From a virus: DNA of 64,000 bases. The notes under the pieces are model-generated. The model worked only from the letters and a program-made list of their open reading frames with translations. It was not told the origin of the DNA and ran no database searches. Shown here piece by piece: positions 1-64,000 of the stretch. Numbering within the stretch: position 1 is the first letter of the stretch; the number at the start of each line of letters is the position of its first letter. The DNA lies in IMG/VR virus record IMGVR_UViG_3300035698_006348, positions 1 to 64,000 of that record; one strand, written 5' to 3'. The translations under genes and the position numbers were made by a program.

Positions 1-386
1 ATGACGCTGTAGGTGGAATACTTGAATTTGAAGATGCTGCAAGAGTATCTGGTGCTGGTGGAGTTATTAAACAATTATTACTTATTGATGATGCTGGTCA
101 AGATGCCACACTTCAATTATGGTTATTCAACCAAACTTTTACAGCAATGGTAGATAATGCTGCTTGGGCACCATCTGTAGCAGACTTAGAAAACTTGATA
201 GCAATTGTCTATTCAACTGATGGTACTTGGAGTGCTGCCGGAACACCTTCAGCAAATATTATACCAATAGCCAATAGATATGATCTTGTTGGAACTAGTT
301 TATTTGGACAACTTGTCACGACTGGGATTCCAACTTACACAGGGACTGGTAATTTAACAGTTAAAATTGGAATTCTTCAGGATTGA
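1..386 (+). CDS. Partial phage virion-associated protein (5' end outside window)
   Basis: The frame that begins at base 3 is open from the window edge to the TGA at 384-386, so the gene starts upstream and the first Met visible (147) is internal. The visible part, about 127 residues, has a GG-x-L-x-F-x-x-AARVSG start, then an acidic L-x-L-W-L-F strand and a Thr/Gly-rich beta end. This pattern recurs in short beta-rich proteins of unknown fold next to phage tail genes. It lies 8 bp ahead of a LamG-type tail gene, so a virion role is likely, though I cannot name the protein. The call of structural protein is inference from family feel and context. Confidence 0.6.
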   Translation, partial: DAVGGILEFEDAARVSGAGGVIKQLLLIDDAGQDATLQLWLFNQTFTAMVDNAAWAPSVADLENLIAIVYSTDGTWSAAGTPSANIIPIANRYDLVGTSLFGQLVTTGIPTYTGTGNLTVKIGILQD

Positions 387-394
387 GGTGAAAA

Positions 395-1099
395 ATGAGT
401 TTACTTTTTGGTAGAAATAGGGCATTATTGGGGGCTAAAAAAATATATAAATTTAATTTTGATATAACTCTAGCAACCTTCACCGCCAAGATGGCAAAGC
501 GCACAGCCCCCGGCCCGTTTGACACTGCCCCTATAATTCAGGGCAACTTTGACGGGAGCGGTGTGCCTGATGTTGTGAGCTATCCGAGAGGGGCGCAGAT
601 TAGCGATAATTTTTATGCTAACTTTGACCCGTATCAGGGGAGTATAGTTGGATGGTGGACTCCTGAAAAAAGCAGAAATGCCACCCAAACAGATGACGAA
701 TATTTTGTTTCTATAAGTGGCGTTTTAACGTTTACCTATGAACATGACCAAGAAAGAATACGGTTTTCTATCGGCGGACAAACGATGTATGCTGATCATA
801 CTACCGTAGCGGGAACAACATATTGCATTAACGTTAGGTGGAATCAAAATAACGCATTAGATGGTACTAATTATGCGTGTATTACTATAAATGATACTCA
901 TACGTTTGGGATGTCTACACAACCAACTGCTGTGGCTCCTGGTGCAACAATTCATATTGGTTCTAATGGACTTATCCGACCTCTCAATGGGATAATGGAA
1001 GGCACAACGGCTTACCGCCGTGTCCTCTTCGACGGGCAGTGGGGAACAGATGTCGGAAATGGTGACGAATTAGCTCTAATATATGATGGTGGTGTATAA
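395..1099 (+). CDS. LamG/concanavalin-like tail or receptor-binding protein
   Basis: A 234-residue protein with a short basic N-terminal segment (about residues 1-25, probably the part that docks to the virion) followed by one LamG-like jelly-roll domain (about 45-230). The LamG pattern is seen in G-WW-x-P, the F-S-I-G-G strand, a central W-x-Q-N-N and the closing I-H-I-G-S strand. LamG domains bind carbohydrate or protein ligands and are common in phage tail fibres and collars. Bases 480-660 are much richer in G+C than the flanks, which suggests recent acquisition of this part. The stop overlaps the next start by one base. Exact receptor is unknown. Confidence 0.65.
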
Positions 1100-2031
1100 T
1101 GAAACTTATATGCCAATATTGTGGAAAAGAATATAAATCTCTCGGAAGAAATAAAAATCAGAAATATTGTTCACGAGAATGTTATGGTCTTGCATCTATT
1201 GTAGATATTCCAACAAGCGTTTGCCCAACATGTGGTAAAGAATTTGAGTGGAAGAGGGCACATAAACCACAGAAATATTGTTCTAGGAAGTGTTCATGCG
1301 AATCTCTAAAGGTTGATACTACTAGACTGTGCGAATACTGTGGAAAAGAATATGATCCACATTTTCAAACAAGCAAAAGAAAATATTGCTCTCATGAATG
1401 TGCAAACAGAGCTATGGATACTAGAATAACAACTAAATGCGAATCATGTGATAAGGAGTTTTTAGTCAGACCTCATGATTATGCTAATGGATTAGGTAGA
1501 TATTGTAGTAACGAGTGTAGACATCAGGCTAAGAGAAATAAAATTAAACGGACTTGTGTAACTTGTGGTAAGGAATTTTATACAATTCAAAGTGAAATAA
1601 ATCGTAAAGGTGGAAAGTATTGTAGTAGAAATTGCTTTTTCCTCAGTGATTCTTTTACTGGACATGGAAGAGGTCGTGGTGGAAAACGAGCCGATTTAAA
1701 TAATATATATTTTCGCTCCTCATGGGAAGCGAATTATGGGAGATATTTAAATAAACTAATTGGAACATATATTATAAAAGGATGGGAATTTGAGCCTGAT
1801 GTTTTTGAATTAGATGGTGGAAATTATTTACCTGACTTCAAGATAACGAATATGAAAAATGAAATTAGTTACCATGAGGTTAAGGGTTATATGACAAAGA
1901 AAGCACAAAATAAAATGGATGTTATGAAAAATACCTACCCAGATATTAAAGTAGTGCTAATAAATAATCTTGTATATAAAAGAATAGAGAAAACTTATGC
2001 AAGTTCAATTCCAAATTGGGAGGTGAGATAA
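1099..2031 (+). CDS. Tandem zinc-ribbon PD-(D/E)XK endonuclease, probable free-standing homing endonuclease
   Basis: A 310-residue protein in two halves. Residues 1-185 hold five C-x2-C...C-x3-C modules of about 35 residues each (YCGKEY/KYCSRECY type), a likely DNA-binding array. Residues 195-290 carry a nuclease signature: S-S-W-E-A-N-Y helix with the first acidic residue, W-E-F-E-P-D, Y-L-P-D-F (catalytic Asp) and Y-H-E-V-K-G (E-x-K). This E..PD..ExK order fits Vsr/PD-(D/E)XK homing enzymes found scattered in phages. Its AT-rich composition contrasts with the G+C-rich tail genes on both sides, and it splits the tail module with 1-base overlaps, all typical of a mobile endonuclease. It has no role in virion assembly that I can see. 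Confidence 0.8.
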   Translation: MKLICQYCGKEYKSLGRNKNQKYCSRECYGLASIVDIPTSVCPTCGKEFEWKRAHKPQKYCSRKCSCESLKVDTTRLCEYCGKEYDPHFQTSKRKYCSHECANRAMDTRITTKCESCDKEFLVRPHDYANGLGRYCSNECRHQAKRNKIKRTCVTCGKEFYTIQSEINRKGGKYCSRNCFFLSDSFTGHGRGRGGKRADLNNIYFRSSWEANYGRYLNKLIGTYIIKGWEFEPDVFELDGGNYLPDFKITNMKNEISYHEVKGYMTKKAQNKMDVMKNTYPDIKVVLINNLVYKRIEKTYASSIPNWEVR

Positions 2032-4859
2032 TGGCTAGAAAACCAGAAGAAATCACCGGTGGGCAAGACATTGTTTTCGCATTTCCTACCTCTGGCGTTG
2101 CTGGTGAACTTGTTACAGGCGATGGTGAGGCGCATAGTTTCCCTAATGCTAGTAATGAGCTGAACGTTGGCAACCTTGATGATAATCTCGGCCCGAATCA
2201 GGACAGCATTGTGGCGTTCAATGGGACGACTACGAGTATCAATGCAGGCAGTGAAGCGAGTATTGATGACCTAGCTGATGCTGCGTTTACGGCTGAGGTT
2301 TGGGTGAGGGCTGATAGTATAGGGGAAGGGGCAGCCAGGATTTTAGACAAAGGTAATGTATCTAGTGTTGGGTGGGTTTTATTATTACATCCAAGTTACG
2401 GGGTAGAAGCATTGGTTTATTGTGACACAACGTCTGCTGATACTCGGTTAGCTTCTGAGGTTTATGGGGGTATATTAGAAGATGGCAAATGCCATCACGT
2501 TACAATGTTCTTTGACGATGCTGGCGATAGAAAGGTTTATATTTCCATTGATGGAGTTTGGGCAACTTATGCAAGTCAAACGGCTGGTGTTGGTGCAATA
2601 CTTTCAGACGTATCTGAAAATTTAGTTATTGGCTCAAAAAGCGATGGATCAGATACCTTTGACGGCGCAATGTCCTTCGCTCGTATCTCAGACAACGACA
2701 GATATTCGCATGGCACAGACTTTGTACCACCTCACAATTTACCCGCTAACGATGGTAATACGGTTCGCCTATTTGCGATGAACGAAGGAACAGGCACAAC
2801 GATTACCGACACTTCCACCAACGCTCAAAACGCAACCCTTAGCAACGGCACATGGGAATCGAAGTGGGCTGACGAAGGCACGCCAATCATCCCAACATCG
2901 CTGGCTTTCAACGGGGAAGATACCAGCGTGAATTGTGGCAAAGAAGCGGGACTGAACGATTTGGCTGATGCTGCGTTTACATTTGAAACGTGGCTTAGAC
3001 CAAGTGGAGAAAGCGGGTTTAAGCGAATTGCTGATAAAGGTGATGGTTGGAATATATTGTATAGTCTTGACGCTAACACAATACAAGTAAGTGTTTTTTG
3101 TGCCACGACAAACGCATTATCAATAATAATAAATAACCTTAAAACAGATAACGAACATCATCACATCGCCGTGTTTTTTGATGATGCTGGTGATAGAAAA
3201 ATATATATTTCCGTTGATGGTGTTTGGGCAGCTACTTACAGCACACAAACTGCTGGGGTAGATGCGATTGTTACTGATGCAAGCGATAATCTGTATATTG
3301 GAAATCGCTCTGCTGGGGATAGAACCTTTGACGGTGCAATGTCAATGGCTCGCATCTCAGACAACGACCGTTATTCACATGGCGGAGCAGACTTCACCCC
3401 CCCACCACGAACCTCAACCGTTGCCACCGATGGCAATACGCTTCTACTGCTCAACATGGACGAAGGCACAGGAACAACCCTCGACAACGCAGAAGGAACC
3501 GCCGCTCGTGATGGCACAATCTCGAATGGAACATGGAACACGGTAGCGGATATGGCTACCGATGCTCCAGGAAGTAGGATTTATAATTGGGGCTACGTGT
3601 TAGGCTCAGATGCCGCCAATGAAGGGCTGTACGAGGACATCACGGTTACCGCTGGCGATGACTACTCCATTCGGGCAGTTGTTGGGAGCGATGGGCTTGT
3701 ATCACAGCCTAAAGTTATCCTCTACGATCAGGACAACACAGCTGAGATTGGCTCGATTACGGGCGTTGCAGCTGAAGCATTTGGGACGACTCAATACGAG
3801 TTTACAGGCGAAGTCCCCGCCGGTTGTACGACTATGCGGGTCAAGGTTGTAAACGCCGCTGCTAGTGGTGAGGTTTATTTCCATCAGGTTATGGTATTGC
3901 CAAATAGCGTTGTCAACGGTGGCATGGAAGGCACATACGATGACGAGAGCGCTGGCGGTGGTGGGACTGTCAATGTTGCGCCAGGGTGGAATGCTTTTGA
4001 CATCCTTACAGACGGAACAGACACACTTGATGAAAGCGCAACCGCCCACAGCGGAAGCAAATCACAACAAATAAATGTATCTGCGACAGGCAAAGGAATA
4101 AGAAGTGCTACGAGTTTATTGGCCTCTGATAAATGGTATCTTCTAGAACTCAATTTATACGGAACGTCTGGTTCTGTTCAAATTTCGGATGCCGCTCTAG
4201 CTTATTTTAATGCAACTGTCACTCCTCCAGTGGGTGTATGGACAAAATATAGTTATATTTTATTTTCCACAGCAAACAGAGAGCTTCTTATTCGCTCATC
4301 CGGTGGAGCCGCAAATTTCCTTGTCGATGACATATCAGTCACCCCCCTTTCAGACGTTGAGATCACAGCAGTAGCCGCCTCAGAAGCCAACAGCACGGAA
4401 GGCACGGGGCTTCGGGTCGATGGACGTGACACCCTCACCCAGCCGATTCCTGCGGGCAGTTTGGGGGCAACGAGTGGGAAGATTAGGTTCCCGTATACGC
4501 CTCGACATGATACGGCTGACACAAGAGATTTTAATTCCGATGCGTATGTAGCAAATATTTATAAAGATGCAAATAATTATATTTCTACGTATTGGCTTAC
4601 ACTTGGGAAATTGAGATTGCTTATAAATGTTGACGGAGTATCAACAAACACTTCTTTGACAGCCAACACAGTTGCTGGAACAGAATATTCAGTAGAAATT
4701 CAGTATTCATCTAGCCAAATTACACTGTCGGTTGATGGTGATATAAAATTGACCGTTACCCCTGCTGCTGGAATTGATTTTGGTGCGAATATTCCAGATA
4801 CAATTTATGCAGGTTCAAACAACAGTGGAACAAGTCAATCAGATGCAGTGTTCGGATAG
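2031..4859 (+). CDS. Large multi-domain LamG tail fibre / receptor-binding protein
   Basis: The ATG at 2031 is chosen because GGAGGTG lies 8 bp upstream and the start overlaps the previous stop; an in-frame TTG at 2016 has no site. The 942-residue product has two LamG domains (about residues 60-250 and 290-480) that are near copies of each other, with FFDDAGDRK, W-A-T-Y and R-I-S-D-N-D-R-Y-S-H-G repeated. Then come two beta-sandwich segments resembling carbohydrate-binding modules (about 535-625 and 640-775, the second with a V-V-N-G-G-M-E-G start) and a third LamG-like domain (about 800-942). It probably binds surface glycan. G+C-rich and AT-rich blocks alternate at the domain scale, which points to module shuffling. 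Confidence 0.75.
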   Translation: MARKPEEITGGQDIVFAFPTSGVAGELVTGDGEAHSFPNASNELNVGNLDDNLGPNQDSIVAFNGTTTSINAGSEASIDDLADAAFTAEVWVRADSIGEGAARILDKGNVSSVGWVLLLHPSYGVEALVYCDTTSADTRLASEVYGGILEDGKCHHVTMFFDDAGDRKVYISIDGVWATYASQTAGVGAILSDVSENLVIGSKSDGSDTFDGAMSFARISDNDRYSHGTDFVPPHNLPANDGNTVRLFAMNEGTGTTITDTSTNAQNATLSNGTWESKWADEGTPIIPTSLAFNGEDTSVNCGKEAGLNDLADAAFTFETWLRPSGESGFKRIADKGDGWNILYSLDANTIQVSVFCATTNALSIIINNLKTDNEHHHIAVFFDDAGDRKIYISVDGVWAATYSTQTAGVDAIVTDASDNLYIGNRSAGDRTFDGAMSMARISDNDRYSHGGADFTPPPRTSTVATDGNTLLLLNMDEGTGTTLDNAEGTAARDGTISNGTWNTVADMATDAPGSRIYNWGYVLGSDAANEGLYEDITVTAGDDYSIRAVVGSDGLVSQPKVILYDQDNTAEIGSITGVAAEAFGTTQYEFTGEVPAGCTTMRVKVVNAAASGEVYFHQVMVLPNSVVNGGMEGTYDDESAGGGGTVNVAPGWNAFDILTDGTDTLDESATAHSGSKSQQINVSATGKGIRSATSLLASDKWYLLELNLYGTSGSVQISDAALAYFNATVTPPVGVWTKYSYILFSTANRELLIRSSGGAANFLVDDISVTPLSDVEITAVAASEANSTEGTGLRVDGRDTLTQPIPAGSLGATSGKIRFPYTPRHDTADTRDFNSDAYVANIYKDANNYISTYWLTLGKLRLLINVDGVSTNTSLTANTVAGTEYSVEIQYSSSQITLSVDGDIKLTVTPAAGIDFGANIPDTIYAGSNNSGTSQSDAVFG

Positions 4860-4870
4860 GAGATAATTAC

Positions 4871-5149
4871 ATGGCGAAATTTAAAGTACAAAGCATAGAA
4901 GAACAATCGAACGGGAAAGTAAACTGTGACACCTTCGTGCTGAACGAGGAAGATGCGGTTATCGGGCATTTCACAGTTGTGTTGGATGCCGCCGAAGTCA
5001 ACGCCGCGAGTGGAACATTGGCACAAAGAGTGGCGGTTTATAAGGCTCTGTTCTTTGCTGACGAACGGATTGCCAGAACCACCGAGAGCGAATCGGCAGT
5101 GGTGAAGATGCAGGCTGACATTAACTTTCCTGTGACGGTAGAAATTTAA
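4871..5149 (+). CDS. Small protein downstream of tail fibre, unknown function
   Basis: 92 residues, well expressed by its ribosome site (AGGAGATAATTAC before ATG) and 11 bp after the tail fibre gene. It is a mixed alpha/beta, acidic protein with no Cys, no signal peptide and no membrane segment. Base composition matches the G+C-richer tail fibre blocks and not the AT-rich lysis genes that follow, so it probably moved in together with the fibre. It could be a fibre chaperone or a small virion component. I do not recognise the family. Confidence 0.6.
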   Translation: MAKFKVQSIEEQSNGKVNCDTFVLNEEDAVIGHFTVVLDAAEVNAASGTLAQRVAVYKALFFADERIARTTESESAVVKMQADINFPVTVEI

Positions 5150-5236
5150 TATTATGGAGACTGTTAGATTTTCATAGGACTTTTGGAAGCGTAGAAAATC
5201 ATTTTATTCATAAAAAATAGGCTAAGGAGTATAACA

Positions 5237-6037
5237 ATGAATGCAAAAGGCATTTGGGTAAATAAAGAATACGAACTAACAGAAGAGGACTTAAAAAGTG
5301 CCGATTTTGCTATATGCAAATATGGTAGTTTTTTACACAAAAATGTACAAAAATGCTATGATAATGGTGTACCATTCATTTTATTCTATGAAAATGATCC
5401 AGAAACAATGGTCGAAATGGGGCTCAATCCAAACAGTTGGGGAGACGACCACAACAAATGTTTACTAGATATTGTAAATGGAGTACAGTCAGGTGGTGTG
5501 AATATAGCAGTAAATGGAATTATGGTTGATAGTTCTAAAGTTTATATGGATACAGGTGGTACAATTACTGCTCAATGGATTGTTCAAACGGGTAGACATC
5601 TGTTATCTAGAATTAGAAAACTCACTGGACTAAAAACTTTTCTATACATGAATCAAAATCCAATAGTAGCACACAGTGGCTCAATGGAATCTAGAGAAGC
5701 ATTGTTCGCTTACATAAATGAAAATGATGGAGTGTCTACTGCGACCTTTGTTGGGGGTCTAAATGAAGATGGCTATCCAAAAGATAGTGACTCACCATCC
5801 TTACCTTACGATGGTGGTAACGGTTGGAGATTCTGGTTATACAATGTAAATTCTAATGGAGTACTAGATGTGGTTTATTACAAACCAAAAGAGTTTCTAT
5901 ATGAAGTACTTTCATATAATCAAGTTCAAAGTGAAAAACCATTAGAAGAAGTACCACCACAAGGAAATTTAGATTTTATATCAAGACTTACGAAAGTTAT
6001 AGACATAGCAGCAGAAGAATGGCTAAAGTATAAATGA
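5237..6037 (+). CDS. GH25-like TIM-barrel protein, candidate endolysin
   Basis: 266 residues. The first 220 look like a degenerate GH25 (Cpl-1-type muramidase) barrel: K-G-I-W-V opening strand, F-A-I-C-K-Y-G followed by H-K-N-V-Q-K-C-Y-D-N-G-V-P-F (the helix and strand after beta 2), then G-I-M-V-D near residue 97, where GH25 enzymes place a catalytic Asp, and a late W-R-F-W-L-Y-N strand. The usual D-x-E pair is not clear, so activity is uncertain. Residues 225-266 form a charged linker and amphipathic helix. The gene sits after the tail genes and before two membrane proteins with a 4 bp ATGA overlap, the usual place for an endolysin. It could instead be a non-catalytic barrel. Confidence 0.5.
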   Translation: MNAKGIWVNKEYELTEEDLKSADFAICKYGSFLHKNVQKCYDNGVPFILFYENDPETMVEMGLNPNSWGDDHNKCLLDIVNGVQSGGVNIAVNGIMVDSSKVYMDTGGTITAQWIVQTGRHLLSRIRKLTGLKTFLYMNQNPIVAHSGSMESREALFAYINENDGVSTATFVGGLNEDGYPKDSDSPSLPYDGGNGWRFWLYNVNSNGVLDVVYYKPKEFLYEVLSYNQVQSEKPLEEVPPQGNLDFISRLTKVIDIAAEEWLKYK

Positions 6038-6642
6038 ATATAATTCTAGCCATCATAACCATAATATTATCAGGTATACTAGTCTATAAGGCATACGCAG
6101 TAAGGGACGTATCAATAATTGGTTCTGCTATTCCAAGATTATTACTGGGAGGATTTCTCTTATTCCCAGATTTAACTTCAAACACTAATCTAAATTTAAC
6201 ATTATTTATAATTATAATATTCGCTTCTGATTTAATAGTAAACACTCTAAGATGGGTATCTAAAAAAGGATTGACTTATGGATATCACAGAGCAGCAATA
6301 AAAACACTATTAGCAATAGAATCTCGTTATAAAGCAATTATAGAAAACACCATAGTAGGTATATATGTAATAGACTGTAAAGGTAACTTTCTATATATAA
6401 ATGATAGGGCTTTAGAATTATTTGGAATATCTGAAACTGAGTCCAACCATCTAACTATATTTTCTGTATTGAAAAATGGCAGTACTCTATTATCTCTAGT
6501 AGAAAAATGCGTAGCTGGAAAATTAGATGAAATAGTTTTATACACAGAAGCAATACTAGTAAATAAAAATATAATCGTAGTAGGCAAAACTTCTATAAAT
6601 GGCTCAACAACAATAACAGGTATTGTAATAGAGGGAGAATAA
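6034..6642 (+). CDS. Membrane-anchored PAS-domain protein in lysis cassette (holin-like position)
   Basis: 202 residues. Residues 1-72 contain three hydrophobic segments (about 2-22, 30-46 and 52-70), as in small holins. After a basic linker, residues 88-200 match a PAS sensor domain: E-S-R-Y-K-A-I-I-E-N, G-I-Y-V-I-D-x-x-G-N-F-L-Y-I-N, A-L-E-L-F-G-I, and a closing G-x-V-I-E-G-E strand. PAS domains sense redox state, oxygen, light or small ligands. No kinase, HD or GGDEF output domain follows, so the membrane part itself may be the output. It overlaps the candidate endolysin by 4 bp and is followed 3 bp later by another small membrane protein. Function in lysis timing is inference; the PAS match is clear. 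Confidence 0.75.
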   Translation: MNIILAIITIILSGILVYKAYAVRDVSIIGSAIPRLLLGGFLLFPDLTSNTNLNLTLFIIIIFASDLIVNTLRWVSKKGLTYGYHRAAIKTLLAIESRYKAIIENTIVGIYVIDCKGNFLYINDRALELFGISETESNHLTIFSVLKNGSTLLSLVEKCVAGKLDEIVLYTEAILVNKNIIVVGKTSINGSTTITGIVIEGE

Positions 6643-6645
6643 AAT

Positions 6646-6909
6646 ATGGAGTGGAATGAGATAGTAGCCCTAGTATCAATATCTGTAACAGTCTTATTAG
6701 GGTTACTACAACTAAGAAAAATAAGATCACAAGCAGATCATGAACAAGCTTCAGCTACCAAAGAATTAGTAGAAGCAGCAAACATACTTCTAATACCATA
6801 CCAAAAAGAAACAGAAAGATTAAGATTAAGAATAATAGTATTAGAAGACATCATAGCAGACTTAGAAGAGGTGATACAATCTCTAAAAGTGACAGTAGAC
6901 TCCCTATAG
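6646..6909 (+). CDS. Small single-span membrane coiled-coil protein, holin-like
   Basis: 87 residues: one membrane segment (about residues 6-22), then a basic stop-transfer R-K-I-R and a long amphipathic coiled coil (about 28-87) rich in Leu, Ile, Glu and Lys. The architecture suits a membrane-docked helper of lysis, for example an antiholin-type or adaptor protein, or a Gram-positive counterpart of a bacteriocin-like holin (XhlA-type: coiled coil plus one span). The usual XhlA order has the span at the C terminus, so this is reversed. It ends the lysis cassette about 60 bp before a terminator. Confidence 0.55.
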   Translation: MEWNEIVALVSISVTVLLGLLQLRKIRSQADHEQASATKELVEAANILLIPYQKETERLRLRIIVLEDIIADLEEVIQSLKVTVDSL

Positions 6910-6972
6910 GATAGGAATAGAGAGCTAAAACGAAAAGAATAAGGAAAGCTAATTATTAAATTAGCTGTATAT

Positions 6973-7009
6973 CCCTAAAGGGCATTAATAGGCTCTTTAG
7001 GGGTTTTTT
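6973..7009 (+). terminator. Rho-independent terminator after lysis cassette
   Basis: An 11 bp stem (6973-6983 with 6992-7002, one G-T pair) with an 8 nt loop, followed by G and six T residues at 7004-7009. It ends the rightward structural and lysis transcript. Confidence 0.9.
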
Positions 7010-7476
7010 GTTTTTAGGTATATAACGAGACCTATTTCCATTCAAAGTCTCCAATTGGTCTTCCTACGAGGTCCATTTTCCTCCGATAAGGGTTCCAAGA
7101 AAATATTTTTAGAATCTGGAGAGAAAACGCAGAACCCAGTGGTTAAGAGTAACTATTCCTATAAGAAGGGGGGGGGAGTAACTTTCTCCAGCTATGGAGT
7201 AAGAATCGATAAGTCCAGGAGTCTTTCGATAAGCGATTTGGAAAAATAGGTTAGGAGTCTTTGGAAACCGATAAGCATTGATAAAACTACTTGAGGAGTC
7301 TTTGGGGTACAGTCCGTCTGCGACAGAGCTGTAATGCGACAATTTTTATCTGAATAGGGGGGGTACAATATTAGAGTTTCCTCATAATAGGAAATTGCTC
7401 CCCCCAAAACGCTGATTATATGAGATAATAGAGTTATCTCAGAGCTTCTTTTGAGTGTAGAAAAAGGAATTTATAA
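7010..7476. other. Gene-free, repeat-rich region (possible origin, packaging or control region)
   Basis: About 467 bp with no supportable gene. It holds three AGGAGTCTTT direct repeats (7217, 7253, 7294), four CGATAAG copies (7084, 7207, 7227, 7269), a run of nine G (7168-7176), and a nested hairpin in which seven G (7357-7363) can face six C (7400-7405) around a TTTCCT/AGGAAA stem (7377-7382 with 7389-7394). A further perfect 7 bp hairpin lies at 7422-7440. G and C homopolymers are very unusual in this AT-rich genome. Repeats clustered upstream of gene 7477 suggest protein binding sites, an origin or a packaging site. No convincing promoter was seen. Confidence 0.5.
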
Positions 7477-8121
7477 ATGACTAAGCAGACCAAAGTTATA
7501 TCTCAAGAAGTTGAAAAACAGGAAGTAGTAAACACTTTTTTAAATGCTAAGGCTACTCATTCCGGAACACGAGTAGAATTATTAGCAGAAATTATTAAAG
7601 ACGCGGGCAAGGTAAATAAGTTAATGATTTTACAATCCCTCGCTTATATCGCGGGTGTTACAAAGAATAAGGAAGGAAAAGAAGAAAAAACTTTTGATAG
7701 GTTACGTGATTACAAAGCTATTGCAAATGTCTCAGATGCTACGATTAAGAGCATATCCTATTCTCTTTATGAGACAGTAGGGAATAAAACCCAAAGTGTT
7801 TCAACAGGACAATTTACTAAGCGTCTATTAAAACAATTCGTTGATAATAATATCTCGCAGTCCTGCTTCTTTGTAGGACAATTCAAATCCTCAAGTAAAT
7901 TCTACAAAGTATTTATCAGTGTACAAGATATACTTGATAAACTAGCGGCGACTGAATTAATACTTGAAACAAAAGATACTTTTGAACGTGAACACCCGCG
8001 CATTATTGCACAGGCATTAGAGACAACGAGTACTACTTCCTCTGCTTTACGTGATGTTCCTGATCTATTAGGAAATATTGTTAGTAGTGAACCTAAAGAG
8101 GAAACACTTCCTTCAATGTAG
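7477..8121 (+). CDS. Unknown 214-residue protein, possible DNA-binding regulator
   Basis: 214 residues, hydrophilic, with a helical N-terminal two thirds and a low-complexity Ser/Thr/Glu tail (about 180-214). Residues 30-105 hold helices with a spacing compatible with a helix-turn-helix (A-I-A-N-V-S-D-A-T-I-K-S-I-S near 83-96), but I cannot assign a family. It stands alone between a repeat-rich leader and its own terminator, as expected for a separately controlled regulator or an initiator that binds the upstream repeats. G+C content is a little higher than in the genes to the right. Confidence 0.6.
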   Translation: MTKQTKVISQEVEKQEVVNTFLNAKATHSGTRVELLAEIIKDAGKVNKLMILQSLAYIAGVTKNKEGKEEKTFDRLRDYKAIANVSDATIKSISYSLYETVGNKTQSVSTGQFTKRLLKQFVDNNISQSCFFVGQFKSSSKFYKVFISVQDILDKLAATELILETKDTFEREHPRIIAQALETTSTTSSALRDVPDLLGNIVSSEPKEETLPSM

Positions 8122-8142
8122 ATTGTAAGTAAATAGAATAAT

Positions 8143-8169
8143 ATCCCTTACATAATGTAAGGGATTTTT
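8143..8169 (+). terminator. Rho-independent terminator after gene 7477-8121
   Basis: A perfect 9 bp stem (ATCCCTTAC with GTAAGGGAT), 5 nt loop, followed by a T run. It isolates the upstream gene as a one-gene transcript. Confidence 0.9.
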
Positions 8170-8257
8170 GTATTTAACAAATAGGTAAACAAACCCAGGA
8201 GCATATAGATTATAGAACAACAATTCTAAGAATGAGCAGACTGTTTATTATAACCAC

Positions 8258-8359
8258 TGTTCACCTTACGACTATGGAATTGAGGGATGTTTGTTCAATT
8301 ATTCGTACTGTACAACTAATCGAAAGTTAAGTGGAATTGTTCACTTACCTGTTCACTTA
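8258..8359 (+). repeat. Four TGTTCA direct repeats upstream of small-gene operon
   Basis: TGTTCACCTTA at 8258, TGTTCAATTA at 8292 and two exact TGTTCACTTA copies at 8338 and 8350 (12 bp apart). They fill the 235 bp gap before the first gene of the next operon. Likely operator or activator half-sites on the same face of the helix; the bound protein is unknown. A weak promoter could run from TTGTTC (8337) to TAGTAT (18 bp spacer), which would place the sites over it. Confidence 0.45.
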
Positions 8360-8405
8360 GTAGTATAGCTGAGTAACTGAGCCACCTATATAAAGGGATA
8401 CTATA

Positions 8406-8705
8406 ATGAATAAAACACTATTGACCACTTTGGAGATATTACAGTCTGATAAACGTTTTAAAGAGGCTTTGCAAGCGGTACTGAATAATATTGAAACCTC
8501 AGATTTGAAAGAAATTTTGCTCCATGTTAGAGATAAAAAAGAAGACTACGCTGCCGAAGATGTTGACTTATGGCAAACCATTAAGATTCAAGGGAAAGGT
8601 ACTACTGCCATGAGGAATAGGCGTGTGTATTTATGCCAATTGATTATTGTCATCAAAGGACTGGAACGTGTGATTGAGAAAAAACTTAGCCTTCGTAATG
8701 ACTAA
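8406..8705 (+). CDS. Unknown small helical protein
   Basis: 99 residues, start ATG with AAAGGGATACTATA upstream. It is charged and mainly helical (Leu- and Lys-rich, residues 5-60 and 75-99), with no Cys and no membrane segment. First gene of a rightward operon of small unknown genes that ends at the terminator at 13093. I do not recognise the family. Confidence 0.6.
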   Translation: MNKTLLTTLEILQSDKRFKEALQAVLNNIETSDLKEILLHVRDKKEDYAAEDVDLWQTIKIQGKGTTAMRNRRVYLCQLIIVIKGLERVIEKKLSLRND

Positions 8706-8734
8706 GCACCACCTGTATATATAAGGAGTAAGTT

Positions 8735-8974
8735 ATGGAACTAACTATGGAATTACTCACCGAATTGGTTGGTGAGATAGCAAGCAAAGAAAAGGTGGAT
8801 TTATATTTCTTGTTTAGGGCTATGAAGCCCCAGACATATAAAGACCGTAGAAATATTATACGGCAAGCTATCTTTAAGATGGCAATACATTTAGCTGGTT
8901 GTGGTAAAATGTACAGCTCTGAAAGGTTTACCAACTGGCATATGTACTTATTAGATAAGTATAGGATAGGATAA
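8735..8974 (+). CDS. Unknown small protein
   Basis: 79 residues with a good site (AAGGAG) before ATG 8735. Two amphipathic helices and a basic middle (K-D-R-R-N-I-I-R-Q) give it a mild nucleic-acid-binding look. Nothing more specific can be said. It lies 29 bp after gene 8406 and 4 bp before gene 8979. Confidence 0.6.
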   Translation: MELTMELLTELVGEIASKEKVDLYFLFRAMKPQTYKDRRNIIRQAIFKMAIHLAGCGKMYSSERFTNWHMYLLDKYRIG

Positions 8975-8978
8975 TATA

Positions 8979-9224
8979 ATGGCTATGGTAACTGAGAAAG
9001 TATCTTTCAAGATTGAAGGAGTGGAAGTAATTGGTAAATCTCTACGGAAAGCAGTTGAGATTATTGTATCAGAGTTACAAGTATTTAAACACGAAATAGA
9101 CGAATTTTTTGGATTTGCTGGTTTTCAATTAGTAGACGGCAGTATAATACTTATTGAGCCTGGTAAGTTTGGCTTCATTAGTAAAGTGGAAATTATAACT
9201 AACTACCCAGAGGAGGAGGTATGA
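8979..9224 (+). CDS. Unknown small alpha/beta protein
   Basis: 81 residues, beta strands at both ends and a central helix (K-A-V-E-I-I-V-S-E-L). No Cys motif, no membrane span. The gene ends with GAGGAGGAGGT just before the stop, which serves as the ribosome site of the following tiny membrane gene, so the two are translationally coupled. Confidence 0.6.
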   Translation: MAMVTEKVSFKIEGVEVIGKSLRKAVEIIVSELQVFKHEIDEFFGFAGFQLVDGSIILIEPGKFGFISKVEIITNYPEEEV

Positions 9225-9226
9225 AG

Positions 9227-9343
9227 ATGCTATGGTTTATATTCCTTGTGTTGTTATTAGTAGCACTTGTAATATCAATAATTCCAGCTATCGGGATGGC
9301 TTTAGAAACTATACGTATCATTGGAATTCTTATTAGTTTGTAA
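9227..9343 (+). CDS. Tiny single-span membrane protein
   Basis: 38 residues from ATG 9227 (40 from ATG 9221). ATG 9227 has an ideal 7 bp spacing from AGGAGG, while ATG 9221 is only about 4 bp away. Almost the whole protein is one hydrophobic helix rich in Leu, Val and Ile, followed by a second weakly hydrophobic stretch. Similar tiny membrane genes recur at 10276-10785. Confidence 0.55.
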   Translation: MLWFIFLVLLLVALVISIIPAIGMALETIRIIGILISL

Positions 9344-9368
9344 ATGTCCAGATTATTTGTTTAGTTAG

Positions 9369-9444
9369 TATATACAATTTCGGAGGATTGTATATATTAT
9401 AGTGAGTAAATAATTACTTACTCCCACGTAGAGGCTACAGTGGG
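9369..9444 (+). ncRNA. Three consecutive hairpins in leader of gene 9471
   Basis: Three adjacent stems: 10 bp perfect (9369-9378 with 9387-9396, loop TTCGGAGG), 9 bp with one G-T pair (9401-9409 with 9414-9422), and 9 bp in two parts around a one-base bulge (9423-9431 with 9435-9444). No T run follows, so they are not ordinary terminators. Probably a structured 5' leader that controls translation or stability. A regulatory role is inference. Confidence 0.5.
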
Positions 9445-9470
9445 AATTTGACTTACTTAGGAGAAATAAA

Positions 9471-9776
9471 ATGGCAACACTAATTAATATTTGTTATAAT
9501 GATGGCAAGGTTGAAGAAGATGCAATTGTAAGTAACATTGGAAAGCTTGTATCTGGTAGTCACAATAGTGTTAAGAAGGAATTATGTCCAGCTTGTGGAA
9601 AGAAAATAAAGTACGTTGATCCAGAATATCCAGAAGCATGTAATTGCAATGGTTATTATAATCCATCAGACTTGATGAAAGCAATCCTCAAAAATGGTAT
9701 TTATGGTGAAGTGGAAATTACTATTAGTGCATGTCAGAAACACCACATATCAGTTAAGGAGGAAAATAATGGCTAA
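9471..9776 (+). CDS. Zn-binding small protein, paralogue of next gene
   Basis: 101 residues with C-P-A-C-G near residue 40 and C-N-C near 58, a four-Cys zinc site of C-x2-C...C-x-C type, followed by S-D-L-M-K-A-I. It aligns over most of its length with the protein of gene 9769 (same spacing of the Cys and the Y-x-P-S-x-L-M motif), so the two come from a tandem duplication. The genes overlap by 8 bp. Function unknown; short zinc-ribbon proteins in phages often bind host RNA polymerase or nucleic acid. Confidence 0.65.
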   Translation: MATLINICYNDGKVEEDAIVSNIGKLVSGSHNSVKKELCPACGKKIKYVDPEYPEACNCNGYYNPSDLMKAILKNGIYGEVEITISACQKHHISVKEENNG

Positions 9777-10083
9777 ATTGGTTAAAATTGAATACAATGG
9801 ATTTGTGGAAGAGGCTATTGTAACAAATGAAGAGGATAGTATTTCATCTGGAAGTTATCATTCTCCATACGTTGCAATATGCAGAGCGTGTGGAAAAACA
9901 ATTAAGCATAATGAGAATAGTCTTCCAATTTCTTGTGAATGTGATGGTGATTACTCTCCATCGTCATTAATGTTGGCGATGATTGAACATAATTTTCCAC
10001 CAAAAATAGTGACTAGTAAGATGACTTGCCAAGATATACATATTCCAACAAAAGAATGGGAAGTTATAAAGGTTTGGTGGTAA
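9769..10083 (+). CDS. Zn-binding small protein, paralogue of previous gene
   Basis: 104 residues from ATG 9769, chosen for AAGGAGG 6 bp upstream; an earlier in-frame start at 9694 lies inside the previous gene and has no site. It has C-R-A-C-G (about residue 41) and C-E-C (about 60), the zinc site of its paralogue, and the same Y-S-P-S-S-L-M helix. The C-terminal 30 residues are diverged. It overlaps the next start by one base. Confidence 0.65.
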   Translation: MAKLVKIEYNGFVEEAIVTNEEDSISSGSYHSPYVAICRACGKTIKHNENSLPISCECDGDYSPSSLMLAMIEHNFPPKIVTSKMTCQDIHIPTKEWEVIKVWW

Positions 10084-10283
10084 TGACAGATTTATCAGAA
10101 GAGACTATTCTTAGGTTACTTAGCTTTGGTGTTAATCAGAAAGCTGAGTTAGTAGAAGTAACCATTGAGAATGGGGATACTGTAATTCAGTTTAGACTGA
10201 AAGCCCCAGAGGTTCTTCCTGGAGTTATAATAGCTAAGAATGAGACCACTACTGTGGTTCTCATGGAGGATAAACATGGATGA
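10083..10283 (+). CDS. Unknown small protein
   Basis: 66 residues from ATG 10083 (one-base overlap with the previous stop; no other good start). Helix then beta hairpins, no Cys, no membrane span. Its stop overlaps the start of the next tiny membrane gene by 8 bp. I do not recognise it. Confidence 0.5.
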   Translation: MTDLSEETILRLLSFGVNQKAELVEVTIENGDTVIQFRLKAPEVLPGVIIAKNETTTVVLMEDKHG

Positions 10284-10413
10284 ATTGAACATAACCACAG
10301 CATGTGCTTTGGTGGTAAGTATAGTAATAATCTTATTAGGTTACTTTTGGATTGGGGTTAGTATGTTAGTAATTATTCCAATTCAAGTAGTATGGAAATG
10401 GAAAACAAAATGA
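10276..10413 (+). CDS. Tiny membrane protein 1 of a four-gene overlapping run
   Basis: 45 residues, with GGAGG upstream of ATG. One long hydrophobic segment (about residues 9-38) and a basic C-terminal W-K-W-K-T-K, so the C terminus is probably cytoplasmic. It overlaps the next gene by 4 bp (ATGA). Confidence 0.55.
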   Translation: MDELNITTACALVVSIVIILLGYFWIGVSMLVIIPIQVVWKWKTK

Positions 10414-10517
10414 ATAGAAAAGAAATAGTGACTGGACGTTTAATAACAATTATAATCCTATTATCATTCACTATTGGTGTAATAGTAGGAAGTACACTTT
10501 GGAGGTTATTCTCATGA
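10410..10517 (+). CDS. Tiny membrane protein 2 of the run
   Basis: 35 residues: short basic N terminus (N-R-K-E) then one hydrophobic helix (about residues 10-32). ATGA overlaps on both sides tie it to its neighbours, which supports translation despite its size. Confidence 0.5.
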   Translation: MNRKEIVTGRLITIIILLSFTIGVIVGSTLWRLFS

Positions 10518-10669
10518 CTAGCAAATATAGAAAAAATTTACGAAAACAAAGATGGAATAAAGTAGCAGAAATATTGGCATATCTATTTGTATGTCTATTA
10601 CTATTTACTTTTGGATTCCTATTATCATCAATCCTAGTACGGATTATGGTTAATGGGATGGTTCAATGA
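10514..10669 (+). CDS. Tiny membrane protein 3 of the run
   Basis: 51 residues. Residues 1-17 are strongly basic (K-Y-R-K-N-L-R-K-Q-R), then one hydrophobic segment of about 25 residues. Preceded by TGGAGG inside the previous gene and joined by ATGA overlaps on both sides. The K-Y-R-K motif recurs in the next protein, which suggests duplication. Confidence 0.55.
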   Translation: MTSKYRKNLRKQRWNKVAEILAYLFVCLLLFTFGFLLSSILVRIMVNGMVQ

Positions 10670-10785
10670 ACAACCACAAATATAGAAAGAAATTGTGGAC
10701 TTTACTTATCATAATATTATTTATGATACTTAGTTATATTATTGGATATTATATATCTGATTATATGTTTTGGATTGGAGTGTAA
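10666..10785 (+). CDS. Tiny membrane protein 4 of the run
   Basis: 39 residues: N-N-H-K-Y-R-K-K-L then a hydrophobic helix rich in Ile and Tyr. It shares the K-Y-R-K start with the previous protein. ATGA overlap upstream, next gene begins 1 bp after the stop. Confidence 0.5.
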   Translation: MNNHKYRKKLWTLLIIILFMILSYIIGYYISDYMFWIGV

Positions 10786-10786
10786 A

Positions 10787-11242
10787 ATGAGTGGAATACT
10801 TAAGAAAATTGAAGACATTGTAAAACCAGTTGGGCTTGCAAATGAGAAATTACGGGAAGCCAAGTCCTTTTTTGAAGATACAGAAGATACTTCAAAAGCC
10901 AAACTCAAAGACCTCATTGAAATGGGAGGTTTAGATGGAAGTACATGGAGAGCCTCATACGGAGGAAACACACTGAAAAGAACCAGTATAATCTACTTAC
11001 ACAGCGATTACCGCAGTCAAGCATTCTTGAAAAATTTTCCAAGAACACATTTGGGAATAGTTGACATTTACTCAAATTGGGAAGGCGAATTAATTATAAG
11101 AGGGTCAGTAGAAAACATTATAAAATTCACTAAGAACCATGGAATGTGCATTATTAATCTTAGAGTAGCAAAAACTGGCTTATTCTTTGATGTAGAACGA
11201 CCAATCCACTGTCCGAAGTTCTTTGAAGGTGATTGGTGTTAA
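10787..11242 (+). CDS. Unknown 151-residue protein
   Basis: The ATG at 10787 is chosen because TTGGAGTG lies just upstream; an earlier in-frame start at 10742 would sit inside the previous gene. Residues 1-45 are helical and charged, 46-151 a mixed alpha/beta domain with many aromatic residues and two late Cys. Soluble. I do not recognise the family. Confidence 0.6.
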   Translation: MSGILKKIEDIVKPVGLANEKLREAKSFFEDTEDTSKAKLKDLIEMGGLDGSTWRASYGGNTLKRTSIIYLHSDYRSQAFLKNFPRTHLGIVDIYSNWEGELIIRGSVENIIKFTKNHGMCIINLRVAKTGLFFDVERPIHCPKFFEGDWC

Positions 11243-11244
11243 TA

Positions 11245-11439
11245 ATGAATCTATTTCTTTTAGCATATGTTAGTATTGGGGTATCTTTTATGGTTACCAT
11301 AACTGTAGCAACTCTAAAAGGTACTAAACCCAATCTTTGGGTGATAATATCAAGTATAGTAGTTTGGTCACTTGCTGGCCTTACTTGGCCGATATGGGCA
11401 TTCGTAACAATGTTATACACAGTAAGCAACCATAGATAG
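11245..11439 (+). CDS. Two-span membrane protein, paralogue of next gene
   Basis: 64 residues from ATG 11245 (a TTG at 11233 overlaps the previous gene and is less likely). Two membrane segments (about residues 3-22 and 32-58) with a short basic loop. The second segment, V-V-W-S-L-A-G-L-T-W-P-I, matches L-V-W-A-L-I-G-T-L-W-P-I in the next protein, so they are tandem duplicates. Confidence 0.6.
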   Translation: MNLFLLAYVSIGVSFMVTITVATLKGTKPNLWVIISSIVVWSLAGLTWPIWAFVTMLYTVSNHR

Positions 11440-11449
11440 GAGGAATATA

Positions 11450-11671
11450 ATGAAGGTACTTATTGGAGTTTATCTAGTTGGATTTCTTATTTTTGTAATA
11501 AGAATGGTATTTTGGAGCATTACATATAATAATAAAACTGATGGTAATATTGATATTGGGCTACTAATATTTAGTGTGCTAGTTTGGGCACTTATTGGAA
11601 CTCTCTGGCCAATTGTTGTAATAGCAACTATGGCATATGGAATGGATAAACAGAATGATACAACTGGATAA
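11450..11671 (+). CDS. Two-span membrane protein, paralogue of previous gene
   Basis: 73 residues, ATAGGAGGAATATA ahead of ATG. Membrane segments at about residues 3-25 and 37-64 with a polar, Asn/Asp-rich loop. Shares the W-P-I-V motif of the second span with its neighbour. The 3' end overlaps the next gene by 17 bp from the preferred start there. Confidence 0.6.
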   Translation: MKVLIGVYLVGFLIFVIRMVFWSITYNNKTDGNIDIGLLIFSVLVWALIGTLWPIVVIATMAYGMDKQNDTTG

Positions 11672-12002
11672 TGGTATATCTGAGGAAGTCAACGTTCACG
11701 GCAGATATGATATAGGAAGTAAAAGAGTAACTGTGGTAATTAATGGTGAAAGTAAATTCTGTGGAGTGCCAAATATGTTATGGGCACCACTTGTGTATGA
11801 ATATATTATTTCATTGTTAAAATTTAGACAATTTGGCTATTTTGAAGATACAAGTAAGCTTATGGTATATGTGCGTAAACAAGTTAAAATGCAAAAAGAT
11901 ATGGATGATTTAAAATGCACCATGTTAATTGTAGAAGTTACTTTAGCCTGGTTCTACTTAGGTGAGGGCTTAAAGAGATTATGGAGGCATATAAGAAAAT
12001 GA
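11655..12002 (+). CDS. Unknown protein flanked by a 16 bp direct repeat
   Basis: 115 residues from ATG 11655 (121 from ATG 11637). The first 16 bases of this gene are repeated exactly at the start of the following gene (11999), which supports ATG 11655. The protein has an N-terminal beta part, a central helix with L-W-A-P-L-V-Y-E-Y-I, and a C-terminal hydrophobic helix (about 95-108) with a basic end that may associate with the membrane. Unknown function. Confidence 0.5.
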   Translation: MIQLDNGISEEVNVHGRYDIGSKRVTVVINGESKFCGVPNMLWAPLVYEYIISLLKFRQFGYFEDTSKLMVYVRKQVKMQKDMDDLKCTMLIVEVTLAWFYLGEGLKRLWRHIRK

Positions 12003-12265
12003 TACAACTGGATACTAATTGGATTGTGTCTGCTAAGACCCTAAATCCAAATACATTTTATTTAATGAGAGAGGGGCAAAATTTCCGTGTAGCTGTCCTA
12101 AATTTGCAAGGAGTTTTTGGAATTGTAATTTCTCCAAGCCAATTAGCGGCAGGAGAGACCATAAGTGCAATTAGTAAAATCTCTGGTATTTCTTCTATGA
12201 GAAAAATAGCCTCAAAACTGGAATGTAACAAACAAACCGCTCACCTGTTTGTGAGGAATGGATAA
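11999..12265 (+). CDS. Unknown small protein
   Basis: 88 residues from ATG 11999, about 11 bp after GGAGG; ATG 11981 would overlap that site. N-terminal residues M-I-Q-L-D are shared with the previous protein because of the 16 bp direct repeat. It is a beta-rich protein with a Ser/Ile-rich middle. No motif recognised. Confidence 0.5.
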   Translation: MIQLDTNWIVSAKTLNPNTFYLMREGQNFRVAVLNLQGVFGIVISPSQLAAGETISAISKISGISSMRKIASKLECNKQTAHLFVRNG

Positions 12266-12521
12266 TATAATGGATAAAAATAAACAATACGTTATAAGTG
12301 GGAAATATACATTCTTGTTAGATGGATTAGAGTTATCATTAGAATTTTACAATGATTACGATGTTAAACTCTGTGATTTACCAAGCGAAGAATGGGCTCA
12401 GAAAGCTGCGGATTATGCAGTAATTGTGCTAACTCTTGGGTATTGTGATAATATTGGAGACTTACAAAATGTAATGGTAACTGCTATCAAAGATGCCGCT
12501 GAACCAGAGGATTTGAAATGA
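12258..12521 (+). CDS. Unknown small acidic protein
   Basis: 87 residues (83 if ATG 12270 is used). Acidic, with two beta strands then helices; two Cys without a metal-site pattern. Overlaps the previous gene by 8 bp and the next by 4 bp. Confidence 0.55.
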   Translation: MDNIMDKNKQYVISGKYTFLLDGLELSLEFYNDYDVKLCDLPSEEWAQKAADYAVIVLTLGYCDNIGDLQNVMVTAIKDAAEPEDLK

Positions 12522-13039
12522 GGGTCTCCAGGATTTATCCCACGTTATGTAAGTGTGGTAAGCCAGCCTTCTATAATATAGTGGAAGAAAACAAAGCAGC
12601 CAGACAAGTATGTGGTAAATGTCTGACCAATAGGGAAAGAAAACTGGTAGAGAAGGCAATCCCAGTAAATGAATATACAAAGATTGGAACCATCTTCGGT
12701 TGCAGAGAGGTAAATTCTGGGGATGTTACCCAAGTTATGGAAAGAATGACCAAATTTGAAAAGTCTCGTGGAGAGAACTCAAAAGTAGTTTCCGAAATTA
12801 GAAGGGAGAAGAAATCCAAAGATGAATTACTATATGGGGAATTGTCAATGCAAGCCAGCATTTACTTTGGTTTGGTTGGAATTGTATATGAAAAACCACC
12901 AATCGTTGTACTAAATGGTAGGAATTTTAGCTTAATATGTATTATGGGAAAATACGTATTATGCGATGTAAAAAACAGACCAATCTTTTATTCTAATGAG
13001 CATGGAAAAAAGGTCGGCTATGTGAAAGGAGCTAAGTAA
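12518..13039 (+). CDS. Zn-ribbon protein of unknown function
   Basis: 173 residues. The N terminus has C-K-C-G (about residue 11) and C-G-K-C (about 32), a four-Cys zinc site, followed by a basic helix (R-E-R-K-L-V-E-K), a charged middle and a beta-rich C-terminal half. Starts by ATGA overlap. Last gene of this operon, 53 bp before a terminator. Perhaps a transcription or translation modulator, but that is a guess. Confidence 0.6.
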   Translation: MRVSRIYPTLCKCGKPAFYNIVEENKAARQVCGKCLTNRERKLVEKAIPVNEYTKIGTIFGCREVNSGDVTQVMERMTKFEKSRGENSKVVSEIRREKKSKDELLYGELSMQASIYFGLVGIVYEKPPIVVLNGRNFSLICIMGKYVLCDVKNRPIFYSNEHGKKVGYVKGAK

Positions 13040-13092
13040 CCCATGAAATAATATAGATATATATGATAAAATATATAATTATGATAAAATTG

Positions 13093-13129
13093 GAGCCATG
13101 TCGGTACCGAGATACGGCTCTTATTTTTT
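13093..13129 (+). terminator. Rho-independent terminator ending small-gene operon
   Basis: GAGCC (13093-13097) pairs with GGCTC (13116-13120), with an imperfect inner stem around TCGGTACCGA, followed by TTATTTTTTA. The 95 bp between it and the next gene shows no clear promoter. Confidence 0.75.
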
Positions 13130-13224
13130 ATGTATTTGGTTATAACCCACGTTGAGCTTACAGCCCACGGAATTGGTGAGTATGTGAGCAAAAATTATGT
13201 GGTGTATATAAAGGAGGAATAACG

Positions 13225-13404
13225 ATGAATAAGAAGAAACGAATGATATATGCAATTGTGGTTGTACTTGGTCTATTTTCTGGTATCTCTGGTCTTATCT
13301 GGTTAAATCTAGCCTATCCAGAAATAGGTATAATTCTCTTTTTTGGTATTTTAATAGGATGTGCAATATATTTTACATATGAGCTTTTTGGTATGATTTT
13401 CTAA
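13225..13404 (+). CDS. Two-span membrane protein
   Basis: 59 residues, with AAAGGAGG 8 bp before ATG. Basic N terminus (N-K-K-K-R) then two hydrophobic helices (about residues 8-29 and 34-57). First gene of the long operon that runs to 27980. Function unknown. Confidence 0.6.
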   Translation: MNKKKRMIYAIVVVLGLFSGISGLIWLNLAYPEIGIILFFGILIGCAIYFTYELFGMIF

Positions 13405-13417
13405 GAAAGGAGGTAAT

Positions 13418-13687
13418 ATGGGATATACCAAAGAAGAAGAAGCTCTTTATATTATATGTGCGGATAGTGAAAATTTAACTTTGCTATTAAAAAGAATTCC
13501 AAAAGAGTCTAAAATTATTGGGATAAAAAAAATAAGTAAGACTAGAGAAAAAGTTATTTTTACCATGAACAAATCTAGAATAGAGGCTACATTTAGCCAA
13601 AAAAGTAATTACTCCCCATTAATTACAATATATACATTTTCAACAAATGAAAAATTGGCAGAAAGAGTGAGCATGGATATTGGATAA
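13418..13687 (+). CDS. Unknown small protein, member 1 of a local paralogue group
   Basis: 89 residues with AAGGAGG before ATG. The core, P-x-x-S-x-I-I-G-I-x-K-I-S followed by a strand pair and a Y-x-x-x-x-x-x-x-L helix, aligns with the next protein (gene 13712). Single-domain alpha/beta, no Cys cluster. Function unknown. Confidence 0.6.
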   Translation: MGYTKEEEALYIICADSENLTLLLKRIPKESKIIGIKKISKTREKVIFTMNKSRIEATFSQKSNYSPLITIYTFSTNEKLAERVSMDIG

Positions 13688-13711
13688 ACAGTAAAAAAGG
13701 AGGTACCATAT

Positions 13712-13993
13712 ATGTTACCACCAATTCAAAAAGTATTCTTTACAAATCTGTGTAGGAGAACCACCTCCATATCACACATACTAAGGATAATGCCAGTTCA
13801 ATCAGAAGTGATTGGAATAGCTAAATTATCCCCAATATTACAAAGAATAACTTTTGTTTCATATGGGTTTAGAATTAATATCTTGTACCAATCAAACCTA
13901 ATAGCACCACTTAACTTAAATGTTATGAACTACCCAACTATAGCAGCCTTAAGAAATCAAATTGCTGTAGATAGATCCACATTTGGAGGATAA
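13712..13993 (+). CDS. Unknown small protein, member 2 of the paralogue group
   Basis: 93 residues, AAGGAGG before ATG. It aligns with the protein of gene 13418 over about 70 residues (M-P-V-Q-S-E-V-I-G-I-A-K-L-S segment). Tandem duplicate with low identity, so the duplication is old. Confidence 0.6.
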   Translation: MLPPIQKVFFTNLCRRTTSISHILRIMPVQSEVIGIAKLSPILQRITFVSYGFRINILYQSNLIAPLNLNVMNYPTIAALRNQIAVDRSTFGG

Positions 13994-13996
13994 AAT

Positions 13997-14212
13997 ATGG
14001 CAATCCCTACTAATAGATATTACACAGGTGTTATTAGTATTCTCCAAACATTGGACATTGATTCCATTAAAAAATTGGAGATAAATAAAAATGGGAGTGG
14101 AAAAATACTATATACCAAAAAACGTTTCGAGAATTGTTATAAAATAATAAAAAATGATAATGGCTTATACTCACTGGAGTTTATATATAGGTCACATGGA
14201 TTTGTAGGATAA
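13997..14212 (+). CDS. Unknown small protein, possible third paralogue
   Basis: 71 residues, basic. The pattern of an N-terminal helix, then K-K-L-E-I-N-K-N-G-x-G-K-I-L and a beta hairpin resembles the two preceding proteins, but identity is weak. Starts 3 bp after the previous stop with GGAGG upstream. Confidence 0.55.
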   Translation: MAIPTNRYYTGVISILQTLDIDSIKKLEINKNGSGKILYTKKRFENCYKIIKNDNGLYSLEFIYRSHGFVG

Positions 14213-14213
14213 A

Positions 14214-14462
14214 ATGGATATATTACAAAAAAAATTATCCTTCCTAATGAGCAAGTTAAACACCACAATGGATGTAAAAGATATTTTACCATTTATATGT
14301 GTTGACGGTGTAAAGATTCTATCCTTTTACGTAACTAATAATGTATATGGAAAAACATATTTAGAGATAGATATAGAGTCTGATGGTGAATATTGTTGTA
14401 CTATTGATATAATATTAGACAGAAAAAAGTTTGACTCTGTGGCAATATTTCCTATATTTTAA
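14214..14462 (+). CDS. Unknown small protein, possible fourth paralogue
   Basis: 82 residues: helix, then beta strands (V-K-I-L-S-F-Y-V, Y-L-E-I-D-I-E, C-T-I-D-I-I-L). The same helix-then-sheet layout as the three genes before it. Starts one base after the previous stop. Function unknown. Confidence 0.55.
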   Translation: MDILQKKLSFLMSKLNTTMDVKDILPFICVDGVKILSFYVTNNVYGKTYLEIDIESDGEYCCTIDIILDRKKFDSVAIFPIF

Positions 14463-14473
14463 AGGAGTAGTTT

Positions 14474-15583
14474 ATGGGATCAATGAAATATCCAACGATT
14501 GATACTATCGGTTTGGAGATAGAAGTTGAGAATCTCTCTCAACGGAAACTACAAAACGAAGTCAATCCAGCATTATTTTCAATGGTGCATGATGCATCTA
14601 TTGAAAGCAATTCCCCAGTGTTTGGTAATATTCCTATTGTTGTAACTGGGGGAGGTAGAATCCCCAATGTAGGTACTTCTACAATTGGTACTGAGTTAGT
14701 ATCAATTCCTATGGTGATAGAAGGAAACTTTGATCTTCTTTCCCACCTAAAAGAAGTAACTAATATCTTAATTATGAATGGAGAGCCCTTAGAATCATTT
14801 AGAGCATCAACCCATGTCCACGTAAATATTCCCTGGAACTTACAAATTCTAAAGAATATCATGATTTTAGGTGGACATTTAGAAGATTTGTTTTTTAGAA
14901 TTGGCGGTATGGGGTCTACTTTCAGAGGATTGAAAGTAAACAATAGTCAATTCTGTAGACCAATTACTCTTTGGGGACCGCAGTGTGCTGAAGGCAGAAA
15001 CGGTGTATTCCAATTATTTAACATTGAAGATTTATTAAGGTCTAGAACCACATCTGGGTTCTGGAATAGATATGGAGGTATAAATATAACTAATAGTCAG
15101 GTATCAAGATATCACCCAGTTAGGTACACATGGTTAAATCTATATAGTTTGTTATACCATGGTACTCTGGAATTCAGAGTGTTCAATAAAAATTTGAATC
15201 CTCAATTTATCTTGGCAATCATTGATCTCTGCCAATCTTTCTCAAGAACAATTTTGAAAGAATTACCAGAAAATTTGGAAATGAACTCAGTATTTATTTC
15301 TAATGGTAATCAGGAAGAACGCTTTGAAAATATGATTGAGTTACTAGATATATCAGAATCCAAAACACTTCGGACTATCTTTAACCGCAGTAAAGAAGTT
15401 GTATTGGAAGAGGGGTATATCTATAGCCATCTAAATAGGGATACAAGATATAACTTTAACAGATATCAACCAAAGATTGTAACAAACGTATCTCGGTTTG
15501 AAATAGCTGATATCCATCATATAAATCGTGGAAGTCAGTATCTGGAAGATAACGTCTCTAGACCACTAGAAGAAGGAGAATAA
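14474..15583 (+). CDS. Amidoligase (Amidoligase_2 type, COOH-NH2 ligase superfamily)
   Basis: 369 residues, start with AAAGGAG. Motifs in order: G-L-E-I-E-V-E (residues 13-19, metal/ATP-binding acidic strand), H-D-A-S (about 39), G-T-E-L-V-S-I-P (about 73), A-S-T-H-V-H-V-N (about 110-117) and T-L-E-F-R-V-F-N (about 232-239). This is the glutamine-synthetase-like fold of predicted amidoligases that join a carboxylate to an amine with ATP. It is directly followed (3 bp) by a class II glutamine amidotransferase and an ATP-grasp protein, a set known from other phages. The substrate, whether peptide, protein side chain or small molecule, cannot be read from the sequence. Confidence 0.85.
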   Translation: MGSMKYPTIDTIGLEIEVENLSQRKLQNEVNPALFSMVHDASIESNSPVFGNIPIVVTGGGRIPNVGTSTIGTELVSIPMVIEGNFDLLSHLKEVTNILIMNGEPLESFRASTHVHVNIPWNLQILKNIMILGGHLEDLFFRIGGMGSTFRGLKVNNSQFCRPITLWGPQCAEGRNGVFQLFNIEDLLRSRTTSGFWNRYGGINITNSQVSRYHPVRYTWLNLYSLLYHGTLEFRVFNKNLNPQFILAIIDLCQSFSRTILKELPENLEMNSVFISNGNQEERFENMIELLDISESKTLRTIFNRSKEVVLEEGYIYSHLNRDTRYNFNRYQPKIVTNVSRFEIADIHHINRGSQYLEDNVSRPLEEGE

Positions 15584-15586
15584 CAT

Positions 15587-16717
15587 ATGTGCCAATTAAT
15601 ATTTGTAAAGAGTAAAGATCCAAAAATTGCAGCGACAATTACCTATTTACAGATGTACATTGATTCAATAACTGAGCACCAGGATGGTTATGGTGCATAT
15701 GCTAATAATAGTCTCTTTGTTAGTGATGGAGTGGCATCAAACATCACAAATTTACATAGAATCCTTACAAAAATGAATGCCACTGAGTATATTGGGCATG
15801 TTAGGAAAGCCACAAGCTTTAGAGGAAAGAAAGATGTTAAAAACTCTTTCTCCCATCCATTTGATAAAGAAGACTTTACTCTTGCCCACAATGGAACACT
15901 AACATGGGATAAAATTGTAGATGAGACTGCTTTTGAAGCAACAAGACCAGAAGTAAAAAGTATGATAGACTCTGATGTATTTGCAACTTATCTCCAAAGT
16001 GTTTATAATGGCAATATGGTGACCAGTGTACAGCTTGCAATGCGAAAGTTTAATGGTAAATTCGCTTTTATTATATTTGATAAGACTGTCCAAAAACATT
16101 TTATTGTCAGAGGAAAAGCCACATTGTACAAAGCACTTATCACCGCTGGGGAAGAAACAATACTAATTATAAACACAGAAAAAGAATCTCTAAAACGTGG
16201 GCTAGTTCTTACCATAAATATACTAAACACTTATGGATTAAAAGTAGAAGACTTTCCGAAAATAGAAGAAATTCCCGCAGAAACAATTTCTATTATTGAT
16301 GGATATGACGTAAAGGAGGTAGGAAAAATAAAAGAAACCACAGCAACTTACTATCACTCTACTTACAAAGAGAGTACATATATAGCTCCAGCATCAAGTT
16401 GGCAGTATGCTCCACCAACTGGGGCTAAGAAGTTAATTGATTACTGTGTTGACTTTATACGGGACACTGGATTAAGTCTTGCTGAACTAGATATGGTGGC
16501 AAAAGTTGTATTGAATACACCCCTCTTTGGAATGAGGAAAGAAGACGTGGAAAAACTTACTCTTGTTTTGGATGAGCTTCAGAAATTAAACTCACAAGAT
16601 AAGATAAATGCATTTTTATATGGAGATTGTAACCTGACTAATTTACAGTATCCATATATGCTAAATGAAGTAGACGAATTATATGGAGGCCAGAGTGCAG
16701 ATACTATATTTATCTAA
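15587..16717 (+). CDS. Class II glutamine amidotransferase (Ntn hydrolase)
   Basis: 376 residues. Cys2 is the N-terminal nucleophile after Met removal (M-C-Q-L). Further class II signatures: G-H-V-R-K-A-T (about 65), H-P-F, L-A-H-N-G-T-L (about 100) and D-S-D-V-F (about 128), then G-K-F-A-F-I-I-F-D. The enzyme would release ammonia from glutamine and pass it to a partner synthetase. Residues 200-376 lack a synthetase domain, so the acceptor enzyme must be separate; the amidoligase and ATP-grasp neighbours are the obvious candidates. It overlaps the ATP-grasp gene by 23 bp. Confidence 0.9.
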   Translation: MCQLIFVKSKDPKIAATITYLQMYIDSITEHQDGYGAYANNSLFVSDGVASNITNLHRILTKMNATEYIGHVRKATSFRGKKDVKNSFSHPFDKEDFTLAHNGTLTWDKIVDETAFEATRPEVKSMIDSDVFATYLQSVYNGNMVTSVQLAMRKFNGKFAFIIFDKTVQKHFIVRGKATLYKALITAGEETILIINTEKESLKRGLVLTINILNTYGLKVEDFPKIEEIPAETISIIDGYDVKEVGKIKETTATYYHSTYKESTYIAPASSWQYAPPTGAKKLIDYCVDFIRDTGLSLAELDMVAKVVLNTPLFGMRKEDVEKLTLVLDELQKLNSQDKINAFLYGDCNLTNLQYPYMLNEVDELYGGQSADTIFI

Positions 16718-17453
16718 ATTTAAGCCATCAGCAAGAATCCTTCGGGATGCTTTGAATAATGCTGGAGTTACAACCACACTTGCAGGTGAGTGTGAAGACC
16801 TAAATGGCCCATTTATTAGATATGGTCATAAAGGTAGTATTGGGATTAGAAATAATGCTGTTGATTTAAATTTTAATACTCGTAAATTTATTGAAGCTTC
16901 TGGAAATAAAATGATTATGTCAAAAACATTTACAGAGGCTGGAGTAGTAACTCCACAGTTCTACCAAATGACTAAAGATCCAGAAGATTATCCAGTAATG
17001 GTTAGAACAACTCTAAGTGGGTTTAAAGGAAGAGGGATTTATATCTGTGAAACAACAAAAGAGTTTGAGTCCTTCTGCGACCAAAAAGGAAGCTTCTGGA
17101 CACCATTCTTAAATATCTCAAGGGAATATCGGGTTCACGTTGTGAATAACCAAATTGTAAAACTCTTTAAGAAGGTATACTCTGGTGAAGAACCAGAAGA
17201 TTACCCAATTAGGAATATGGATAATGGATACCACTTTTCTATTAGAAATAATATGAATCCATTTGTAAAATTGGTTCAGTTTGTTGATAGAATTTGTGAA
17301 GTAATGCCTATTGGGTTTACTGCAATGGATATAGGATTCTTGGAGAATGAAAGAAAATATATCCTGATAGAAACAAACTCTGCTCCAGGGCTAAATGAAA
17401 ACTCAGCTGGCCTCTTTGTGGATGAGATAAAAAGGAGACTAGATGATCTTTAG
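16695..17453 (+). CDS. ATP-grasp ligase
   Basis: GTG 16695 is preferred because GGAGG lies 5 bp upstream; the ATG at 16683 overlaps that site. 252 residues. An N-terminal Rossmann-like strand, then the ATP-grasp core: P-V-M-V-R-T-T-L-S-G-F-K-G-R-G-I (Lys and Gly-rich loop), E-Y-R-V-H-V-V, and a C-terminal D-I-G-F-L...I-E-T-N-S-A-P-G-L (metal-binding Glu and Asn). The last motif is typical of RimK- and D-Ala-ligase-like enzymes, which join amino acids through an acyl phosphate. Probably works with the amidoligase and the glutaminase next to it. It overlaps the RuvB-like gene by 11 bp. Confidence 0.85.
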   Translation: MQILYLSKFKPSARILRDALNNAGVTTTLAGECEDLNGPFIRYGHKGSIGIRNNAVDLNFNTRKFIEASGNKMIMSKTFTEAGVVTPQFYQMTKDPEDYPVMVRTTLSGFKGRGIYICETTKEFESFCDQKGSFWTPFLNISREYRVHVVNNQIVKLFKKVYSGEEPEDYPIRNMDNGYHFSIRNNMNPFVKLVQFVDRICEVMPIGFTAMDIGFLENERKYILIETNSAPGLNENSAGLFVDEIKRRLDDL

Positions 17454-18207
17454 AGGGCAAACACGAATAATGAGGGAGGTGGATATTCTAACCAAAAACA
17501 TTATACGTGGATACCCTATCAACATTGCTCTGATTGCTCAGAGTGGCATGGGAAAAACAACTCTAGGTTTAAAAATATTGGGTGATGTGGGCATTCATCA
17601 ATCTCAAGTAAGTGGACCACCTGATTTTAATTTTGACTTCGGAAAAAGACACCATCTTTTTGATGAAGTACATGAATTAAAATATCCAGAAGCTTTATAT
17701 GAGATTATGGATAGAGGGGACTACACAATGCTCTTAGCCACAAATGAAAGTGGTGATTTAAAAGAACCGCTATTAAACAGGTGTATTCCATTAATCTTTG
17801 AGGCTTATACAGAAGGAGATTTATATAATATCCTTGGAGATATCATTGGAGACGAACTAAGTAAAGAGTTGTATCCAACTATAATTGATTCTTGTAAGAG
17901 TAATCCACGGGAATTGAAAGTATTAGCAGAACGATTGCTATATGTTAATCGGGAAGTAAAACTTACATCTGTAAGAATGTTAAAAGATGTAATGGAAGAT
18001 ATACTAAATATATACGGAGGCTTAAACCAGAATGATAGAATATATCTTGACAAGTTAGATTCTCTAGGTGGAATGGCTAGTCTTACTTTATTAGAAAATA
18101 GCACTGGGTTATCGAAAAGCTCATTGTTACGTTTAGAGCCAGAACTAATAGCCAATGGGTATATTAAAATTTCCTCACGTGGAAGAGTTTTAGTCAAAAA
18201 ATATTAA
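17443..18207 (+). CDS. RuvB-like AAA+ ATPase with winged-helix C terminus
   Basis: 254 residues. Walker A A-Q-S-G-M-G-K-T-T (about 32-40), Walker B H-L-F-D-E-V-H (about 71-77), sensor 1 L-L-A-T-N-E (about 99), N-R-C near 111 as the possible arginine finger, and a C-terminal winged helix (about 200-254) like that of the RuvB motor, which drives Holliday junction branch migration. It is shorter than cellular RuvB (about 330-350 residues) and no RuvA is present. The phage also has a Hjc-like resolvase at 41711. Its place inside the amidoligase operon is odd; it could be a remodelling ATPase for that system. Confidence 0.8.
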   Translation: MIFRGQTRIMREVDILTKNIIRGYPINIALIAQSGMGKTTLGLKILGDVGIHQSQVSGPPDFNFDFGKRHHLFDEVHELKYPEALYEIMDRGDYTMLLATNESGDLKEPLLNRCIPLIFEAYTEGDLYNILGDIIGDELSKELYPTIIDSCKSNPRELKVLAERLLYVNREVKLTSVRMLKDVMEDILNIYGGLNQNDRIYLDKLDSLGGMASLTLLENSTGLSKSSLLRLEPELIANGYIKISSRGRVLVKKY

Positions 18208-18225
18208 GAATTATTTGGAGGTACA

Positions 18226-19170
18226 ATGAAACAAATTTTTAATTACAACACAAACAGCAAGTATCTTTTACACTCACCAGCTTTTAAAGAAATATCTGCG
18301 GTTTTAAAAGATAAAGGATTTGAAACTGTTTACCAGCTGGAAGTTGATCCTAATATTACATTCCTAATAGAAATAGAAAAAGATGACCTACGTCTTTATA
18401 AACCATCTACAGCCCCAGTTGAGGCAGGATATATTGAGATGGCTTATAAGAATAATGAGTATTCTAAATTTATTGGGCATATGCTATTAGTTGATAAATA
18501 CGGAACTAAGCTATATGATTTTACAGACAAAACCCCACTCAGTATAGGGGTTAAAAAATGTGAGGTTTTCTATGATTTGGGATCAGATATGCTGGAAGAA
18601 TCACCACGTATATTCTTTTTTAAGGATACTGCTATTGTTAATGACAGCAGGAAAACAAATATATTTGCCATGTTAAAAATAATCTATATGTCTGCTGGGC
18701 TTATGATACCCCAAAAGGAAACTGAATTCGGATCTGGAGTTGTATTTGGTATCATAAGGAAATTGGGAGGAATGGAAGATAAAACAGTACTTACAATAAA
18801 ACTGGCAGAACCAGTGTTATATCCAAGGAAAAAATTAACAAAGAATCCAAAAGAAAGTAAAAAACTTGGGAAAATTGGTGCAAAAATTGCAAGAAAACTT
18901 GTGAAAGATAAAAGAAAGGCAGAAACGAATGTATTGACATATAGTACTTCCATGAAATTATCAGAACTCCTAAAAACAAAATTGGGAGAAGGAGCTGAAA
19001 TTCCAACAGTTATTAATGACATAGAATTGGATAAAGTGGAATCAATGGCTGTTAGAAAAGGACGGCTATACATAAAAATTAGTACTAATGACCCAGCCAC
19101 ATTTGAAAAGGTTTATAGCACCTTCAATGATGCGGCAATAGCTTTATATACGATCATAGGAGTAGACTAA
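18226..19170 (+). CDS. Unknown 314-residue protein in amidoligase operon
   Basis: Start with TTGGAGGTAC upstream. Residues 1-190 are mixed alpha/beta; residues 200-235 are extremely basic (K-K-L-T-K-N-P-K-E-S-K-K-L and K-D-K-R-K-A-E), likely to contact nucleic acid or an acidic partner; 240-314 form an alpha/beta end. No enzymatic motif seen. It overlaps the following Zn protein by one base. Confidence 0.6.
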   Translation: MKQIFNYNTNSKYLLHSPAFKEISAVLKDKGFETVYQLEVDPNITFLIEIEKDDLRLYKPSTAPVEAGYIEMAYKNNEYSKFIGHMLLVDKYGTKLYDFTDKTPLSIGVKKCEVFYDLGSDMLEESPRIFFFKDTAIVNDSRKTNIFAMLKIIYMSAGLMIPQKETEFGSGVVFGIIRKLGGMEDKTVLTIKLAEPVLYPRKKLTKNPKESKKLGKIGAKIARKLVKDKRKAETNVLTYSTSMKLSELLKTKLGEGAEIPTVINDIELDKVESMAVRKGRLYIKISTNDPATFEKVYSTFNDAAIALYTIIGVD

Positions 19171-19529
19171 TGTTATACCATGCAAAATGTGGTGGTAGTA
19201 TCACTATTGATATTGCCCAAAATATATCCACGGTAGCTTCGTTTGGAATTGGTTATTCAGAGCTAAGAACAAGTCTTATTAAACTAAACTTCAATAAAGG
19301 TGCAGCAAATGCCAGGGCGTTCTATTGTGTAAACTGCGATAGAGTCATTGAGCCAGAAGAAGTTGTCGGTAAGTGTATGCACTGTGGAGAAACATTCCCA
19401 GCTGATAAGCTGTATATTCCAGAATGTGGTGGAGTATACTGTGAAAAATGTGCTAAAGAAGAGTTTAAATCATACAAGAAAAAGAACGTACTTGTAATTC
19501 TCAAAACTTGTAAACTGGTAATTAAATAA
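19170..19529 (+). CDS. Double zinc-ribbon protein
   Basis: 119 residues. The C-terminal part has C-V-N-C (about 52), C-M-H-C-G (about 69) and C-G-G-V-Y-C-E-K-C (about 88-96), enough for two zinc sites. The N terminus contains a further C-G-G. Likely a small nucleic-acid- or protein-binding adaptor within the amidoligase operon. Confidence 0.65.
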   Translation: MLYHAKCGGSITIDIAQNISTVASFGIGYSELRTSLIKLNFNKGAANARAFYCVNCDRVIEPEEVVGKCMHCGETFPADKLYIPECGGVYCEKCAKEEFKSYKKKNVLVILKTCKLVIK

Positions 19530-19541
19530 AAGGAAAAACAA

Positions 19542-20438
19542 ATGACAAAGTATGGAACTGACCCAGAAGTGTTTATCTCTACTGAAGTAATTCCAAGTAG
19601 TTATGATGAAAATTTTATTAAAGATATTCCGTTCTGTGATATTCCCATCTCACTAGAACGAGAGGGCAAGATTAAACCAATGGATGAAGATGTAAGACAC
19701 CCATTGTATTTTGAAGGAAAAGACTATAAAGTTATTGGTGATGGTGTAGCGTTAGAAGTTAATTTGAAAAGACCACACACTGATCCAAATGAAATGAGAG
19801 AAATTGTTTTAGACGCTTTAGCCACAGTAGAACTGGAGGCTGGGCTGAAGTGTGAAGTTATCCCAGTTGTAAACTTTGATTATCAGAGATTCTGTACTCA
19901 AGAGAATATGATGGATGAACGGTTTGCGACATCTGTTATCTTTGGCTGTGACCCAGATGAAGATGCATTCGATGTATACGACTGTAATACCATAGATGCT
20001 ACAAGCCATCCATATAGATATGGTGGTGGTCATATTCATCTCTCCGATATCGGAGAGGCTGTAGAATATCCAAGAGTGATTACTAAATTATTAGCACTTA
20101 CAGCTGGAAACTTCTGTAACGCTAATACTAAATTCCCTGAGTTAACGAAGGTACGTGGCGAACTATATGGTAATCCCGGAAGATTCAGAAGGCAGAGTTA
20201 TGGAAATGGAACAAAAGGTGTTGAATACCGTTCACCATCCAATGAGTGGCTTACCTTTGAAAAGAGTACATTTGAATTACTATTTAAATGGATTGATACA
20301 GCAGTAATCTTATTCAATAGCCCAGATGGTAAAAGTGTATTGGAGAAGTTTGAATTTCCAACATTCTCTGCAATAAAAAGCTGTAATGCTGAAAAATCAA
20401 ATGTTATTTTGAAACAATTGGAAAAATATCTACAATAG
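19542..20438 (+). CDS. phiEco32-type amidoligase (COOH-NH2 ligase type 2)
   Basis: 298 residues. Motifs: G-T-D-P-E-V-F (residues 5-11), G-D-G-V-A-L-E-V-N (about 73-81, acidic strand), F-G-C-D-P-D-E-D (about 133), G-G-G-H-I-H-L-S-D (about 161-169), then G-N-P-G-R-F-R-R and V-E-Y-R-S-P-S-N-E-W (about 228). These match the phage-specific amidoligase family named after phage phiEco32. A second, differently built amidoligase in the same operon as gene 14474 suggests two ligation steps or a heteromeric ligase. Its substrate is unknown. Confidence 0.88.
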   Translation: MTKYGTDPEVFISTEVIPSSYDENFIKDIPFCDIPISLEREGKIKPMDEDVRHPLYFEGKDYKVIGDGVALEVNLKRPHTDPNEMREIVLDALATVELEAGLKCEVIPVVNFDYQRFCTQENMMDERFATSVIFGCDPDEDAFDVYDCNTIDATSHPYRYGGGHIHLSDIGEAVEYPRVITKLLALTAGNFCNANTKFPELTKVRGELYGNPGRFRRQSYGNGTKGVEYRSPSNEWLTFEKSTFELLFKWIDTAVILFNSPDGKSVLEKFEFPTFSAIKSCNAEKSNVILKQLEKYLQ

Positions 20439-20447
20439 GAGAAAATA

Positions 20448-21179
20448 ATGAATTGCAGTTTAAAAATTGTATACAAGGGCTTGGTGGATTGTCCAAGTAA
20501 AAGTTATGGTAACTACTGTGGGAATACTGTCCCATTCTCAAGATTTATGAGGGATATGTCATTCACGTATGATGTGGATTATTCCTGTAGGGAATCACTC
20601 CTATATGGAATCAGGAAGTTTACAAGGATGCTTGATGGCCATAAAGAATTATACGGCACAAGGGATTTTTGGATTTATATCTCCGCAACAGAGTATATTG
20701 CTTCAGTGAAAACAACCAATATGATTGAGGAGTTATTTTCAGCAGATGGATGGGGAGTTAGTGTAGAACGAGATAAAAGCATAGCTAATGGTGTAAAAGT
20801 TAAAATTAATCCATACAAAGGATGGGCTGGGCAATTTTCATACAGTTTTATACTTCTGATGTTATGTTTAGAAGTTAGCACGTTTCCCACAACTCCAGAA
20901 GACCTTATTGCCCATATGCTGAGGATAGATATGGTTATACGGGTTGACTGCTTATTTACAGGCTTTGCATACAGACTGCTAAAGGCCTCTCCGCATTCAA
21001 TCCCAAGAGGTGATTTGGGCCCAAGAATAAATGGTTGCTGTAATGCAATAAAAAATTCACCCCTCAATGTGGATAATTTACGTTGGTACAGAGCAAATAT
21101 CAGAAGTCAGTATAATTTTGATACTGAAATATTATCCAAAATGGGATTAAATATTGGTATTTTTAAATTTAGAGGCTAA
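20448..21179 (+). CDS. Unknown 243-residue protein in amidoligase operon
   Basis: Starts 9 bp after the amidoligase and precedes the gamma-glutamyl hydrolase by 16 bp. Mixed alpha/beta with several scattered Cys (K-G-L-V-D-C-P, G-C-C-N), aromatic patches, and a hydrophobic helix near 140-155. No catalytic motif identified. Co-transcription with the amide-bond enzymes suggests it may be the modified protein or an accessory factor; that is inference. Confidence 0.55.
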   Translation: MNCSLKIVYKGLVDCPSKSYGNYCGNTVPFSRFMRDMSFTYDVDYSCRESLLYGIRKFTRMLDGHKELYGTRDFWIYISATEYIASVKTTNMIEELFSADGWGVSVERDKSIANGVKVKINPYKGWAGQFSYSFILLMLCLEVSTFPTTPEDLIAHMLRIDMVIRVDCLFTGFAYRLLKASPHSIPRGDLGPRINGCCNAIKNSPLNVDNLRWYRANIRSQYNFDTEILSKMGLNIGIFKFRG

Positions 21180-21195
21180 AAAAGGAGTATAAAAA

Positions 21196-21813
21196 ATGAA
21201 AATCGGGATCGCATATCCAACATTGCATACCAACTTCCTAAATACATGGGAAGATGTAAAAGTAATTGAATCACGAGATGATATCGCATGGGCTGATTTA
21301 GTGGTGTTTACTGGTGGAGAAGATATAAGCCCATCCATTTATGGGCATCGAGCTACCTACACAAGTGGAACCAACATGAAAAGAGATAACACGGAAAAAA
21401 ATGTCTTTAATTATGCTTCTAGATTAAATAAACATATGCTTGGTATTTGTAGAGGACACCAACTAATTGCTGGGCTTAAAGGAACTAGACTAGTCCAGGA
21501 CATTAATCAAGAAGAATATAGACATCATGGATATCACCATAACGTTGATTGGGAAGTACCACCGATAGACAGATCATACCCATTTGCAGAAGCTGGAAAA
21601 GAGATTGTGGACTTATACTCAGATGGAGTAAATAGTTTGCATCATCAAGGATACACTGATCCAAGCTTTAGTACATGGGTATTGGGGGTGTTTGGTGAGA
21701 TTGTTGAAGCAACAATTAATAAAAGAATTATAACAACACAGTTTCACCCAGAAATGCTATCCACTTTTAGGTCTTTCTTAGAGATAGTAGAAAGATGGGT
21801 AGAGAGATGCTAA
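21196..21813 (+). CDS. Peptidase C26 / class I glutamine amidotransferase-like gamma-glutamyl hydrolase
   Basis: 205 residues. V-F-T-G-G-E-D-I-S-P-S-I-Y-G (about 38-51), nucleophile elbow G-I-C-R-G-H-Q (Cys about 85), N-S-L-H-H-Q-G and T-T-Q-F-H-P-E (His and Glu of the triad, about 179-184). The TGGxDxxPxxYG and GxCRGxQ motifs are those of PuuD-like enzymes that cleave gamma-glutamyl bonds. In this operon it may remove a gamma-glutamyl or amide-linked group added by the ligases or process their product. Class I and class II glutaminase folds in one operon imply separate chemistry. Confidence 0.88.
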   Translation: MKIGIAYPTLHTNFLNTWEDVKVIESRDDIAWADLVVFTGGEDISPSIYGHRATYTSGTNMKRDNTEKNVFNYASRLNKHMLGICRGHQLIAGLKGTRLVQDINQEEYRHHGYHHNVDWEVPPIDRSYPFAEAGKEIVDLYSDGVNSLHHQGYTDPSFSTWVLGVFGEIVEATINKRIITTQFHPEMLSTFRSFLEIVERWVERC

Positions 21814-22319
21814 ATCCACTAGGTGATTATATTCTTTCTATGACTCCATCTGGAAATGATGTTAAGAAAAGATTTGGTGATCTAAGCCTACGAATTAAAC
21901 AAGCAATTATTACTGCCAATCGGGATTCCTATCCAAAAATAAATAGTATGAAGCTGGAGTTTGAATCTAAAAATACGACACAATTTAATAAAGATATGGC
22001 TAAATTGAAAAAGTATGTAAAAGAATTAGAAAAAGATTTTGAATGGGTTATACCGTCTATTAGTAAAAATGCTTTGGACGGTAAAAAACTGACTTTCTCT
22101 GAGAAACTTAGGGAAGAACATGCTATGGGAATGGCTACTCCTGATGTTATAAGAGTGAGAGGCGGTGATGTAAGAATGGCTGAAGGAGATACACTTCATG
22201 TGCAAGCACCCACTCAGCCCTATTATTCACCCCCACAAGTTAGAACTAGTAGTGGGTTCTCAACAACTACAGCAACTGATGGCACTTCCACAACATATAC
22301 TCATTCAGATAATGATTAG
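21795..22319 (+). CDS. Unknown protein with low-complexity C terminus
   Basis: 174 residues (170 if ATG 21807 is used), overlapping the C26 gene by 19 bp or less. Residues 1-95 are helical and Lys/Glu-rich, possibly coiled coil; residues 110-174 turn into a Ser/Thr/Pro/Gln-rich flexible tail with no hydrophobic core. Such a tail next to amide-bond enzymes would be a plausible substrate, but there is no direct sign. Confidence 0.55.
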   Translation: MGREMLNPLGDYILSMTPSGNDVKKRFGDLSLRIKQAIITANRDSYPKINSMKLEFESKNTTQFNKDMAKLKKYVKELEKDFEWVIPSISKNALDGKKLTFSEKLREEHAMGMATPDVIRVRGGDVRMAEGDTLHVQAPTQPYYSPPQVRTSSGFSTTTATDGTSTTYTHSDND

Positions 22320-22333
22320 AAAAGGAAAATAAT

Positions 22334-23221
22334 ATGAAAGACCGCGTTGGAATGCAGATTCTGGCATCAAAGAGAACTAATGGACAAATAGGAAATACAA
22401 CTTCAATCTCTCAATTTTGTGCAGCCCTATATGATGGACGATCAGAGAAAAAGATCGTCCTAGTCAGAAACAGTGTGGATTCATGTAGAGAGAGCATATA
22501 TGCAACTTACGCACAAGCCTATGATGCAATACCAAACTCCCATCAAATTGTAAGCGAGTGCTCAGTCTTCATTGGTGTATCACCAATGTACAAAAATGGG
22601 ACACCAGAAAATGTAAAAAAGAAAGTGAGGCAGATTCTTGGTTTTAACTACACTGGTGCCAGTCATATATGGGAATCAAGAGTTATCCAAGAAAGAAACT
22701 TTAATGGAATTACACTTAAAGGTAAATTGGTTACACCAAACATCATATCCCTTATAACTTTTGTACTAAAATATCCAAGTATAAGTACAGTTTCCCATCA
22801 ATCCATGATTACTATGGGAATGGGAGATATTGACCATGGTACCTATGGTATTAGTAAAAATCAAGTTTTCCTAACTACAATGATGCTTCATGCAGTGGAG
22901 CATAGAAAAAGTTTCTGTAGTGTTGTCTTAGCCTTTGGAAACCAAGCCTCAAATGGAATAGGGACTTATTTACTTAAGTTTCCTCCAAAAAGTTTTATTG
23001 TGGAAGCTATTAAATACTATATTAAATATAGAAAAACATTTGATAAAATGTACTTTACTCCAGATTTTCTATTTGCAGGAACAGTTTTTGAAACCAAAGA
23101 AGCCTATGATATTTTCTTTAAAACCCTGGTTGAGCTTATGCCAAATACTATACATCCTGATACAAATTGCCCAGAAGATGAAGATGATTGGGATGAAGAA
23201 GATGAGGATTATGATGATTAA
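22334..23221 (+). CDS. Unknown protein with acidic tail
   Basis: 295 residues. Residues 1-265 form an alpha/beta domain with many Ser and aromatic residues; residues 276-295 are almost only Asp and Glu with Trp and Tyr (E-D-E-D-D-W-D-E-E-D). Such tails can mimic DNA or bind basic proteins. The stop overlaps the next start. No family recognised. Confidence 0.6.
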   Translation: MKDRVGMQILASKRTNGQIGNTTSISQFCAALYDGRSEKKIVLVRNSVDSCRESIYATYAQAYDAIPNSHQIVSECSVFIGVSPMYKNGTPENVKKKVRQILGFNYTGASHIWESRVIQERNFNGITLKGKLVTPNIISLITFVLKYPSISTVSHQSMITMGMGDIDHGTYGISKNQVFLTTMMLHAVEHRKSFCSVVLAFGNQASNGIGTYLLKFPPKSFIVEAIKYYIKYRKTFDKMYFTPDFLFAGTVFETKEAYDIFFKTLVELMPNTIHPDTNCPEDEDDWDEEDEDYDD

Positions 23222-23933
23222 GCCCACTTACACTAATACCAGAGTATCTATATATGTAAAAGATACAGAATCTGGAAATATCACTTATCGTCTTGGTTCT
23301 TATTGTAAAGATATATTATTAAATGGGATTGTAGCTATTTTACGTCTCGACAATAAAACGATTGGGCTAACACTTCCAGTAGACACAAAACCTAAGCATA
23401 TCCATAGATTTATAAACATACTCAATAAAATTTATGGGGTGGAAATTACATGGGAAACTATAGAATCATTACCTGTACTATGGATAGAAAATGAAATACC
23501 AACTCATCTGTATGTATTTATAATCCATCTAATTAAGCATGGAGAGTTTGATTTTTATAGTGATATATATAATGAACTTACACCTGGGTGGGATTTAGCT
23601 TTTGGACGTAGCAGTATAGCGAGTTGGCTACTCAGTAAAATTCCAAATGACACACGGTCTACCTATATGCTATCTTCTGCTTTTTATGCTTTTCTTAGAC
23701 CAGAAGAAATAGTTGAGGAAATCCCGAAAAATATTGGTTGTGCTATGGTGATTGAATTATCCAAAACACACCGTATGTTTTATTTTGTTAGAGTTAATTT
23801 TGAATGGTTCGATAAAAGGTTTAAAGAGCAGTTAACGACCCATGTGGATGATTTAGTAATGTGTATGTCAGAAACTGACTGGTTATTGATTAGAGCTTAT
23901 ATTACATGCCTTATACATATGAAAAGGAGCTAA
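23214..23933 (+). CDS. Unknown 239-residue protein
   Basis: ATG 23214 is used; it overlaps the previous stop by 8 bp, with GAGG upstream. Longer in-frame extension into the previous gene (to 22998) is a shadow. Helix-rich with scattered Cys and Trp, no membrane segment and no recognised motif. Confidence 0.55.
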   Translation: MIKPTYTNTRVSIYVKDTESGNITYRLGSYCKDILLNGIVAILRLDNKTIGLTLPVDTKPKHIHRFINILNKIYGVEITWETIESLPVLWIENEIPTHLYVFIIHLIKHGEFDFYSDIYNELTPGWDLAFGRSSIASWLLSKIPNDTRSTYMLSSAFYAFLRPEEIVEEIPKNIGCAMVIELSKTHRMFYFVRVNFEWFDKRFKEQLTTHVDDLVMCMSETDWLLIRAYITCLIHMKRS

Positions 23934-23934
23934 G

Positions 23935-24303
23935 ATGGAGAACAAAATGGTTAAAGAATTACTTACAGAAAAAGAACTAATGGAAAAAGTAAAACAAGCA
24001 AATAATATAATGAAACTTAGATATGATAGTGATGATTTTAGTATGATATGGGTCTTACGTTTTAAGTATAATGGAAATAATGATTACTTTATATATAATG
24101 CAGAGGGAGACTATAATATCTTTATTTCTCCATATTATATATCTATCTCTGGAAATATGGGAGCAATTATGAAGTTTTTTGACAATCATTATGGAAATAT
24201 TTTCCCAAAATTAGAAATAGACTCAGAAACAATGGAAGTTATGTTAGAAGAATGGCGTGGATTTAATAAACTAATGCCTATTATAAGTGGAGAGGATAAA
24301 TAA
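23935..24303 (+). CDS. Unknown small protein
   Basis: 122 residues (118 from the Met at residue 5, which has better spacing from AAAAGGAG). Two N-terminal charged helices then a beta-rich part with many Tyr, Phe and Asn. Placed 1 bp before the RtcB gene. Function unknown. Confidence 0.55.
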   Translation: MENKMVKELLTEKELMEKVKQANNIMKLRYDSDDFSMIWVLRFKYNGNNDYFIYNAEGDYNIFISPYYISISGNMGAIMKFFDNHYGNIFPKLEIDSETMEVMLEEWRGFNKLMPIISGEDK

Positions 24304-24304
24304 A

Positions 24305-25522
24305 ATGTTAAAAATTTCTGGTAAATATAATGAAGCAGTAGTATATGCAAATGAAGTTGAAGAGACTGCCAAAGACCAAATCATTGAATTGTGTAACCAA
24401 CAATTTACTGCTGGATGGGCTATTAGAATGATGCCAGATTTACATGCTGGTGCTGGATGTGTAATTGGAACAACTATTGATCTGAAAGAGAATAAGAAGA
24501 TTGTACCAAACCTCATTGGGGTAGATATTGGCTGTGGGGTTAGAGTTGTACATCTAGGAAAGGTGGATATTGATTTTGATAAATTAGAAAACTTTATTAG
24601 AACAAATATCCCAACTGGATTTCATGTTAGAAGTAAACCTCATAGGTTATTGGAAGAAACAAGACTACGTGATCTATGCTGTTATTCAGATGTTTACAAG
24701 CCAAAGCATAAATTAGCCATTGGAACTCTCGGAAGTGGCAATCATTTTATTGAGATAGATAAAGATAACCAAGGAAATAAATATTTACTAATCCATACTG
24801 GTAGTAGAAATTTAGGGTTCAGGATAGCTAATTTTTGGCAAAGAAGAGCTATTGAGACCATTGGTATAGCCAAAATTAAATATAGGGAGGATGTAATTGC
24901 CCATGCAAAGAAAACAAATGAAGAAGGTACTATCCAAGATAGACTTAAAGGAAATTTTTTAAGGACACCACCAGAGGCATTGTGTTATCTAGAAGGAGTA
25001 AACTTTGATGGTTACATGATGGATATGAAGGTAGCCCAGGAATATGCAGAGCTAAACAGAAAAGCCATAGCAGAGGTTATCATCGAAGGTATGGGATTTA
25101 CACCTATTCATCAATTCTCATCGGTCCATAACTATATTGAAGATTCAAGAATTATTAGAAAAGGTGCAGTCTCTGCCAAAGAGGGTGAACGGCTAATTAT
25201 CCCAATCAATATGAGGGATGGGGCTTTACTATGTGCTGGTCTTGGGAATAAAGATGCAAACTATTCTGCTCCACACGGGGCTGGTAGACTATATTCACGT
25301 GGTGATGCAAAGAGAAAACTTAGCATGGCTACATATGAAAGTGAGATGTCTGAGGTTTATACAACAAGTGTAACTCCAGAAACTCTTGATGAATGTGCTG
25401 GAGCGTATAAACCAATAGAAGAGATTATTAAAAACATTGATACTCTGGTAACAGTTACTGAACATATAGTACCAGTATACTCACTAAAGGATATCCCAGA
25501 GAAAAGAAGAAGGAGAAGGTAA
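24305..25522 (+). CDS. rtcB: RNA 3'-phosphate ligase RtcB
   Basis: 405 residues from ATG 24305, next to the previous stop and with GGAGAGGATAAATAAA upstream. All hallmark blocks are present: M-P-D-L-H-A-G (about 45), G-V-D-I-G-C-G-V (about 73, metal Cys), G-S-G-N-H-F-I-E (about 145), H-T-G-S-R-N-L-G (about 163), S-V-H-N-Y-I-E (about 273), K-G-A-V-S-A-K-E-G-E, and the G-A-G-R-L-Y-S-R-G-D-A-K loop that bears the guanylylated His region. RtcB joins 2',3'-cyclic phosphate or 3'-phosphate ends to 5'-OH ends using GTP and Mn2+. In a phage it would repair tRNA cut by host anticodon nucleases. Confidence 0.97.
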   Translation: MLKISGKYNEAVVYANEVEETAKDQIIELCNQQFTAGWAIRMMPDLHAGAGCVIGTTIDLKENKKIVPNLIGVDIGCGVRVVHLGKVDIDFDKLENFIRTNIPTGFHVRSKPHRLLEETRLRDLCCYSDVYKPKHKLAIGTLGSGNHFIEIDKDNQGNKYLLIHTGSRNLGFRIANFWQRRAIETIGIAKIKYREDVIAHAKKTNEEGTIQDRLKGNFLRTPPEALCYLEGVNFDGYMMDMKVAQEYAELNRKAIAEVIIEGMGFTPIHQFSSVHNYIEDSRIIRKGAVSAKEGERLIIPINMRDGALLCAGLGNKDANYSAPHGAGRLYSRGDAKRKLSMATYESEMSEVYTTSVTPETLDECAGAYKPIEEIIKNIDTLVTVTEHIVPVYSLKDIPEKRRRRR

Positions 25523-25869
25523 TGCCCACTGTAACATATTGTTTTTATGGAGTGTATAGAACTATGTATAAAATGGATAATATTCTATGTAAAGTTACTG
25601 AGGATAATGGGTATTACAGAACAACACATATACCATCAGCTACAACTGGTTTAGAAGCTATCCGTAGTAAATTCCCCATAACTCCTTTGGCAACCGTAGT
25701 ATATAAAGGACTTTATGAAGAACATGGTTTTAAAGGATTTAATATTATCGACTGTGAAGATAAGCATATATGGTTACATGCTGGCGTTGATTTAAATAAT
25801 AAATTTGTGTTTGAATATACACCAAAAAAGGCGGGTGTAGTGGATAAAGATGGGTTTATTTGGATATAG
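25522..25869 (+). CDS. Unknown small protein, paralogue of next gene
   Basis: 115 residues, one-base overlap with rtcB and AGAAGGAGAAGG upstream. Beta-rich barrel-like pattern: F-Y-G-V-Y...K-M-D-N-I, K-G-F-N-I-I-D-C-E-D-K-H-I-W-L-H-A-G and a C-terminal D-K-D-G-F-I-W. The next protein shares all of these, so they are tandem duplicates. Function unknown. Confidence 0.6.
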   Translation: MPTVTYCFYGVYRTMYKMDNILCKVTEDNGYYRTTHIPSATTGLEAIRSKFPITPLATVVYKGLYEEHGFKGFNIIDCEDKHIWLHAGVDLNNKFVFEYTPKKAGVVDKDGFIWI

Positions 25870-25883
25870 AAAAGGATAAGATA

Positions 25884-26225
25884 ATGGAATTTGATTTTTA
25901 TGGAACATATAAGGATATGTTTAAAATGGGCACTGTGATAGCTTTAGTAACTCCTGATGAGCATCTTGGATTCAGAACTGAATTTATATCTGCTGCTATA
26001 GAAATAGCTAATAAATTCTCTGAAGAACCATTGGCAAGAGTAACATATAAATCTATACTATCAGAAGGATGGAAAGGATTTACATTAACTGATGCAGAGG
26101 ATGGACATATTTGGCTAACTGCTGGTACTAAAGAAGATCATTATGGTAATAAAGAGTTTGTATTTCTATCTAATATGGAACAAAAACAATCAAAAGTGGA
26201 TAGTGAAGGTTTTGTATGGATGTAA
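25884..26225 (+). CDS. Unknown small protein, paralogue of previous gene
   Basis: 113 residues from ATG 25884 (AAAAGGATAAGATA upstream); an in-frame start at 25860 overlaps the previous gene. Shares F-Y-G-T-Y-K-D-M-F-K-M-G, K-G-F-T-L-T-D-A-E-D-G-H-I-W-L-T-A-G and the D-S-E-G-F-V-W end with its neighbour. Confidence 0.6.
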   Translation: MEFDFYGTYKDMFKMGTVIALVTPDEHLGFRTEFISAAIEIANKFSEEPLARVTYKSILSEGWKGFTLTDAEDGHIWLTAGTKEDHYGNKEFVFLSNMEQKQSKVDSEGFVWM

Positions 26226-26240
26226 AAAAGGAGGAATAGA

Positions 26241-26504
26241 ATGGCTGCTATTGATAAAATCTATGGCACAACACAAGAATTTCTTGAGTTTTTTGAATGG
26301 TGTAAGAAAAATAAAAAGAGTGCTTTACCATATTTTTATTATGCTAGTAATGAACATATTACAAATATCAGAATGAAAGAGTGGAATGATGGGAAAAATC
26401 ACGTGATTTCAAACTTCCCAAAACACATTGATGTATGGATGCTTAATAATTGTCCACTAGAGTTTATTACTAAGAAAATTAAAGAACAATATAATATGGA
26501 TTAG
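26241..26504 (+). CDS. Unknown small protein
   Basis: 87 residues, AAAAGGAGGAATAGA upstream. Helical, with aromatic and Lys-rich stretches (E-F-F-E-W-C-K-K-N-K-K). No motif recognised. Confidence 0.55.
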   Translation: MAAIDKIYGTTQEFLEFFEWCKKNKKSALPYFYYASNEHITNIRMKEWNDGKNHVISNFPKHIDVWMLNNCPLEFITKKIKEQYNMD

Positions 26505-26514
26505 GAGAATTAAA

Positions 26515-26850
26515 ATGAGAATTGATATTGAAACAGTGAATCTTATACAGTATCTACGGAGAATGATTAATCAAACACCATTAGAAGAAATTGAGTGGTA
26601 TTCTGAGGGTAAACAATTAATACCTCCACCAGAAACTATCAAAGAGTTTAACTATATTGGATTAAGTAATATTCAATTTGTAACATGTGATTACAAAGAT
26701 TGGAGAGAAGATTGGCCAGTAAATGCTGTACCCTCTAGGGAACGTAGAGAATATCTACGGGATGGTGTGGAAGACTTTTTTATTGACAATAAGGATATAC
26801 TTAGTAGATTGGCAGAACTGACTAAAGAAATATATAAAGAGGAGAATTAA
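26515..26850 (+). CDS. Unknown small protein
   Basis: 111 residues, AGGAGAATTAAA upstream. Acidic, rich in Glu, Asp and Trp, helical at both ends. Ends directly before the start of the Lar-like gene. Not recognised. Confidence 0.55.
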   Translation: MRIDIETVNLIQYLRRMINQTPLEEIEWYSEGKQLIPPPETIKEFNYIGLSNIQFVTCDYKDWREDWPVNAVPSRERREYLRDGVEDFFIDNKDILSRLAELTKEIYKEEN

Positions 26851-27225
26851 ATGAGTGAAAATGAGAAATGCCCAGTGTGTAATAGTGATGGTGTACTTAT
26901 GCAAACAGAATTTTATAATCAATTCTATGTAGTATGCTCTAGGTTATTTGATTGTGGTTGGAGAAGACAAGAAGCATTTAATACAGAAAAAGAAGCTTGG
27001 CAATCCTGGGATTACCGCCCAGAAAATGATATTGAATCGGGGACAACATCTTATTTACAGACACGTTGTGGAATACAAAAAATATCAATAAAAAAATTGA
27101 GAACAGAAATGGAAAGATTAAAAGATATTATCAATCGAACGCATGATGAAGCATGTAATATATTTTGTGATTCTGGTATAAATTCAGGAAAATTAATGGA
27201 AATTTTAGAGGAAGAAGTAAAATGA
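26851..27225 (+). CDS. Lar-like zinc-ribbon protein with coiled-coil tail
   Basis: 124 residues. N-terminal C-P-V-C-N (residues 7-11), a second Cys pair C-S-R-L-F-D-C-G (about 29-36), then T-E-K-E-A-W-Q-S-W-D-Y-R, which is the zinc ribbon plus helix pattern of the Lar restriction-alleviation family (CPFCG...C..CG...EA...WN.R). A coiled coil follows (about 75-120). In Rac prophage, Lar lessens type I restriction; here the role is inferred from pattern only. A second protein of the same layout is encoded at 36376. Confidence 0.6.
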   Translation: MSENEKCPVCNSDGVLMQTEFYNQFYVVCSRLFDCGWRRQEAFNTEKEAWQSWDYRPENDIESGTTSYLQTRCGIQKISIKKLRTEMERLKDIINRTHDEACNIFCDSGINSGKLMEILEEEVK

Positions 27226-27980
27226 AACTAAATAAATCTGTAAAATTATACAAAGTACTACGTGGTGGCGGGAACTCATGCCATGGCGGTAACTGTGTTT
27301 GGTCTCTACCTGATGGTGATACACCAGGTAAATGGATGCCAAAAATTAATGATAAACTAGTAGTATGTAAAAATGGATACCATCTTATTACAAGAAACTT
27401 CCTAATTGACTGGATTAATTTGGGAGTTTATGAAGCGGAATGTAAAGGAAAAACTTTATTATCTGGTGATAAAATTGTTACAAAAAAAGTTAGACTACTA
27501 CGCAGAGTTGGGCTTTTGGATAAAAGACTGGTCAGACTTTTTACTTACGATTGTGTTGATAGAATATTACCTATGTTTGAGAATGAGAATCCGTATGATA
27601 AAATCCTAAGAAAAGCAATAGAAACAGCAAGATTATATGCAGATGGTAAAGCAACAGAAAAAGAAATAATTATGGTAAGAGAGGAGGCTGAAAATATACT
27701 ACTAGCATGTACCACAGACACTAGAACAAAATATGCAATAACTGCTGTTATATCTGCTACTCTATTATATGATAATCCAAAGAATCTTAACGTATTGCTT
27801 TGTGAACTGGATTTTGTGGCATATATTGCAAAAAGTGTTGCAAATAGTGCAAGAATCTCAAAGGCACATGCTATGATGGAACAAGGTATAAAATGTAATA
27901 CCACATATATTAGCGAAAGAGCCTGGCAAAGCGATAAATTGTTTGAATATTTAGAGGTAGGGAATAAACTATACTCGTAA
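27222..27980 (+). CDS. Unknown phage protein with Cys/His N-terminal and helical C-terminal domains
   Basis: 252 residues, ATGA overlap with the previous gene. Residues 1-75 hold Y-K-V-L...S-C-H-G-G-N-C-V-W and V-C-K-N-G-Y-H-L, a pattern seen at the start of many uncharacterised phage and host proteins. Residues 115-250 are helices rich in Ala. Last gene of the operon, 20 bp before a bidirectional terminator. Function unknown. Confidence 0.6.
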   Translation: MKLNKSVKLYKVLRGGGNSCHGGNCVWSLPDGDTPGKWMPKINDKLVVCKNGYHLITRNFLIDWINLGVYEAECKGKTLLSGDKIVTKKVRLLRRVGLLDKRLVRLFTYDCVDRILPMFENENPYDKILRKAIETARLYADGKATEKEIIMVREEAENILLACTTDTRTKYAITAVISATLLYDNPKNLNVLLCELDFVAYIAKSVANSARISKAHAMMEQGIKCNTTYISERAWQSDKLFEYLEVGNKLYS

Positions 27981-28000
27981 TAAAATAGTTTTACTTAATT

Positions 28001-28038
28001 AAAAAGAGCCCGATGGGAAAGTCCATCGGGCTCTTTTT
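28001..28038. terminator. Bidirectional terminator between convergent operons
   Basis: A perfect 16 bp inverted repeat (28001-28016 with 28023-28038), 6 nt loop, with an A run on the left arm and T run on the right arm, so it works in both directions. It sits between the rightward gene ending at 27980 and the leftward RNR ending at 28050. Confidence 0.95.
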
Positions 28039-28049
28039 TTATGGTTATA

Positions 28050-30353
28050 TCATTTATTCAGTATCTGGAAAAACTTAGATTTATCTCTGTAAATTGTGCC
28101 TCCTTTTAACTCTGACTTCCACATATAAATATACATAGCAAATACTTCATCTACTGTAGTATTAGTTGGACAATTAATTGTTTTACTAATACTATTGGTA
28201 ATATACTCTTGCCATGCTGATTGCATGTTTACATGGTCTTTCCAATCAAGATCATGAGCAGTAATAAATACTTCCTTAAGCTTATCTGGAACTCCATCTA
28301 TATCTTGTAGTGAGCCTTTAGCTATAATTTCTTTCTTTATTTCCTCTAAATTTTCAACCCCATATTCTTCTAGTTTTCTAAATAGAATTGGGTTTACTTC
28401 TACAATCTTATCCTTTACAGAATTACCAACACCCTCTGTTATATATCTAGTGTAAGCTAAAGCAAAGAATGGTTCAATACCAGAATTTACTCCAGCTAGT
28501 AAAGCAATACTTCCTGTTGGTGCTATTGATGTAACTGATACATTCCGTAATGGAAAGTCAGTACGTTCAATAGGTTTATTTATTCCAGATAGTGGGGAAT
28601 TTAATACTCTATTTACTGATGAGAAGTCAATCTGCTCCGCATCATAATCAGGAAATGTTCCGCGTTCTTCTGCAAGTACATTTGACTCCAATATAGCAAA
28701 GAATGAAATAAACCATCCTAAATAATTTGCGAGAGTTATAGCATCTTTGGAATTATATGGCATCTCCAGCTCTGCTAACAAATCAGCAAACCCCATAACA
28801 CCTACACCAAGCCTACGCAATGCTTTGGATGTAGTGTTGATTTCATCAATCTGGGTCTCCGAGATCGTCTGAACATTATCAAGAAATCTTACGGACTTTC
28901 TAACTAAAAACTCTAAGAACTCTAAATTGAGTGCCTTCGTGTTAAAATCATATACACTATGTAAGTTAATACTACCTAAGCAACATGATTCATGTGGTAA
29001 TAGGGGGACTTCACCGCATGGGTTGGTCGTATCTATATCTCCCTTATACTTCCTAACTATATTATCTTTGTTTACTCTATCTAAGAATAGAATTCCTGGA
29101 TCTCCAGACTCCCAAGCCCGTAAAGCAATATTATATAAAATAGCTCTGGCTGGTACAGTTTTTACTACCTTCTTATCAACAACAGATAATAAATTCCAAT
29201 TCTTATCCTCAATAACTGCTTCCATAAAATCATCTGTAATTCCAATAGAGACATTGAAATGAGTTAGTTGATTGTTCTGTAATACATGAGATAAATCTTC
29301 AATGTTTCCAGCATCCTTAGAATACGCCTGGAATTCACTAATCAGGCGTTTATTTTTTTCAGTTAATGTAGATTTATAATCTATAAATTCAATAACATCT
29401 GGATGAGTAATATTCATAATACCCATCTGTGCTCCTCTTCTAGAAGCCTGTTGTATTACTTCTCCTGTATGGTCAAACAAGGTCATAAAAGATAATGGAC
29501 CAGAATTATGTGAAATAAATCCATTTGCAATAAAATTATGAAACGGCTTTTTCATCGCTAAATCATACACCTTCTCAATACCAACATATTCAATGGAAAT
29601 AATCTTATCAAAGTATATTTCCTTGTGTAATCTTGGATTTCCTACTGCAATTAAGTCTCCAACAGAGAATTGTTTTGTTTCTTGCCAATCATGTTTAGAA
29701 TTTAAAAACCTATGATTACTTGTCGCCTTTATTGAATATCCGTCTTCTGTGGTTATTTTATAGACCTTTTCCTCTCCATTGTAAATAATATCCACTATAC
29801 TATTTAGACCCAATGAATTATTTTCTTTCATACACCTAATAAGAGGAAAAACCTTGCCTCTAGACCTTCTATCAAATAATGTGGAAAGAGTTACTTCCTC
29901 TTTTTGTTTCCATCTTGCACTATCTTTATATACAACTGTGTCACCAGTCAAACAAGCCTTACCTCCAGTAGTTTTTATCTCAGCACCCTTTTCTCTAATA
30001 CGAGAGAAATTATATCCTACTCCCCCTCCCCAAGCAAACACTTCAGCAGACTTACCTAAAGCATCATATAATGATTTTCGTGAGTCCTCTATTGGAATCA
30101 CAAAGCAGTTCATAAGATTCTTTATACCAGTACCAGCATTAGCTATAACTCTCCCACCTGGAAGAAAAGCATTATTACTAATCATATTGAAGAAGTCTCC
30201 AGCTAACTTGGAGACTTCTTCTTTTGTTTTACCATATGAAAGTTCTGCATTAGCCACTGTTGAACTTACTCTCCAGCAAGCCTCTTCCCATGTTTCTTTT
30301 GGATCCACAGCATACTTCATCTTGAATATTCTGTTTGCTACATCATTTAACAT
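28050..30353 (-). CDS. nrdJ: Class II (B12-dependent) ribonucleoside-diphosphate reductase, mini-intein inside, C-terminal redox tail missing
   Basis: 767 residues including a 150-residue intein (134-283). Extein motifs: G-G-R-V-I-A-N-A-G-T and M-N-C-F-V-I-P (redox Cys, residue 83), G-P-L-S-F-M, S-R-R-G-A-Q-M-G, N-P-C-G-E-V-P (radical Cys and Glu) and C-C-L-G-S-I-N-L, then A-P-T-G-S-I-A-L and N-C-P-T-N. This is the NrdJ pattern; it makes dNDPs with adenosylcobalamin and needs no radical partner subunit. The protein ends at G-G-T-I-Y-R-D, where normal NrdJ continues to a C-terminal Cys-rich redox tail. A matching tail is encoded at 48842-48970. Last gene of the leftward operon. Confidence 0.93.
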   Translation of the reverse strand: MLNDVANRIFKMKYAVDPKETWEEACWRVSSTVANAELSYGKTKEEVSKLAGDFFNMISNNAFLPGGRVIANAGTGIKNLMNCFVIPIEDSRKSLYDALGKSAEVFAWGGGVGYNFSRIREKGAEIKTTGGKACLTGDTVVYKDSARWKQKEEVTLSTLFDRRSRGKVFPLIRCMKENNSLGLNSIVDIIYNGEEKVYKITTEDGYSIKATSNHRFLNSKHDWQETKQFSVGDLIAVGNPRLHKEIYFDKIISIEYVGIEKVYDLAMKKPFHNFIANGFISHNSGPLSFMTLFDHTGEVIQQASRRGAQMGIMNITHPDVIEFIDYKSTLTEKNKRLISEFQAYSKDAGNIEDLSHVLQNNQLTHFNVSIGITDDFMEAVIEDKNWNLLSVVDKKVVKTVPARAILYNIALRAWESGDPGILFLDRVNKDNIVRKYKGDIDTTNPCGEVPLLPHESCCLGSINLHSVYDFNTKALNLEFLEFLVRKSVRFLDNVQTISETQIDEINTTSKALRRLGVGVMGFADLLAELEMPYNSKDAITLANYLGWFISFFAILESNVLAEERGTFPDYDAEQIDFSSVNRVLNSPLSGINKPIERTDFPLRNVSVTSIAPTGSIALLAGVNSGIEPFFALAYTRYITEGVGNSVKDKIVEVNPILFRKLEEYGVENLEEIKKEIIAKGSLQDIDGVPDKLKEVFITAHDLDWKDHVNMQSAWQEYITNSISKTINCPTNTTVDEVFAMYIYMWKSELKGGTIYRDKSKFFQILNK
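29505..29954 (-). mobile_element. Mini-intein in NrdJ (no endonuclease)
   Basis: Residues 134-283 of the NrdJ reading frame. It begins with Cys (C-L-T-G-D-T block A), has T-S-N-H-R-F (block B His) and ends F-I-A-N-G-F-I-S-H-N, followed by Ser as the +1 residue. Removing it joins T-G-G-K-A to S-G-P-L-S-F-M, an unbroken conserved RNR block. At 150 residues there is no room for a homing endonuclease, so it is fixed or degenerate but should still splice. Confidence 0.95.
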
Positions 30354-30363
30354 AGATAATCCC

Positions 30364-31191
30364 TTATTTTAATAATAAACCTTGATAATCTTTACTGAAT
30401 ATAAATACTTCCCGTGACTTTTCAGCACCTGGGAACATTCCATAAGCCCACTGTTCAGGCTCTGCTCTTATAAAATCTCTGTACAAGTTACCTATATAAT
30501 CTGAATTATTATAAGTCATAATCCAATTCAGTTTATTCGTAAGAAGGTCTCTTAGTTCTTCATGAGGGAATCCTTTATGTAAACTACCATCTTTACCATA
30601 ATACTCAGAATTATTACCTAAAGCATAAGGGGGATCAAGAAACATAAACGTATCCTCTGTATTATTATTTATTGTATCTCTAAAATCCTGTAAATCTACA
30701 GAGAAGTTATCTACTTTGAATTTAGATAAAAAGTTTACATTAGACTCTTTGAAGCCTTTTTGTTTCTTTGCCATACTTCCAGACATTCCTCTACCTGAGA
30801 AAGAGGCTCTATTTAAAACATAGAACTGTACAGCTTTTTGATACTGAGTTTTGTATACAGTCTTCTTTAGGGCTTTAAAATCATCAACAGAAATAGGTAA
30901 AAACTCCATTGCAGCTTTTGCAACACCTTCTGCGTTGTCTATAACTTCCTTCCAAAAATCTACCAATAATGGATAACCATCGTAACACTTTGTTTTTACT
31001 CCTACTGAGGCAGTAGATAACTCTACCCAAGCCCCACCAACAAATGGGGAGATAATTTTTTCTACTTCCCATGGAATACATGCTAGTATTTGTCGAATAG
31101 CTTTTGATTTTCCTCCTGGATACTGTAATGGAGAACGTGGTAGATTCTTTCTAGGCAACAACTCCCCTAAATTATTTTCTATATGCAACAT
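30364..31191 (-). CDS. DNA adenine methyltransferase, D12 class (Dam-like)
   Basis: 275 residues from ATG 31191, with GGAAG 7 bp upstream; the codon before is TTG. N-terminal Y-P-G-G-K-S-K (about 23-29, SAM motif X), F-V-G-G-A-W-V-E-L (motif I, usually FxGGG) and F-L-D-P-P-Y (about 196, catalytic DPPY). Transfers methyl to N6 of adenine, with GATC-like sites being usual for the class. Probably protects phage DNA from host restriction or marks it. Overlaps the dUTPase gene by 20 bp. Confidence 0.92.
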   Translation of the reverse strand: MLHIENNLGELLPRKNLPRSPLQYPGGKSKAIRQILACIPWEVEKIISPFVGGAWVELSTASVGVKTKCYDGYPLLVDFWKEVIDNAEGVAKAAMEFLPISVDDFKALKKTVYKTQYQKAVQFYVLNRASFSGRGMSGSMAKKQKGFKESNVNFLSKFKVDNFSVDLQDFRDTINNNTEDTFMFLDPPYALGNNSEYYGKDGSLHKGFPHEELRDLLTNKLNWIMTYNNSDYIGNLYRDFIRAEPEQWAYGMFPGAEKSREVFIFSKDYQGLLLK

Positions 31192-31675
31192 CAACTACTT
31201 CCTTTCCATCATCTTTAGATAAGCCCGTAATTTTACTCATAAATTGAAGAGTTCCTTGTTGAGTTATTCCACCAACAGCACTTCTCTTTGATTTATTAGC
31301 TAATTCCTCAATAGGTACTTCTATCAATTCTGGAGTATCCACTTTAATAAAAACTCCCTGAGCAATACCTTTTCCTTTCTCCAGTAAAACAGGTGCACCT
31401 GTAGCATTGAATACCTTTACAAAAATCTCACCTGGATGATAAAAAGCATCCCCAACACCTGCACCTACTAAATGATTAGAGCCTCCCTTCGGTTTTATAA
31501 GTAACATATACCCTTCTGGTATTTCTACACTAACCCCAGTAGCAACTACTCGTATAGAATGAGGAGCAACATATATTTTCTCTGGAGCAAAGAAATCCAT
31601 CCCTGCATCTGTTGGATTCTTGCGTTTTGGTAATATACCTTCTTCTCTTATTTTAGCGACTCGTACACTTTTCAT
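31172..31675 (-). CDS. dut: dUTP diphosphatase
   Basis: 167 residues. Five dUTPase motifs visible: T-D-A-G-M-D-F-F (22-29), K-P-K-G-G-S-N (about 62), G-V-G-D-A-F-Y-H-P-G-E-I (about 74), K-G-K-G-I-A-Q-G-V (about 101) and S-A-V-G-G-I-T-Q-Q-G-T (about 132). Hydrolyses dUTP to dUMP, lowering uracil in DNA and feeding dTMP synthesis. A 25-residue C-terminal extension after motif 5 is unusual. ATGA overlap with the HAD gene. Confidence 0.93.
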   Translation of the reverse strand: MKSVRVAKIREEGILPKRKNPTDAGMDFFAPEKIYVAPHSIRVVATGVSVEIPEGYMLLIKPKGGSNHLVGAGVGDAFYHPGEIFVKVFNATGAPVLLEKGKGIAQGVFIKVDTPELIEVPIEELANKSKRSAVGGITQQGTLQFMSKITGLSKDDGKEVVDVAYRK

Positions 31676-32214
31676 TTTACCATCTCCAAATATATAGCTA
31701 AATCAGTTACATGTGGAATTCTAAATACTCCCTCAATTTCACATCCAATATTGAATGGGTGCGTCACTAAGAAAGTAGTAGCAACCTTTCGTAATTGTTT
31801 TACATTAGATATTCTGTCCTCAACAAATATATCTAAATTTAAAAGTACACTTGAGATATCCTTTCTCTCTACAAAGTATAACTCATAATCCTCTAACTTT
31901 GTTCTATTTAGCCATGTCTCAGTAACTAAAGTTAATTTACTAGCATCCCTCTGTGTTACAAAATAAATAGAATGCCCATCCTCTTGTAGTTTAAGTAAAA
32001 AATTTTCTATTTCTATAGTCATAGGTCTTTTATCATAAAGAGGAACAATATCTTTAACAAAGTCCCAATACATTTGAGAAAATTCCACTGGAGCTCTCAT
32101 CCAATATTCATCATAAGACATATCATACCCTTTAAGCTTATTCTCTTTAACATGATTATATAAAACCTCATGCCAAGGATACACCACACCATCTAAATCA
32201 AACCCGATCCTCAT
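31672..32214 (-). CDS. HAD-superfamily 5'(3')-deoxyribonucleotidase-like protein
   Basis: 180 residues. HAD motif I D-L-D-G-V-V-Y (residues 6-12), motif II Y-F-V-T-Q-R-D (about 94), motif III Lys in the E-R-K-D region, and motif IV F-V-E-D-R-I-S-N (about 128). The layout fits small cytosolic 5'-nucleotidases that balance dNMP pools. Context (RNR, dUTPase, dNMP kinase) supports a nucleotide role. Overlaps both neighbours by 4 bp. Confidence 0.8.
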   Translation of the reverse strand: MRIGFDLDGVVYPWHEVLYNHVKENKLKGYDMSYDEYWMRAPVEFSQMYWDFVKDIVPLYDKRPMTIEIENFLLKLQEDGHSIYFVTQRDASKLTLVTETWLNRTKLEDYELYFVERKDISSVLLNLDIFVEDRISNVKQLRKVATTFLVTHPFNIGCEIEGVFRIPHVTDLAIYLEMVK

Positions 32215-33134
32215 CTTTGATCTCCTTTATTATATTTTTTCCTTTTAGTTACTTTACTAGGAAATTCAAAAGCATACTTACTATTTTCCTTTACAAGCTT
32301 TTCAAAATCTTTAGCTGTATTTCCATCACTAAAGAAATCAGTTATATCATACTTATCTTCAAAACCACTGAACGTATATATATGTGACCTATACAAACCA
32401 AGATTCTCAGCTACCTTTATAGCACCTTTAAGCCCAGCTTTATCATTATCATAAACAATGTAAATCTCCTTCTGTCCTGCAAAATATCTAAACCATTCAT
32501 TCTGCCATCCAGTAGCTCCAGTACTTTGGGCTACCGCTGGAAATCCATTCTGTTCTAGCATTATTGCATCTACTGGGCCTTCACAAATGTACACAACCTC
32601 TGTAGTAGCTAATGCCTCTGTATTATACAGGACTATTTCAGAATATTTCTTATAGTAGAGCCTAATTGTTTTCTTAGGTATCTCTTTTCTTAGTTGAAAA
32701 TTCGTAAATTCTCCATCTTTATACAGAGGAATTGTGTAGTATTCTTCAAAGTACCCTAACCTAAATCTGTCTATTGTTTCGTCTGTGTAACCACGTTTAT
32801 TATACCAATAGTCTCTGTTATTCTTTCCATTTTCAAAAAACATTTCAACAAGTTTAGGATACACTACAAAGTTATCTCTTGTAGCATTCTTTGCTACTAT
32901 TGGTGCAACATACTTATTTGCATCCCTAACACGCTCTTTAGCCTTTGTAAATGTATATCCTTTTACCTTTATTAGATAAGTGTAAACGTCTCCAACAATA
33001 TTTCTTGAGTTCCAAAAGAACAGTTGTCTATCAATATCTAAAACTAATGAATCATGTTCTACAGCATGTTTCCACCTTCCACTACCCTCCAATTCAAAGT
33101 CTGAACCAACAATTGATTCTAAAAGAGTACTCAT
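32211..33134 (-). CDS. DNA primase, Toprim type
   Basis: 307 residues from ATG 33134 (a TTG 15 bp upstream has no support). Residues 10-75 resemble a DnaG CHC2 zinc-ribbon domain with the Cys and His lost (W-K-H-A-V-E...F-F-W-N). The Toprim domain has Y-I-C-E-G-P-V-D-A (about 182, catalytic Glu), S-T-G-A-T-G and I-Y-I-V-Y-D-N-D-K-A-G (about 224, acidic DxD). C-terminal residues 280-307 are basic. It would lay RNA primers for the DnaB helicase and PolA encoded in the same operon. Confidence 0.85.
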   Translation of the reverse strand: MSTLLESIVGSDFELEGSGRWKHAVEHDSLVLDIDRQLFFWNSRNIVGDVYTYLIKVKGYTFTKAKERVRDANKYVAPIVAKNATRDNFVVYPKLVEMFFENGKNNRDYWYNKRGYTDETIDRFRLGYFEEYYTIPLYKDGEFTNFQLRKEIPKKTIRLYYKKYSEIVLYNTEALATTEVVYICEGPVDAIMLEQNGFPAVAQSTGATGWQNEWFRYFAGQKEIYIVYDNDKAGLKGAIKVAENLGLYRSHIYTFSGFEDKYDITDFFSDGNTAKDFEKLVKENSKYAFEFPSKVTKRKKYNKGDQR

Positions 33135-33208
33135 TATACAGCAAGGCAAACACGGATACTAATATATAAAGTAAACAAACCGACTAAAATAAAAAAAAGC
33201 TCTACCAT
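33134..33208 (-). CDS. Tiny single-span membrane protein upstream of primase
   Basis: 24 residues from ATG 33208 with AAGGAGAATATT upstream. A single hydrophobic helix with one Arg near the end. Its TAA overlaps the primase ATG (TAATG), so its ribosome site may also serve to start primase translation. It may therefore be a leader peptide rather than a working protein. Confidence 0.45.
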   Translation of the reverse strand: MVELFFILVGLFTLYISIRVCLAV

Positions 33209-33221
33209 AATATTCTCCTTC

Positions 33222-33551
33222 TCAATAGCAATAATCCCAATCACACTCCCACTCACCATCATCATTTTTTGAAATACTAAGACAGTCTTGCTCATCCATA
33301 AGATTTAATAACTGCTTTACTTCTTCTTCCAATTTTTTAATATGCTGTTCAGAGTCTTCTATATTTTTGTCTAAATTTTCTTCAAGCATATCAATGGTTT
33401 TATACAGCCCCTCAATAGTAGCATCCTTCTCTTTGTTTAAATCAACACACTCTGTATAATATCTTTCCCAATCATCACACAACGTTTGAAGATAATCAAT
33501 AAATACATTATCTTCTTTTATAGTTGTTCTTAATTCTCCTTTAGTAATCAT
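33222..33551 (-). CDS. Unknown coiled-coil protein
   Basis: 109 residues. Residues 38-90 are a long acidic coiled coil (heptads with Leu and Ile), ending in an acidic D-G-E-W-E-C-D-W-D-Y-C-Y. ATGA overlap with the previous gene. No family recognised. Confidence 0.6.
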   Translation of the reverse strand: MITKGELRTTIKEDNVFIDYLQTLCDDWERYYTECVDLNKEKDATIEGLYKTIDMLEENLDKNIEDSEQHIKKLEEEVKQLLNLMDEQDCLSISKNDDGEWECDWDYCY

Positions 33552-33811
33552 CCTATCCTTTCCTTTATATAGTCTGAAAGCTTTATAGACATATCAACTA
33601 AATAGAAAAACGCACTAATTCCTCGTGTAAATAATAGATAGAACATAACAGGGTACCAAAATATAGAAATTGCAATTACTTTATATGTAAGAAATAAAAC
33701 ATCTAATAGGATATCACCTATAATTCCCTTTTCTATATAAGAATACAACCTTATCGTATATAAACTTATAAATACAACAAACCCAATTTCAAAATACTCC
33801 TTTTCAGTCAT
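33548..33811 (-). CDS. Unknown membrane protein
   Basis: 87 residues with two hydrophobic segments (about 8-24 and 33-68, the latter perhaps two spans) and a charged C terminus. Placed between soluble coiled-coil genes in the replication arm. Unknown. Confidence 0.6.
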   Translation of the reverse strand: MTEKEYFEIGFVVFISLYTIRLYSYIEKGIIGDILLDVLFLTYKVIAISIFWYPVMFYLLFTRGISAFFYLVDMSIKLSDYIKERIG

Positions 33812-33820
33812 GGTACTATC

Positions 33821-34120
33821 CTAAAGGTCTAATAATCTATACATTGATTTAACAATTTCATGTGTGTCTCTTACTCTACCTGTAGCAGTTGCTATTTTTT
33901 TTGCGAGTAAGCTTTGATTTCTATCATCTTTCTCAAGCTCAGATATGCCTGTACTTGGAGCAGGAGAAACACAAACCTCTCCCAAAGCTTCTGATAAATC
34001 AGCCACATCATTATTTAGCTCAATAAGAACCTTTTCTAGCTCTACAAAGTTCCTATCAATCCAACCATTTTCCTTATCAATTTCCATTCCTGCGGCCTTA
34101 ATTTCCCGTTCTGTTGACAT
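33821..34120 (-). CDS. Unknown small helical protein
   Basis: 99 residues, AAAGGAGATTGTA before ATG. Helical, with Leu/Val heptads (about 27-50) and a short Pro/Ser linker (about 52-58), then a second helix pair. Looks like a small oligomerising protein. Not recognised. Confidence 0.55.
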   Translation of the reverse strand: MSTEREIKAAGMEIDKENGWIDRNFVELEKVLIELNNDVADLSEALGEVCVSPAPSTGISELEKDDRNQSLLAKKIATATGRVRDTHEIVKSMYRLLDL

Positions 34121-34131
34121 TACAATCTCCT

Positions 34132-34269
34132 TTATATAAATAACTTAGTTTTATCCACTAATTTCTTATTCTCTATTGCATAATATTTCATACATAGAAA
34201 ACAATACAGATAACGAATGTTATCCTTATACACTATTTCAAAACAACCATTACACGTTGGGCATTTCAT
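34132..34269 (-). CDS. Tiny zinc-ribbon protein
   Basis: 45 residues from ATG 34269. Four-Cys pattern: C-P-T-C-N-G-C (residues 3-9) and C-F-L-C (about 23-26), followed by a basic helix. Overlaps the upstream gene by 20 bp. Below usual length limits, but the Cys pairs and tight packing support it. Confidence 0.6.
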   Translation of the reverse strand: MKCPTCNGCFEIVYKDNIRYLYCFLCMKYYAIENKKLVDKTKLFI

Positions 34270-34756
34270 GTACTCTGTCCAATAAACTATAAATCTTTAA
34301 TTTGCAAGCGGCCTTATAAATAGATAATCCAAACTCAATATCACTACTGGTTACCATATTTCCTTTATTAGAGATGATTGTAACAAACTCTCCATCTATG
34401 GTAGTAATTGAAAAGCTAAAGTCTTTTGGATTACTAAATTGCCCAACAAATAATTCTAACCCAGACCGTAAACAGCGATCCTTATACATACAAAATATAT
34501 CAATGAGTTTCTTTTTAAACCCAATCTCTATATAAGAGATTCTAGTTAAATCTGACCTATTCTTTATATGGTATGGATTTACCAATGTAATTTCCCCAGT
34601 GGTATTATCCTTTACCCATGTGTATGTATAATATAAAATATAGTATAGAATAATTATTTCTTTTTCCTTTAGTTTATCTACATCTAAAGTCTTTATCCAT
34701 TCCAATTTATCAGAAAATATATTGAGTACTTTACTTCTTTTCACAAATATCTCCAA
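34250..34756 (-). CDS. Unknown 168-residue protein
   Basis: Basic N terminus, a Tyr/Ile-rich hydrophobic stretch (about 34-47), and a C-terminal alpha/beta part. No membrane signal strong enough to call. Starts 3 bp after the phosphoesterase stop. Not recognised. Confidence 0.55.
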   Translation of the reverse strand: MEIFVKRSKVLNIFSDKLEWIKTLDVDKLKEKEIIILYYILYYTYTWVKDNTTGEITLVNPYHIKNRSDLTRISYIEIGFKKKLIDIFCMYKDRCLRSGLELFVGQFSNPKDFSFSITTIDGEFVTIISNKGNMVTSSDIEFGLSIYKAACKLKIYSLLDRVHEMPNV

Positions 34757-34759
34757 TCT

Positions 34760-35281
34760 CTAATGTCTGTACTTTCCATTCTTTAATATCTTCCTAACAG
34801 CATCTCTATAGGAATATGGATAGAAATTATTTGTATCAACTCCACAATCAAAAGAAGATGATCCCTGTGAATGTGTTAATGTTCCATGGCTATGCCCGTA
34901 AATATGATAAGAGCCATGATACGATTTATTCCAAACCCTCATTGCATAATGACATAAAACAAACAGCTTTCCCTTTATTCTTATTTCGTGAATGGTGTCA
35001 TAAAAATCAAAAAACTTTTCTTTATTCTTAATGGCTAATCTATCATGGTTGCCACTTATAAGAATAATCTTACCATTCAATCTATCAAAATATTTATCAA
35101 ATCTATTTCCAAATGCAAAGTCACCTAAATGATATATGGTGTCATTATTAGTAATAACAGAATTCCATCTTTTTATTATTTCATTATCCATCTCCTCTAC
35201 ATCTTTAAATGGTCTCTTACAATAACCTATAATCTTACTATGGCCAAAATGTGTATCAGCAGTAAAAAAAATCTTATTCAT
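34760..35281 (-). CDS. Calcineurin-like metallophosphoesterase
   Basis: 173 residues. All metal-binding motifs: D-T-H-F-G-H (9-14), G-D-F-A (about 54), G-N-H-D (about 77), C-H-Y-A (about 110) and G-H-S-H-G (about 128-132). The compact form fits phage and bacterial phosphoesterases of the YfcE/unknown type that act on nucleotides or phosphodiesters. Since the phage has RtcB and a cREC protein, action on RNA ends or cyclic nucleotides is possible, but the substrate cannot be read. Confidence 0.88.
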   Translation of the reverse strand: MNKIFFTADTHFGHSKIIGYCKRPFKDVEEMDNEIIKRWNSVITNNDTIYHLGDFAFGNRFDKYFDRLNGKIILISGNHDRLAIKNKEKFFDFYDTIHEIRIKGKLFVLCHYAMRVWNKSYHGSYHIYGHSHGTLTHSQGSSSFDCGVDTNNFYPYSYRDAVRKILKNGKYRH

Positions 35282-35546
35282 AACTAAAATAATCCTGACT
35301 ACTATGTTCTTTCTTTCCTGTTATAAAATATTTATATAGTAAAACAGATAAAAACATCCATACATTCATTCTTCTATCAACGTTACCAAACTCAGTCTCC
35401 TTTAGAAACTTAGAAGAAAAGAGTTTATAATCATAATATGGAGCACCATTTTTAGACTCACCTTTATTTTCTATAACTATCCTGTCTAATACTTCTTTTT
35501 TAGTCTCATCTCCAAATGGAATAAGCTCTACTGTAATTCTTAACAT
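35274..35546 (-). CDS. Unknown small phage protein
   Basis: 90 residues from ATG 35546 (AAAGGAAGAATA upstream); an earlier in-frame start at 35567 overlaps the previous gene. The beginning L-R-I-T-V-E-L-I-P-F-G-D-E is a recurring start of small conserved phage proteins of unknown function, followed by a two-strand sheet and a helix. Overlaps the phosphoesterase by 8 bp. Confidence 0.6.
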   Translation of the reverse strand: MLRITVELIPFGDETKKEVLDRIVIENKGESKNGAPYYDYKLFSSKFLKETEFGNVDRRMNVWMFLSVLLYKYFITGKKEHSSQDYFSYE

Positions 35547-35692
35547 TATTCTTCCTTTCTTAACCACCTAATAGATATAAATGGAAACCGCCAACTAAGG
35601 CAAAGTGTGATATATTGCATCTCTCTAAAAATACTATAGCTTCCAAAGTTTTCACAATAAATTCGCCGAATAGGTGTATAAAATTTTACCAT
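35546..35692 (-). CDS. Tiny basic protein
   Basis: 48 residues from ATG 35692, with TTAGGAA as a weak site. Basic and aromatic (R-R-I-Y-C, S-W-R-F-P-F, R-W-L-R-K), with a TAATG overlap with the next start. Gap-free packing with both neighbours supports it; no motif. Confidence 0.45.
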   Translation of the reverse strand: MVKFYTPIRRIYCENFGSYSIFREMQYITLCLSWRFPFISIRWLRKEE

Positions 35693-35988
35693 TTCCTAAC
35701 TGCTCCAAATTTATCTAATTCTACTTCACCAGTTATTATTAAGTCTGTTGGTACAAAATCTCCCATAAACTGTCCTAAATACATTGGATGATTATCAGCT
35801 ATAATTTCTAAACCACATGAGCAATCAATTGATGTATCTTTTGGGGGTAACGGCCATACTCTCCTACAGCGTGGGCAACAAAACAACTTCGCTGGCTTTG
35901 GAAGTATAAGCCCACTAACTAAAAAGGATTCTTCTCTAGCATCATCTAGTAAATAATCTTTTAGTGGTAATCTTTCAGTAATTTGCAT
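35686..35988 (-). CDS. Zinc-ribbon protein
   Basis: 100 residues. C-C-P-R-C-R (about 37-42) and C-S-C-G (about 56-59) form a four-Cys zinc ribbon in the middle, flanked by beta strands. One-base overlap with the cREC gene. Small phage zinc ribbons of this kind are of unknown function. Confidence 0.6.
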   Translation of the reverse strand: MQITERLPLKDYLLDDAREESFLVSGLILPKPAKLFCCPRCRRVWPLPPKDTSIDCSCGLEIIADNHPMYLGQFMGDFVPTDLIITGEVELDKFGAVRKW

Positions 35989-36359
35989 TATAAAATCCCT
36001 TCATATCCAAATGGAACCCTTGACACAGAAGTAAACCCACTGTCAACAAGCTTTTTACTCATCTCTTTTCCTGCTTCAATATTCCATGTATGGACAACAA
36101 TTAGTACATTTTTATATTTATAATTATCACACATCCATCTAACAACTTCCATTCCACAATCTTCTCTAAAAGAATCTACAAATACTTCACCACCTAAATC
36201 ATGGTCTAATTTAATAACATCAAACTCAGAGTTTTTAAGTGCCTCTATTGCTTCTGTGGCTGTTTTACAATAGTGTACATTATCATTATACTTACCATGA
36301 AACTTCTTTGCTCTATCTATCCTATCTTCACTATCATCTAAAAATAAAACTTTAGCCAT
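35988..36359 (-). CDS. cREC: receiver-like domain linked to cyclic-phosphate RNA end processing
   Basis: 123 residues from ATG 36359 (AAAGGATTAAC upstream; the start at 36395 is inside the previous gene). Motifs: V-L-F-L-D-D-S-E-D-R (3-12), I-K-L-D-H-D-L-G-G (about 48-56) and I-V-V-H-T-W-N (about 86-92). These LDDxxDR, LDHDLG and VHxWN blocks mark the stand-alone receiver-like family proposed to work on cyclic-phosphate ends of RNA, and not response regulators (no switch Lys/Thr pattern). It fits with the phage RtcB. The biochemical role of the family is predicted and not proven. Confidence 0.75.
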   Translation of the reverse strand: MAKVLFLDDSEDRIDRAKKFHGKYNDNVHYCKTATEAIEALKNSEFDVIKLDHDLGGEVFVDSFREDCGMEVVRWMCDNYKYKNVLIVVHTWNIEAGKEMSKKLVDSGFTSVSRVPFGYEGIL

Positions 36360-36375
36360 GTTAATCCTTTCATAT

Positions 36376-36654
36376 CTACAGCCCACTTTTAACAACTGGT
36401 GAGTTTAATACAATATATCCCTGCATTTCAAGAAGTTCATAAATTCCTGTAATTTGTTTTTTCAATCTTTCTATCTCAGCATTCAACCTATCTTCTTCAG
36501 GGCGAGTATTCCAGGCGGCCCAGGCTTCGGCTTCGGTCTTAAATTGCATTGTTTCTATACCGCACTTACGACACTCAACAACATAGTACACTCGATCTAA
36601 ATCACCAGTAAGTAAATTCGGATCACATCCGCAAAACGGACACTTTTTATTCAT
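36376..36654 (-). CDS. Lar-like zinc-ribbon protein with coiled coil
   Basis: 92 residues from ATG 36654 (GGAGGTAAGG upstream). C-P-F-C-G-C (5-10), C-R-K-C-G (about 31-35), then T-E-A-E-A-W-A-A-W-N-T-R-P (about 41-53), the canonical Lar-type ribbon, followed by a coiled coil (about 56-80). Same layout as the protein at 26851. Possible restriction alleviation; small ribbons of this type are also common without known function. Confidence 0.7.
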   Translation of the reverse strand: MNKKCPFCGCDPNLLTGDLDRVYYVVECRKCGIETMQFKTEAEAWAAWNTRPEEDRLNAEIERLKKQITGIYELLEMQGYIVLNSPVVKSGL

Positions 36655-36712
36655 CCTTACCTCCATATAAAGAATGGTGCCACAAATAAAAGTGGCACCA
36701 AACATACCTAAC

Positions 36713-37165
36713 CTACCCTACAGCGTCTGCATAAGCAATTGCCATTAGTTTACAATCTTCTAAAGTCTCGGCTGTAAACCCAACTTCTAAAGCTTTACTA
36801 TCTTCTGGGTGCTTTTTCAAATGTTCATCAGACCATCCAGAGGTATTAGTAAGATTACCTGCTTCAACTTTATCACCAATCTCAAAACCAAAAAATGCCT
36901 TATGTGACCAACCATACCATTTATTCATTGTTTTGCTAAAACCAATTGAACAAACTTTATCTTCTGGATTTGATAACTCAGGAGCAATCCCCATATCAAC
37001 ACATAATTTCTTTGCAAAACGTGACGGCCCAATAAAATGACCCTCTGGAGTAAAAGCTGAAGTAATAATCATTACCTTTTCAGAGGCATTCTCATCAGCA
37101 TCATACTCAATTCTCTTTACTACATATCCTGCCTTATATTTCCGTTCCTTTAAAATTCTAGTCAT
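36713..37165 (-). CDS. Conserved-looking phage protein of unknown function
   Basis: 150 residues. Central block C-S-I-G-F-S-K-T-M-N-K-W-Y-G-W-S-H-K-A-F-F-G-F near 91-113, with many aromatic residues, is a motif I associate with a widespread uncharacterised phage family. Slightly higher G+C than the neighbours. Starts inside the end of the acidic small gene (8 bp overlap). Confidence 0.65.
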   Translation of the reverse strand: MTRILKERKYKAGYVVKRIEYDADENASEKVMIITSAFTPEGHFIGPSRFAKKLCVDMGIAPELSNPEDKVCSIGFSKTMNKWYGWSHKAFFGFEIGDKVEAGNLTNTSGWSDEHLKKHPEDSKALEVGFTAETLEDCKLMAIAYADAVG

Positions 37166-37298
37166 ATGAATCCTCTGCCGCTACACTTGCGGCTAACTCT
37201 ACAAACTCTTGTGCCGTTTCATCGTAATCATACAATTCAGCAATATCTAAATCAGTCATTCCACCATCATCTCCACTAGGAGGATCGCAAGCTTTCAT
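37158..37298 (-). CDS. Tiny acidic protein
   Basis: 46 residues from ATG 37298 with AAAGGATTATGAA upstream. Strongly acidic (12 Asp/Glu in the last 30 residues, L-Y-D-Y-D-E-T), helical C terminus. Its stop overlaps the next start (ATGACTAG). Could act as a nucleic-acid mimic, which is a guess. Confidence 0.55.
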   Translation of the reverse strand: MKACDPPSGDDGGMTDLDIAELYDYDETAQEFVELAASVAAEDSYD

Positions 37299-37299
37299 T

Positions 37300-37539
37300 T
37301 CATAATCCTTTCCTTACTATAATATTATTTTCCTTATCACTAATAATTGCTTTTAATTGGTTAATCATATCATCTAAATTTGTAAACGAAAATAAAAGCA
37401 AAACCTTTCCATCTTCTGTTACAACGAAAACTTCTCCACTAATAATATTGCTTGAGAATGATACACGTACATCTGCAAGAGAATATGTAGATTTAATTCG
37501 TTGCACCAACGATCTAACAATTAGTAACTTTGAGTACAT
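37300..37539 (-). CDS. Unknown small protein, first gene of a leftward transcript
   Basis: 79 residues from ATG 37539, chosen for a perfect AAAGGAGG 3-4 bp upstream. Alpha/beta: helix, three beta strands, helix. It follows a promoter at 37661-37689 by a leader of about 115 nt. Not recognised. Confidence 0.6.
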   Translation of the reverse strand: MYSKLLIVRSLVQRIKSTYSLADVRVSFSSNIISGEVFVVTEDGKVLLLFSFTNLDDMINQLKAIISDKENNIIVRKGL

Positions 37540-37660
37540 AAACCTCCTTTCCAAATAGACATATATGGAACTGCACCATAAGATACTCTTCAACAAGTTA
37601 TGTCTACAATGACAAAATGAATAACGCTGACCCTTGCTCGTTTTTCATCTCTATAGTATC

Positions 37661-37689
37661 ATTATAACAAAATCATAGACATAATACAA
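37661..37689 (-). promoter_or_regulatory. Leftward sigma-A promoter
   Basis: On the minus strand TTGTAT (37684-37689), 17 bp spacer, TATAAT (37661-37666). Start expected near 37654. Drives the leftward small-gene and RNR part of the operon. Confidence 0.7.
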
Positions 37690-37719
37690 ATGACAAATGT
37701 CATGTCTTTAATATGACAT
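37690..37719. promoter_or_regulatory. Palindromic operator-like sites abutting promoter
   Basis: ATGACA-AA-TGTCAT (37690-37703) followed by ATGTC-N8-GACAT (37702-37719). They sit immediately upstream of the -35 box, so they suit a regulator that activates or blocks this promoter. The binding protein is unknown; the sigma-like protein at 39853 is one candidate. Confidence 0.45.
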
Positions 37720-37729
37720 TCATACAAAA

Positions 37730-37769
37730 GACTAAAACTGTCAATATGCTAAATAAGACAGTTTTAGTC
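37730..37769. terminator. Perfect 13 bp hairpin between membrane protein gene and promoter region
   Basis: GACTAAAACTGTC (37730-37742) pairs with 37757-37769 around a 14 nt loop. On the minus strand it comes 10 bp after the stop of gene 37780-38100 and is followed by TTTTG, so it may be a modest terminator that separates the upstream replication genes from the promoter at 37661. Confidence 0.6.
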
Positions 37770-37779
37770 TGATTAATTC

Positions 37780-38100
37780 TTATCCTGCTTTAAGCTCTCG
37801 TGAATATGTTTTCAGAGGTTTGATAGCGGCATCATAACCAAAGTAGGACACCAATGAAGCTAAAGCTACCATAATAGTAAACTTCAAAAGTACAAGCCAA
37901 CTCATAGCCAATACCGGTGATTCAACGCTAATCCCAAGCCAAAACAAAGCAAAGGGCATAAAAATATTAATAATTGGAATAGCCAATACATAGAATAAAG
38001 CTGGAAGATCCAACTCTGGATTCTTTGCAATCTTTCGTACCACAAATTTAATAAATTCTACGAACAAGGCGGTCAAGCCGCCAGAAGTCAATACAGTCAT
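37780..38100 (-). CDS. Multi-span membrane protein, holin-like
   Basis: 106 residues, AAGGAGAATTATT before ATG. Three hydrophobic helices (about 5-24, 30-55 and 60-87) and a basic C terminus (K-P-L-K-T-Y-S-R-E-L-K). Size and topology resemble class I holins, but it lies in the replication arm far from the lysis genes and before a hairpin, so another role, such as membrane anchoring of replication, is as likely. Confidence 0.6.
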   Translation of the reverse strand: MTVLTSGGLTALFVEFIKFVVRKIAKNPELDLPALFYVLAIPIINIFMPFALFWLGISVESPVLAMSWLVLLKFTIMVALASLVSYFGYDAAIKPLKTYSRELKAG

Positions 38101-38116
38101 AATAATTCTCCTTTAA

Positions 38117-38665
38117 TTACCATTCTTTTATCATTGTTTGTATATAAACATACATATCTTCAACAATATGTTCTTTAGAGATAGTACCATTATTATTGAT
38201 AAGTCCATGTGGTCTATACTTATCTAGGCTAGTTTCAGAATCTGTTAGCCCTAGAGGGGAATCTAAAAGTGTATCAGAATATGGACGATTAATTATAAAG
38301 GTTATTGGAACACCAACATGTGCTTCAGTTACAAAATCAACCTCATTTGGATATCGCCAATCATCAATAATAATAAAATCAAAATCTTTCCCACAACTAA
38401 ATAAAGTATTGAGTGATTTCTTTATCCAAACATCTTTATCATACTCCCTAAATACCTTTCCACAGTCTATTAGTAGTTTCCGTCCTCTTTCATCCTTTTC
38501 CCCATCCCAACCAAGAAATGAGCAAATTCTTTTTAAACTAGACGCTACTGGTAAAACTACAGACTTGTATTTAGTATTCAATACATCATTTAACTCATCT
38601 GCTATTGTACTTTTACCAGCCCCTGCTTTACCTCCTATGAAGATAACATATCTATTTCCAAGCAT
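38117..38665 (-). CDS. Deoxynucleoside monophosphate kinase
   Basis: 182 residues. P-loop G-G-K-A-G-A-G-K-S-T (11-20), I-I-D-D-W-R-Y-P-N-E (about 98-107; compare DVRFPNE of phage dNMP kinases), and a LID-like region near 130-150. Converts dNMPs to dNDPs for replication, as T4 gp1 does. Belongs with RNR, dUTPase and the nucleotidase. Confidence 0.82.
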   Translation of the reverse strand: MLGNRYVIFIGGKAGAGKSTIADELNDVLNTKYKSVVLPVASSLKRICSFLGWDGEKDERGRKLLIDCGKVFREYDKDVWIKKSLNTLFSCGKDFDFIIIDDWRYPNEVDFVTEAHVGVPITFIINRPYSDTLLDSPLGLTDSETSLDKYRPHGLINNNGTISKEHIVEDMYVYIQTMIKEW

Positions 38666-38666
38666 C

Positions 38667-38897
38667 TTATTCTCCTTTCCTATCCGAGTGATACTCCTCT
38701 AAAATTCCTTCTAATACCTTATGTGAGATAGCCCCATCCATTACGAGAAAATGAAGGATAAAAGCTAAGCTATCTATCCCAATAACTATAGAGTTATTTG
38801 TAGCAATAAAAAAACCTTTCCCACCAACTTGTTGTAATACAAGTGTATTTAGATGTGGAATATTTTTTATAAGTAGTTTTGGGGCATCTTTTTCCAC
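38667..38897 (-). CDS. Unknown small protein
   Basis: 76 residues, beta strands then a helix, with a charged C terminus. One-base overlap with the upstream gene and 1 bp from the kinase. Not recognised. Confidence 0.55.
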   Translation of the reverse strand: MEKDAPKLLIKNIPHLNTLVLQQVGGKGFFIATNNSIVIGIDSLAFILHFLVMDGAISHKVLEGILEEYHSDRKGE

Positions 38898-39151
38898 TAT
38901 TCCTCCTTACTGAATAAGTCATACTCACAGTCTTTAAGCACCTGTTGGGCAGAAAAATTTACATCAGCCACTGCTGAACCAAACTCTTTTGCAACAGACC
39001 TAAATTTACTCTCTACAGATTCCCACTCTAGTAGATTTGTAGTACGTTTCTGGGTAACCACCATAGTAGCTACCCAGAGACCTTTTTCATTCTTGATTGT
39101 TTTTGTATCTAATATAATCTCTTTACCAATATAGTCTTCTTCTTCCGACAT
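38897..39151 (-). CDS. Unknown small acidic protein
   Basis: 84 residues, AAGGATAAT before ATG. Acidic N terminus, central beta hairpin (W-V-A-T-M-V-V), C-terminal helix. No motif. Confidence 0.55.
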   Translation of the reverse strand: MSEEEDYIGKEIILDTKTIKNEKGLWVATMVVTQKRTTNLLEWESVESKFRSVAKEFGSAVADVNFSAQQVLKDCEYDLFSKEE

Positions 39152-39179
39152 ATTATCCTTCCTACAGCCTAAGCTTTTA

Positions 39180-39863
39180 TTAGATTGACTTTCTGTTCCA
39201 TTTTTGGAATGGTGCTAATCTATTGTGTAATGATTCAAGAATCTCTACGTCACCCTCATTATGATCCATTACTCGCTGTAAAGCGGCATTGTCACCATAC
39301 TTAGCATCTCTCCAATCACTCCAATCAATCTCTGTTTTACCATCAATACCTAAGAATTTTGTAGCAGTTCTCAGTGTACTATTATGAAGCTGTAGTTTAT
39401 TTCTAACTGTGTAATACAAATCCCAATGATATACTTCTCCAAAGCTAGGAAAATCTAAGTTATGATATAAAGCTCTAGAACGAACAAATGGAATATCAAA
39501 GCGTGTACCATAATATGTAACAATAATAGAGTAATCCCGCATAGCTTCAACAAGGTGCTGAGTAACAGTCTTATCATAATTCTTTGTTACAATATCTTTT
39601 TTGGTGATTCTGTCTGCGATAATTTCGCCTTCTTTTGTTTTAATACACCAAGTAAGAATAACACCAAAATCTGCTTTAAGATTGTCAACCTCAATATCTA
39701 AGTACCCTACTTTTAGTCCAGGTTCTTTATACCACGGTAGAGCTCTATCTGCTGGTTTTCGACCATCTACTACCTTTCCCTGAGCAAAACAAGCAGGATG
39801 CTCTTCAAAACGATGTCTATGTGTACATTTTATAATATCTCTAATACCCTTTTTAAAATTCAT
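39180..39863 (-). CDS. DEDD-family 3'-5' exonuclease (YprB/RNase H-like)
   Basis: 227 residues. Exo I D-I-E-V-D-N (56-61, D-x-E), Exo II Y-Y-G-T-R-F-D-I-P-F (about 116-125), Exo III H-N-E-G-D-V-E-I-L-E (about 203-212). The H-W-D-L-Y and N-x-L-x-x-A-x-K-x-L-G motifs are those of the YprB-like predicted nuclease family. The N-terminal 50 residues include two His and a Cys without a full zinc site. Likely removes 3' ends in repair or recombination. Overlaps the regulator gene by 11 bp. Confidence 0.82.
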   Translation of the reverse strand: MNFKKGIRDIIKCTHRHRFEEHPACFAQGKVVDGRKPADRALPWYKEPGLKVGYLDIEVDNLKADFGVILTWCIKTKEGEIIADRITKKDIVTKNYDKTVTQHLVEAMRDYSIIVTYYGTRFDIPFVRSRALYHNLDFPSFGEVYHWDLYYTVRNKLQLHNSTLRTATKFLGIDGKTEIDWSDWRDAKYGDNAALQRVMDHNEGDVEILESLHNRLAPFQKWNRKSI

Positions 39864-40290
39864 CTGTTCTCCATAAAAGTTCCCTAGTTCTTCCTATTTG
39901 TTCACCAGTCAGGTTATGCTTCTCTATCATATATTCCAAATACCCTTCATTAGTGAAAACATCCCCAAGACTAAACCCTATCCTTCCGCACATAATAGAA
40001 AACACTTTCATAATTGTTATTGTGGTTAGTTTAACTTTTTTTGCTATATCTGATAGCACCATTCCATCCATAACAAACTCTAAAATCTGTGTCTCTAATT
40101 CAGAAAACTGTTTATTATCTTCTAGTCTTGTAATAGCTTTTTCAAGTGATAAAATATTATAGTAATCATCAGACATATCATGTCGTAAATCTCCATAACT
40201 TTCACCAAAAAGCATATTCTGATTTGCTGTTGGAACAGATTTTATAGCTATAAAATTCTTTAGCAACTGTTCAACATACCAACTACCCAT
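39853..40290 (-). CDS. Sigma region 4-like helix-turn-helix regulator
   Basis: 145 residues from ATG 40290 (GGAGTTTAATA upstream; a start at 40383 is inside the nuclease gene). Residues 55-105 carry F-S-E-L-E-T-Q-I-L-E-F-V-M-D-G-M-V-L-S-D-I-A-K-K-V, the sigma-70 region 4 / LuxR-type HTH pattern, then a recognition helix. No sigma region 2 is present. Candidate regulator of middle or late phage transcription, possibly acting on TGACAT sites at 37690. Confidence 0.65.
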   Translation of the reverse strand: MGSWYVEQLLKNFIAIKSVPTANQNMLFGESYGDLRHDMSDDYYNILSLEKAITRLEDNKQFSELETQILEFVMDGMVLSDIAKKVKLTTITIMKVFSIMCGRIGFSLGDVFTNEGYLEYMIEKHNLTGEQIGRTRELLWRTDEF

Positions 40291-40972
40291 TATTAAACTC
40301 CTTTTGACATACTCCTCTGTAACTACAATTCTTGCATACAAAGTTTCCGTAATTATACATTCCAATAGCAGGGTATACTTCATTCTTTATACCACTTACA
40401 ACATAAGGAAACACATAGTTACTAAAATAATTAATCTTACTTTTATTTATTGTAAACTTGTACGACTTTGGTTTCGTGAGTAGTGCATATATAATTTCTT
40501 TTGGCTCCTTTCTATATAATTTTACATAGGCTATATAATATAACATAAACTGAATATCATTGTCAAGATTATAAGGCTGTGAAGAAGAAGTTTTCCAATC
40601 AATCAGTAATCCTGATGTGGTTATTCTATCTATTTTGCCAACTATATCTACACCCTGAAAATCAAGTTTAAAATATTTTTCTACTTCATCATCCTCCGAT
40701 AATAGACTAGAAAATTCTTCATAGAAATTATATACACAAGCCTCTATCTTATTTTTTGCACTCTGTGAAATAATATTATACTTAGTGTATAATCTTTCTA
40801 AATTAGCAAGAGCTTTTGGTAAATTCCTCCAATCTTTTTCAATAGAGTCATGTACAGCACTTCCAACAGCCATTGCACTAGTCTGTACAGATAACTCTGG
40901 GTAGGTACGCCTATAAAAAGCACGTTTTGGACATGTTAGATAATCCTTTATCATTGATTGGCTTATTCTCAT
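40283..40972 (-). CDS. Cas4/RecB-like PD-(D/E)XK nuclease with Fe-S cysteines
   Basis: 229 residues. T-C-P-K-R (13-17, first Cys), G-S-A-V-H-D-S-I-E (about 37, His), G-K-I-D-R-I (about 112, Asp), L-I-D-W-K-T-S (about 122, D-x-K), Q-x-x-x-Y-x-x-A, and C-K-N-C-S-Y-R-G-V-C (about 213-222). The one-plus-three Cys arrangement is typical of 4Fe-4S nucleases of the AddB/Cas4 kind. It would trim DNA ends in phage recombination or attack host DNA. No CRISPR array is nearby. Confidence 0.85.
   Translation of the reverse strand: MRISQSMIKDYLTCPKRAFYRRTYPELSVQTSAMAVGSAVHDSIEKDWRNLPKALANLERLYTKYNIISQSAKNKIEACVYNFYEEFSSLLSEDDEVEKYFKLDFQGVDIVGKIDRITTSGLLIDWKTSSSQPYNLDNDIQFMLYYIAYVKLYRKEPKEIIYALLTKPKSYKFTINKSKINYFSNYVFPYVVSGIKNEVYPAIGMYNYGNFVCKNCSYRGVCQKEFNNG
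40537..40566 (-). promoter_or_regulatory. Possible internal leftward promoter
   Basis: Minus strand TTGACA (40561-40566), 18 bp spacer, TATATT (40537-40542), inside the nuclease gene and about 245 bp ahead of the HTH regulator. The sequence fits sigma-A well, but a coding location makes it less certain. Confidence 0.4.
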
Positions 40973-40975
40973 TAG

Positions 40976-41335
40976 TTACCAAGCACCCTTCCGCTGGTTT
41001 GCATTCTGAGTACGCCAAACATCTATAATAGATTTATACATATTTAGAATATTTTGCTTCTGTTCTAAAAGTACAGAGAGAGCAACTAATTTCTTGCGTG
41101 GTTCTACAAGCTCATTGTTAATACCTAACTGTTTTATTGTATTTGTTAGGTACGTTATAGAAGGCCGTTTACCATCAATAAAGAAGTCTTTGTTTAGGTA
41201 GGCTTCCTTCATTACCTTAGCCTCTGTATTTTTTATATCCAAAGACAGTAATGAAGTCTCTATACTAATTGCCCCTATCTCAGTAATCAACTTCTCCATA
41301 TCATCAAAATCTGGAGCTTCTAAAAGTTTACTCAT
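40976..41335 (-). CDS. Unknown helical protein in replication operon
   Basis: 119 residues from ATG 41335, or 129 from ATG 41365. ATG 41335 follows AAAGG by 12 bp and overlaps the previous stop by 8 bp. Helical throughout, with Leu, Lys and Glu heptads and a basic, Gln/Asn-rich C terminus. Not recognised. Confidence 0.55.
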   Translation of the reverse strand: MSKLLEAPDFDDMEKLITEIGAISIETSLLSLDIKNTEAKVMKEAYLNKDFFIDGKRPSITYLTNTIKQLGINNELVEPRKKLVALSVLLEQKQNILNMYKSIIDVWRTQNANQRKGAW

Positions 41336-41711
41336 AAAATTTATCAACCTTTCGTTCAATCTCATAGAAAGTCATACAGTACTCAAACATTCTCTCTAAA
41401 TACTGTATAGAATAATATGGACTCAACAATAAACATTCCTTTATAAAATATTCTACTTCAAACGTTTTAGTAAATATAGAGTAAAAAGATAAATCAGCAT
41501 CTCCTTTCGGTAAGGAAGACAAGGCACCAAAGACATTTTCCAATGTTGCATTAATCGCTGAGATATCATCATTATAAATATAAGTTATTGTCTCTGGACT
41601 TAGCCCACAAACAAATAAACGTAAAATCTCCAATGAAGCAATATACTCTAAAATCTCTGGGTTTATTGTCGTATGTTCCTTAATATAAGTTATAAATTTT
41701 TTCCAATTCAT
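41328..41711 (-). CDS. Unknown helical protein in replication operon
   Basis: 127 residues, helix-rich with many Tyr, Phe and Ile (Y-I-A-S-L-E-I-L-R-L-F). One-base overlap with the resolvase gene. Not recognised; a replisome accessory role is only suggested by location. Confidence 0.55.
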   Translation of the reverse strand: MNWKKFITYIKEHTTINPEILEYIASLEILRLFVCGLSPETITYIYNDDISAINATLENVFGALSSLPKGDADLSFYSIFTKTFEVEYFIKECLLLSPYYSIQYLERMFEYCMTFYEIERKVDKFYE

Positions 41712-42154
41712 TAGCTTTCGGCTATTTTATCATACATGGAATCTAACTCATCTCGTAGTTTAGTTGTATTATTCACAAGCCATATAAAATCTTCAATAGC
41801 TAGAACAACGAATTCTTGAACACCATCTGCTTTACGTGCTCCAGAAAACTTACCAACTAAAAAACCGAGCCCCCATACACTTTTAGCTTCCATAATTATT
41901 TTATTTAGCCACTCCCGTTTAAAAGTTAATTGACTAGCACCACCATACCCAACTTTACACTCTATTTTCATCTCTCTTGGAATTGATGGCACACTACCTT
42001 TTACATCTCCCATTAGGGCTGGCTCATCCAAAACTGTTCCTAATGCCCCAGACCCTGCTACACGTTTAAATTTACCGTCAATAATTTCTTCATTAAATTT
42101 ATCTGCAATATCCCGTTCAAACTTACTTCCTTTAACTTTCGATTTACTGACCAT
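41711..42154 (-). CDS. Hjc-like Holliday junction resolvase
   Basis: 147 residues. K-G-S-K-F-E-R-D-I-A (8-17, first Glu), R-V-A-G-S-G-A, G-D-V-K-G (Asp about 49) and M-K-I-E-C-K-V (E-x-K about 63-67). The order fits PD-(D/E)XK resolvases of the archaeal Hjc / phage type. Resolves branched DNA before packaging. Coupled to DnaB by a TAATG overlap. A plain restriction-type nuclease is the alternative. Confidence 0.78.
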   Translation of the reverse strand: MVSKSKVKGSKFERDIADKFNEEIIDGKFKRVAGSGALGTVLDEPALMGDVKGSVPSIPREMKIECKVGYGGASQLTFKREWLNKIIMEAKSVWGLGFLVGKFSGARKADGVQEFVVLAIEDFIWLVNNTTKLRDELDSMYDKIAES

Positions 42155-43446
42155 TACTTATGCTTATCTCCAAAAACTCTACAGATGTCTGCCATAAATT
42201 TAAGTTCTACAGTACCAGTTGGACCAGAGCGATTCTTTAAAATTATTGTTTCCATTATGCCCTTATCCTTTGTATTAGCATCATATAACTCATCTCTATA
42301 TATTCCAATAACAATATCGGCATCCTCTTCAATATTACCTGATTGACGTAAATCGTGTAAGACTGGCCGTTTATTATCTCTCATCTCAACACCACGATTA
42401 AGCTGTGATCCAAGAACAATTGTAATATCTAATTCTCTTGCCAATAATTTTAAATCTCTACAGATTTGCCCAATCTCTTGTGTAGCATTTGAATCCCTTC
42501 TTGCCAATAATTGTAAGTAGTCAATGTAAACTGTTTTTAGACCCCGTGTTTTAGCAAATCTACGTATACTACTGATAATCGCAGTCATGGATGGATCGTA
42601 CTTAGCATCAATAAAGAATGGATATTCTTTTATAGTTTTTATAGCATCAGAAATCTTATTCATTTCAATTTGAGAAAGTGTCCCTAACTTCATACTTGTT
42701 AATGAAATCCCAGTTACTGACGCTAAAACTCGTTCTATAATACTAGTCTCACTCATCTCTAATGAGAATAATATAGATGGTACACCTAACTTAGCTTGAT
42801 TATAAGCTAAAGAAGCCATGACTGAACTTTTTCCCATGCCAGGTCTTCCTGAGACTATCCATAATTGATTTCCTGCCATACCATTTGTAGCTATATCTAA
42901 TCCAGCTAGTCCAGTTGAAATACCCTGAACACCTGGATTCTCTACTCTATCACATAATTCATCCCATGATTGTTTAAGAATACTTGTTAAATCTCTCGCT
43001 CCATGAATTGAGTCTGCCTCTAAAGAATCTAATTCTCTCTTATACTTATAAATAACAGAATCAACATCCTCTGTTATTCTTATTTCTTCGTTGACACCTG
43101 ATGAAAGCGAAATAATTTTTCTTGCTTTATACGAGCTAACAACTACTCTCTCATATTCCATTAGGTTATTTTCATTATATTCTAATGAATAAATATGTTG
43201 TATATAACCATTTCCACCTACAGAAGCTAAAAGATTCTTAGATTCTAAATGAACAGAAACAAGCTCTGTATCAGGTACAAGACCATCTAAAATAAGGTCT
43301 GCTAACGTACTAAATAATAATTGATTTGGTGAAGAAGAAAACATATACGACTTTACTGCACTAAGTGTAAAAAACATATCTTTATTTCTAAACACCAAAT
43401 TTATAAGAGCCAATTCAGCATCAGAAGAAAATAGGTTATTACTCAT
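42154..43446 (-). CDS. dnaB: Replicative DNA helicase, DnaB family
   Basis: 430 residues from ATG 43446 (AGGAG 8 bp upstream). N-terminal primase-binding domain (1-150), then the RecA-like motor: G-I-S-T-G-L-A-G-L-D, Walker A G-R-P-G-M-G-K-S-S (about 195-203), F-S-L-E-M-S, Walker B Y-I-D-Y-L-Q-L-L (about 300), G-S-Q-L-N-R-G and D-L-R-Q-S-G-N-I-E-E-D-A-D (H4-type DNA loop). Unwinds DNA 5' to 3' as a hexamer, with the phage primase as partner. Confidence 0.95.
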   Translation of the reverse strand: MSNNLFSSDAELALINLVFRNKDMFFTLSAVKSYMFSSSPNQLLFSTLADLILDGLVPDTELVSVHLESKNLLASVGGNGYIQHIYSLEYNENNLMEYERVVVSSYKARKIISLSSGVNEEIRITEDVDSVIYKYKRELDSLEADSIHGARDLTSILKQSWDELCDRVENPGVQGISTGLAGLDIATNGMAGNQLWIVSGRPGMGKSSVMASLAYNQAKLGVPSILFSLEMSETSIIERVLASVTGISLTSMKLGTLSQIEMNKISDAIKTIKEYPFFIDAKYDPSMTAIISSIRRFAKTRGLKTVYIDYLQLLARRDSNATQEIGQICRDLKLLARELDITIVLGSQLNRGVEMRDNKRPVLHDLRQSGNIEEDADIVIGIYRDELYDANTKDKGIMETIILKNRSGPTGTVELKFMADICRVFGDKHK

Positions 43447-43819
43447 CAAATGGACTCCTAAATCTTAATTTACGGCGTAACTGTTTATCAATTTTTTCAA
43501 ACACTTTATCAACATCTACAACTGGATTTCTATCATTGTATGCATCATCTACATATTCTGATAATCGTCTTTTGCATATATATGATAGTAATGGGTAACA
43601 ATTCTCTTTTGGATTAAACTGCTTAACAAAAGCTAAATCAACTATAGATAAAAAAACATTTTTTCTTCCAAAAAGTTTAACCAACTTAGCAACTTGTGGA
43701 ATCAACTTAGCATCGAATGGCAAAGAGAAGATTTGAGCATATAGTCCAACTAGAAAACTAGCTGGGTTCTTAGCATCAGCTAATCTATCATAAAAAACAG
43801 TGACAATATTCTCGTCCAT
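43439..43819 (-). CDS. Unknown protein upstream of DnaB, possible helicase loader
   Basis: 126 residues from ATG 43819 (AAGGTGTGT upstream; a longer start at 43858 runs through a hairpin). Helical, basic C terminus (R-R-K-L-R-F-R-S). Overlap of 8 bp with dnaB and a place between the SSB-like gene and the helicase are where phage helicase loaders are often found. That role is inference only. Confidence 0.5.
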   Translation of the reverse strand: MDENIVTVFYDRLADAKNPASFLVGLYAQIFSLPFDAKLIPQVAKLVKLFGRKNVFLSIVDLAFVKQFNPKENCYPLLSYICKRRLSEYVDDAYNDRNPVVDVDKVFEKIDKQLRRKLRFRSPFDE

Positions 43820-43830
43820 ACACACCTTAC

Positions 43831-43857
43831 TGTGGAGAGAGATTATCTCTCTCCACA
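43831..43857. promoter_or_regulatory. Perfect 12 bp hairpin in SSB / helicase junction
   Basis: TGTGGAGAGAGA (43831-43842) pairs fully with 43846-43857 around a 3 nt loop. No T run follows on either strand. It lies 11 bp ahead of the ATG at 43819 on the transcript, so it may control translation of that gene, or be an RNA cleavage or stability site that separates high-level SSB mRNA from the helicase genes. Confidence 0.6.
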
Positions 43858-43867
43858 AATTTATTTA

Positions 43868-44689
43868 CTAAAGTTCTAATAGTTTATTTGCAATATCTTC
43901 TGCATCTGATTTAGAAATACTTGCCTGAATTTCAGCTTTCTTAAATTCAGCGTCTTCTTTTGGAAGAGCTGGCTCAGTGGAACGAGCGGCAAATATATCC
44001 CGTAATTGTACTCCACGTAACAAATCTTCAATCTCTGGTCGAGTCAATGAAATGGCGGCTGAATCATGGGAGAATAGCTCAGCCACAGGCATATTTACAA
44101 CTTCTCCTCTAGTACCAAGGTCTGCAACAACCATTGTATTCTTAGTTCTTCCAGCTCCAGTAACTACGAATTTAATATCATAATTATTCAAGCCAATTTT
44201 TTCTCCATCTTCTTTACGTGTATTTTCATCAACAATAACAATCTGCTGAGTTAACGTTGGACCAACTGTAATAAGACCAATAACATTAATCGGACCAGGA
44301 GCTACACCAGCTAACATTGCATTACATGATGGGCAAGCCCCAGGAATGTTTCCATTTTCTTGTGCTTTCACAGCAGAATTACAAGATGGGCAAATTTTTC
44401 CGACTGTTCTATCTAAGCCATTAAATACAAATCTTTGTTGTCGTGGAGAGTACCCAGTGATATCTCTAAAGTTACTTGGATTCTCAAGAATAATCCGTTT
44501 ATTATTTCTACAAACTGGACAATCCTCACCAATACATTTTACTGGATATTTTCTATTTACAAAGTGCTGGAAATACTCAGTAGCATTTGGATCCAAAATC
44601 CGTATATTATGCTCTCCAGCATTCAATCTAATATAATTAGTTTTCTTAAATTCTTTACGTTCTTCTTGCTTTGTAATATTTGCAAACAT
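43868..44689 (-). CDS. Zn-containing single-stranded DNA-binding protein (gp32-like)
   Basis: 273 residues. N-terminal K-F-K-K-T-N-Y-I-R-L...H-N-I-R-I-L-D, then two zinc-ribbon insertions: C-I-G-E-D-C-P-V-C-R (about 52-61) and C-P-S-C-N...C-P-S-C-N (about 100-123), a beta-barrel half (I-N-V-I-G-L-I to V-V-A-D-L-G) and an acidic tail with S-K-S-D-A-E-D. Zn in the core and an acidic C-terminal tail are features of phage gp32-like SSBs. Position between recA and dnaB agrees. OB fold assignment is not certain. Confidence 0.6.
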   Translation of the reverse strand: MFANITKQEERKEFKKTNYIRLNAGEHNIRILDPNATEYFQHFVNRKYPVKCIGEDCPVCRNNKRIILENPSNFRDITGYSPRQQRFVFNGLDRTVGKICPSCNSAVKAQENGNIPGACPSCNAMLAGVAPGPINVIGLITVGPTLTQQIVIVDENTRKEDGEKIGLNNYDIKFVVTGAGRTKNTMVVADLGTRGEVVNMPVAELFSHDSAAISLTRPEIEDLLRGVQLRDIFAARSTEPALPKEDAEFKKAEIQASISKSDAEDIANKLLEL

Positions 44690-44695
44690 AGTTGC

Positions 44696-44974
44696 TTACT
44701 CCTCTTTCTTTATAATGTTGCCTAATGTGGTCACAGCCGTTTCTTCCAAAATGGCTTTTGCCTTATCTCTGGGCATTGTCTTTGTCAGTTCTAAAATCTC
44801 ATTATATTTTATAGCTCTTCCCTCCATTCGTAAAAGTAAGTGCGTTGCTAAAGCCTCAATGTATTCATCATCAAGTACTTTATCCTCTGGAATATTTGAA
44901 ATTTCATCGTACAATTCCAGGTTTTGAAAACTACCTAAACTATAAATCCTTTTTACCCTGATTGTCCGTTCCAT
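44696..44974 (-). CDS. Unknown small protein
   Basis: 92 residues, overlapping the recA 3' end by 35 bp. N-terminal strand then acidic helices (E-Y-I-E-A-L-A-T-H-L-L-L). A consensus promoter inside recA lies just upstream, so this gene and the SSB can be transcribed apart from recA. Not recognised. Confidence 0.6.
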   Translation of the reverse strand: MERTIRVKRIYSLGSFQNLELYDEISNIPEDKVLDDEYIEALATHLLLRMEGRAIKYNEILELTKTMPRDKAKAILEETAVTTLGNIIKKEE

Positions 44975-46007
44975 CCTTACTTACCTCCTTTTCTTCCTCA
45001 ATAGGCTCTTCAATTAACTTCTCTGTTATACAATAATTATAACATAATTTTGTAATATTGTCAAGATGACTTTTGTCACTATTTAAGGCTGTCACTGTTT
45101 TTGTTACACCGTGTCCTAAAACCTCACCTTCAAATGCAATATAACTACCCCTTTTATCTAAAATTCCTTGCATAAGAGCAAACTCTACTAAGTCCATTGT
45201 ATTATCAATTCCAGTCCCAAAAAACATTGGAAACTTGAAAGCTTTGAATGGAACGGAAAGTTTATTTTTCTTTATTACAAAATTTGTATACGCCCCAATA
45301 ATAATCTTATCATCTTTAGGGTCTTTTATCTTTGCACCTTGTGTCAACTGAATTACTAGTGAATCATAATGCTTTAGAGCATTCCCACCAGTTCTAGCAA
45401 ACCCACCAAAAAAGCTTCCAATATTTGCTCTAATTTGATTTACAAAAACAACCGCGGTGTTTGAAGCACGTATTCCAAATGAATTACGCCTCAAAAATTG
45501 AGTAAGCAATCTGCTAACAAGAGCAATATTTGCATCGCCTAAATCTTTTTCTTTTTCTTTCTCTGGAGCAAGTGCTCCAACAGAATCCAGTACTATTAAA
45601 TCAAACTCTTTTGAAGTTATCCCATATTCACAAATCTGTAGTGCCTGTTCACCAGTCTCTGGCTGTATAAGAACAAACCTTTCAAAATCAGTTATACCAG
45701 AGATAGTTGTGATATATTTATGATCTATTGCGTTTTCTTGGTCAACATATAAAACTTTGCCACTACAATTCTTTGCTATTGATAAGCATAAGGTTGTCTT
45801 TGCAGATGATTCTGGACCGTATATCTCAGTTATTCTACCCCGTGGAATTCCACCTATACCTGTTGATATATCTAAAGATACAGAACCTGTCTGTATAACT
45901 TCAAGTGGTCTATCATCATAAATCATTTCTTTAAGTGTTTCTTCACTGTAGGTTTTATTCAGTAGACCCATAAAACTTAGAGCTCCCTGTTTTTTAGCTT
46001 TTGCCAT
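44940..46007 (-). CDS. recA: RecA-like recombinase
   Basis: 355 residues. G-S-V-S-L-D, Walker A G-P-E-S-S-A-K-T-T (64-72), the E-N-A-I-D-x-x-Y motif, L-I-V-L-D-S-V-G-A-L (Walker B, about 139), V-N-Q-I-R-A-N-I-G (about 194) and G-G-N-A-L-K-H-Y (L2 loop end). Forms filaments on single-stranded DNA and pairs homologous strands. The acidic C-terminal tail (E-P-I-E-E-E-K-E) is like that of bacterial RecA. Placed between PolA and SSB. Confidence 0.96.
   Translation of the reverse strand: MAKAKKQGALSFMGLLNKTYSEETLKEMIYDDRPLEVIQTGSVSLDISTGIGGIPRGRITEIYGPESSAKTTLCLSIAKNCSGKVLYVDQENAIDHKYITTISGITDFERFVLIQPETGEQALQICEYGITSKEFDLIVLDSVGALAPEKEKEKDLGDANIALVSRLLTQFLRRNSFGIRASNTAVVFVNQIRANIGSFFGGFARTGGNALKHYDSLVIQLTQGAKIKDPKDDKIIIGAYTNFVIKKNKLSVPFKAFKFPMFFGTGIDNTMDLVEFALMQGILDKRGSYIAFEGEVLGHGVTKTVTALNSDKSHLDNITKLCYNYCITEKLIEEPIEEEKEVSKDGTDNQGKKDL
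45036..45064 (-). promoter_or_regulatory. Consensus leftward sigma-A promoter inside recA
   Basis: Minus strand TTGACA (45059-45064), exactly 17 bp, TATAAT (45036-45041), within the last 130 bp of recA. Start expected near 45029, about 55 nt ahead of gene 44974. Gives separate expression of gene 44696-44974, the SSB-like protein and the helicase genes. Confidence 0.8.
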
Positions 46008-46016
46008 TAGACTCCT

Positions 46017-47894
46017 TTACTTTATCCAAAAATCTTCTATTTTCGAGCTAACCTCTGCTGGAATTTTACCAAGAAAAGGTTGCTCTGCTTCTTTCATACT
46101 CTTAGCTATAAATGCTTCTGCCTCCTCAGCTATATCTTCTTTTACAAGACAAGATACTTCGTCATGAACAGTCAAAATAATTCGTAAATCCTTTCCAAAT
46201 GGATTATCATAAAAAATATTACAGATAGCAATTTTCATAATATCTGCACCAGTTCCCTGAATAACAGTATTGAATGCTTGTCTGCGTAAACTACTTATAT
46301 GCTTATCCCTCTCTTTATACCCATCAACTCCAGGAAAAAATGTTTTCTTTGGAAGGTATCTACGTCTTCCAAGAAGTGTAGAAGTATATCCTATCTCTAC
46401 TGCTTTGTCTTCAACAACGTCTTTCACTAAAAATAATGTTGGATGCCCAGCTTTATATTTATTTAGGTAATCTCTAGCCAATTGAACACTAAAGCCAAAA
46501 TTATGTGCTAGACCATATTCTGTAGAACCATAAATCAAAGCAAAATTATAACCCTTAGCAATCGTTCTCTGTTCTTTTGTTACTTCCTCATATGGAGTTT
46601 CAAATATCAAACTAGCAGAGGTTGTATGTAAATCAAGATTATTTACGTAAGCAAATATCATGATTGCTTCTTTTGTAAAATTAGCTGTTATCCGTAGCTC
46701 TTGTTGAGAATAATCAATAGTAATTATTTTATATCCTTTTGGTGCTCTAAAACAAGAACGATAACTTATATCTGCTGGAATATTTTGTAAGTTTGGATTA
46801 GACGAACTGAATCTTCCAGTATGAGCGATTAGCTGATTAAAATTGGCATGTAAATTTCCTGTAGAGGGCTCAATATTCTCAATAAACTCTTCTCCATAAG
46901 TGGAGACAAGTTTTGCAAATTCTCTGTATTGTAGTAAATGCCCTATAAACTTATTCCCTTCTCTGAATGGTTTTAGATACTTTGCTCCAGTAGACTTTAA
47001 CAATAAGCCAGTATCAGCTAATGCCAACTTTATTTGAACGTGAGACCCTGGATTGAAAGCATATTTGAAATAAGACCTAATTGCCTCTGGCTTAGTAATA
47101 TTTACTAAAACCTCTCTTGCTTTTTTCGTCTTTGCTCCAGCAATCTTATATCTATCTGCTACTTGTAAAGCAGAATCAAAGTTTTCTAATTGTAGCATGT
47201 CAGTTAGAGATTCAAGAGCTAATTCTTTTTGTTCAATTGCTTGTGGCTCAGCTTTTTCTAATAAAGCTAACCAAGCTTCTTTATCAAATGGAACACCTTT
47301 TATTTCCATATCAACAACTACAGGTAGTAATCTCATTTCTAAGTCCATTACTTGACCAAATTGTGCAATAAGCTCACTCTGAATCTCATAAATCTCTGTA
47401 GTGTATTTTACATCAAGAGCGGAGTATTGTAATTGATCTGAAGTTAATTCAGTCAATTCTCCAAGCTCATAAAATTCTTTTCTAACAGACTTATCTATTT
47501 CTACACCTAAGTATTTTAAATATAAATCTCCCATAGAATAAAATCGTTTTGAATCTTCGGCACCATTTCTTAAAATGGTTTCTGCATACATTGTACAGTA
47601 TAATTTTTTTAGAAGTATACCAGTCTTAGCAAAGATTACAGAGACATCAAATTTTATATTGTGCCCTATAACAAATTTATTTTCTATAAGAGCGATAAGA
47701 TAATTAATATTTTTAAATTTTAAACAATCGAAAACAAATATTTTATCTCCAATTCCTATTTGTATAACATACAACTTACAAGTAATAGGATTTAATGAGC
47801 TAGTTTCCACATCAAGAACAACCTTACTATACTTACAGCAGTAATCAATAAAAGTCCCCATTTGAATAACATCTGTAATTTCTATAAATTCCAT
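46017..47894 (-). CDS. polA: DNA polymerase I family (family A) with 3'-5' exonuclease
   Basis: 625 residues from ATG 47894 (AAAGGAGAG 4 bp upstream; the in-frame GTG at 47909 overlaps that site). Exo domain: V-L-D-V-E-T-S (Exo I, about 30), H-N-I-K-F-D (Exo II, about 78), S-A-L-D-V-K-Y (Exo III). Polymerase: G-R-F-S-S-S-N-P-N-L-Q-N-I-P, motif A D-Y-S-Q-Q-E-L-R (about 391-398), motif B R-T-I-A-K-G-Y-N-F-A-L-I-Y-G (about 440), motif C V-H-D-E-V (about 576). No 5'-3' exonuclease domain. Proofreading replicative polymerase of the phage, first gene of the leftward operon. Confidence 0.97.
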   Translation of the reverse strand: MEFIEITDVIQMGTFIDYCCKYSKVVLDVETSSLNPITCKLYVIQIGIGDKIFVFDCLKFKNINYLIALIENKFVIGHNIKFDVSVIFAKTGILLKKLYCTMYAETILRNGAEDSKRFYSMGDLYLKYLGVEIDKSVRKEFYELGELTELTSDQLQYSALDVKYTTEIYEIQSELIAQFGQVMDLEMRLLPVVVDMEIKGVPFDKEAWLALLEKAEPQAIEQKELALESLTDMLQLENFDSALQVADRYKIAGAKTKKAREVLVNITKPEAIRSYFKYAFNPGSHVQIKLALADTGLLLKSTGAKYLKPFREGNKFIGHLLQYREFAKLVSTYGEEFIENIEPSTGNLHANFNQLIAHTGRFSSSNPNLQNIPADISYRSCFRAPKGYKIITIDYSQQELRITANFTKEAIMIFAYVNNLDLHTTSASLIFETPYEEVTKEQRTIAKGYNFALIYGSTEYGLAHNFGFSVQLARDYLNKYKAGHPTLFLVKDVVEDKAVEIGYTSTLLGRRRYLPKKTFFPGVDGYKERDKHISSLRRQAFNTVIQGTGADIMKIAICNIFYDNPFGKDLRIILTVHDEVSCLVKEDIAEEAEAFIAKSMKEAEQPFLGKIPAEVSSKIEDFWIK

Positions 47895-47929
47895 ATACTC
47901 TCCTTTCACTGTTTGTTATTGTGTACATA

Positions 47930-47958
47930 ATTATAACATACTTTTACTAAAAAGTCAA
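47930..47958 (-). promoter_or_regulatory. Leftward promoter P-L1 for polymerase operon
   Basis: Minus strand TTGACT (47953-47958), 17 bp, TATAAT (47930-47935). Start expected about 30 nt before the polA ATG. Nearest of two similar leftward promoters. Confidence 0.9.
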
Positions 47959-47995
47959 GGTTTATTAGAAAACTCTAATGTTAGGTAATAACTTA

Positions 47996-48024
47996 TTGAC
48001 AAATTGATAAAAATATGGTATAAT
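47996..48024 (+). promoter_or_regulatory. Rightward promoter P-R1
   Basis: TTGACA (47996-48001), 17 bp, TATAAT (48019-48024), a full sigma-A consensus facing the tRNA and morphogenesis side. Back to back with P-L1. Confidence 0.9.
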
Positions 48025-48107
48025 CTATAAGTACTAACAAACAATAACTAATTAAAGATTAAAGATAAGTAATAGCAGAAAATGTTTTTAATCTAATCAC
48101 TGTATAT

Positions 48108-48136
48108 ATTATAACACACTTCTTCTAAAAAGTCAA
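48108..48136 (-). promoter_or_regulatory. Leftward promoter P-L2
   Basis: Minus strand TTGACT (48131-48136), 17 bp, TATAAT (48108-48113). Shares the flanking CTAAAAAGTCAAGG and TTAGAAAACTCT words with P-L1, so the promoter block has been duplicated. Confidence 0.9.
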
Positions 48137-48184
48137 GGGTTAATGCAGTTACATTAGAAAACTCTCATAAATCTACTTGTACCC

Positions 48185-48213
48185 TTGACAAATATTGAAA
48201 AGTGTGTTATAAT
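48185..48213 (+). promoter_or_regulatory. Rightward promoter P-R2
   Basis: TTGACA (48185-48190), 17 bp, TATAAT (48208-48213). Second full-consensus rightward promoter, about 90 nt before the first rightward gene. Confidence 0.9.
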
Positions 48214-48315
48214 AGTACTATAAGTAATTAAGTACTTAAACATTAAATACTTAAAGATTAACCATTAAAAGAAAGTAACTAAGTAATTGCGGAAAAAATC
48301 CGCATGGAGAAAATA

Positions 48316-48528
48316 ATGTCTAAATATAAATGTTCCATCTGTCATAAAGAATTTACAAATGTTTTGATGGCAGATAGTTGTGAAAAGAGTCATGATATTA
48401 TGTATGTTCCATTAACAAAGGCAGATATTCTTCGCTTAATTCAGTTTATTATAACAAAAGATGAGAAATTACTAACTGAATCATTGGTAACAACTTTACA
48501 GAAATATTCATCTACTCTGAATAAATAA
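48316..48528 (+). CDS. Small C2H2-like zinc-finger protein
   Basis: 70 residues from ATG 48316 (GGAGAAAATA upstream; ATG 48304 overlaps the site). C-S-I-C-H-K-E-F (5-12) and C-E-K-S-H (about 22-26) give a CCCH/C2H2-like single zinc finger, followed by a helical region. First gene after the rightward consensus promoters, so it is probably expressed early; a transcription or host-takeover role is plausible but unproven. Confidence 0.65.
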   Translation: MSKYKCSICHKEFTNVLMADSCEKSHDIMYVPLTKADILRLIQFIITKDEKLLTESLVTTLQKYSSTLNK

Positions 48529-48569
48529 TAGCCACCATATAGCGTGCACTATAAAAAGAGGTAATCCAT

Positions 48570-48785
48570 GTGAAAGTTATATGTCCTATTTGTGATAAAG
48601 AGATACTAAAGACTGATTCTAAGCAGATTGTAGCTATTGATCGTCCAGATAAGATGAATATATTCTGCCACCTATCATGTATAAATAATACAAATTTGGA
48701 GGAATATCTAAAAGATAATAAAAACTATACTAAATTCCTTTCTATACATACTGCTAGGAAAATAAAAATAAATATGAAAAAATAG
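48570..48785 (+). CDS. Small zinc-finger protein
   Basis: 71 residues from GTG 48570, which follows AAGAGGTAATCCAT; the ATG two bases earlier is out of frame and closed by TGA. C-P-I-C-D-K (5-10) and C-H-L-S-C (about 33-37) form a zinc site; basic C terminus (R-K-I-K-I-N-M-K-K). Unknown function. Confidence 0.55.
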   Translation: MKVICPICDKEILKTDSKQIVAIDRPDKMNIFCHLSCINNTNLEEYLKDNKNYTKFLSIHTARKIKINMKK

Positions 48786-48791
48786 TAATAT

Positions 48792-48821
48792 TTGACAAAA
48801 TGTGCACTTTCATGGTATAAT
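48792..48821 (+). promoter_or_regulatory. Rightward promoter for the NrdJ-tail gene, tRNAs and ncRNA
   Basis: TTGACA (48792-48797), 18 bp, TATAAT (48816-48821). Start expected near 48828, about 14 nt ahead of ATG 48842. It can serve the short genes, three tRNAs and the structured RNA that follow. Confidence 0.8.
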
Positions 48822-48841
48822 TAAGATAGTGGAGAAAATAA

Positions 48842-48970
48842 ATGACAGAAAAAGATGAGGTTGAAGAGGTAGAGGAAGAATGTTGCCCTGAATGTGGATC
48901 CCCATACTATGTAAAAAATGGTAGATGCTCAACATGTTTATCTTGTGGATTTTCTCTATGTGGTATTTAA
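48842..48970 (+). CDS. Stand-alone C-terminal Cys-rich redox tail of class II ribonucleotide reductase
   Basis: 42 residues, with GTGGAGAAAATAA before ATG and its own promoter. After an acidic helix (E-V-E-E-V-E-E-E) comes C-C-P-E-C-G-S-P (residues 14-21), then C-S-T-C-L-S-C-G-F-S-L-C-G near the end. The CPECGS...GxCxTCxxCGxSxC spacing is that of the extreme C terminus of full-length NrdJ, which binds zinc and carries the Cys pair that re-reduces the active site. The NrdJ body at 28050 lacks this part. Known: the tail's role in NrdJ. Inferred: that the small protein acts in trans. A generic zinc ribbon is the alternative. Confidence 0.7.
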   Translation: MTEKDEVEEVEEECCPECGSPYYVKNGRCSTCLSCGFSLCGI

Positions 48971-49071
48971 AACTATACCGTTTACTTTCATTTGACCAAA
49001 CTTGTAGAGCTTGTGGATCAATTATTACTGGGCATAGAAAATACTGTCCTGTTTGTGGGGCAAGAATCTAA
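48958..49071 (+). CDS. Tiny zinc-ribbon protein overlapping the NrdJ-tail gene
   Basis: 37 residues from ATG 48958, overlapping the previous gene by 13 bp with no clear ribosome site of its own, so it would depend on coupling. C-R-A-C-G (16-20) and C-P-V-C-G (about 30-34) form a complete zinc ribbon. It ends 6 bp before the first tRNA. Real expression is uncertain, but four correctly spaced Cys in 37 residues are unlikely by chance. Confidence 0.5.
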   Translation: MWYLKLYRLLSFDQTCRACGSIITGHRKYCPVCGARI

Positions 49072-49077
49072 TATTAT

Positions 49078-49150
49078 AGGGGCATATTTCAATTGGCAGA
49101 ATACTTGCCTTGGACGCAAGTGGTTGGGGATTCAAATTCCTCTGCCCCTA
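49078..49150 (+). tRNA. tRNA-Pro (anticodon TGG)
   Basis: Cloverleaf with a perfect 7 bp acceptor (AGGGGCA with TGCCCCT), D-arm 49087-49102 with 3 pairs, anticodon stem CTTGC/GCAAG with anticodon TGG at 49111-49113, and T-arm GGGGA-TTCAAAT-TCCTC. Discriminator A; CCA not encoded. Confidence 0.92.
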
Positions 49151-49220
49151 CTAGATGCAATAGTTCCTAAAAGCTATAGCTCCCTTTGTAAAGAGTGACA
49201 GCCTGGAGAGACAGGCATAT

Positions 49221-49294
49221 GGACAGGTAGCTCAATTAGGTAGAGCACTAATCTCCAAAATTAGTGGTTCTGGGTTCGATTCCCAGCCTGTGCC
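49221..49294 (+). tRNA. tRNA-Trp (anticodon CCA) with irregular acceptor stem
   Basis: D-arm GCTC/GAGC, anticodon stem CTAAT/ATTAG with CCA at 49255-49257, T-arm CTGGG-TTCGATT-CCCAG. The acceptor GGACAGG faces CCTGTGC, leaving a G-G mismatch at the second pair; alternatively G 49292 bulges and the stem closes with 49293-49294, making G 49295 the discriminator, as is usual for bacterial tRNA-Trp. CCA not encoded. Confidence 0.85.
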
Positions 49295-49303
49295 GCTAGA
49301 CAT

Positions 49304-49376
49304 TCCTAGATAGCTCAATTGGTAGAGCGAGCGGCTGTTAACCGCTAGGTTAGTGGTTCGATTCCACTTCTGGGAG
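49304..49376 (+). tRNA. tRNA-Asn (anticodon GTT)
   Basis: Acceptor TCCTAGA with TCTGGGA (one G-T pair), D-arm GCTC/GAGC, anticodon stem AGCGG/CCGCT with GTT, T-arm AGTGG-TTCGATT-CCACT. Discriminator G followed by CC, so the CCA end is not fully encoded. Confidence 0.93.
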
Positions 49377-49380
49377 CCTT

Positions 49381-49955
49381 ATCTGTATGATCAAAACCTC
49401 GGCCAGAAGCAGTACTGGTCTATACGTAAGTTCTGCGTATAATCAAAAATGCACGGGCAGTATATGGAAGGTCTGCCTCTGTACAGATATAATACTGTAA
49501 TACACTTATGGATCATGCGTTCTTTAACGCTTCTTTTCTGTGACAAATCTCGTATATAGAAAAATACACAGATGCATAATACAGATCATGGAGTATATTA
49601 CAGTAATTCATGCTAACAACATGGCAAAACAGCCTTATGAGTTACTATGTAAGGTGAGGTTAATCAGCAGACCTAAAGATTCGCAGACGTGCGGAAGCTG
49701 AGAAAGTTTGGGTAAGGTATCACATTTGGGTCTAGATTTAGTCTCTGCGTGAGCTTCACTAAATGTGATACTCATTCCCAATTAAGTCCATGTTTTTCAT
49801 GGCAATCCTCCCTGATCTCCAGTCTAATACTGGTGGGAGGAGACTGGTAGTCAAATATTTGTTGTTACTCGATATACAACTAAAATAAGATCAAGTTCTA
49901 AATGTTTGTTGCTACTTGGTATGCAACTGAAAAAAGGCCAAGTTCAAATATGTAA
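49381..49955 (+). ncRNA. Large structured non-coding RNA, possibly ROOL/GOLLD-like (family not assigned)
   Basis: About 575 nt without a supportable ORF, directly after three tRNAs. Many long complementary pairs can be traced by eye: 49381-49387 with 49482-49488; 49422-49426 with 49436-49440; 49493-49502 with 49596-49605 (10 bp perfect); 49717-49727 with 49761-49771 (11 bp perfect); 49694-49699 with 49752-49757 (pseudoknot into that hairpin's loop); 49788-49792 with 49798-49802; 49807-49812 with 49835-49840 enclosing 49819-49823 with 49829-49833; and two tandem pseudoknots at 49861-49943. Size, complexity, phage setting and place beside tRNAs agree with the ROOL and GOLLD classes. I cannot confirm the family by sequence. 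Probably transcribed with the tRNAs and cut free. Confidence 0.75.
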
Positions 49956-49967
49956 AGGAGCTTTATA

Positions 49968-50420
49968 ATGGATAACGGAAATAATTCTTTTTTTAGTGAG
50001 GTTATAAATTTTGGTGAGCTTAGAGATGAAAATGGTAAACTAGTGTACTCATGGCCATACTCTAAGCGTTGCCCAGATTGTGGGGAAGAAGCAATGGTTG
50101 GAGATAAGTGCACCGCTTGTGGAATTGATAACTATCAGGAGAAATGTCCTAAATGTAGTAAATGGGTAAACAATAGGCAAATAAAGGAGTTTGGACATTG
50201 CACATTCTGTGAAAGGGATATTATTCATAAAAAAAGTAGGGCTACTGCTATTGCATTAGAAAAAATTAGGATTGATACACTTATAGAGGATGTTAAATTA
50301 CTTTCTACACGTGATTTAGTTGAATCATTAGATTTAAGTTTAGATTATATAGACCCAGCTAGTTTAGTGTTTTTAAATGAGCTAAAGGAAAGGATAAAAG
50401 GAGGAAATATTGGCAGATAA
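49968..50420 (+). CDS. Multi-zinc-ribbon protein
   Basis: 150 residues, AAAGGAGC before ATG. Six Cys-x2-Cys pairs in residues 35-85 (C-P-D-C-G, C-T-A-C-G, C-P-K-C, C-T-F-C) make two to three zinc ribbons in tandem, followed by a helical C-terminal domain (about 95-150). Starts 12 bp after the structured RNA. May bind that RNA or DNA, or act with the next gene; unknown. Confidence 0.65.
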   Translation: MDNGNNSFFSEVINFGELRDENGKLVYSWPYSKRCPDCGEEAMVGDKCTACGIDNYQEKCPKCSKWVNNRQIKEFGHCTFCERDIIHKKSRATAIALEKIRIDTLIEDVKLLSTRDLVESLDLSLDYIDPASLVFLNELKERIKGGNIGR

Positions 50421-51099
50421 GAGAATTACTATTCCAGACAGTAGAAAGCTTAGAAATCTTAGGCAATACAAAGATATGTCTGAAGATGAATTTAATGCAG
50501 TTATGGAAAAGAAACAGAAGAAAGTGTCTGTAAATAATTCGATGGAATCTCGTATTGAGGATAAAATCAATACCCTAGCTGTAGACTATGATTTAGACGA
50601 CCTAAATGCCAATGATATTATGATGCTTAGGGCTTTAGTACAAGCACTTATAAGTCTGGAAGATTATGAGATAGAAATTTATAAACTTAGGGGAGAAGGA
50701 ATTAATATTGGTAATATTGCTGTACTAGAAAAATTATCTAGGGTTTCTTCTGATTTACGTGCAGATATTAGCAAGTTTCAAACAGATTTAAATATAACAA
50801 GAAAATATAGAGCTTCCGATAAAGCAGAGTCAGTTGTAAAGGAATTAGAAACTCTAACGAAAAAAGCAAGAAAATTCTATAAAGAAAAAATGTCTTATGT
50901 TTTATGTCCAGAATGTAATATGTTACTTGCAACAATCTGGGTACACTATCCAGAAGTAAATAATAAACTAACCTTTATCTGTAATAGATTACTTGATGAG
51001 GATGGTAATAGATGTGGACATAAATTTTCTGTTACTACTAAAGAACTAATGGAAAAACATGGTGTGAATGTTGACCATTTTCCAGAGAGTATGAAATGA
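50410..51099 (+). CDS. Unknown protein with C-terminal zinc ribbon, possible small terminase
   Basis: 229 residues from TTG 50410 (AAAAGGAGG upstream). Residues 1-60 charged, 70-165 a helical domain (L-R-A-L-V-Q-A-L-I-S-L-E-D-Y-E), then C-P-E-C (about 173-176) and C-N...C-G-H (about 194-206), a zinc site. Sequence order in this operon (small gene, glycan cluster, terminase, portal) leaves room for a small terminase subunit here, and the long helical repeat would suit it. Weak evidence. Confidence 0.5.
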   Translation: MADKRITIPDSRKLRNLRQYKDMSEDEFNAVMEKKQKKVSVNNSMESRIEDKINTLAVDYDLDDLNANDIMMLRALVQALISLEDYEIEIYKLRGEGINIGNIAVLEKLSRVSSDLRADISKFQTDLNITRKYRASDKAESVVKELETLTKKARKFYKEKMSYVLCPECNMLLATIWVHYPEVNNKLTFICNRLLDEDGNRCGHKFSVTTKELMEKHGVNVDHFPESMK

Positions 51100-51356
51100 G
51101 TGATTTTATCTTTTTACATATAGGGTATTTTTTCTTTGGAATGATTATTGGTATAGTCCTGGCCTCTTTAAAAAATAAACAAAGTAGGCATTATGTAGTT
51201 AGACCGAAGAAACCAAATAAGCCTCCTAAAGTTCCAGCATATCCACAAGTAGGTAAAAATTGGATATTTTTTAATCCGACTGGTTCCTATGATGATGATC
51301 CATTTGTAGTGCAAGATAAAAGTATAAAGAGGTATAAAATTGGAAAAGGAAAATAA
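51096..51356 (+). CDS. Small membrane-anchored basic protein
   Basis: 86 residues: one N-terminal membrane helix (about 4-24), then a basic Lys/Pro-rich segment (R-P-K-K-P-N-K-P-P-K) and a soluble C terminus. ATGA overlap with the previous gene; the 3' end overlaps the dehydratase by 17 bp. Unknown function. Confidence 0.6.
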   Translation: MSDFIFLHIGYFFFGMIIGIVLASLKNKQSRHYVVRPKKPNKPPKVPAYPQVGKNWIFFNPTGSYDDDPFVVQDKSIKRYKIGKGK

Positions 51357-52323
51357 AACAGCAGTAATTACTGGTGTTTATGGGCAAGATGGTAGTTACT
51401 TAGCAGAGTATCTTCTATCACTCAACTACACAGTATATGGAGTATCTAGACCAAAACATACTGGATACATTCCAGAGTATATGTATAAAATATTGGAGCA
51501 TGAGAATTTTAAAAGTGTATCAATTGATGTAATTGATGCTGGGGCTGTATTTGGAATTGTAAATCAGATAAAACCTGATGAGTATTATAATTTGGCTGCT
51601 ATCTCATTTATTCCTATTTCTTGGGATAATCCATCCTTAGTTTTGAATATAAATACAATTGGCACACTAAATGCTTTAGAGGCAATAAGAACTTGTTCAC
51701 CAAATACTAAGTTCTATCAAGCTAGTTCTAGTGAGATGTTTGGAAACTCTAGAGATGTTCCACAACATGAAAATACACCAATGAATCCAGAAAGTCCTTA
51801 TGCAATTTCAAAGGTAACTGGACATAATTATACAAATAACTATAAAGATAGTTATGGAATCTTTGCTGTATCTGGATTAGCATTTAATCATGAGTCTCCA
51901 CGTAGACGGAAGGAGTTTGTTACTAGAAAGATTACAAATGCTGTGGTTAGAATAAAAGCTGGTTTACAAGATAAATTATTTTTAGGGAATATTTCTGCTA
52001 AACGTGATTGGGGTTTTTCAGGGGATTACGTAAAAGCAATGTGGCTTATGCTACAAAATAGTGAGCCAACAGATTTTGTGATTGGAACAGGTATTGATTA
52101 TTCTGTCGAAGATTTCTGTAAAGAAGCCTTTAGCTATGTAAATTTAGACTATACTAAATATGTAGAAATTGACGAAAAGTATATTAGACCTGTAGATGTT
52201 CAACGATTGTTGGCAGACCCCTCTATGATTGAACAACGATTGAATTGGGTGTCTATTATTGGCTTTAGTGATCTTGTTTCTATGATGATGGAGCACGATA
52301 AAAGTTTAGTAGGGTTACATTAG
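51340..52323 (+). CDS. GDP-mannose 4,6-dehydratase-like SDR enzyme
   Basis: 327 residues from TTG 51340, the only start that keeps the N-terminal strand, with AGAGG upstream. I-T-G-V-Y-G-Q-D-G-S-Y (NADP-binding GxxGxxG), N-L-A-A, S-S-S-E-M-F-G (catalytic Ser/Thr and Glu), Y-A-I-S-K (Tyr and Lys of the SDR triad), N-H-E-S-P-R-R. These are GMD motifs. Produces GDP-4-keto-6-deoxymannose. First enzyme of the glycan locus, and its product suits the aminotransferase at 55277. Confidence 0.9.
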   Translation: MEKENKTAVITGVYGQDGSYLAEYLLSLNYTVYGVSRPKHTGYIPEYMYKILEHENFKSVSIDVIDAGAVFGIVNQIKPDEYYNLAAISFIPISWDNPSLVLNINTIGTLNALEAIRTCSPNTKFYQASSSEMFGNSRDVPQHENTPMNPESPYAISKVTGHNYTNNYKDSYGIFAVSGLAFNHESPRRRKEFVTRKITNAVVRIKAGLQDKLFLGNISAKRDWGFSGDYVKAMWLMLQNSEPTDFVIGTGIDYSVEDFCKEAFSYVNLDYTKYVEIDEKYIRPVDVQRLLADPSMIEQRLNWVSIIGFSDLVSMMMEHDKSLVGLH

Positions 52324-52336
52324 AAAGGAAAGGATT

Positions 52337-53242
52337 ATGAAGAACGTATTGCTTATTGCAGGTGGAAGACGAGTTGATCTTGGAAGACGCTTTGAACAAG
52401 CTGGTTATACTCCTATATTTTATGAATTATGTTCTACTGCACCAGTTTCTACTTATTTCAGAACTGTAAAAGGTTTGAAATGGGATGATAAGAAAATTTA
52501 CTGGGATATTGAAGATACAATTAAACGCTTTAATCCAAGTTTTGTATTTCCATTACAGGATGCTGCAATTCCTATCTTGGCTAGAATAAAACAAAGAGGC
52601 TACGATAATATTATTGTATCTGATGAAAAGACTGCTAATATTTGTACTGATAAACAATCTTTTGAAACCTTTATGTTAAGTAATTTTCCGTTTATTTACC
52701 CGTATCCAGAAGTACATAAGAAAATGATTGTGAAACCAAGATTTGGTTATGGATCAAGGGGAATTACAATAGAGGAGTCTCCAGAGCTTATAGTTCAACA
52801 TAATAAAGTATGTCAGAGATTTGTAGAGGGTGTGGAATATTCAGTTGATGCTTATTTTGATAAAAAGAATTCTTATGTAGATTCAGTACCTAGAATAAGA
52901 AATATAATTGGAAGGGGAGAAGTTGTTTCTAGTACTACAAAAGAAAATAAGCTCTTACAGTACTACGTAAAAGAAGTTGGAAGGAAACTTCAATTATATG
53001 GTCCAATTAATTTTCAGTTTATTGTAGGAAAGGGAGCACCAGCCCTAATAGAGATAAATGCTAGGTTTGGTGGTGGGATGACACTCTCTATGGAAGCAGG
53101 ATTAGATATTATTAAGTTACTAGAAATTGATCGTGGATTATCAAAAGAATGTTATAGTGTTGATAAATGGAGGAAAGGCTTAACAGTGGAAAGATCATAT
53201 CAAGACCACTTCTTTACTGAGCCTTGTACTCTAATGGGATAA
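52337..53242 (+). CDS. ATP-grasp enzyme in glycan locus
   Basis: 301 residues. N-terminal Rossmann part (L-L-I-A-G-G-R-R, V-F-P-L-Q-D), then ATP-grasp core: M-I-V-K-P-R-F-G-Y-G-S-R-G (Lys and Gly loop), Q-R-F-V-E-G-V-E-Y-S-V-D and A-L-I-E-I-N-A-R-F-G-G-G (metal Glu and Asn). The layout is that of the CarB-like group, which forms carbamoyl- or amide-type bonds and is often found in sugar modification clusters. Substrate unknown; perhaps amidates or acylates the sugar. Confidence 0.82.
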   Translation: MKNVLLIAGGRRVDLGRRFEQAGYTPIFYELCSTAPVSTYFRTVKGLKWDDKKIYWDIEDTIKRFNPSFVFPLQDAAIPILARIKQRGYDNIIVSDEKTANICTDKQSFETFMLSNFPFIYPYPEVHKKMIVKPRFGYGSRGITIEESPELIVQHNKVCQRFVEGVEYSVDAYFDKKNSYVDSVPRIRNIIGRGEVVSSTTKENKLLQYYVKEVGRKLQLYGPINFQFIVGKGAPALIEINARFGGGMTLSMEAGLDIIKLLEIDRGLSKECYSVDKWRKGLTVERSYQDHFFTEPCTLMG

Positions 53243-53256
53243 ACGAAAGGAGTTTT

Positions 53257-53694
53257 ATGTTTACTTATACAGAAAATAGGAAATTAATTGGATATGCTTA
53301 TGTTTGTGGAGATATTCTCCATTATGGGCATGTGCTCCATTTACAAAACTGTAGAGCTTTATGTGATAAGTTAATAGTTGGCGTTCTAACAGATGAAGCT
53401 ATTATGGAAAAGAAACAGAAGCCAATTATCGGATTACGAGATAGAATGGAAATGGTTGAACTACTTCCATATGTAGATATTGTAGTACCACAGAATGATT
53501 ATTCACCTATATATAATATATGTGATATTGGTGTAGATGTTTTATTTGAAAGTACAAGTCATTCAAAAGAAGATTTAAAAGAAACATTTGATATCGCTAA
53601 AAAGAAAGGAATCAAAGTAAGAGTAATGCCTTATTATCCTAATAACAGTTCAACAGAAATAAAGGAGAAAATTAAATCTGAATGGAAGAAGTAA
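53257..53694 (+). CDS. Cytidylyltransferase-family nucleotidyltransferase
   Basis: 145 residues from ATG 53257 (AAAGGAG upstream). Y-A-Y-V-C-G-D-I-L-H-Y-G-H (HxGH, about 20-25), V-G-V-L-T-D-E, K-Q-K-P-I-I-G-L-R-D-R (about 59) and N-S-S-T-E-I (ISSTxI motif near 133). The family moves CMP or AMP to glycerol-3-phosphate, ethanolamine phosphate or similar, giving CDP-activated groups. Likely feeds the LicD-like transferase two genes on. Confidence 0.88.
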   Translation: MFTYTENRKLIGYAYVCGDILHYGHVLHLQNCRALCDKLIVGVLTDEAIMEKKQKPIIGLRDRMEMVELLPYVDIVVPQNDYSPIYNICDIGVDVLFESTSHSKEDLKETFDIAKKKGIKVRVMPYYPNNSSTEIKEKIKSEWKK

Positions 53695-54092
53695 AGAGAG
53701 CAAGTTCAGCACTAAAAAGTATTATCTGGAGAGTTATGGGAGTTATTGTTTTAGCTACCATTACATATCTTGTTACTAGACAATGGATTGTTACCACGTA
53801 TATAACCGTTGTACATCATGCCACATTTCTGTTAGTTTTCTATCTGCATGATAGAGCATGGATGAAGTTTAAAAAAGATATTGGGTACTGGCGAAATGTT
53901 ATTAAAGCCTTTACATACGAAGTTATATTGGGAATGGGTATAGGTGGGTCTATTGTTTATTTATTCACAGGTAGTTGGTCTAGTGTAACACTTATCACAC
54001 CTATTTACACTGTTGTCAAAATAGTTATGTATTTCTTTTACGATAGGATTTGGGATGGAAAAAATAGATCAATTAAGAACATTAGTAAGTAG
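53682..54092 (+). CDS. DUF2061-like membrane protein
   Basis: 136 residues with four membrane segments in two similar halves. Each half has a K-S-I-I-W-R-V or K-A-F-T-Y-E-V lead and ends with an H-D-R-A-W or Y-D-R-I-W motif, the DUF2061 pattern. Function unknown. Overlaps the cytidylyltransferase by 13 bp and the LicD-like gene by 38 bp. Confidence 0.75.
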   Translation: MEEVKRASSALKSIIWRVMGVIVLATITYLVTRQWIVTTYITVVHHATFLLVFYLHDRAWMKFKKDIGYWRNVIKAFTYEVILGMGIGGSIVYLFTGSWSSVTLITPIYTVVKIVMYFFYDRIWDGKNRSIKNISK

Positions 54093-54597
54093 AACAGCTG
54101 AGTTTCTTATTAAAAATGGCATTGACTATTGGGCAGATTTTGGAACTTTGCTAGGTTTATACAGAGATGATGATATTATCCCGTGGGATACAGATGCTGA
54201 TATTTCTTTAGAAGATATTTGGCTTCCATATTTTATGCATATAAAAGATAAACTTGAGAGAAAGACCGGTTTTATAGTAAAAGGTAGTACAGAAGTTAGG
54301 GTCGTGTTTGAGGAGTCATTTCTAGATTTATATTTTTGGCACTTTGATAAAGATAAAATATTAGGTTACAATATAAATAAAGGATTTGAACATTTTAATA
54401 ATAGACTAGCTGTAGATCGTAATCATATCAATGAACTACCTAAAGTATTTGAATGGAAAAATAAACAGAAAATTCTATTCCCATCTAATCCAGAGGGTAG
54501 ACTTATACAATTATACGGTAAAGATTTTATGAAGCCAGATAAAACAATTAACTATTGGTCTTGGAAGAACTATTATGCTAGGAGTAGAAATAAATGA
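54055..54597 (+). CDS. LicD-family phosphotransferase
   Basis: 180 residues. Y-W-A-D-F-G-T-L-L-G-L-Y-R-D (about 25-38) followed by I-I-P-W-D-T-D-A-D-I (about 41-50) is the LicD nucleotidyltransferase-fold signature; D-L-Y-F-W is the third acidic strand. LicD proteins transfer phosphocholine or similar groups from CDP onto sugars. With the cytidylyltransferase this suggests addition of a phospho-group to the phage glycan. Confidence 0.87.
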   Translation: MEKIDQLRTLVSRTAEFLIKNGIDYWADFGTLLGLYRDDDIIPWDTDADISLEDIWLPYFMHIKDKLERKTGFIVKGSTEVRVVFEESFLDLYFWHFDKDKILGYNINKGFEHFNNRLAVDRNHINELPKVFEWKNKQKILFPSNPEGRLIQLYGKDFMKPDKTINYWSWKNYYARSRNK

Positions 54598-54887
54598 GTG
54601 ATACCATTGGAAGTCTTATAGATAAACTAATAACAGTAGATATGAAATTGTGGGATTCTCAAGATAAAGTTTATAAATTACGTAAAATGACAGAGGACGA
54701 ATTTAAAGAATTGTTCACAAACAGTCCTGATGAAATATTGGGATTTTGGAAGATATTAAATAAAGCAACTAATTTAAATGTACAAAGAAATGATTTGATT
54801 GAAGAAATTGACACGTTGCTTGTTGAAATGGGAAAGAGTGGGGCTGATGTTAGCAAATACATACAGAAAGCCCATAAAACTTATTAA
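54594..54887 (+). CDS. Small protein of glycan locus (DUF4254-like)
   Basis: 97 residues, ATGA overlap with licD-like gene. S-L-I-D-K-L-I-T-V-D-M-K-L-W-D-S-Q-D is like the start of small helical proteins (DUF4254) seen in glycosyltransferase clusters. Helical, charged. Role unknown. Confidence 0.5.
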   Translation: MSDTIGSLIDKLITVDMKLWDSQDKVYKLRKMTEDEFKELFTNSPDEILGFWKILNKATNLNVQRNDLIEEIDTLLVEMGKSGADVSKYIQKAHKTY

Positions 54888-54896
54888 GGAGTTAGT

Positions 54897-55334
54897 ATGA
54901 ATAATGAAACAAATCTCATAGTTTTTGTTAATAATACTCATGAGTTGGCGTTGTATGAAAAATTCTTTAGTGCTTTTGAGCATGTATTTATTCTTGCGAG
55001 TGAATATGTATATTGGCCAGTTGTTAAAAAGTATAAACATAGTAAAGGAAGTATTAGTGTATATGGGTTTGATAATAATATTGATATGGTAACTACAATC
55101 TTTACAGGATATAAATCAAATGCATTTTATGTTATTAGAGAGCATGTTGATGTAGAAATAATTTCAAAGATTAAACAAAGAGGAAATAAGTTAGATAAAT
55201 ACTTATGTTTATATGGTAATAAGGTTTCAGGGTTTACTAAACAAAGTAAAGAAATTAACGGAAAGGAGTTATTTGAATGTATAAAATCAACGTCTACGAA
55301 CCGACAATCTCGGGCGAAGAAATCAAAAAGGTAA
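54897..55334 (+). CDS. Unknown protein in glycan locus
   Basis: 145 residues, AAGGAGTTAGT before ATG. Rossmann-like alternation of hydrophobic strands and helices (L-I-V-F-V-N-N, V-F-I-L-A-S-E, A-F-Y-V-I-R-E), basic C terminus. May be a small glycosyltransferase fragment or sugar-binding protein. Overlaps the aminotransferase by 58 bp. Confidence 0.5.
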   Translation: MNNETNLIVFVNNTHELALYEKFFSAFEHVFILASEYVYWPVVKKYKHSKGSISVYGFDNNIDMVTTIFTGYKSNAFYVIREHVDVEIISKIKQRGNKLDKYLCLYGNKVSGFTKQSKEINGKELFECIKSTSTNRQSRAKKSKR

Positions 55335-56404
55335 CAGCCGCAATAGATAGAAATGAAATAGCGATTGGCAAAGACTTAGATTTTGTTAGAACAGTTTTAA
55401 CAACTTTAACTAATTCCTCTTTTATTATTCCAGTAAATAGTGGAACAGCCGCTACACATCTTTTAGCAAAAGCTTTACAACTAAGAATGCCAAATAAAAG
55501 AATACGATTGGCAGTACCAAACAATGTTTTTGTAGCCGCTTGGAATAGTTTTTTATACGAAGATATATTTGACTTTTTTGTTGTAGATGCAGACCCATTT
55601 ACTTGGAATATTGATGTAGATCAACTTGTTTCTAATAGAGAAAACTATGACGCTGTGCTAGTTGTACATAATCTAGGTAATATAATAAATGTACCAGAAC
55701 TAAAAAGAATGCTTCCAGATAAGTTATTTGTTGAAGATAACTGTGAGGGATTTGCAGGTATGTACGAAGGATTTTTTACTCCTAGTGCTTCTTTAGCTGG
55801 TTCAATTTCCTTTTATGGGAATAAACTAATTACAAGTGGTGAAGGTGGGGCATTTGCAACAAATGACCCAGAGTTATTTAGAGAGATTCATAAGATTGTT
55901 GGTCAAGGGCAGAGTAATGTTAAGTTTATTCATCAGTGTCTTGGTTACAATTATAGAATGAGTAATTTACAGGCTGCTTTTTTATCTGGGCAACTTAGTA
56001 TTTTACCACAGTCACTTGGTAGAAAGAAAGAAATAATGGCAAGATATTACGAGAATTTAGCAGATACTTTTGGGGAACAACTTGATTATCAGTCACATGC
56101 TAATAAAACCTCGTTTAGCAATTGGATGCTAGGTTTTAGATTTCCAAGGCAGTCTACATATTCAACAGCAAATGCCTTTTTTGATGATAAGGGTATAGAA
56201 ACTAGGCCAATGTTTTATCCAATACATTATCATGGACATTTGAGTCATTTTTATGTGAAGAATACAGTTGCTGAACGACTATCAAGAGAATGTGTTATTT
56301 TTCCATCACATCCAAATATGACAATGAAAGATGTAGATTATGTTTCTGAACATATTATAAAATATATATCTATACTAAATAGCTCAAAGCTTCCAATGAT
56401 ATAA
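55277..56404 (+). CDS. DegT/DnrJ/EryC1-family sugar aminotransferase
   Basis: 375 residues, AAAGGAG before ATG 55277. P-V-N-S-G-T-A-A-T-H (about 53, PLP phosphate), E-D-N-C-E-G (about 155, Asp to pyridine N), S-F-Y-G-N-K-L-I-T-S-G-E-G-G (Lys Schiff base about 182), G-Y-N-Y-R-M-S-N (about 223). Transfers an amino group to a keto sugar. With the GMD-like enzyme it could make GDP-perosamine (GDP-4-amino-4,6-dideoxymannose), the usual product of this pair; that pairing is inference. Confidence 0.93.
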   Translation: MYKINVYEPTISGEEIKKVTAAIDRNEIAIGKDLDFVRTVLTTLTNSSFIIPVNSGTAATHLLAKALQLRMPNKRIRLAVPNNVFVAAWNSFLYEDIFDFFVVDADPFTWNIDVDQLVSNRENYDAVLVVHNLGNIINVPELKRMLPDKLFVEDNCEGFAGMYEGFFTPSASLAGSISFYGNKLITSGEGGAFATNDPELFREIHKIVGQGQSNVKFIHQCLGYNYRMSNLQAAFLSGQLSILPQSLGRKKEIMARYYENLADTFGEQLDYQSHANKTSFSNWMLGFRFPRQSTYSTANAFFDDKGIETRPMFYPIHYHGHLSHFYVKNTVAERLSRECVIFPSHPNMTMKDVDYVSEHIIKYISILNSSKLPMI

Positions 56405-56417
56405 AGGAACAGGAAAC

Positions 56418-57062
56418 ATGGCAAATATTTATGAGGTCGATTACAAAGTAATTGAAGATGATAGACTAGAAGCTTTACCAAGCATTCTATATGCAAAATA
56501 TAATGATTTAGTACTTGTTAGGAGAAGTATTTTTAACTTCCAAAATAGAGTACTTCCTAAAATTAATAATTCAATTGTATTAGAAATTGGGACAGCCTTT
56601 TTTGATAGTTATAGATCAAATCCTGTTTATAATTTAGTGGAAGATTTTTATGTTGATGTTCCTGTTAAAATGCAAGAACAAGGTAATAAATATATTAGCT
56701 GTGGATTAGATGATGAAATGGAGTTTGATTTTAATATTGATGCCATAGACTTACAATCAGTTATAGCAAATGATTACCTAGATTTTATTCTTGCTTTTGA
56801 TGTGTTTGAGCATTCTAAATATGTCATGGAATTACCTAAAGTCCTGAGCAATATTTTGAAACCAGGGGGTATTCTATTTTTTACTGTTCCATTTTATTGT
56901 AGAAAACATGATAATAAGAATGATTATTGGAGATTTACTGAGTTAGGTATTAGACAATTATTTGGTAAGTATTTTGATTTATATATAGAAAAAGTATTAT
57001 GGAAAGAAAACGATGGGGACACACCAGTACATATTGTAGTAAAGGCAGTAAACAATGTTTAA
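56418..57062 (+). CDS. Class I SAM-dependent methyltransferase
   Basis: 214 residues. V-L-E-I-G-T-A (about 54, motif I), F-I-L-A-F-D-V-F-E-H (about 123, motif II/acceptor), L-K-P-G-G-I-L-F-F-T-V-P-F (about 148). Likely methylates the sugar or the glycan end. Overlaps the next gene by 8 bp. Confidence 0.85.
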   Translation: MANIYEVDYKVIEDDRLEALPSILYAKYNDLVLVRRSIFNFQNRVLPKINNSIVLEIGTAFFDSYRSNPVYNLVEDFYVDVPVKMQEQGNKYISCGLDDEMEFDFNIDAIDLQSVIANDYLDFILAFDVFEHSKYVMELPKVLSNILKPGGILFFTVPFYCRKHDNKNDYWRFTELGIRQLFGKYFDLYIEKVLWKENDGDTPVHIVVKAVNNV

Positions 57063-57900
57063 TGTATTAGGATTTTATAATTACTTCGGTAATGGAGATT
57101 TATTTAATTCAAAAGAGTTTGTAAGGGACATTGTTGCTAATGTTCCTGCAAAAGAATATTATTACTTACATTTAAGAGACCCAAAGTTACTATATGATCT
57201 TGAGGGTGTAAAGTATAGTAAACCAAATTATCTATGCCAACCAAATAAACAATTTTACATAGAGAATAATGAATTATATATTAATACATGGATAGGTTTA
57301 GATAGTAAGTATGTCCTACCAGGTATTGGTTGTACACTAAAAAAGAATATAGATTTATATAATATGATTCTTAGTAAAACAGGTGTAAGTTTTAGATTAA
57401 CCAAACCAGCAGAGAATTATGTACCAACAATAGATTTTGATAGCTTATATTCAGTTGATGGATTAATTGGAAATATTCTAATATCAAATGGGCTTGTTTA
57501 TTCTAGTCAAGCAAAGAACTTTGATTTTACACCAATAATAGACAAGCTATCTGATAATTTTCCAAATGAGCACTTTGTGCTAACCTCTCCAACAAATTTA
57601 AAAAAGGAAAATATTTCTTATACAAATGATTTATTTCCATCATTGATTGGAGCAGATTTAAATGAGATAGGCTATCTAAGTACTAGGTCAAAACTAATTA
57701 TAGGGCGGTCTTCTGGACCATATGGTTTTTGTCAAAATAAACATAACCTATATACTAGCCCTAAAGACTTTATATCTTTTTGTTACCATAAAAACTGTGC
57801 TTCATTTGTACATGATATAAAAACAAATGCAACTATTACACACTCTTCTGCAACAGATGCAGAGGCAGTTTATAATGTAATTGCATCACATATAAGGTAA
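57055..57900 (+). CDS. Probable GT-B-type glycosyltransferase
   Basis: 281 residues. The C-terminal third, L-I-G-A-D-L-N-E-I-G-Y-L-S-T-R-S-K-L-I-I-G-R-S-S-type with G-P-Y-G-F-C, resembles the nucleotide-sugar pocket of GT-B enzymes (helix then I-I-G-R-x-S-G-P loop). The N-terminal half is divergent. Place between a methyltransferase and a GT2 supports the call. Confidence 0.6.
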   Translation: MFNVLGFYNYFGNGDLFNSKEFVRDIVANVPAKEYYYLHLRDPKLLYDLEGVKYSKPNYLCQPNKQFYIENNELYINTWIGLDSKYVLPGIGCTLKKNIDLYNMILSKTGVSFRLTKPAENYVPTIDFDSLYSVDGLIGNILISNGLVYSSQAKNFDFTPIIDKLSDNFPNEHFVLTSPTNLKKENISYTNDLFPSLIGADLNEIGYLSTRSKLIIGRSSGPYGFCQNKHNLYTSPKDFISFCYHKNCASFVHDIKTNATITHSSATDAEAVYNVIASHIR

Positions 57901-57906
57901 AGGTAT

Positions 57907-58824
57907 ATGAATAAAAAACTTTTAGTAGGAATAGGTACTTTCGGGCTATTGGAATATACAAAACTAGCAATTAAATCAATTAAAGATACAGTAAAGAAAA
58001 CAGACTATGATATATTACTTATAGTTGGTAAGAATGGGGATGTTGAAACAATAAATTATGCAAAGGCAAATGGACTAAAACATATAGTCCATACAACTAA
58101 TAAAGGATTTCCGGCCTCTATAAATGATATGTATGATTATGCTTGGAAAGATAATGCTTATGAATATTTGCTTATTATGGGAAATGATGTTATAGCTTAT
58201 CCATATGCTGTTGATTCAATGGTAGAGGTAGCTGATACCACATTATATGATTGGGTATGCTCAAGAGAATTTAGTGTGCAAGCTCTTGTAAAAGCATTTC
58301 CAGTAACTTCCTCCTATTTTACAGGAAAAGCTTTCAAGTATAAATTTGGAAGTGGCCCATGTTGGGAATACTTTGATAAGTATAAAGAAAAGATTACAGT
58401 TAGCACCTCTGGTATGTCTGATACTCATAACTTAGGGTTATATAAGAAATCAATTTTTGATAAGGTTGGATATATTGATGTAAATTTCTATCCAGCCTAC
58501 TTTGAAGATAATGACTTTGCAAGGCGGTCTATGTTAGCAAATGTGAAATCTTGTACAGTTGATAATGCTTTTTATTTCCATTTCTGGAGTAGAGTTATAA
58601 ACGAAGGCTCTGGAGGATCAACTCCAAAATATTTCTCAAATAATCAGCAGTATTATATACAGAAATGGGGTGGACTCTTTACAAAAGAATTATATGATTT
58701 ACCATTTAATGGAAATGGGCATACCTTAGATGGAGACATATTTTTAAAATCAGAAATAAAAATAACGTCTAGAGAGGATGAACTCAATATAGCTAAATAT
58801 TGGACACATCTTGGGAGTGGTTAA
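57907..58824 (+). CDS. Family 2-like glycosyltransferase (GT-A)
   Basis: 305 residues, AAAGGTAT before ATG. N-terminal G-I-G-T-F, T-N-K-G-F-P-A-S-I-N-D (about 63-73), I-M-G-N-D-V (about 94, GND in place of DxD), Y-F-E-D-N-D-F-A-R-R (about 199, catalytic ED). Transfers sugar to the growing glycan or to a virion protein. Its stop overlaps the terminase start by one base (TAATG), which couples glycan and packaging genes. Confidence 0.87.
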   Translation: MNKKLLVGIGTFGLLEYTKLAIKSIKDTVKKTDYDILLIVGKNGDVETINYAKANGLKHIVHTTNKGFPASINDMYDYAWKDNAYEYLLIMGNDVIAYPYAVDSMVEVADTTLYDWVCSREFSVQALVKAFPVTSSYFTGKAFKYKFGSGPCWEYFDKYKEKITVSTSGMSDTHNLGLYKKSIFDKVGYIDVNFYPAYFEDNDFARRSMLANVKSCTVDNAFYFHFWSRVINEGSGGSTPKYFSNNQQYYIQKWGGLFTKELYDLPFNGNGHTLDGDIFLKSEIKITSREDELNIAKYWTHLGSG

Positions 58825-61565
58825 TGGCACTAATTGAGAATGTGAATCAAGAGGATTTAATTCTTTATGAAATATTAAAGCATCCAGTATTATCTGGTGA
58901 GTTCCTTCAAAACTTAGATAGACTCGAACATGAAGATATTTTTAAGTTTGAGTGGTATCAGGTGGATTTTTTAGCTGATTTTGCTAAGCAAGTGTCTATT
59001 GCTTGTGGAAGGGCTGTTGGGAAGACAGTTAGTCTAACTAATATGACTATATGGTTACTTATAAATAAGATTTTCCCAGAAGATTATATAGTATATACAG
59101 TTCCAAGTAAGGTTCATTTAGATCCAGTTTTTACATCTCTTACTAGAATGTTTAGAAGTAACTCTTTATTAAAGAATTTTTTACAGGCAAAGAAAGGGAT
59201 AAATGGTTCTGATTTTACAATAAACCTTTTAAATGGCACAACACTAATGTGTCGTATAGCTGGCCAATCTGGAACTGGGGCTAATGTTATTGGTTTACAT
59301 ACACCATTTATAATTCTTGATGAGTGTATTGTTGGTACTCAGCATGTTGCTATGCCAACTTGTAATAAAACAGCAGATAATGTAAAAGTTGGAGATTCCA
59401 TATTATCATGGAATGGTGAATCTATTGAAGAGGATAGAGTTATAAATGTTCGCCGTACCAAAAGAGAGCAAAAAGTTTTAGAGGTTGTATATGATTCTGG
59501 GAAAATTAGAGTAGGAGAAAATCATAAAATATATACAGATAATGGATATGTTAAAGCCTCAGAGTTAGTAGTAGGTGATAATATATACTATACTGAAACT
59601 ACTAGAAGTAATCTGCCATGGACGAAGAAAGATTATAAAATTTTGGAAAAGAATGTTCAAGTTGGAATTCGTGTAAAAGAAGTAGCAAAAATACTAAATC
59701 GTTCTGAGCAGTCTGTTTTTAGTAAAATAGAGAAAAAATATACTTCTACCCACAATTTATTTTATTCTAAGCCCCTAACAGAAAAGCAATTAGATATAAT
59801 TAGGGGATCATTATTAGGAGATGGGTCTACAGCAATATACACAAAAACTGCATCATACTCTACTAATCATAGTTTAAAACAAAAAGAGTACGTTGATTGG
59901 TTATATACTGAATTGAAATCAATTACTAGATGTAAACCACGAATTTATAAAAATGGTGGCTATGGTGAATATAACTATGCCTTTTCAACGCTAGGTCATC
60001 CAGAGATTTTTGATATTGTTTCAAAATTATACATAAATGGTAAAAAGACAGTTACACGAGAGTATTTAGATAAATTATCAAAATTAGCATTGGCTGTATG
60101 GTGGATGGATGATGGATCAAATAGTGGTGTATTGTCTTCACATTCTTTCTCAAAAGAAGAAAATGAAATTGTAATTGAGTGGATGAAGGATACTTTTTCA
60201 ATAAATTGTAAATTATATAAAGATAAAAAAAGAAACTTATATTTTATAATATTTCCTGCAAAATCTAAAAGAGAACTAAATAAGCTTTTAGCCCCCTATA
60301 TGCATAAGGCTATGAAATATAAAGTAGGTATAGGGAAATATAATAATGAATATACCTTACCAAATATTGAACTTATTGGTAAAGGCGAAGATAATAAATC
60401 ATTAGTAAAAAAAGTAGTACTTAATATTAGAGAGGTAAATACAAGGGCTGCTTATCTTTATAACTTTGAAGTTGAAAAGAATCATAACTATTTTGTAAAT
60501 GGTATTCTTACTAAAAATTCTGGTTACTACCCCTGGGGCACATGGTTAGAGTTACAACCAACACGTAATACTTGGACACCTGGAAGTAGGATTATTACAT
60601 CAGGAGTTCCAACAGGTTTACGGGAATCAAATGTTCTGTATAATACAGACATGGTAGATGGGGGATATATGAAACATAGAATAAGTGCATATGATAACCC
60701 ACGATTTACAAAAGAAGACGAAGAAAATGCCATAGCTCAATATGGTGGAAAAGATGGTGAGGATTTTACTCACTTTATTATGGGTAGGCATGGTAAACCA
60801 TTATATTCATTATTTGACAGATCCTTATTTAAGGTTGAACCCTATCCAGTATACAAACTGAAGATAAATGGTCTAAAAATGACAGGGGATATTGCTGAGT
60901 ATCTTACAAGAATAAGAACAATTCCAAATACTGATGAAGGTGTTGAAACAATTATTGGAATTGACTTAGGTTATACTGAACCGACAGCTATTGTTGTAAT
61001 GTATAAAAATAAGAAAGGCAGATTTAAATTTCATTGTAGAATAGAATTGAAGAAAGTTCCATATCCTATACAAGAGATTATAATAGATTTACTAGATACA
61101 AAGTTTGCTCCTTTTAAAATAGGAATTGATAAAGGTAGTTCAGGTATTTCAGTAATCCAGAACCTAACTAGTAATTTAAAATATGGTCATAAAAATTATG
61201 AAGATATTATTGTACCAGTTGATTTCTCATCTTCAATAGTAATTGGTTTAGATGCAGATGGTGCAGAAATAAAATCAAAGACAAAGCCATTCTCTACTTC
61301 AATTTTACAAGATTACTCAAATAATCATAAAATAGTTTATTCGTCAACAGATTTGGAAATGATAACTGAACTTGAACGAATGTCATATACTAAAACCCCA
61401 TCTGGTGATATTGTATATAAAACTTTAACCCAAAGAGGTGGGACACGGGGAGAAGATCACTTTACTGCTGCTATGCTTTGTTTTTCATTATCAAATTATT
61501 TGTATACAGATTATATAAATATGCGAAGAACTAGAAAATTAGCAGCCCCAACATGGATACGTTAA
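58824..61565 (+). CDS. terL: Terminase large subunit interrupted by an intein
   Basis: 913 residues from ATG 58824 (GGGAGTGG upstream), of which 168-565 are an intein. ATPase: C-G-R-A-V-G-K-T (61-68, Walker A with Arg), F-I-I-L-D-E (162-167, Walker B, the intein follows the Glu), and S-G-V-P-T-G (motif III/coupling). RNase H-like nuclease: G-I-D-L-G-Y-T-E-P (about 711, first Asp), I-G-I-D-K-G-S-S-G (second Asp), D-H-F-T-A-A (late Asp). It cuts and pumps DNA into proheads. Spliced length is about 515 residues, normal for TerL. Confidence 0.95.
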   Translation: MALIENVNQEDLILYEILKHPVLSGEFLQNLDRLEHEDIFKFEWYQVDFLADFAKQVSIACGRAVGKTVSLTNMTIWLLINKIFPEDYIVYTVPSKVHLDPVFTSLTRMFRSNSLLKNFLQAKKGINGSDFTINLLNGTTLMCRIAGQSGTGANVIGLHTPFIILDECIVGTQHVAMPTCNKTADNVKVGDSILSWNGESIEEDRVINVRRTKREQKVLEVVYDSGKIRVGENHKIYTDNGYVKASELVVGDNIYYTETTRSNLPWTKKDYKILEKNVQVGIRVKEVAKILNRSEQSVFSKIEKKYTSTHNLFYSKPLTEKQLDIIRGSLLGDGSTAIYTKTASYSTNHSLKQKEYVDWLYTELKSITRCKPRIYKNGGYGEYNYAFSTLGHPEIFDIVSKLYINGKKTVTREYLDKLSKLALAVWWMDDGSNSGVLSSHSFSKEENEIVIEWMKDTFSINCKLYKDKKRNLYFIIFPAKSKRELNKLLAPYMHKAMKYKVGIGKYNNEYTLPNIELIGKGEDNKSLVKKVVLNIREVNTRAAYLYNFEVEKNHNYFVNGILTKNSGYYPWGTWLELQPTRNTWTPGSRIITSGVPTGLRESNVLYNTDMVDGGYMKHRISAYDNPRFTKEDEENAIAQYGGKDGEDFTHFIMGRHGKPLYSLFDRSLFKVEPYPVYKLKINGLKMTGDIAEYLTRIRTIPNTDEGVETIIGIDLGYTEPTAIVVMYKNKKGRFKFHCRIELKKVPYPIQEIIIDLLDTKFAPFKIGIDKGSSGISVIQNLTSNLKYGHKNYEDIIVPVDFSSSIVIGLDADGAEIKSKTKPFSTSILQDYSNNHKIVYSSTDLEMITELERMSYTKTPSGDIVYKTLTQRGGTRGEDHFTAAMLCFSLSNYLYTDYINMRRTRKLAAPTWIR
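59325..60518 (+). mobile_element. Large intein with LAGLIDADG endonuclease in terminase Walker B
   Basis: 398 residues (168-565 of the reading frame). Block A C-I-V-G-T-Q; block B G-E-N-H-K-I-Y; two LAGLIDADG-type motifs, R-G-S-L-L-G-D-G-S and L-A-V-W-W-M-D-D-G-S; C-terminal N-H-N-Y-F-V-N-G-I-L-T-K-N, then Ser +1. The penultimate residue is Lys instead of the usual His. Removal joins L-D-E to S-G-Y, restoring the Walker B helix. Confidence 0.95.
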
Positions 61566-61567
61566 TT

Positions 61568-63073
61568 ATGCCTGAAAAAACAAAAGATGTTACTCCAGAA
61601 GAGGTTACACAGAAACTAGCTTTAGCTAGTAGTCTTAGTATATACCCCTCTGGCACTGCTGCACCGTGGTCACCTACAGATGTAGATAAAATGGATGTAG
61701 CTGATGTAGATACTCACTTTTCAAAAGTAGTATCTATGTGTAAGTTTTTCTATAAAAGAGACCCATTAGCCTCAACTGTTATTAATAAGGTAGTTGATAT
61801 AGCTATAAGTAATCTAATATTTGATAAAAATGATTTAAACGATAATGAGTTTAAAATCTATACTTCTATAAGAACAGAACTTACAGAGTTTGCAGAAGCA
61901 ATGGCACTTGAATTTCTATTATCTGGGCTTGTTGTTCCAGAGATAAGTTATAGCAAGGTTTTAAAAGAAAAGTTACAGATGTTTGGTATTAAAAAATACA
62001 CAAATCTTACATTACCTGTAACAATGTGGCTAAGAAATCCTAGTGATATAGCAATAAAACAATCCTTATTTTCTGATAAACCTTCTTACTATCTGCATAT
62101 TTCCGATGCTATTATATATTTCCTACAGCATGAAGGGAGATATTCAGATGGCATGGTGGATACAAAACTGTATAGAGAAATTCTTGTTTTATATCCTGAG
62201 TTTGTAGCTGCTGTTCTTAGAGGAGAAAAATACATATTATTAGAAAACGAACTAATATTTAGACGTAGACCAACAACTGATTCACCTTATCCATTACCTT
62301 TCTTATATCCATCTCTTGAGGCTATGAAACATAAACGTAATTTACGTAGAATGGATTATTCTATTGCATCTAGAGTTATTAGTGCTATTATGCTATTCAA
62401 GCTTGGATCAGATGAGTTTCCTATAACTGCTGATAATAGTGAAGATTTTGAAGCAATTAAAAATCAAATGGCATGGAGAGATACTCAAGGAAGAGATATA
62501 GAACGCATCTTCCAATTGTTTGCAAACCATACATTGGCTATTGAGTGGATATATCCTCCAACTGAGGCATTACTAAATGATATAAAGTATATAAATATAA
62601 ATCAAGACATTATTTTTGGTATGGGATTTCCAAGGATTCTTATAACAGGTGAGTCTGAAAGAAGTAATTCATCCAACCCAGAGTATGCACTTATGGGTCC
62701 AATTAAGACAATGGAGAATATGCGTAGAAAGCTAGAAGTTATTCTTAATAAGATTCTATATAAAATTAAAACTATGAATGGTCTAAAAGGTACTCCTGGT
62801 GTACATTTCTCAGAAATGAATTTAGTTAGTTTTGAGGTCTTTATCTCTGGGTTATCAGAATTATATACAACAGGTAACTTATCTAGAGAAGCTTACGCAG
62901 AAGCTTTTGGATATAATTGGAATGATGAAATTCAGAAACGAATTGATGAGCAGGCTATTATTGAAGATTCAGGAATACCCGAGTTTGCACCTGTGCCTCA
63001 TTCACAGAATCCAGAGAGTACAACTGAGCCTATGGTGAAACCTGTGAAAAAGGATGAAAATACTAAGAAATAA
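61568..63073 (+). CDS. Portal protein
   Basis: 501 residues from ATG 61568 (506 from ATG 61553; neither has a strong site). Follows terL directly. Residues 20-480 show the portal pattern: F-F-Y-K-R-D-P-L-A-S-T-V-I-N-K-V-V, a W-L-R-N-P wing strand, L-P-F-L-Y-P-S-L-E, R-D-T-Q-G-R-D-I stem helix, G-F-P-R-I-L-I-T-G-E-S region and F-I-S-G-L-S-E-L-Y-T-T-G. The C-terminal 40 residues are disordered, Pro/Thr/Lys-rich. Forms the twelve-fold ring through which DNA enters. Motif recognition is moderate; context is strong. Confidence 0.82.
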   Translation: MPEKTKDVTPEEVTQKLALASSLSIYPSGTAAPWSPTDVDKMDVADVDTHFSKVVSMCKFFYKRDPLASTVINKVVDIAISNLIFDKNDLNDNEFKIYTSIRTELTEFAEAMALEFLLSGLVVPEISYSKVLKEKLQMFGIKKYTNLTLPVTMWLRNPSDIAIKQSLFSDKPSYYLHISDAIIYFLQHEGRYSDGMVDTKLYREILVLYPEFVAAVLRGEKYILLENELIFRRRPTTDSPYPLPFLYPSLEAMKHKRNLRRMDYSIASRVISAIMLFKLGSDEFPITADNSEDFEAIKNQMAWRDTQGRDIERIFQLFANHTLAIEWIYPPTEALLNDIKYININQDIIFGMGFPRILITGESERSNSSNPEYALMGPIKTMENMRRKLEVILNKILYKIKTMNGLKGTPGVHFSEMNLVSFEVFISGLSELYTTGNLSREAYAEAFGYNWNDEIQKRIDEQAIIEDSGIPEFAPVPHSQNPESTTEPMVKPVKKDENTKK

Positions 63074-63098
63074 GTAAATTATACATAACTTTATATGT

Positions 63099-63127
63099 TT
63101 TTCACTAAAATGGTGTATAATTATAAT
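63099..63127 (+). promoter_or_regulatory. Promoter upstream of protease / capsid genes
   Basis: TTTTCA (63099-63104), 17 bp, TATAAT (63122-63127). A second TATAAT lies at 63116. The -35 box is weak. Placed in the 96 bp gap between portal and protease, it could raise capsid gene expression. Confidence 0.5.
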
Positions 63128-63169
63128 GAATCTAGGTATGGAAACAACCCTTACCTAAGAGGGATGTCT

Positions 63170-64000
63170 ATGAAGAAAACTGTTGTATTGACAACAAATT
63201 TAAGATCATTGACAAGTAATGATCTTAAGAAAGAAACCTTTGCGTCTATAGTTGAAAAAGATACCCGTCCTATTACGTGGGCAACATTTATCCTTACGGA
63301 TGATATCCCAAATGGGAATAAGCAACGTGTTCCAAAAGATGAGTTTGCTAACCTAATTAGTACTGGTGTTTTTATGCCTGTGAAAATGAAGCGTGGTGAA
63401 ATTGCCAGAGGACATAAAGATTCTGAGCCTCTTGGTGTTATCTCCCATTTACTAGAAGAAAAAAACCAGGTATATGGTTTAGCTGCTTTATGGGATAAAG
63501 AACGCCCAGAAGATATTGAGCACCTAAAAAAATTATTTGACGAGGATGGTAGTTTACAACTTTCATGGGAAATTTCCTATGAAAAAGAGGAAGCGTCTGC
63601 CGAATATGAAGGTGTTACTGATTTACATGATTTAACTTTGAATGCTGTCACACTTGTCGGAATGCCGGCATATAAGGGCAGAACACCGATTACGGCATTA
63701 GCATCAGAAGATCAGGAGGATATTTTGGACGAATTGAAAGTATTACAGGGAAAATATGATGAGCTTGAAACTAAGTACAATAAGCTTGTTTCAGAGGCAT
63801 CTACTAAAGAAGCTTCTTTAGCAACTACAGAAGCAGAACTTGTTGTATTACGTGAGTTTAAAGCTGGTATTGATGAAGAAAACGAAAAGGCTGAAAAGTT
63901 AGCTGCAATCAAAGTTAAATTTGAAGAAGCTTCTCTTGAGCGTGGTACTGAGTTTTTCGATGAAAAAGCCGATTTACTTTTATCATTTACTGATGAAGGT
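63170..64000 (+). CDS. Prohead protease, fused to a scaffold-like coiled coil (3' end outside window)
   Basis: Open to the window edge; at least 277 residues from ATG 63170 (AGAGGG upstream; ATG 63164 also possible). Residues 1-180: G-H-K-D-S-E-P-L-G-V-I (His about 91), L-Q-L-S-W-E-I-S (Ser about 131) and L-V-G-M-P-A-Y-K-G-R-T-P-I (about 163-175), the pattern of S78-like capsid maturation proteases. From about 182 on it is a charged coiled coil (E-L-K-V-L-Q-G-K-Y-D-E-L) typical of scaffolding, so protease and scaffold are probably one protein. A perfect 11 bp hairpin lies in its first codons (63200-63228). Confidence 0.8.
   Translation, partial: MKKTVVLTTNLRSLTSNDLKKETFASIVEKDTRPITWATFILTDDIPNGNKQRVPKDEFANLISTGVFMPVKMKRGEIARGHKDSEPLGVISHLLEEKNQVYGLAALWDKERPEDIEHLKKLFDEDGSLQLSWEISYEKEEASAEYEGVTDLHDLTLNAVTLVGMPAYKGRTPITALASEDQEDILDELKVLQGKYDELETKYNKLVSEASTKEASLATTEAELVVLREFKAGIDEENEKAEKLAAIKVKFEEASLERGTEFFDEKADLLLSFTDEG

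Follow-up and report, generated by a model that had tools for sequence, protein, structure and literature searches.

What sets the moment of holin-triggered lysis is a long-standing open question. To our knowledge, the known regulation of holins acts through other proteins (antiholins) or through the membrane potential. In the F1 mycobacteriophages, lysis is governed jointly by LysF1a, which has several transmembrane (TM) segments, and LysF1b, a 1-TM protein with N-out/C-in topology and a charged helix (PMC13056207). The locus described here encodes a phage late protein in which three N-terminal hydrophobic segments are followed by a PAS domain. From its sequence this is probably a holin-like lysis protein that carries its own cytosolic PAS domain, and this domain is predicted to control assembly and thereby the timing of lysis. 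The fusion of a sensor domain to a protein in the holin slot was found in three divergent phages and is missing from siblings that share the cassette, which provides a natural plus/minus comparison. Nothing relevant on phage PAS proteins or PAS-holins was found in the open-licence PMC papers that were searched, and in this literature a conserved holin-like protein with a PAS domain is apparently undescribed.

The gene, its product and its neighbours

The window (the whole stretch of 64,000 nucleotides that was analysed) is part of an 86,463-base phage record with an exact direct terminal repeat of 111 bp. Because this repeat joins the ends of the record, the late genes at 58–86 kb run on into positions 1–7 kb of the window. 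A total of 31 non-overlapping late-strand ORFs were retained in this 35.6 kb late region, and TM segments were predicted in two of them: the PAS protein and the 87-residue protein encoded directly after it (Table 1). The ATG of the PAS gene overlaps the stop codon of the upstream gene (ATGA), and its own stop codon lies 3 nt before the ATG of the next gene.

Table 1. Features of the PAS locus (window coordinates unless residues are given).
Feature	Position	Strand	Remarks
Upstream gene, 266 aa protein	5237..6037	+	Endolysin candidate of the preliminary description; start–stop overlap with the PAS gene
PAS-tailed membrane protein gene	6034..6642	+	202 aa
Three-helix membrane part (predicted)	6034..6258	+	Homologue alignment, charges
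Linker helix (predicted)	about aa 76–98
PAS domain	6316..6639	+	About aa 95–200; profile matches
1-TM partner, 87 aa	6646..6909	+	N-terminal TM, then a coiled-coil-like tail of 64 residues, charged and helical
Intrinsic-terminator-like hairpin with T run	6971..7012	+	3' of the last late gene; one found versus 1.2 expected in shuffles, weak alone

The preliminary description had recognized three hydrophobic segments and a terminal PAS domain, and both were borne out. The hydrophobic segments lie at about residues 3–21, 26–44 and 54–72, and the PAS domain was matched by PF00989 (E = 1.7e-8, 34.9 bits, curated cut-off 22.6), TIGR00229 (E = 3.1e-9, 37.0 bits, cut-off 22.9) and PF13188 (E = 4.6e-8). 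For a single protein, matches of this strength are well beyond chance. The chain ends with this domain and no output domain lies beyond it. A single-sequence AlphaFold2 model of low confidence (pLDDT 47) placed three N-terminal helices before a beta-beta-alpha...beta-beta-beta pattern, and its Foldseek matches in the PDB were nearly all PAS domains (FixL, DOS, WalK, CitA). A profile built from three homologues matched the solved PAS domains of phytochrome A (3.4e-7), CitA (4e-4) and WalK (8e-4), these matches being confined to profile positions 90–170 in its C-terminal half; no non-PAS fold emerged. Outside phages, the nearest database sequences were sensor kinases. Hydropathy and positive-inside charge counts favoured an N-out/C-in topology of the membrane part in all three homologues, and on account of this charge pattern the PAS domain is predicted to be cytosolic. 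No holin-family match of the window protein was found in Pfam, NCBIfam or PHROGs.

The product of the upstream gene contains no recognizable endolysin domain, and the assignment in the preliminary description was given up. The actual endolysin is a GH25-SH3 enzyme at 84,972–85,988 of the record (PF08239, 3e-7; 94.8% in hhalign to the sibling GH25 enzymes), which precedes the PAS gene by ∼6.4 kb when counted through the terminal repeat. Assignment of the upstream protein as a divergent GH25 enzyme was likewise rejected: PF01183 was not matched and the hhalign score fell below those of the top shuffled controls. The upstream gene has a G+C content of 34.5% compared with 46–48% in the preceding tail genes, and no relatives of its product were found in Pfam, PHROG, NCBIfam or the PDB. 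The 87-residue protein on the other side is predicted to be N-out/C-in.

Several further features of the window were recorded. An endonuclease-like gene among the tail genes (1099–2031; 32% G+C) encodes repeated zinc-knuckle motifs and a DUF1064-like C-terminus, belongs with phrog_1271 (HNH endonuclease) and resembles a mobile endonuclease. By eye, the large terminase (58800–61565) and a ribonucleotide-reductase-like protein (28050–30353) looked intein-interrupted. In the early region, several tiny ORFs (56–73 aa) with hydrophobic stretches at 10240–13404 are possible host-takeover membrane proteins.

Homologues, siblings and the lysis cassette

Scans of viral sequences with the PAS protein alone, with the upstream neighbour alone and with the DNA polymerase yielded no relatives carrying the gene. 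Searching phage and plasmid collections with tblastn returned generic PAS domains and no homologue, a DNA pattern for the PAS motif gave mostly chance matches in viral contigs, and a two-sequence profile scan of genome contigs found none. Relatives were reached via the terminase, which identified a large environmental phage group at 53–63% identity; many of these records are fragments, and absence of the PAS gene elsewhere in the group says little. The sole terminase relative in bacterial genome contigs was a 44 kb contig (L241, DYKD01000020.1) from a metagenome bin of a sulfidic cave that bears the label Brevinema andersonii, a weak host hint and possibly a binned phage contig.

Among the records of this group that were searched, the PAS protein was found in two further independent lineages, G029 and G084 (TerL 54–56% identical), as full-length homologues of 25–28% identity which each have a PF00989 match of their own. 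The homologue in G029 (80.8 kb) is 27% identical over its full length (E = 4.7e-10) and that in G084 is 25% identical (profile E = 3.5e-21; PF00989, 1.3e-6); the gene in G083 is identical to that in G084. The G084 protein also showed a weak match (0.017) to the holin PHROG phrog_5308. Residues invariant in the three homologues are G30, A32-I33-P34-R35, L37 and G40 in helix 2 and S65-D66 and I68 in helix 3. In the PAS part overall identity is low, and conservation is concentrated at the last strand, in which N-G-x-x-T-I-T-G is kept in all three.

In 3/3 lineages the PAS gene is directly followed by the gene of a small 1-TM protein whose tail is charged and helical, and the window and G029 versions are 33% identical (E = 3e-7). 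In G029 the order is PAS protein, 1-TM protein, GH25 endolysin (PF01183, 2.8e-32). In G084 the 1-TM protein has 148 residues and the GH25 gene instead adjoins TerL; a separate 87-residue three-helix protein, encoded two genes upstream, could be the holin there.

PAS-less siblings were found in four lineages (G031/G032, G041, G060 and G082). The slot is taken in these by a plain three-helix protein of 106–119 aa, followed by a 1-TM/coiled-coil protein and then by GH25. The sibling proteins share their charge pattern with the membrane part of the PAS type, and comparison of the two gave no significant homology (in twelve comparisons the best z was 3.1, for G029 versus G060). Since such homology could not be demonstrated, the PAS type may equally have replaced the holin or arisen when a PAS domain was joined to an older one. 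The PAS type occupies the holin slot of a holin/1-TM partner/endolysin cassette.

The placement in a lysis cassette made in the preliminary description was supported by conservation of the protein in G029 and G084 and by the slot that it shares with the sibling three-helix proteins; the adjacent endolysin did not hold. The homologues did not turn out to lie apart from lysis cassettes: in G029 GH25 is two genes downstream and the paired 1-TM gene was retained in both, while the endolysin of G084 is located elsewhere.

Proposed function and alternatives

Its position, helix number and topology, together with the lack of another candidate, make the PAS protein a likely holin or holin regulator. 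In the proposed mechanism the three helices would insert N-out/C-in, like those of a class I holin, and helix 3 would run through the linker helix into the PAS domain. Coupling of PAS domains to membrane helices usually takes this form, with a membrane helix leading through a linker helix into the domain. The PAS domain would act by dimerization, via a bound small molecule or through contacts made with the 1-TM partner's charged cytosolic tail, and would either keep the helices inactive or promote their assembly. By controlling in this way how the membrane part oligomerizes, it would set the time of membrane permeabilization and of the exit of the GH25 endolysin. We further suggest, tentatively and along the lines of the preliminary description, that the domain may respond to redox, energy status or a metabolite in the infected cell, gating hole formation directly. 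If this is true, lysis would be timed by host physiology and not by accumulation alone; through the fusion, a connection between the state of the cell and the timing of lysis can be put to a direct test.

The PAS domain might instead be a dimerization or scaffold module for holin assembly which senses nothing, a reading that we regard as somewhat unlikely. PAS domains commonly dimerize; residues of haem, flavin or LOV type were not seen to be conserved across the three homologous PAS domains, nor was any His, Cys or Trp, and their low identity, with conservation mainly in the N-G-x-x-TITG strand, also speaks for a scaffold. However, pocket residues are usually poorly conserved in true sensors as well, and a plain coiled coil would suffice for the purpose. 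That the PAS protein is an antiholin or timing regulator, with the 1-TM partner or another small protein forming the hole, is unlikely. The constant pairing with a 1-TM protein and the extra three-helix protein near the PAS gene in G084 fit such a role, as does the severe lysis defect seen in F1 mycobacteriophages on loss of LysF1b and not of LysF1a (PMC13056207). Against it, no other multi-TM protein is predicted in the late region of the window phage, and the PAS-less siblings retain a three-helix protein in the equivalent slot.

A membrane signalling or host-takeover protein, acting for instance in superinfection exclusion or by interference with host sensor kinases and lying near the lysis genes by chance of location, seems improbable. 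PAS domains are typical of host sensor kinases, this gene lies where the late region ends, a place in which accessory genes also collect, and the upstream gene has no assigned function; yet the pairing with a 1-TM protein of lysis type has been kept in three lineages, in siblings the slot is filled by a plain three-helix protein and the late region offers no alternative holin candidate. That the gene is a functionless piece of a host sensor kinase, recently captured and decaying, is scarcely credible: it would agree with sensor kinases being the nearest non-phage sequences, but the open reading frame is intact with its start–stop overlap, and the architecture is common to three phages at 25–28% identity with motifs kept in both halves.

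Comparison with known systems

The low-confidence PAS model also matched proteins of Cellulophaga phages in which one TM segment and a helix are combined with a possible PAS-like domain: phi38:2 gp11 (L260:2911-3546), the gene of which overlaps the endolysin gene, phi18:3 gp090 (L259:17103-17618), two genes before the endolysin, and phi19:1 gp108 (L258:6203-6922), five genes before a lysozyme. They belong to phrog_10199/phrog_31932, of unknown function; Pfam and hhalign gave no support for a PAS domain in them, the matches coming from Foldseek with the weak model. As a lead, membrane-tethered PAS-like modules may recur in phage lysis regions.

The holin-like PAS protein resembles bacterial PAS sensor kinases (WalK, CitA, FixL, AtoS) in its succession of membrane helices, linker helix and cytosolic PAS domain, and differs from them in being a phage late gene product with no kinase or other output domain. 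With the T4 holin T and the antiholins RI and RIII it would share the principle, proposed here, that lysis timing is set by a soluble domain that is part of the holin or sits on it; T, however, has one TM segment and a periplasmic domain in place of three TM segments and a predicted cytosolic PAS domain. Like class I holins of the lambda S105 type, the protein has three hydrophobic helices with predicted N-out/C-in topology and is encoded by a late gene, the sole multi-TM gene of the late region. It is about twice as long as these holins and has a folded PAS domain where they end in a short charged tail; neither sequence similarity to them nor a dual start in the PAS gene was detected. As in the F1 mycobacteriophages, a multi-TM gene is followed by one for an N-out/C-in 1-TM protein whose cytosolic tail is long, charged and helical, a pair which there stands beside the endolysin gene; LysF1a differs in having two TM segments, N-in/C-in topology and no PAS domain (PMC13056207). 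By analogy, LysF1a/LysF1b is the closest working precedent for a lysis pair made of a multi-TM and a 1-TM protein.

Follow-up and report, generated by a model that had tools for sequence, protein, structure and literature searches.

A rearranged phage amidoligase cassette predicted to pair the building of gamma-glutamyl amide bonds with their cleavage

The window, a stretch of 64,000 nucleotides (positions 1 to 64,000 of the 86,463-bp virus record IMGVR_UViG_3300035698_006348), contains a same-strand operon at 14474–21813. From 14474 to 22319, ten successive ORFs on the + strand are spaced by gaps of −35 to +18 nt, and a purine-rich ribosome-binding site lies ahead of nearly every one of them (Table 1). 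The Pfam and PHROG matches and the ORF layout confirm that the five enzymes named in an earlier sequence-only reading lie in one overlapping operon, and the catalytic motifs are intact in all five: Amidoligase_2, class II glutaminase, ATP-grasp, COOH-NH2 ligase and C26. That reading also listed three uncharacterised proteins, which are present, but it omitted the AAA+ and Zn-ribbon proteins, and the third uncharacterised protein starts within the interval but ends beyond it. No membrane segment is evident in the cassette proteins. Chance grouping is excluded because more than 100 other phage contigs also carry these enzyme families side by side.

Table 1. Genes of the amidoligase operon in the window.
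Feature	Position	Strand	Remarks
Amidoligase_2 (PF12224) ligase, 369 aa	14474..15583	+	motifs GLEIEVE, HVHVN, EFR
Class II (Ntn) glutaminase, 376 aa	15587..16717	+	Cys2, GHVRKAT, SHPF, HNG, DSD motifs
ATP-grasp ligase, RimK/R2K-like, 256 aa	16683..17453	+	E-x-R-x-H, K, ExN (IETNSAPG)
AAA+ protein with RuvB_C winged helix, clamp-loader-like, 254 aa	17443..18207	+	neighbour, not core
Uncharacterised 314-aa protein	18226..19170	+	
Zn-ribbon protein, 119 aa	19170..19529	+	six invariant Cys
COOH-NH2 ligase type 2 (PF14395), 298 aa	19542..20438	+	glutamine-synthetase fold in model
Uncharacterised 243-aa protein	20448..21179	+	no detectable relatives
Peptidase C26 / gamma-glutamyl hydrolase-like, 205 aa	21196..21813	+	Cys85 (GICRG), QFHPE triad motif
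Uncharacterised 174-aa protein	21795..22319	+	overlaps C26 gene; no relatives found

The class II glutaminase exceeds the cut-offs of both PF13522 and PF13230, and Peptidase_C26 scores 71.5 bits against a cut-off of 20.5. The C26 protein is closest to Lin1909, PuuD and plant gamma-glutamyl peptidase, and weakly resembles gamma-glutamyl-CDP-amidate hydrolase; because it resembles class I glutaminases, it could alternatively release ammonia. Amidoligase_2 reaches 36.5 bits with PF12224, above the curated Pfam cut-off of 22, and tblastn returned no relatives of it in named phages. The ATP-grasp protein matches phrog_2599 (E = 1e-21) and falls below the Pfam cut-offs for R2K_2 (20.8 bits versus 26.2) and RimK (18.7 versus 21). 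Its nearest solved relatives are RimK alpha-L-glutamate ligases, and MptN is nearest to the ATP-grasp of a relative; the ATP-grasp sequence alone recovered no close relatives in IMG/VR.

The COOH-NH2 ligase scores 23.2 bits with PF14395, slightly under the cut-off of 25, and matches phrog_3815 (E = 6e-18). Residues D7, E9, H164, E228 and R230, which are acidic, His and Arg active-site residues of the glutamine synthetase (GS) type, are conserved. The predicted structure (pLDDT 93) matches the GS superfamily fold over approximately 220 residues, with Z values of 12.2 for PafA/Dop, 11.9 for YbdK and 11.7 for glutamate-cysteine ligase and GS; Foldseek by itself gave only a marginal match to this fold. 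GS-superfamily enzymes of these types act on the gamma-carboxyl of glutamate, although the modelled fold does not prove glutamate specificity. No sequence relationship is detectable between the COOH-NH2 ligase and Amidoligase_2, in agreement with their earlier description as two distinct amidoligase families.

The remaining proteins differ in their attachment to the cassette. The AAA+ protein was rejected as a member, being present without the cassette in related phages (L174–L177). The Zn-ribbon protein, whose homologue adjoins the cassette in window-type relatives, is by sequence a conserved partner. The position of the 314-aa protein is filled in relatives by proteins of 286–388 aa whose sequence match is not significant. 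Pfam, PHROG and PADLOC gave nothing substantial for the 314-, 243- and 174-aa proteins, which in profile-profile comparisons match neither the approximately 190-aa core protein of other cassettes, nor the usual upstream protein of approximately 300 aa, nor one another. These three proteins are not detectably conserved as partners in related cassettes as judged from alignments and profiles. An initially promising assignment of the 243-aa protein to a tandem paralogue family downstream of C26 in three relatives (L013–L015) gave no match, and a 'SCRES' likeness between the 243-aa protein and a 295-aa window protein was rejected as not significant. The usual 190-aa core protein was not detected in window-type cassettes. 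Its model from other cassettes is confident (pLDDT 92) and has no confident match in the PDB, the best being small SH3/tudor/KOW-like barrels with E > 0.1.

The same enzymes are co-located in annotated phages and in 113–114 distinct loci, where the cassette typically lies directly upstream of primase/helicase (88/114) and DNA polymerase genes (77/114). Catalytic residues are kept in most homologues, the opposite of the widespread loss that the sequence-only reading had named as a refutation. C26, gamma-glutamyl cyclotransferase (GGCT) or both occur in 82 of the 83 complete relatives (C26 only in 44, GGCT only in 17, both in 21, neither in 1), with absences called from profiles built for this analysis. 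The single locus with neither enzyme compares with an expectation of 9.8 (Fisher p = 1.8e-6), where p-values overstate the evidence since kinship among the contigs leaves only two independent contrasts on well-supported branches. On the ligase tree, the state of C26 changes at least 9 times and that of GGCT at least 16 times. C26 and GGCT, two unrelated enzymes, replace each other; strict mutual exclusion is rejected by the loci with both, and the rule is 'at least one'. In four lineages with a reduced cassette, the COOH-NH2 ligase is missing, and so are C26, GGCT and the 190-aa protein (p = 2e-6 on the assumption that these lineages are independent). A removal step is almost obligatory where the COOH-NH2 ligase is present, which supports the make-and-remove cycle suggested earlier, as gamma-glutamyl chemistry. 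No GGCT was found in the window's entire record. A search of bacterial chromosomes for the window-type amidoligase yielded no counterpart, and matches to the COOH-NH2 ligase appear on 12 MAG contigs among 84,980 genomes, often with a phage-type cassette. Long versions of the enzymes, inspected as Rosetta-stone fusions, carry no informative extra Pfam domain.

The cassette probably builds gamma-glutamyl amide bonds on an acceptor that is soluble and cytoplasmic, and cleaves them again. The class II glutaminase would convert host glutamine to ammonia and/or glutamate for the RimK-like ATP-grasp and Amidoligase_2, which would build glutamate-type amide bonds on the acceptor. The GS-fold COOH-NH2 ligase may activate the side-chain (gamma) carboxylate of glutamate and join it to an amine, and C26, or GGCT in other phages, would cut the gamma-glutamyl amide, whether to deprotect or mature the product or to strip misplaced glutamates. 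We infer the gamma-linkage, the order of steps and the acceptor; what the analysis shows directly is the gene content, the motifs, the predicted fold of the COOH-NH2 ligase, the C26/GGCT interchange and the absence of both enzymes where that ligase is missing. The acceptor is most likely a soluble peptide or a cell-wall precursor made early in infection, rather than DNA or the virion.

Another possibility, which we regard as credible but doubtful, is that unusual amide links are built in the side-chain peptides of peptidoglycan, serving superinfection exclusion or lysis. Cytoplasmic enzymes with gamma-glutamyl chemistry would fit this, since the precursors of peptidoglycan lie in the cytoplasm and include gamma-linked glutamate. 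The proposal reportedly goes back to Hardies 2013 and to Iyer 2009, the latter described as the primary source for the amidoligases. Contrary to what the earlier reading implied, the cassette is not new but is already known as a putative phage 'peptidoglycan modification' module, put forward as a hypothesis (PMC5498523, PMC11945000, PMC6256558). The literature yielded neither an experiment on peptidoglycan modification nor a demonstrated product of the cassette, and no Mur-ligase, lipid II or D-glutamate genes were recognised by eye among its recurrent neighbours. Moreover, the bonds on which characterised C26 and GGCT enzymes act are L-gamma-glutamyl, while the glutamate of peptidoglycan is the D form, which argues against this target. 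A role in auxiliary nitrogen or amino-acid metabolism, in which glutamine, ammonia and gamma-glutamyl compounds are recycled to feed phage replication, seems improbable. It has been claimed for Phage-ZRK32 (PMC10945688), and the cassette does contain a glutaminase, ligases of the glutamate type and gamma-glutamyl hydrolases; however, simple recycling needs no two amidoligases and ATP-grasp, which would spend ATP, and no counterpart of the cassette was found on bacterial chromosomes.

Protein tagging, by RimK-like addition of glutamate at a protein C-terminus and a PafA-like isopeptide bond reversed by C26/GGCT, is a little less probable still. RimK is nearest to the window ATP-grasp, and Dop and PafA are the top structural rows for the COOH-NH2 model, yet tied with GS and glutamate-cysteine ligase. 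No Pup-like protein was found with the cassette in a non-exhaustive check of small ORFs, and the 190-aa protein, itself undetected in the window type, lacks a conserved C-terminal Glu/Gln. In a more specific version, which we consider unlikely, the phage tagging would be reversible: glutamate would be added to a protein terminus by the RimK-like ATP-grasp, the PafA-like GS-fold ligase would form a gamma-glutamyl isopeptide bond to it, and the interchangeable C26/GGCT enzymes would remove the tag, in analogy to pupylation and depupylation but with other components. Hypermodification of DNA bases with a glutamate-derived group is very improbable. The replication genes usually just downstream of the cassette would suit it, but DNA of the cassette-carrying phage tf is cut by RsaI, HpaI, EcoRV, SmaI and HaeIII (PMC3517423), that of the LUZ24-like phage U17 is sensitive to 11 of 16 enzymes (PMC11945000), and PF00303 thymidylate synthase was not found in the window's record. 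Bulk DNA modification is disfavoured, and with it the earlier suggestion of DNA as a target.

What is new here is the evidence that the building and trimming parts of the cassette go together: the C26/GGCT interchange, the absence of both where the COOH-NH2 ligase is absent and the GS fold of the window model. In place of the loose label 'amide-bond synthesis', the interchange and the link to the ligase give a specific and cheap biochemical prediction: the gamma-glutamyl amide made by the COOH-NH2 ligase should be cleavable by C26 or GGCT. Lytic phages that have been studied in depth (phiEco32, LUZ24, PaP3) carry the cassette, as do many uncultured ones, and its product, once found, would reveal either a previously unseen conjugate used in host takeover or a novel way of altering the cell wall. 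Mass spectrometry of coliphage SU10 lysates detected only six early proteins, and three of them are cassette products: the ATP-grasp, the glutaminase and YtfP/GGCT (PMC4281155).

Among the widespread phage amidoligase cassettes, that of the window is divergent and has its genes rearranged. PafA/Dop and glutamate-cysteine ligases share the GS superfamily fold with the COOH-NH2 model (Z 11.7–12.2) at 8–10% identity; a Pup-like protein was not found, as noted above. The podophage module (RIO-1, PSA-HP1, phiEco32, 7-11, PA11, tf, LUZ24, PaP3, CW02, phiM6) shares with the window a COOH-NH2 ligase, a second amidoligase, an ATP-grasp and a class II glutaminase in one operon, along with a gamma-glutamyl-cleaving enzyme, which is GGCT in the LUZ24/phiEco32 types and C26 in the window and Zobellviridae types. 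Unlike this module, the window cassette lacks the conserved 190-aa core and GGCT, does not adjoin polymerase/primase genes and has a different gene order, from Amidoligase_2 through to C26 as in Table 1. The Zobellviridae cassettes (Pseudomonas phage O4, Klebsiella phage Klyazma, phage T5S1-k141_444551) contain the same five enzyme families, the C26 type included, and have no adjacent GGCT, but the genes are in another order and with the 190-aa core between the two amidoligases. The closest relatives are six uncultured phage contigs (L013–L017 and L178) with enzymes approximately 25–43% identical. The cassette is rearranged in L178, and L016 keeps the window order of the ligases and glutaminase, with C26 not detected and a Zn-ribbon counterpart visible only in alignment. 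The paralogue family that follows C26 in L013–L015 is not detectable in the window, and L013, L014, L015 and L017 share its enzyme order, the adjacent AAA+ gene and the Zn-ribbon.

Ten plus-strand genes spaced by -35 to +18 nt form the operon in the window, which covers bases 1-64000 of the 86,463-bp virus record in IMG/VR. The five enzymes named in the sequence-only reading (two amidoligases of the COOH-NH2 ligase and Amidoligase_2 families, a class II glutaminase, an ATP-grasp ligase and the gamma-glutamyl hydrolase-like C26 enzyme) were all recovered in profile searches, but two further genes in the interval, encoding an AAA+ protein and a Zn-ribbon protein, had been overlooked. The expected catalytic motifs are retained in all five window enzymes. 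The GC content of the cassette is 0.33-0.38, compared with a window mean of 0.34, and very recent import is therefore not apparent. No membrane segment is evident in any cassette gene product of the window, which suggests a probably cytoplasmic acceptor.

Coordinates of the cassette, its neighbours and features of related phage contigs
Feature	Contig	Position	Strand	Remark
Ten-gene operon	window	14474-22319	+	
AAA+ protein	window	17443-18207	+	RuvB-type winged helix; profile search
Zn-ribbon protein	window	19170-19529	+	profile search
RtcB-type RNA ligase	window	24287-25522		shortly downstream of cassette
Two adjoining ORFs, 115 and 121 aa	window	25522-26225		by eye, resemble a tandem duplication
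Ribonucleotide reductase large subunit	window	28050-30353	-	contains intein (Intein_splicing)
Three phage tRNA genes	window	49078-49378		
GDP-mannose 4,6-dehydratase, second ATP-grasp (ATPgrasp_Ter type), DegT/DnrJ aminotransferase, family 2 glycosyltransferase	window	51340-58824		near packaging genes; possible phage-encoded amino-sugar pathway
Terminase large subunit	window	58800-61565	+	contains intein (Intein_splicing) with LAGLIDADG
~190-aa core protein	L086	10796-11389		modelled
COOH-NH2 ligases (several) alternating with class II glutaminases	L167	4818-15700		Amidoligase_2 not detected; possibly a different cassette type
Fast-evolving 243-354-aa paralogues	L013	11594-13736		2-3 tandem copies directly after C26
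Same family	L014	12125-13623		
Same family	L015	11622-14452		

The COOH-NH2 ligase query matched 134 records of named phages. In the annotated neighbourhoods inspected, the enzymes are co-located in the Zobellviridae Klyazma, O4, T5S1 and T2S2, the phiEco32-like SU7 and SU10, the Vibrio phages Vp_R1 and WD615, the Alcaligenes phage QDWS535 and a spring-water phage; a published gene table adds the LUZ24-like UFV-P2. Two scans of IMG/VR yielded 160 loci. With profiles built in this analysis, and with the window and annotated phages included, the two amidoligases, ATP-grasp and class II glutaminase occur together in 113 distinct loci (114 in a later count). Primase/helicase genes lie just downstream in 88 and DNA polymerase genes in 77 of the 114, with neighbour families named from sequence and the annotated phages. 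Bacterial genome collections yielded matches in 12 MAG contigs, of which many hold this same cassette of phage type, and thus no chromosomal home was found there.

The window COOH-NH2 ligase model (86 sequences; pLDDT 93) gave marginal Foldseek E-values (best 1.5e-3), and structural alignment placed it with Dop and PafA (Z 12.2), YbdK (Z 11.9), plant and bacterial glutamate-cysteine ligases (Z 11.7) and glutamine synthetases (Z 11-12), all of which act on the glutamate gamma-carboxyl. Apart from the HxH motif, no sequence relationship between the two amidoligase families is detectable. By sequence, the ATP-grasp is closest to RimK alpha-L-glutamate ligases, the glutaminase to PurF and GlmS, and C26 to Lin1909 and PuuD, with plant gamma-glutamyl peptidase more distant and gamma-glutamyl-CDP-amidate hydrolase a weak match. 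These folds, nearest relatives and hydrolase kinship point to a cassette that would make glutamate-type amide bonds and include a gamma-glutamyl removal step. Loss of catalytic residues in most homologues, which the earlier reading had named as evidence against itself, is not observed: motifs are kept in C26 (97/106), gamma-glutamyl cyclotransferase (GGCT; YGxL, 56/58), COOH-NH2 ligase (EYR, 144/151), ATP-grasp (148/170) and glutaminase (HNG, 165/169), and the lowest counts are the glutaminase N-terminal Cys pattern (100/169) and the Amidoligase_2 HxH pattern (111/165).

C26 and GGCT have unrelated folds, and both families include enzymes that cleave gamma-glutamyl amides. In the 83 loci whose flanks are complete, C26 occurs alone in 44 and GGCT alone in 17, the two co-occur in 21, and a single locus lacks both, against 9.8 such loci expected under independence (Fisher p 1.8e-6, which overstates the evidence because the ligase tree holds just two independent contrasts on well-supported branches). 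Presence changes at least nine times for C26 and 16 times for GGCT on this tree. Four lineages (the L126 clade, L146, L148 and L131) have a reduced cassette of Amidoligase_2, glutaminase and ATP-grasp without the COOH-NH2 ligase; C26, GGCT and the ~190-aa protein are absent from all four, even at relaxed thresholds (hypergeometric 2e-6 if the lineages are independent). Hydrolase presence, as read from gene content, thus tracks the COOH-NH2 ligase.

The ~190-aa protein (phrog_4877/phrog_11055) occurs in 90/113 loci, usually between the two amidoligases, and its confident model (pLDDT 92) has no confident match in the PDB. Profiles detect none in L013-L017 or L178, the window-type contigs. In the contigs nearest to the window, the enzymes are about 25-43% identical. 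The window order, Amidoligase_2, glutaminase, ATP-grasp, AAA+, ~300-aa unknown, Zn-ribbon and COOH-NH2 ligase, then C26, is common to L013, L014, L015 and L017; L016 keeps it, with no C26 detected, and the rearranged L178 retains the Zn-ribbon next to the COOH-NH2 ligase. Within this group, the Zn-ribbon is seen only alongside the cassette. The AAA+ gene was rejected as a member and is a neighbour, since it is present without the cassette in L174-L177. Sequence and profile comparison found no significant relatives of the window 314-, 243- and 174-aa proteins, and the tandem paralogues of L013-L015 are not detectable in the window.

The literature on the cassette, in which we found no report of a product or mutant, offers several functions. 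It was named the 'Peptidoglycan Modification Cassette' in RIO-1, phiEco32, 7-11, PA11, tf, MR299-2, LUZ24, PaP3 and CW02 (PMC5498523), a proposal repeated in PMC11945000 and PMC6256558; nitrogen metabolism was proposed instead in PMC10945688, and superinfection exclusion is cited for phiEco32 (PMC10580990; PMC11318856). The SU10 ATP-grasp, glutaminase and YtfP/GGCT are three of the six early gene products detected in PEG-concentrated lysate, which, as the authors note, was not gradient-purified, so that detection indicates expression rather than virion location (PMC4281155). DNA, a target suggested by the sequence-only reading, loses ground: tf DNA is cut by RsaI, HpaI, EcoRV, SmaI and HaeIII (PMC3517423) and DNA of U17, a LUZ24-like module carrier, is sensitive to 11/16 enzymes (PMC11945000), which makes bulk DNA modification unlikely.

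Our analysis removes DNA from the likely targets and adds the interchange of C26 and GGCT with its coupling to the COOH-NH2 ligase, a glutamine synthetase-superfamily model of that ligase and a description of the 190-aa core protein. The window cassette is real, not a chance assembly, and of a kind already known, of which it is a divergent, rearranged variant.

Follow-up and report, generated by a model that had tools for sequence, protein, structure and literature searches.

The window, that is, the whole 64,000-nucleotide stretch analysed (bases 1-64000 of a virus record of 86,463 bases), carries a class II ribonucleotide reductase (RNR) gene, nrdJ, whose product ends without C-terminal cysteines, and a separate 42-residue gene for a zinc-finger tail of the NrdJ type. 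The two genes lie 18.5 kb apart on opposite strands. The split between body and tail is real and is conserved in a phage lineage. A separate matching end piece suggests that the enzyme is assembled from two parts, and, judged from the sequences, the window body and the small protein probably form a two-part class II RNR belonging to one phage lineage.

The features of the nrdJ locus were as follows:
28001 to 28038: intrinsic terminator past the nrdJ stop, with a 17-pair stem and a T run
28050 to 30353, minus strand: nrdJ, class II ribonucleotide reductase body, C-terminal cysteines absent (TIGR02504, PF02867/PF00317)
29505 to 29954, minus strand: mini-intein in nrdJ, residues 134-283 (150 residues; PF14890 E=8.5e-16, TIGR01445)

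The nrdJ reading frame encoded 767 aa before splicing. It was identified as class II by TIGR02504 (566 bits; cut-off 400) and covered this model to the last position (606/606), while the Pfam matches PF02867/PF00317 represented the RNR barrel. Alignment with the Thermotoga maritima NrdJ showed that the radical cysteine and the active-site cysteine pair were kept (Cys 83, 446 and the 457/458 region; motifs NCF, NPCGE and CCLGS). The T. maritima protein also aligned to both flanks of the mini-intein, an element absent from the initial annotation of this DNA. The C-terminus of the window NrdJ read ...YRDKSKFFQILNK, without a C-terminal cysteine, and the final residues before the stop were GGTIYRDKSKFFQILNK. 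The single cysteine among the last 60 residues lay within the barrel motif TINCP and none was present past YRD, so that the initial annotation was right in describing a frame without the C-terminal Cys pair. The terminator began about 12 nt past the nrdJ stop and therefore left no room for a fused tail downstream, which ruled out a tail lost through a frameshift or a recoded stop. A similarity search of the viral contigs with the C-extein alone, used as a single sequence, found no relative.

The features of the tail gene were as follows:
48792 to 48821, plus strand: tail gene promoter, TTGACA-18-TATAAT with extended -10 (12/12 match)
48842 to 48970, plus strand: stand-alone NrdJ-type zinc-finger tail, 42 aa, gene C of a three-gene cassette (RNR C-terminal matches, fused-tail model, homologues in the phages G049 and G050)

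The translation of the tail ORF (MTEKDEVEEVEEECCPECGSPYYVKNGRCSTCLSCGFSLCGI) had the cysteine spacing C15-x2-C18-x10-C29-x2-C32-x2-C35-x4-C40. All six tail cysteines were thus present with the spacing of an NrdJ C-terminus, as first proposed, and the promoter and ribosome site attributed to the ORF were both recovered, the latter as GGAG 7 nt before the ATG. The DNA motif of the ORF had a single occurrence in the window, and none of 100 shuffles contained it. The top NCBIfam match was a B12-dependent RNR model, aligned over its last 37 positions (723-759/759, E=0.0012), and two further B12 RNR models also matched at their ends. Among the PHROGs, 23565 (ribonucleotide reductase) matched at its end (171-199/199), as did PHROG 84 (936-973/975); Pfam zinc ribbons reached at most 13 bits.

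A fused-tail model was built from 116 fused NrdJ tails and run over 38,884 ORFs. The tail ORF scored 37.1 bits (E=4e-9), within the range of genuine fused tails, whereas ordinary zinc ribbons in the set scored at most 20 bits and the next window ORF 8.7 bits. The HMM comparison with NrdJ C-termini that had been proposed for the 42 residues thus came out in favour of NrdJ tails over other zinc ribbons. A tail elsewhere in the phage, which would have counted against the split, was sought in the whole 86.5 kb record and no second convincing one was found. A DNA-level search with the small ORF gave nothing useful. A second small zinc-ribbon-like ORF (48925-49071, 48 aa, ...CRACGSIITGHRKYCPVCGARI) overlapped the last part of the tail gene in a different frame and had weak matches only, to generic zinc ribbons.

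AlphaFold modelled the small protein with moderate confidence (pLDDT 78) as a hairpin of the zinc-ribbon type. In a fold search the predicted structure resembled many zinc ribbons, and NrdJ tails were not separable from other ribbons. By alignment, C15, C18, C32 and C35 would be the counterparts of the proposed zinc ligands, and C29 and C40 the redox pair.

The initial annotation had also suggested that the same split be sought in other phages, and it was found there. Viral DNA was searched with a DNA pattern for NrdJ ends (YRD-x-S-x3-Q-[VI]-L with TAA close behind), which had no tail content. This tail-blind search revealed four more cysteine-less NrdJ bodies (L420, L455, L433 and L454). The tail alignment was then run against the entire records of all four. 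The two longer records, G049 (80.8 kb) and G050 (96.5 kb), had exactly one stand-alone tail each (E about 6e-10), of 75 and 62 residues, respectively, and each with all six cysteines. Their top NCBIfam matches were B12 RNR C-termini (E about 6e-6), and the tails of the window, G049 and G050 shared the six-cysteine NrdJ tail pattern (CxxC, CxxCxxC, last C near the C-terminus). The other two records, G047 and G048, are fragmentary: each breaks off within or immediately next to the polymerase gene, short of the position expected for the cassette. Among 43 control virus records with a cysteine-ended NrdJ, a stand-alone tail was found in none; in 37 the tail alignment matched nowhere but within the long NrdJ frame, and in six it did not match. 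Fisher's exact test of split against control records gave 0.00058 with the window and 0.0056 without it, values that overstate independence, since all the cysteine-less bodies belong to one lineage and the association is one event, not three.

The phylogenetic tree placed the five cysteine-less bodies in one clade (SH-aLRT 100) among zinc-tailed NrdJs. They shared about 45-62% identity, with open frames and active-site cysteines kept, and their C-termini remained cysteine-less across the clade though the sequences differed. On the simplest history, the fused tail would have been lost once, a tail gene taking its place. Inteins varied among the bodies: that of L420 and L455 differed from the window's and sat at the radical-cysteine site, whereas L433 and L454 were intein-free. 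A LAGLIDADG homing-endonuclease domain, which is probably another intein, was carried by the terminase large subunit frame of the window (58800-61565, 921 aa), whose G050 homologue had 517 aa.

Comparative genome analysis showed synteny of G049 and G050 with the window phage over the greater part of the genome, and identity was 37-58% for many of the structural proteins. Genes resembling those for ATP-grasp/amidoligase, aminotransferase and clamp-loader proteins formed a block (window 14474-20438) that was conserved in G047, G049 and G050. The tail gene belonged to a conserved cassette, whose remaining features in the window were as follows:
46017 to 47909, minus strand: DNA polymerase A, the divergent gene next to the cassette in the window, G049 and G050 (PHROG 17 E=1.7e-105; homologues 39% identical)
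47930 to 48213: bidirectional promoter cluster (11-12 of 12 matches)
48304 to 48528, plus strand: cassette gene A, small C2H2-like zinc protein (homologues 35-48% identical, same place in G049 and G050)
48570 to 48785, plus strand: cassette gene B, small zinc protein (homologues 27-31% identical, same place in G049 and G050)

In the window, G049 and G050, genes A-B-C adjoined the DNA polymerase A gene on the opposite strand, and nrdJ lay on the polymerase strand, 18-26 kb from the tail gene. The core of gene C was 54-61% identical to the window tail. Genes A and B shared the synteny and conservation of the tail and had no known RNR link. A search with the polymerase reached only distant records, the true relatives being missed by exact peptide seeds; the best match, G030, had a fused divergent tail and no cassette.

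The cluster contained minus promoters at 47930-47958 and 48108-48136 and plus promoters at 47996-48024 and 48185-48213. Taken from 47930 to the tail gene promoter (48821), these promoters can also read leftward into the replication genes that end with nrdJ. The tail was originally described as controlled separately from the body. It does have its own promoter, but that promoter sits in a bidirectional cluster that can also read toward the replication genes ending with nrdJ. Because the cluster can serve both directions, tail and body may both be early genes.

RNRs form an active-site disulfide at each turnover. The radical cysteine and the active-site pair being kept, the window body should do the same while making deoxynucleotides. 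The small separate protein would fold round a zinc ion, and its cysteine pair C29/C40 would pass electrons to the disulfide of the body. It would thereby bind and re-reduce the body in trans, the role played in most NrdJs by the fused C-terminal tail. The final electron donor would probably be the host thiol system, because no thioredoxin or glutaredoxin gene was found in the phage.

Stand-alone tail-like ORFs were also present in other viruses, where the IMG/VR records, many of them fragments, were usually without an RNR. In the records of the complete haloviruses HRTV-7 and HRTV-25, a stand-alone tail was present and an RNR absent; these ORFs (L337:5986-6087 and L339:5983-6087, respectively) lay at the end of the structural genes, that of HRTV-7 being unannotated. 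HRTV-10 (L336) and Hardygib1 (L004/L335) had a tailed NrdJ plus a separate tail-like ORF beside DNA polymerase B. In the related phages L030 and L035, with no RNR detected, stand-alone tail ORFs (L030:2692-2856 and L035:6908-7057) stood just upstream of a terminase-like gene pair. In L170 (8113-9054), a DNA methyltransferase had an NrdJ-type tail ribbon fused C-terminally, and a second stand-alone tail ORF adjoined. In L060, a tailed NrdJ gene was immediately followed by another ORF, of 305 aa, likewise ending in a tail (ORFs 24-938 and 919-3585), and in L052 TSCPD and tail were joined in one chain. Complete C-termini among the best 80 viral NrdJ matches carried the zinc tail or at least one cysteine; an apparent cysteine-less exception, L080, broke off inside YRAGSR and looks like a frameshift. 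No tiny stand-alone tail was found among the best 80 matches in bacterial genomes, which were fused tails and one NrdJb-like chain.

Given such tails in RNR-less viruses, a tail gene alone is no proof of a split RNR. Tails without an RNR, beside an already tailed NrdJ or fused to a methyltransferase count against the two-part reading, as do the single evolutionary event behind the lineage and the equal conservation of genes A and B. Those in complete haloviruses and in IMG/VR records without an RNR, and the methyltransferase fusion, speak for a general zinc-ribbon microprotein, e.g., an early regulator like its neighbours, with no role in nucleotide reduction and with the body re-reduced otherwise. 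Its likeness to NrdJ tails would then reflect descent or convergence. The neighbours A and B, also small zinc proteins, and the generic zinc-ribbon fold predicted for gene C fit this explanation as well. However, all six cysteines are kept, including two that zinc does not need; the best family matches in all three phages are RNR C-termini; and among the surveyed NrdJ-bearing records, haloviruses apart, stand-alone tails occurred only with a cysteine-less body. A general microprotein is rather improbable.

We consider it very unlikely that the host re-reduces the body through thioredoxin, small thiols or a host NrdJ tail, with the small protein serving a host enzyme or being dispensable. A tail-less NrdJ can be directly reduced by DTT (PMC5704485, PMC4520616) and cysteine-less class II C-termini without an explaining NrdJb have been reported (PMC9669993), but host re-reduction explains neither why every long genome with a cysteine-less body of this clade has kept the tail gene nor why records with a tailed NrdJ lack it. 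A decaying, truncated nrdJ relic ridden with an intein, beside which the tail is a coincidence, would account for the intein and the missing tail, but is scarcely credible given five bodies that, at about 45-62% identity, all retain an open frame and the active-site cysteines, cysteine-less ends of differing sequence kept across the clade, and relatives with the intein at another site or absent.

The two-part RNR bears on a wider question. In a survey, about a quarter of the class II RNR C-termini without a zinc finger had no cysteine, and only about 40% of the cysteine-less ones were explained by NrdJa/NrdJb (PMC9669993). Some of the remaining cysteine-less NrdJs could be accounted for by detached minimal tails, which are so short that gene callers can miss them and which can be searched for. 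The two-part RNR suggests, moreover, that the tail proteins standing alone in other viruses may act with nucleotide reductases as redox partners. A broader, unlikely proposal is that the tail is a redox carrier that diffuses and can be exchanged, the zinc-ribbon equivalent of glutaredoxin; it would recharge the body of the phage and perhaps also class II reductases of the host, and the tails of RNR-less viruses would do likewise for host enzymes. The phage pair also offers a compact system for studying the docking of the NrdJ tail, its reductant and tail swapping; even for Stackebrandtia nassauensis the reductant of the tail was not found (PMC5704485).

Split class II RNRs are already known, including that reported in the Thermus phage phiYS40 (PMC3653736); the literature that could be searched contained no description of a bare zinc-finger tail encoded by an unlinked gene on the opposite strand. 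The cysteine-less NrdJa of Pseudomonas aeruginosa relies for thiol exchange on a separate protein, NrdJb, whose binding site is close to the NrdJa C-terminus; dissociation constants of 54-690 nM are reported for this pair (PMC4520616). The phage system resembles NrdJa/NrdJb in that a catalytic chain without C-terminal cysteines is accompanied by a separate chain with the zinc-finger tail cysteines. However, in NrdJb the zinc finger is preceded by a TSCPD/IscU-like domain, and the NrdJb gene adjoins nrdJa, whereas the phage tails (42, 62 and 75 aa) had no TSCPD match and their genes lay 18-26 kb off on the opposite strand in all three genomes. Without this domain and this adjacency, the small protein was rejected as an NrdJb. 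By analogy, it most likely works in trans in the manner of NrdJb, as a minimal unlinked zinc finger without the TSCPD domain. The halovirus CxxC microproteins (Hardygib1, HRTV-7, HRTV-10 and HRTV-25; for the HF1 group, PMC7230728) are likewise small stand-alone ORFs with the NrdJ-tail motif, but these haloviruses have either no RNR or an NrdJ that is already tailed, whereas the NrdJ of the window phage is tail-less. With the fused zinc fingers of S. nassauensis NrdJd and T. maritima NrdJ (PMC5704485), the phage tail shares the six-cysteine pattern and the C-terminal position of the motif; there the tail is the end of the same polypeptide, whereas in the phage it is a separate gene. When the S. 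nassauensis tail was supplied as a separate piece, TCEP activity was not recovered (PMC5704485), which argues against action in trans. In the S. nassauensis enzyme, all six tail cysteines are needed for electron transfer, four as proposed zinc ligands and two as the redox pair, and electrons go from the tail of one subunit to the active site of another (PMC5704485).
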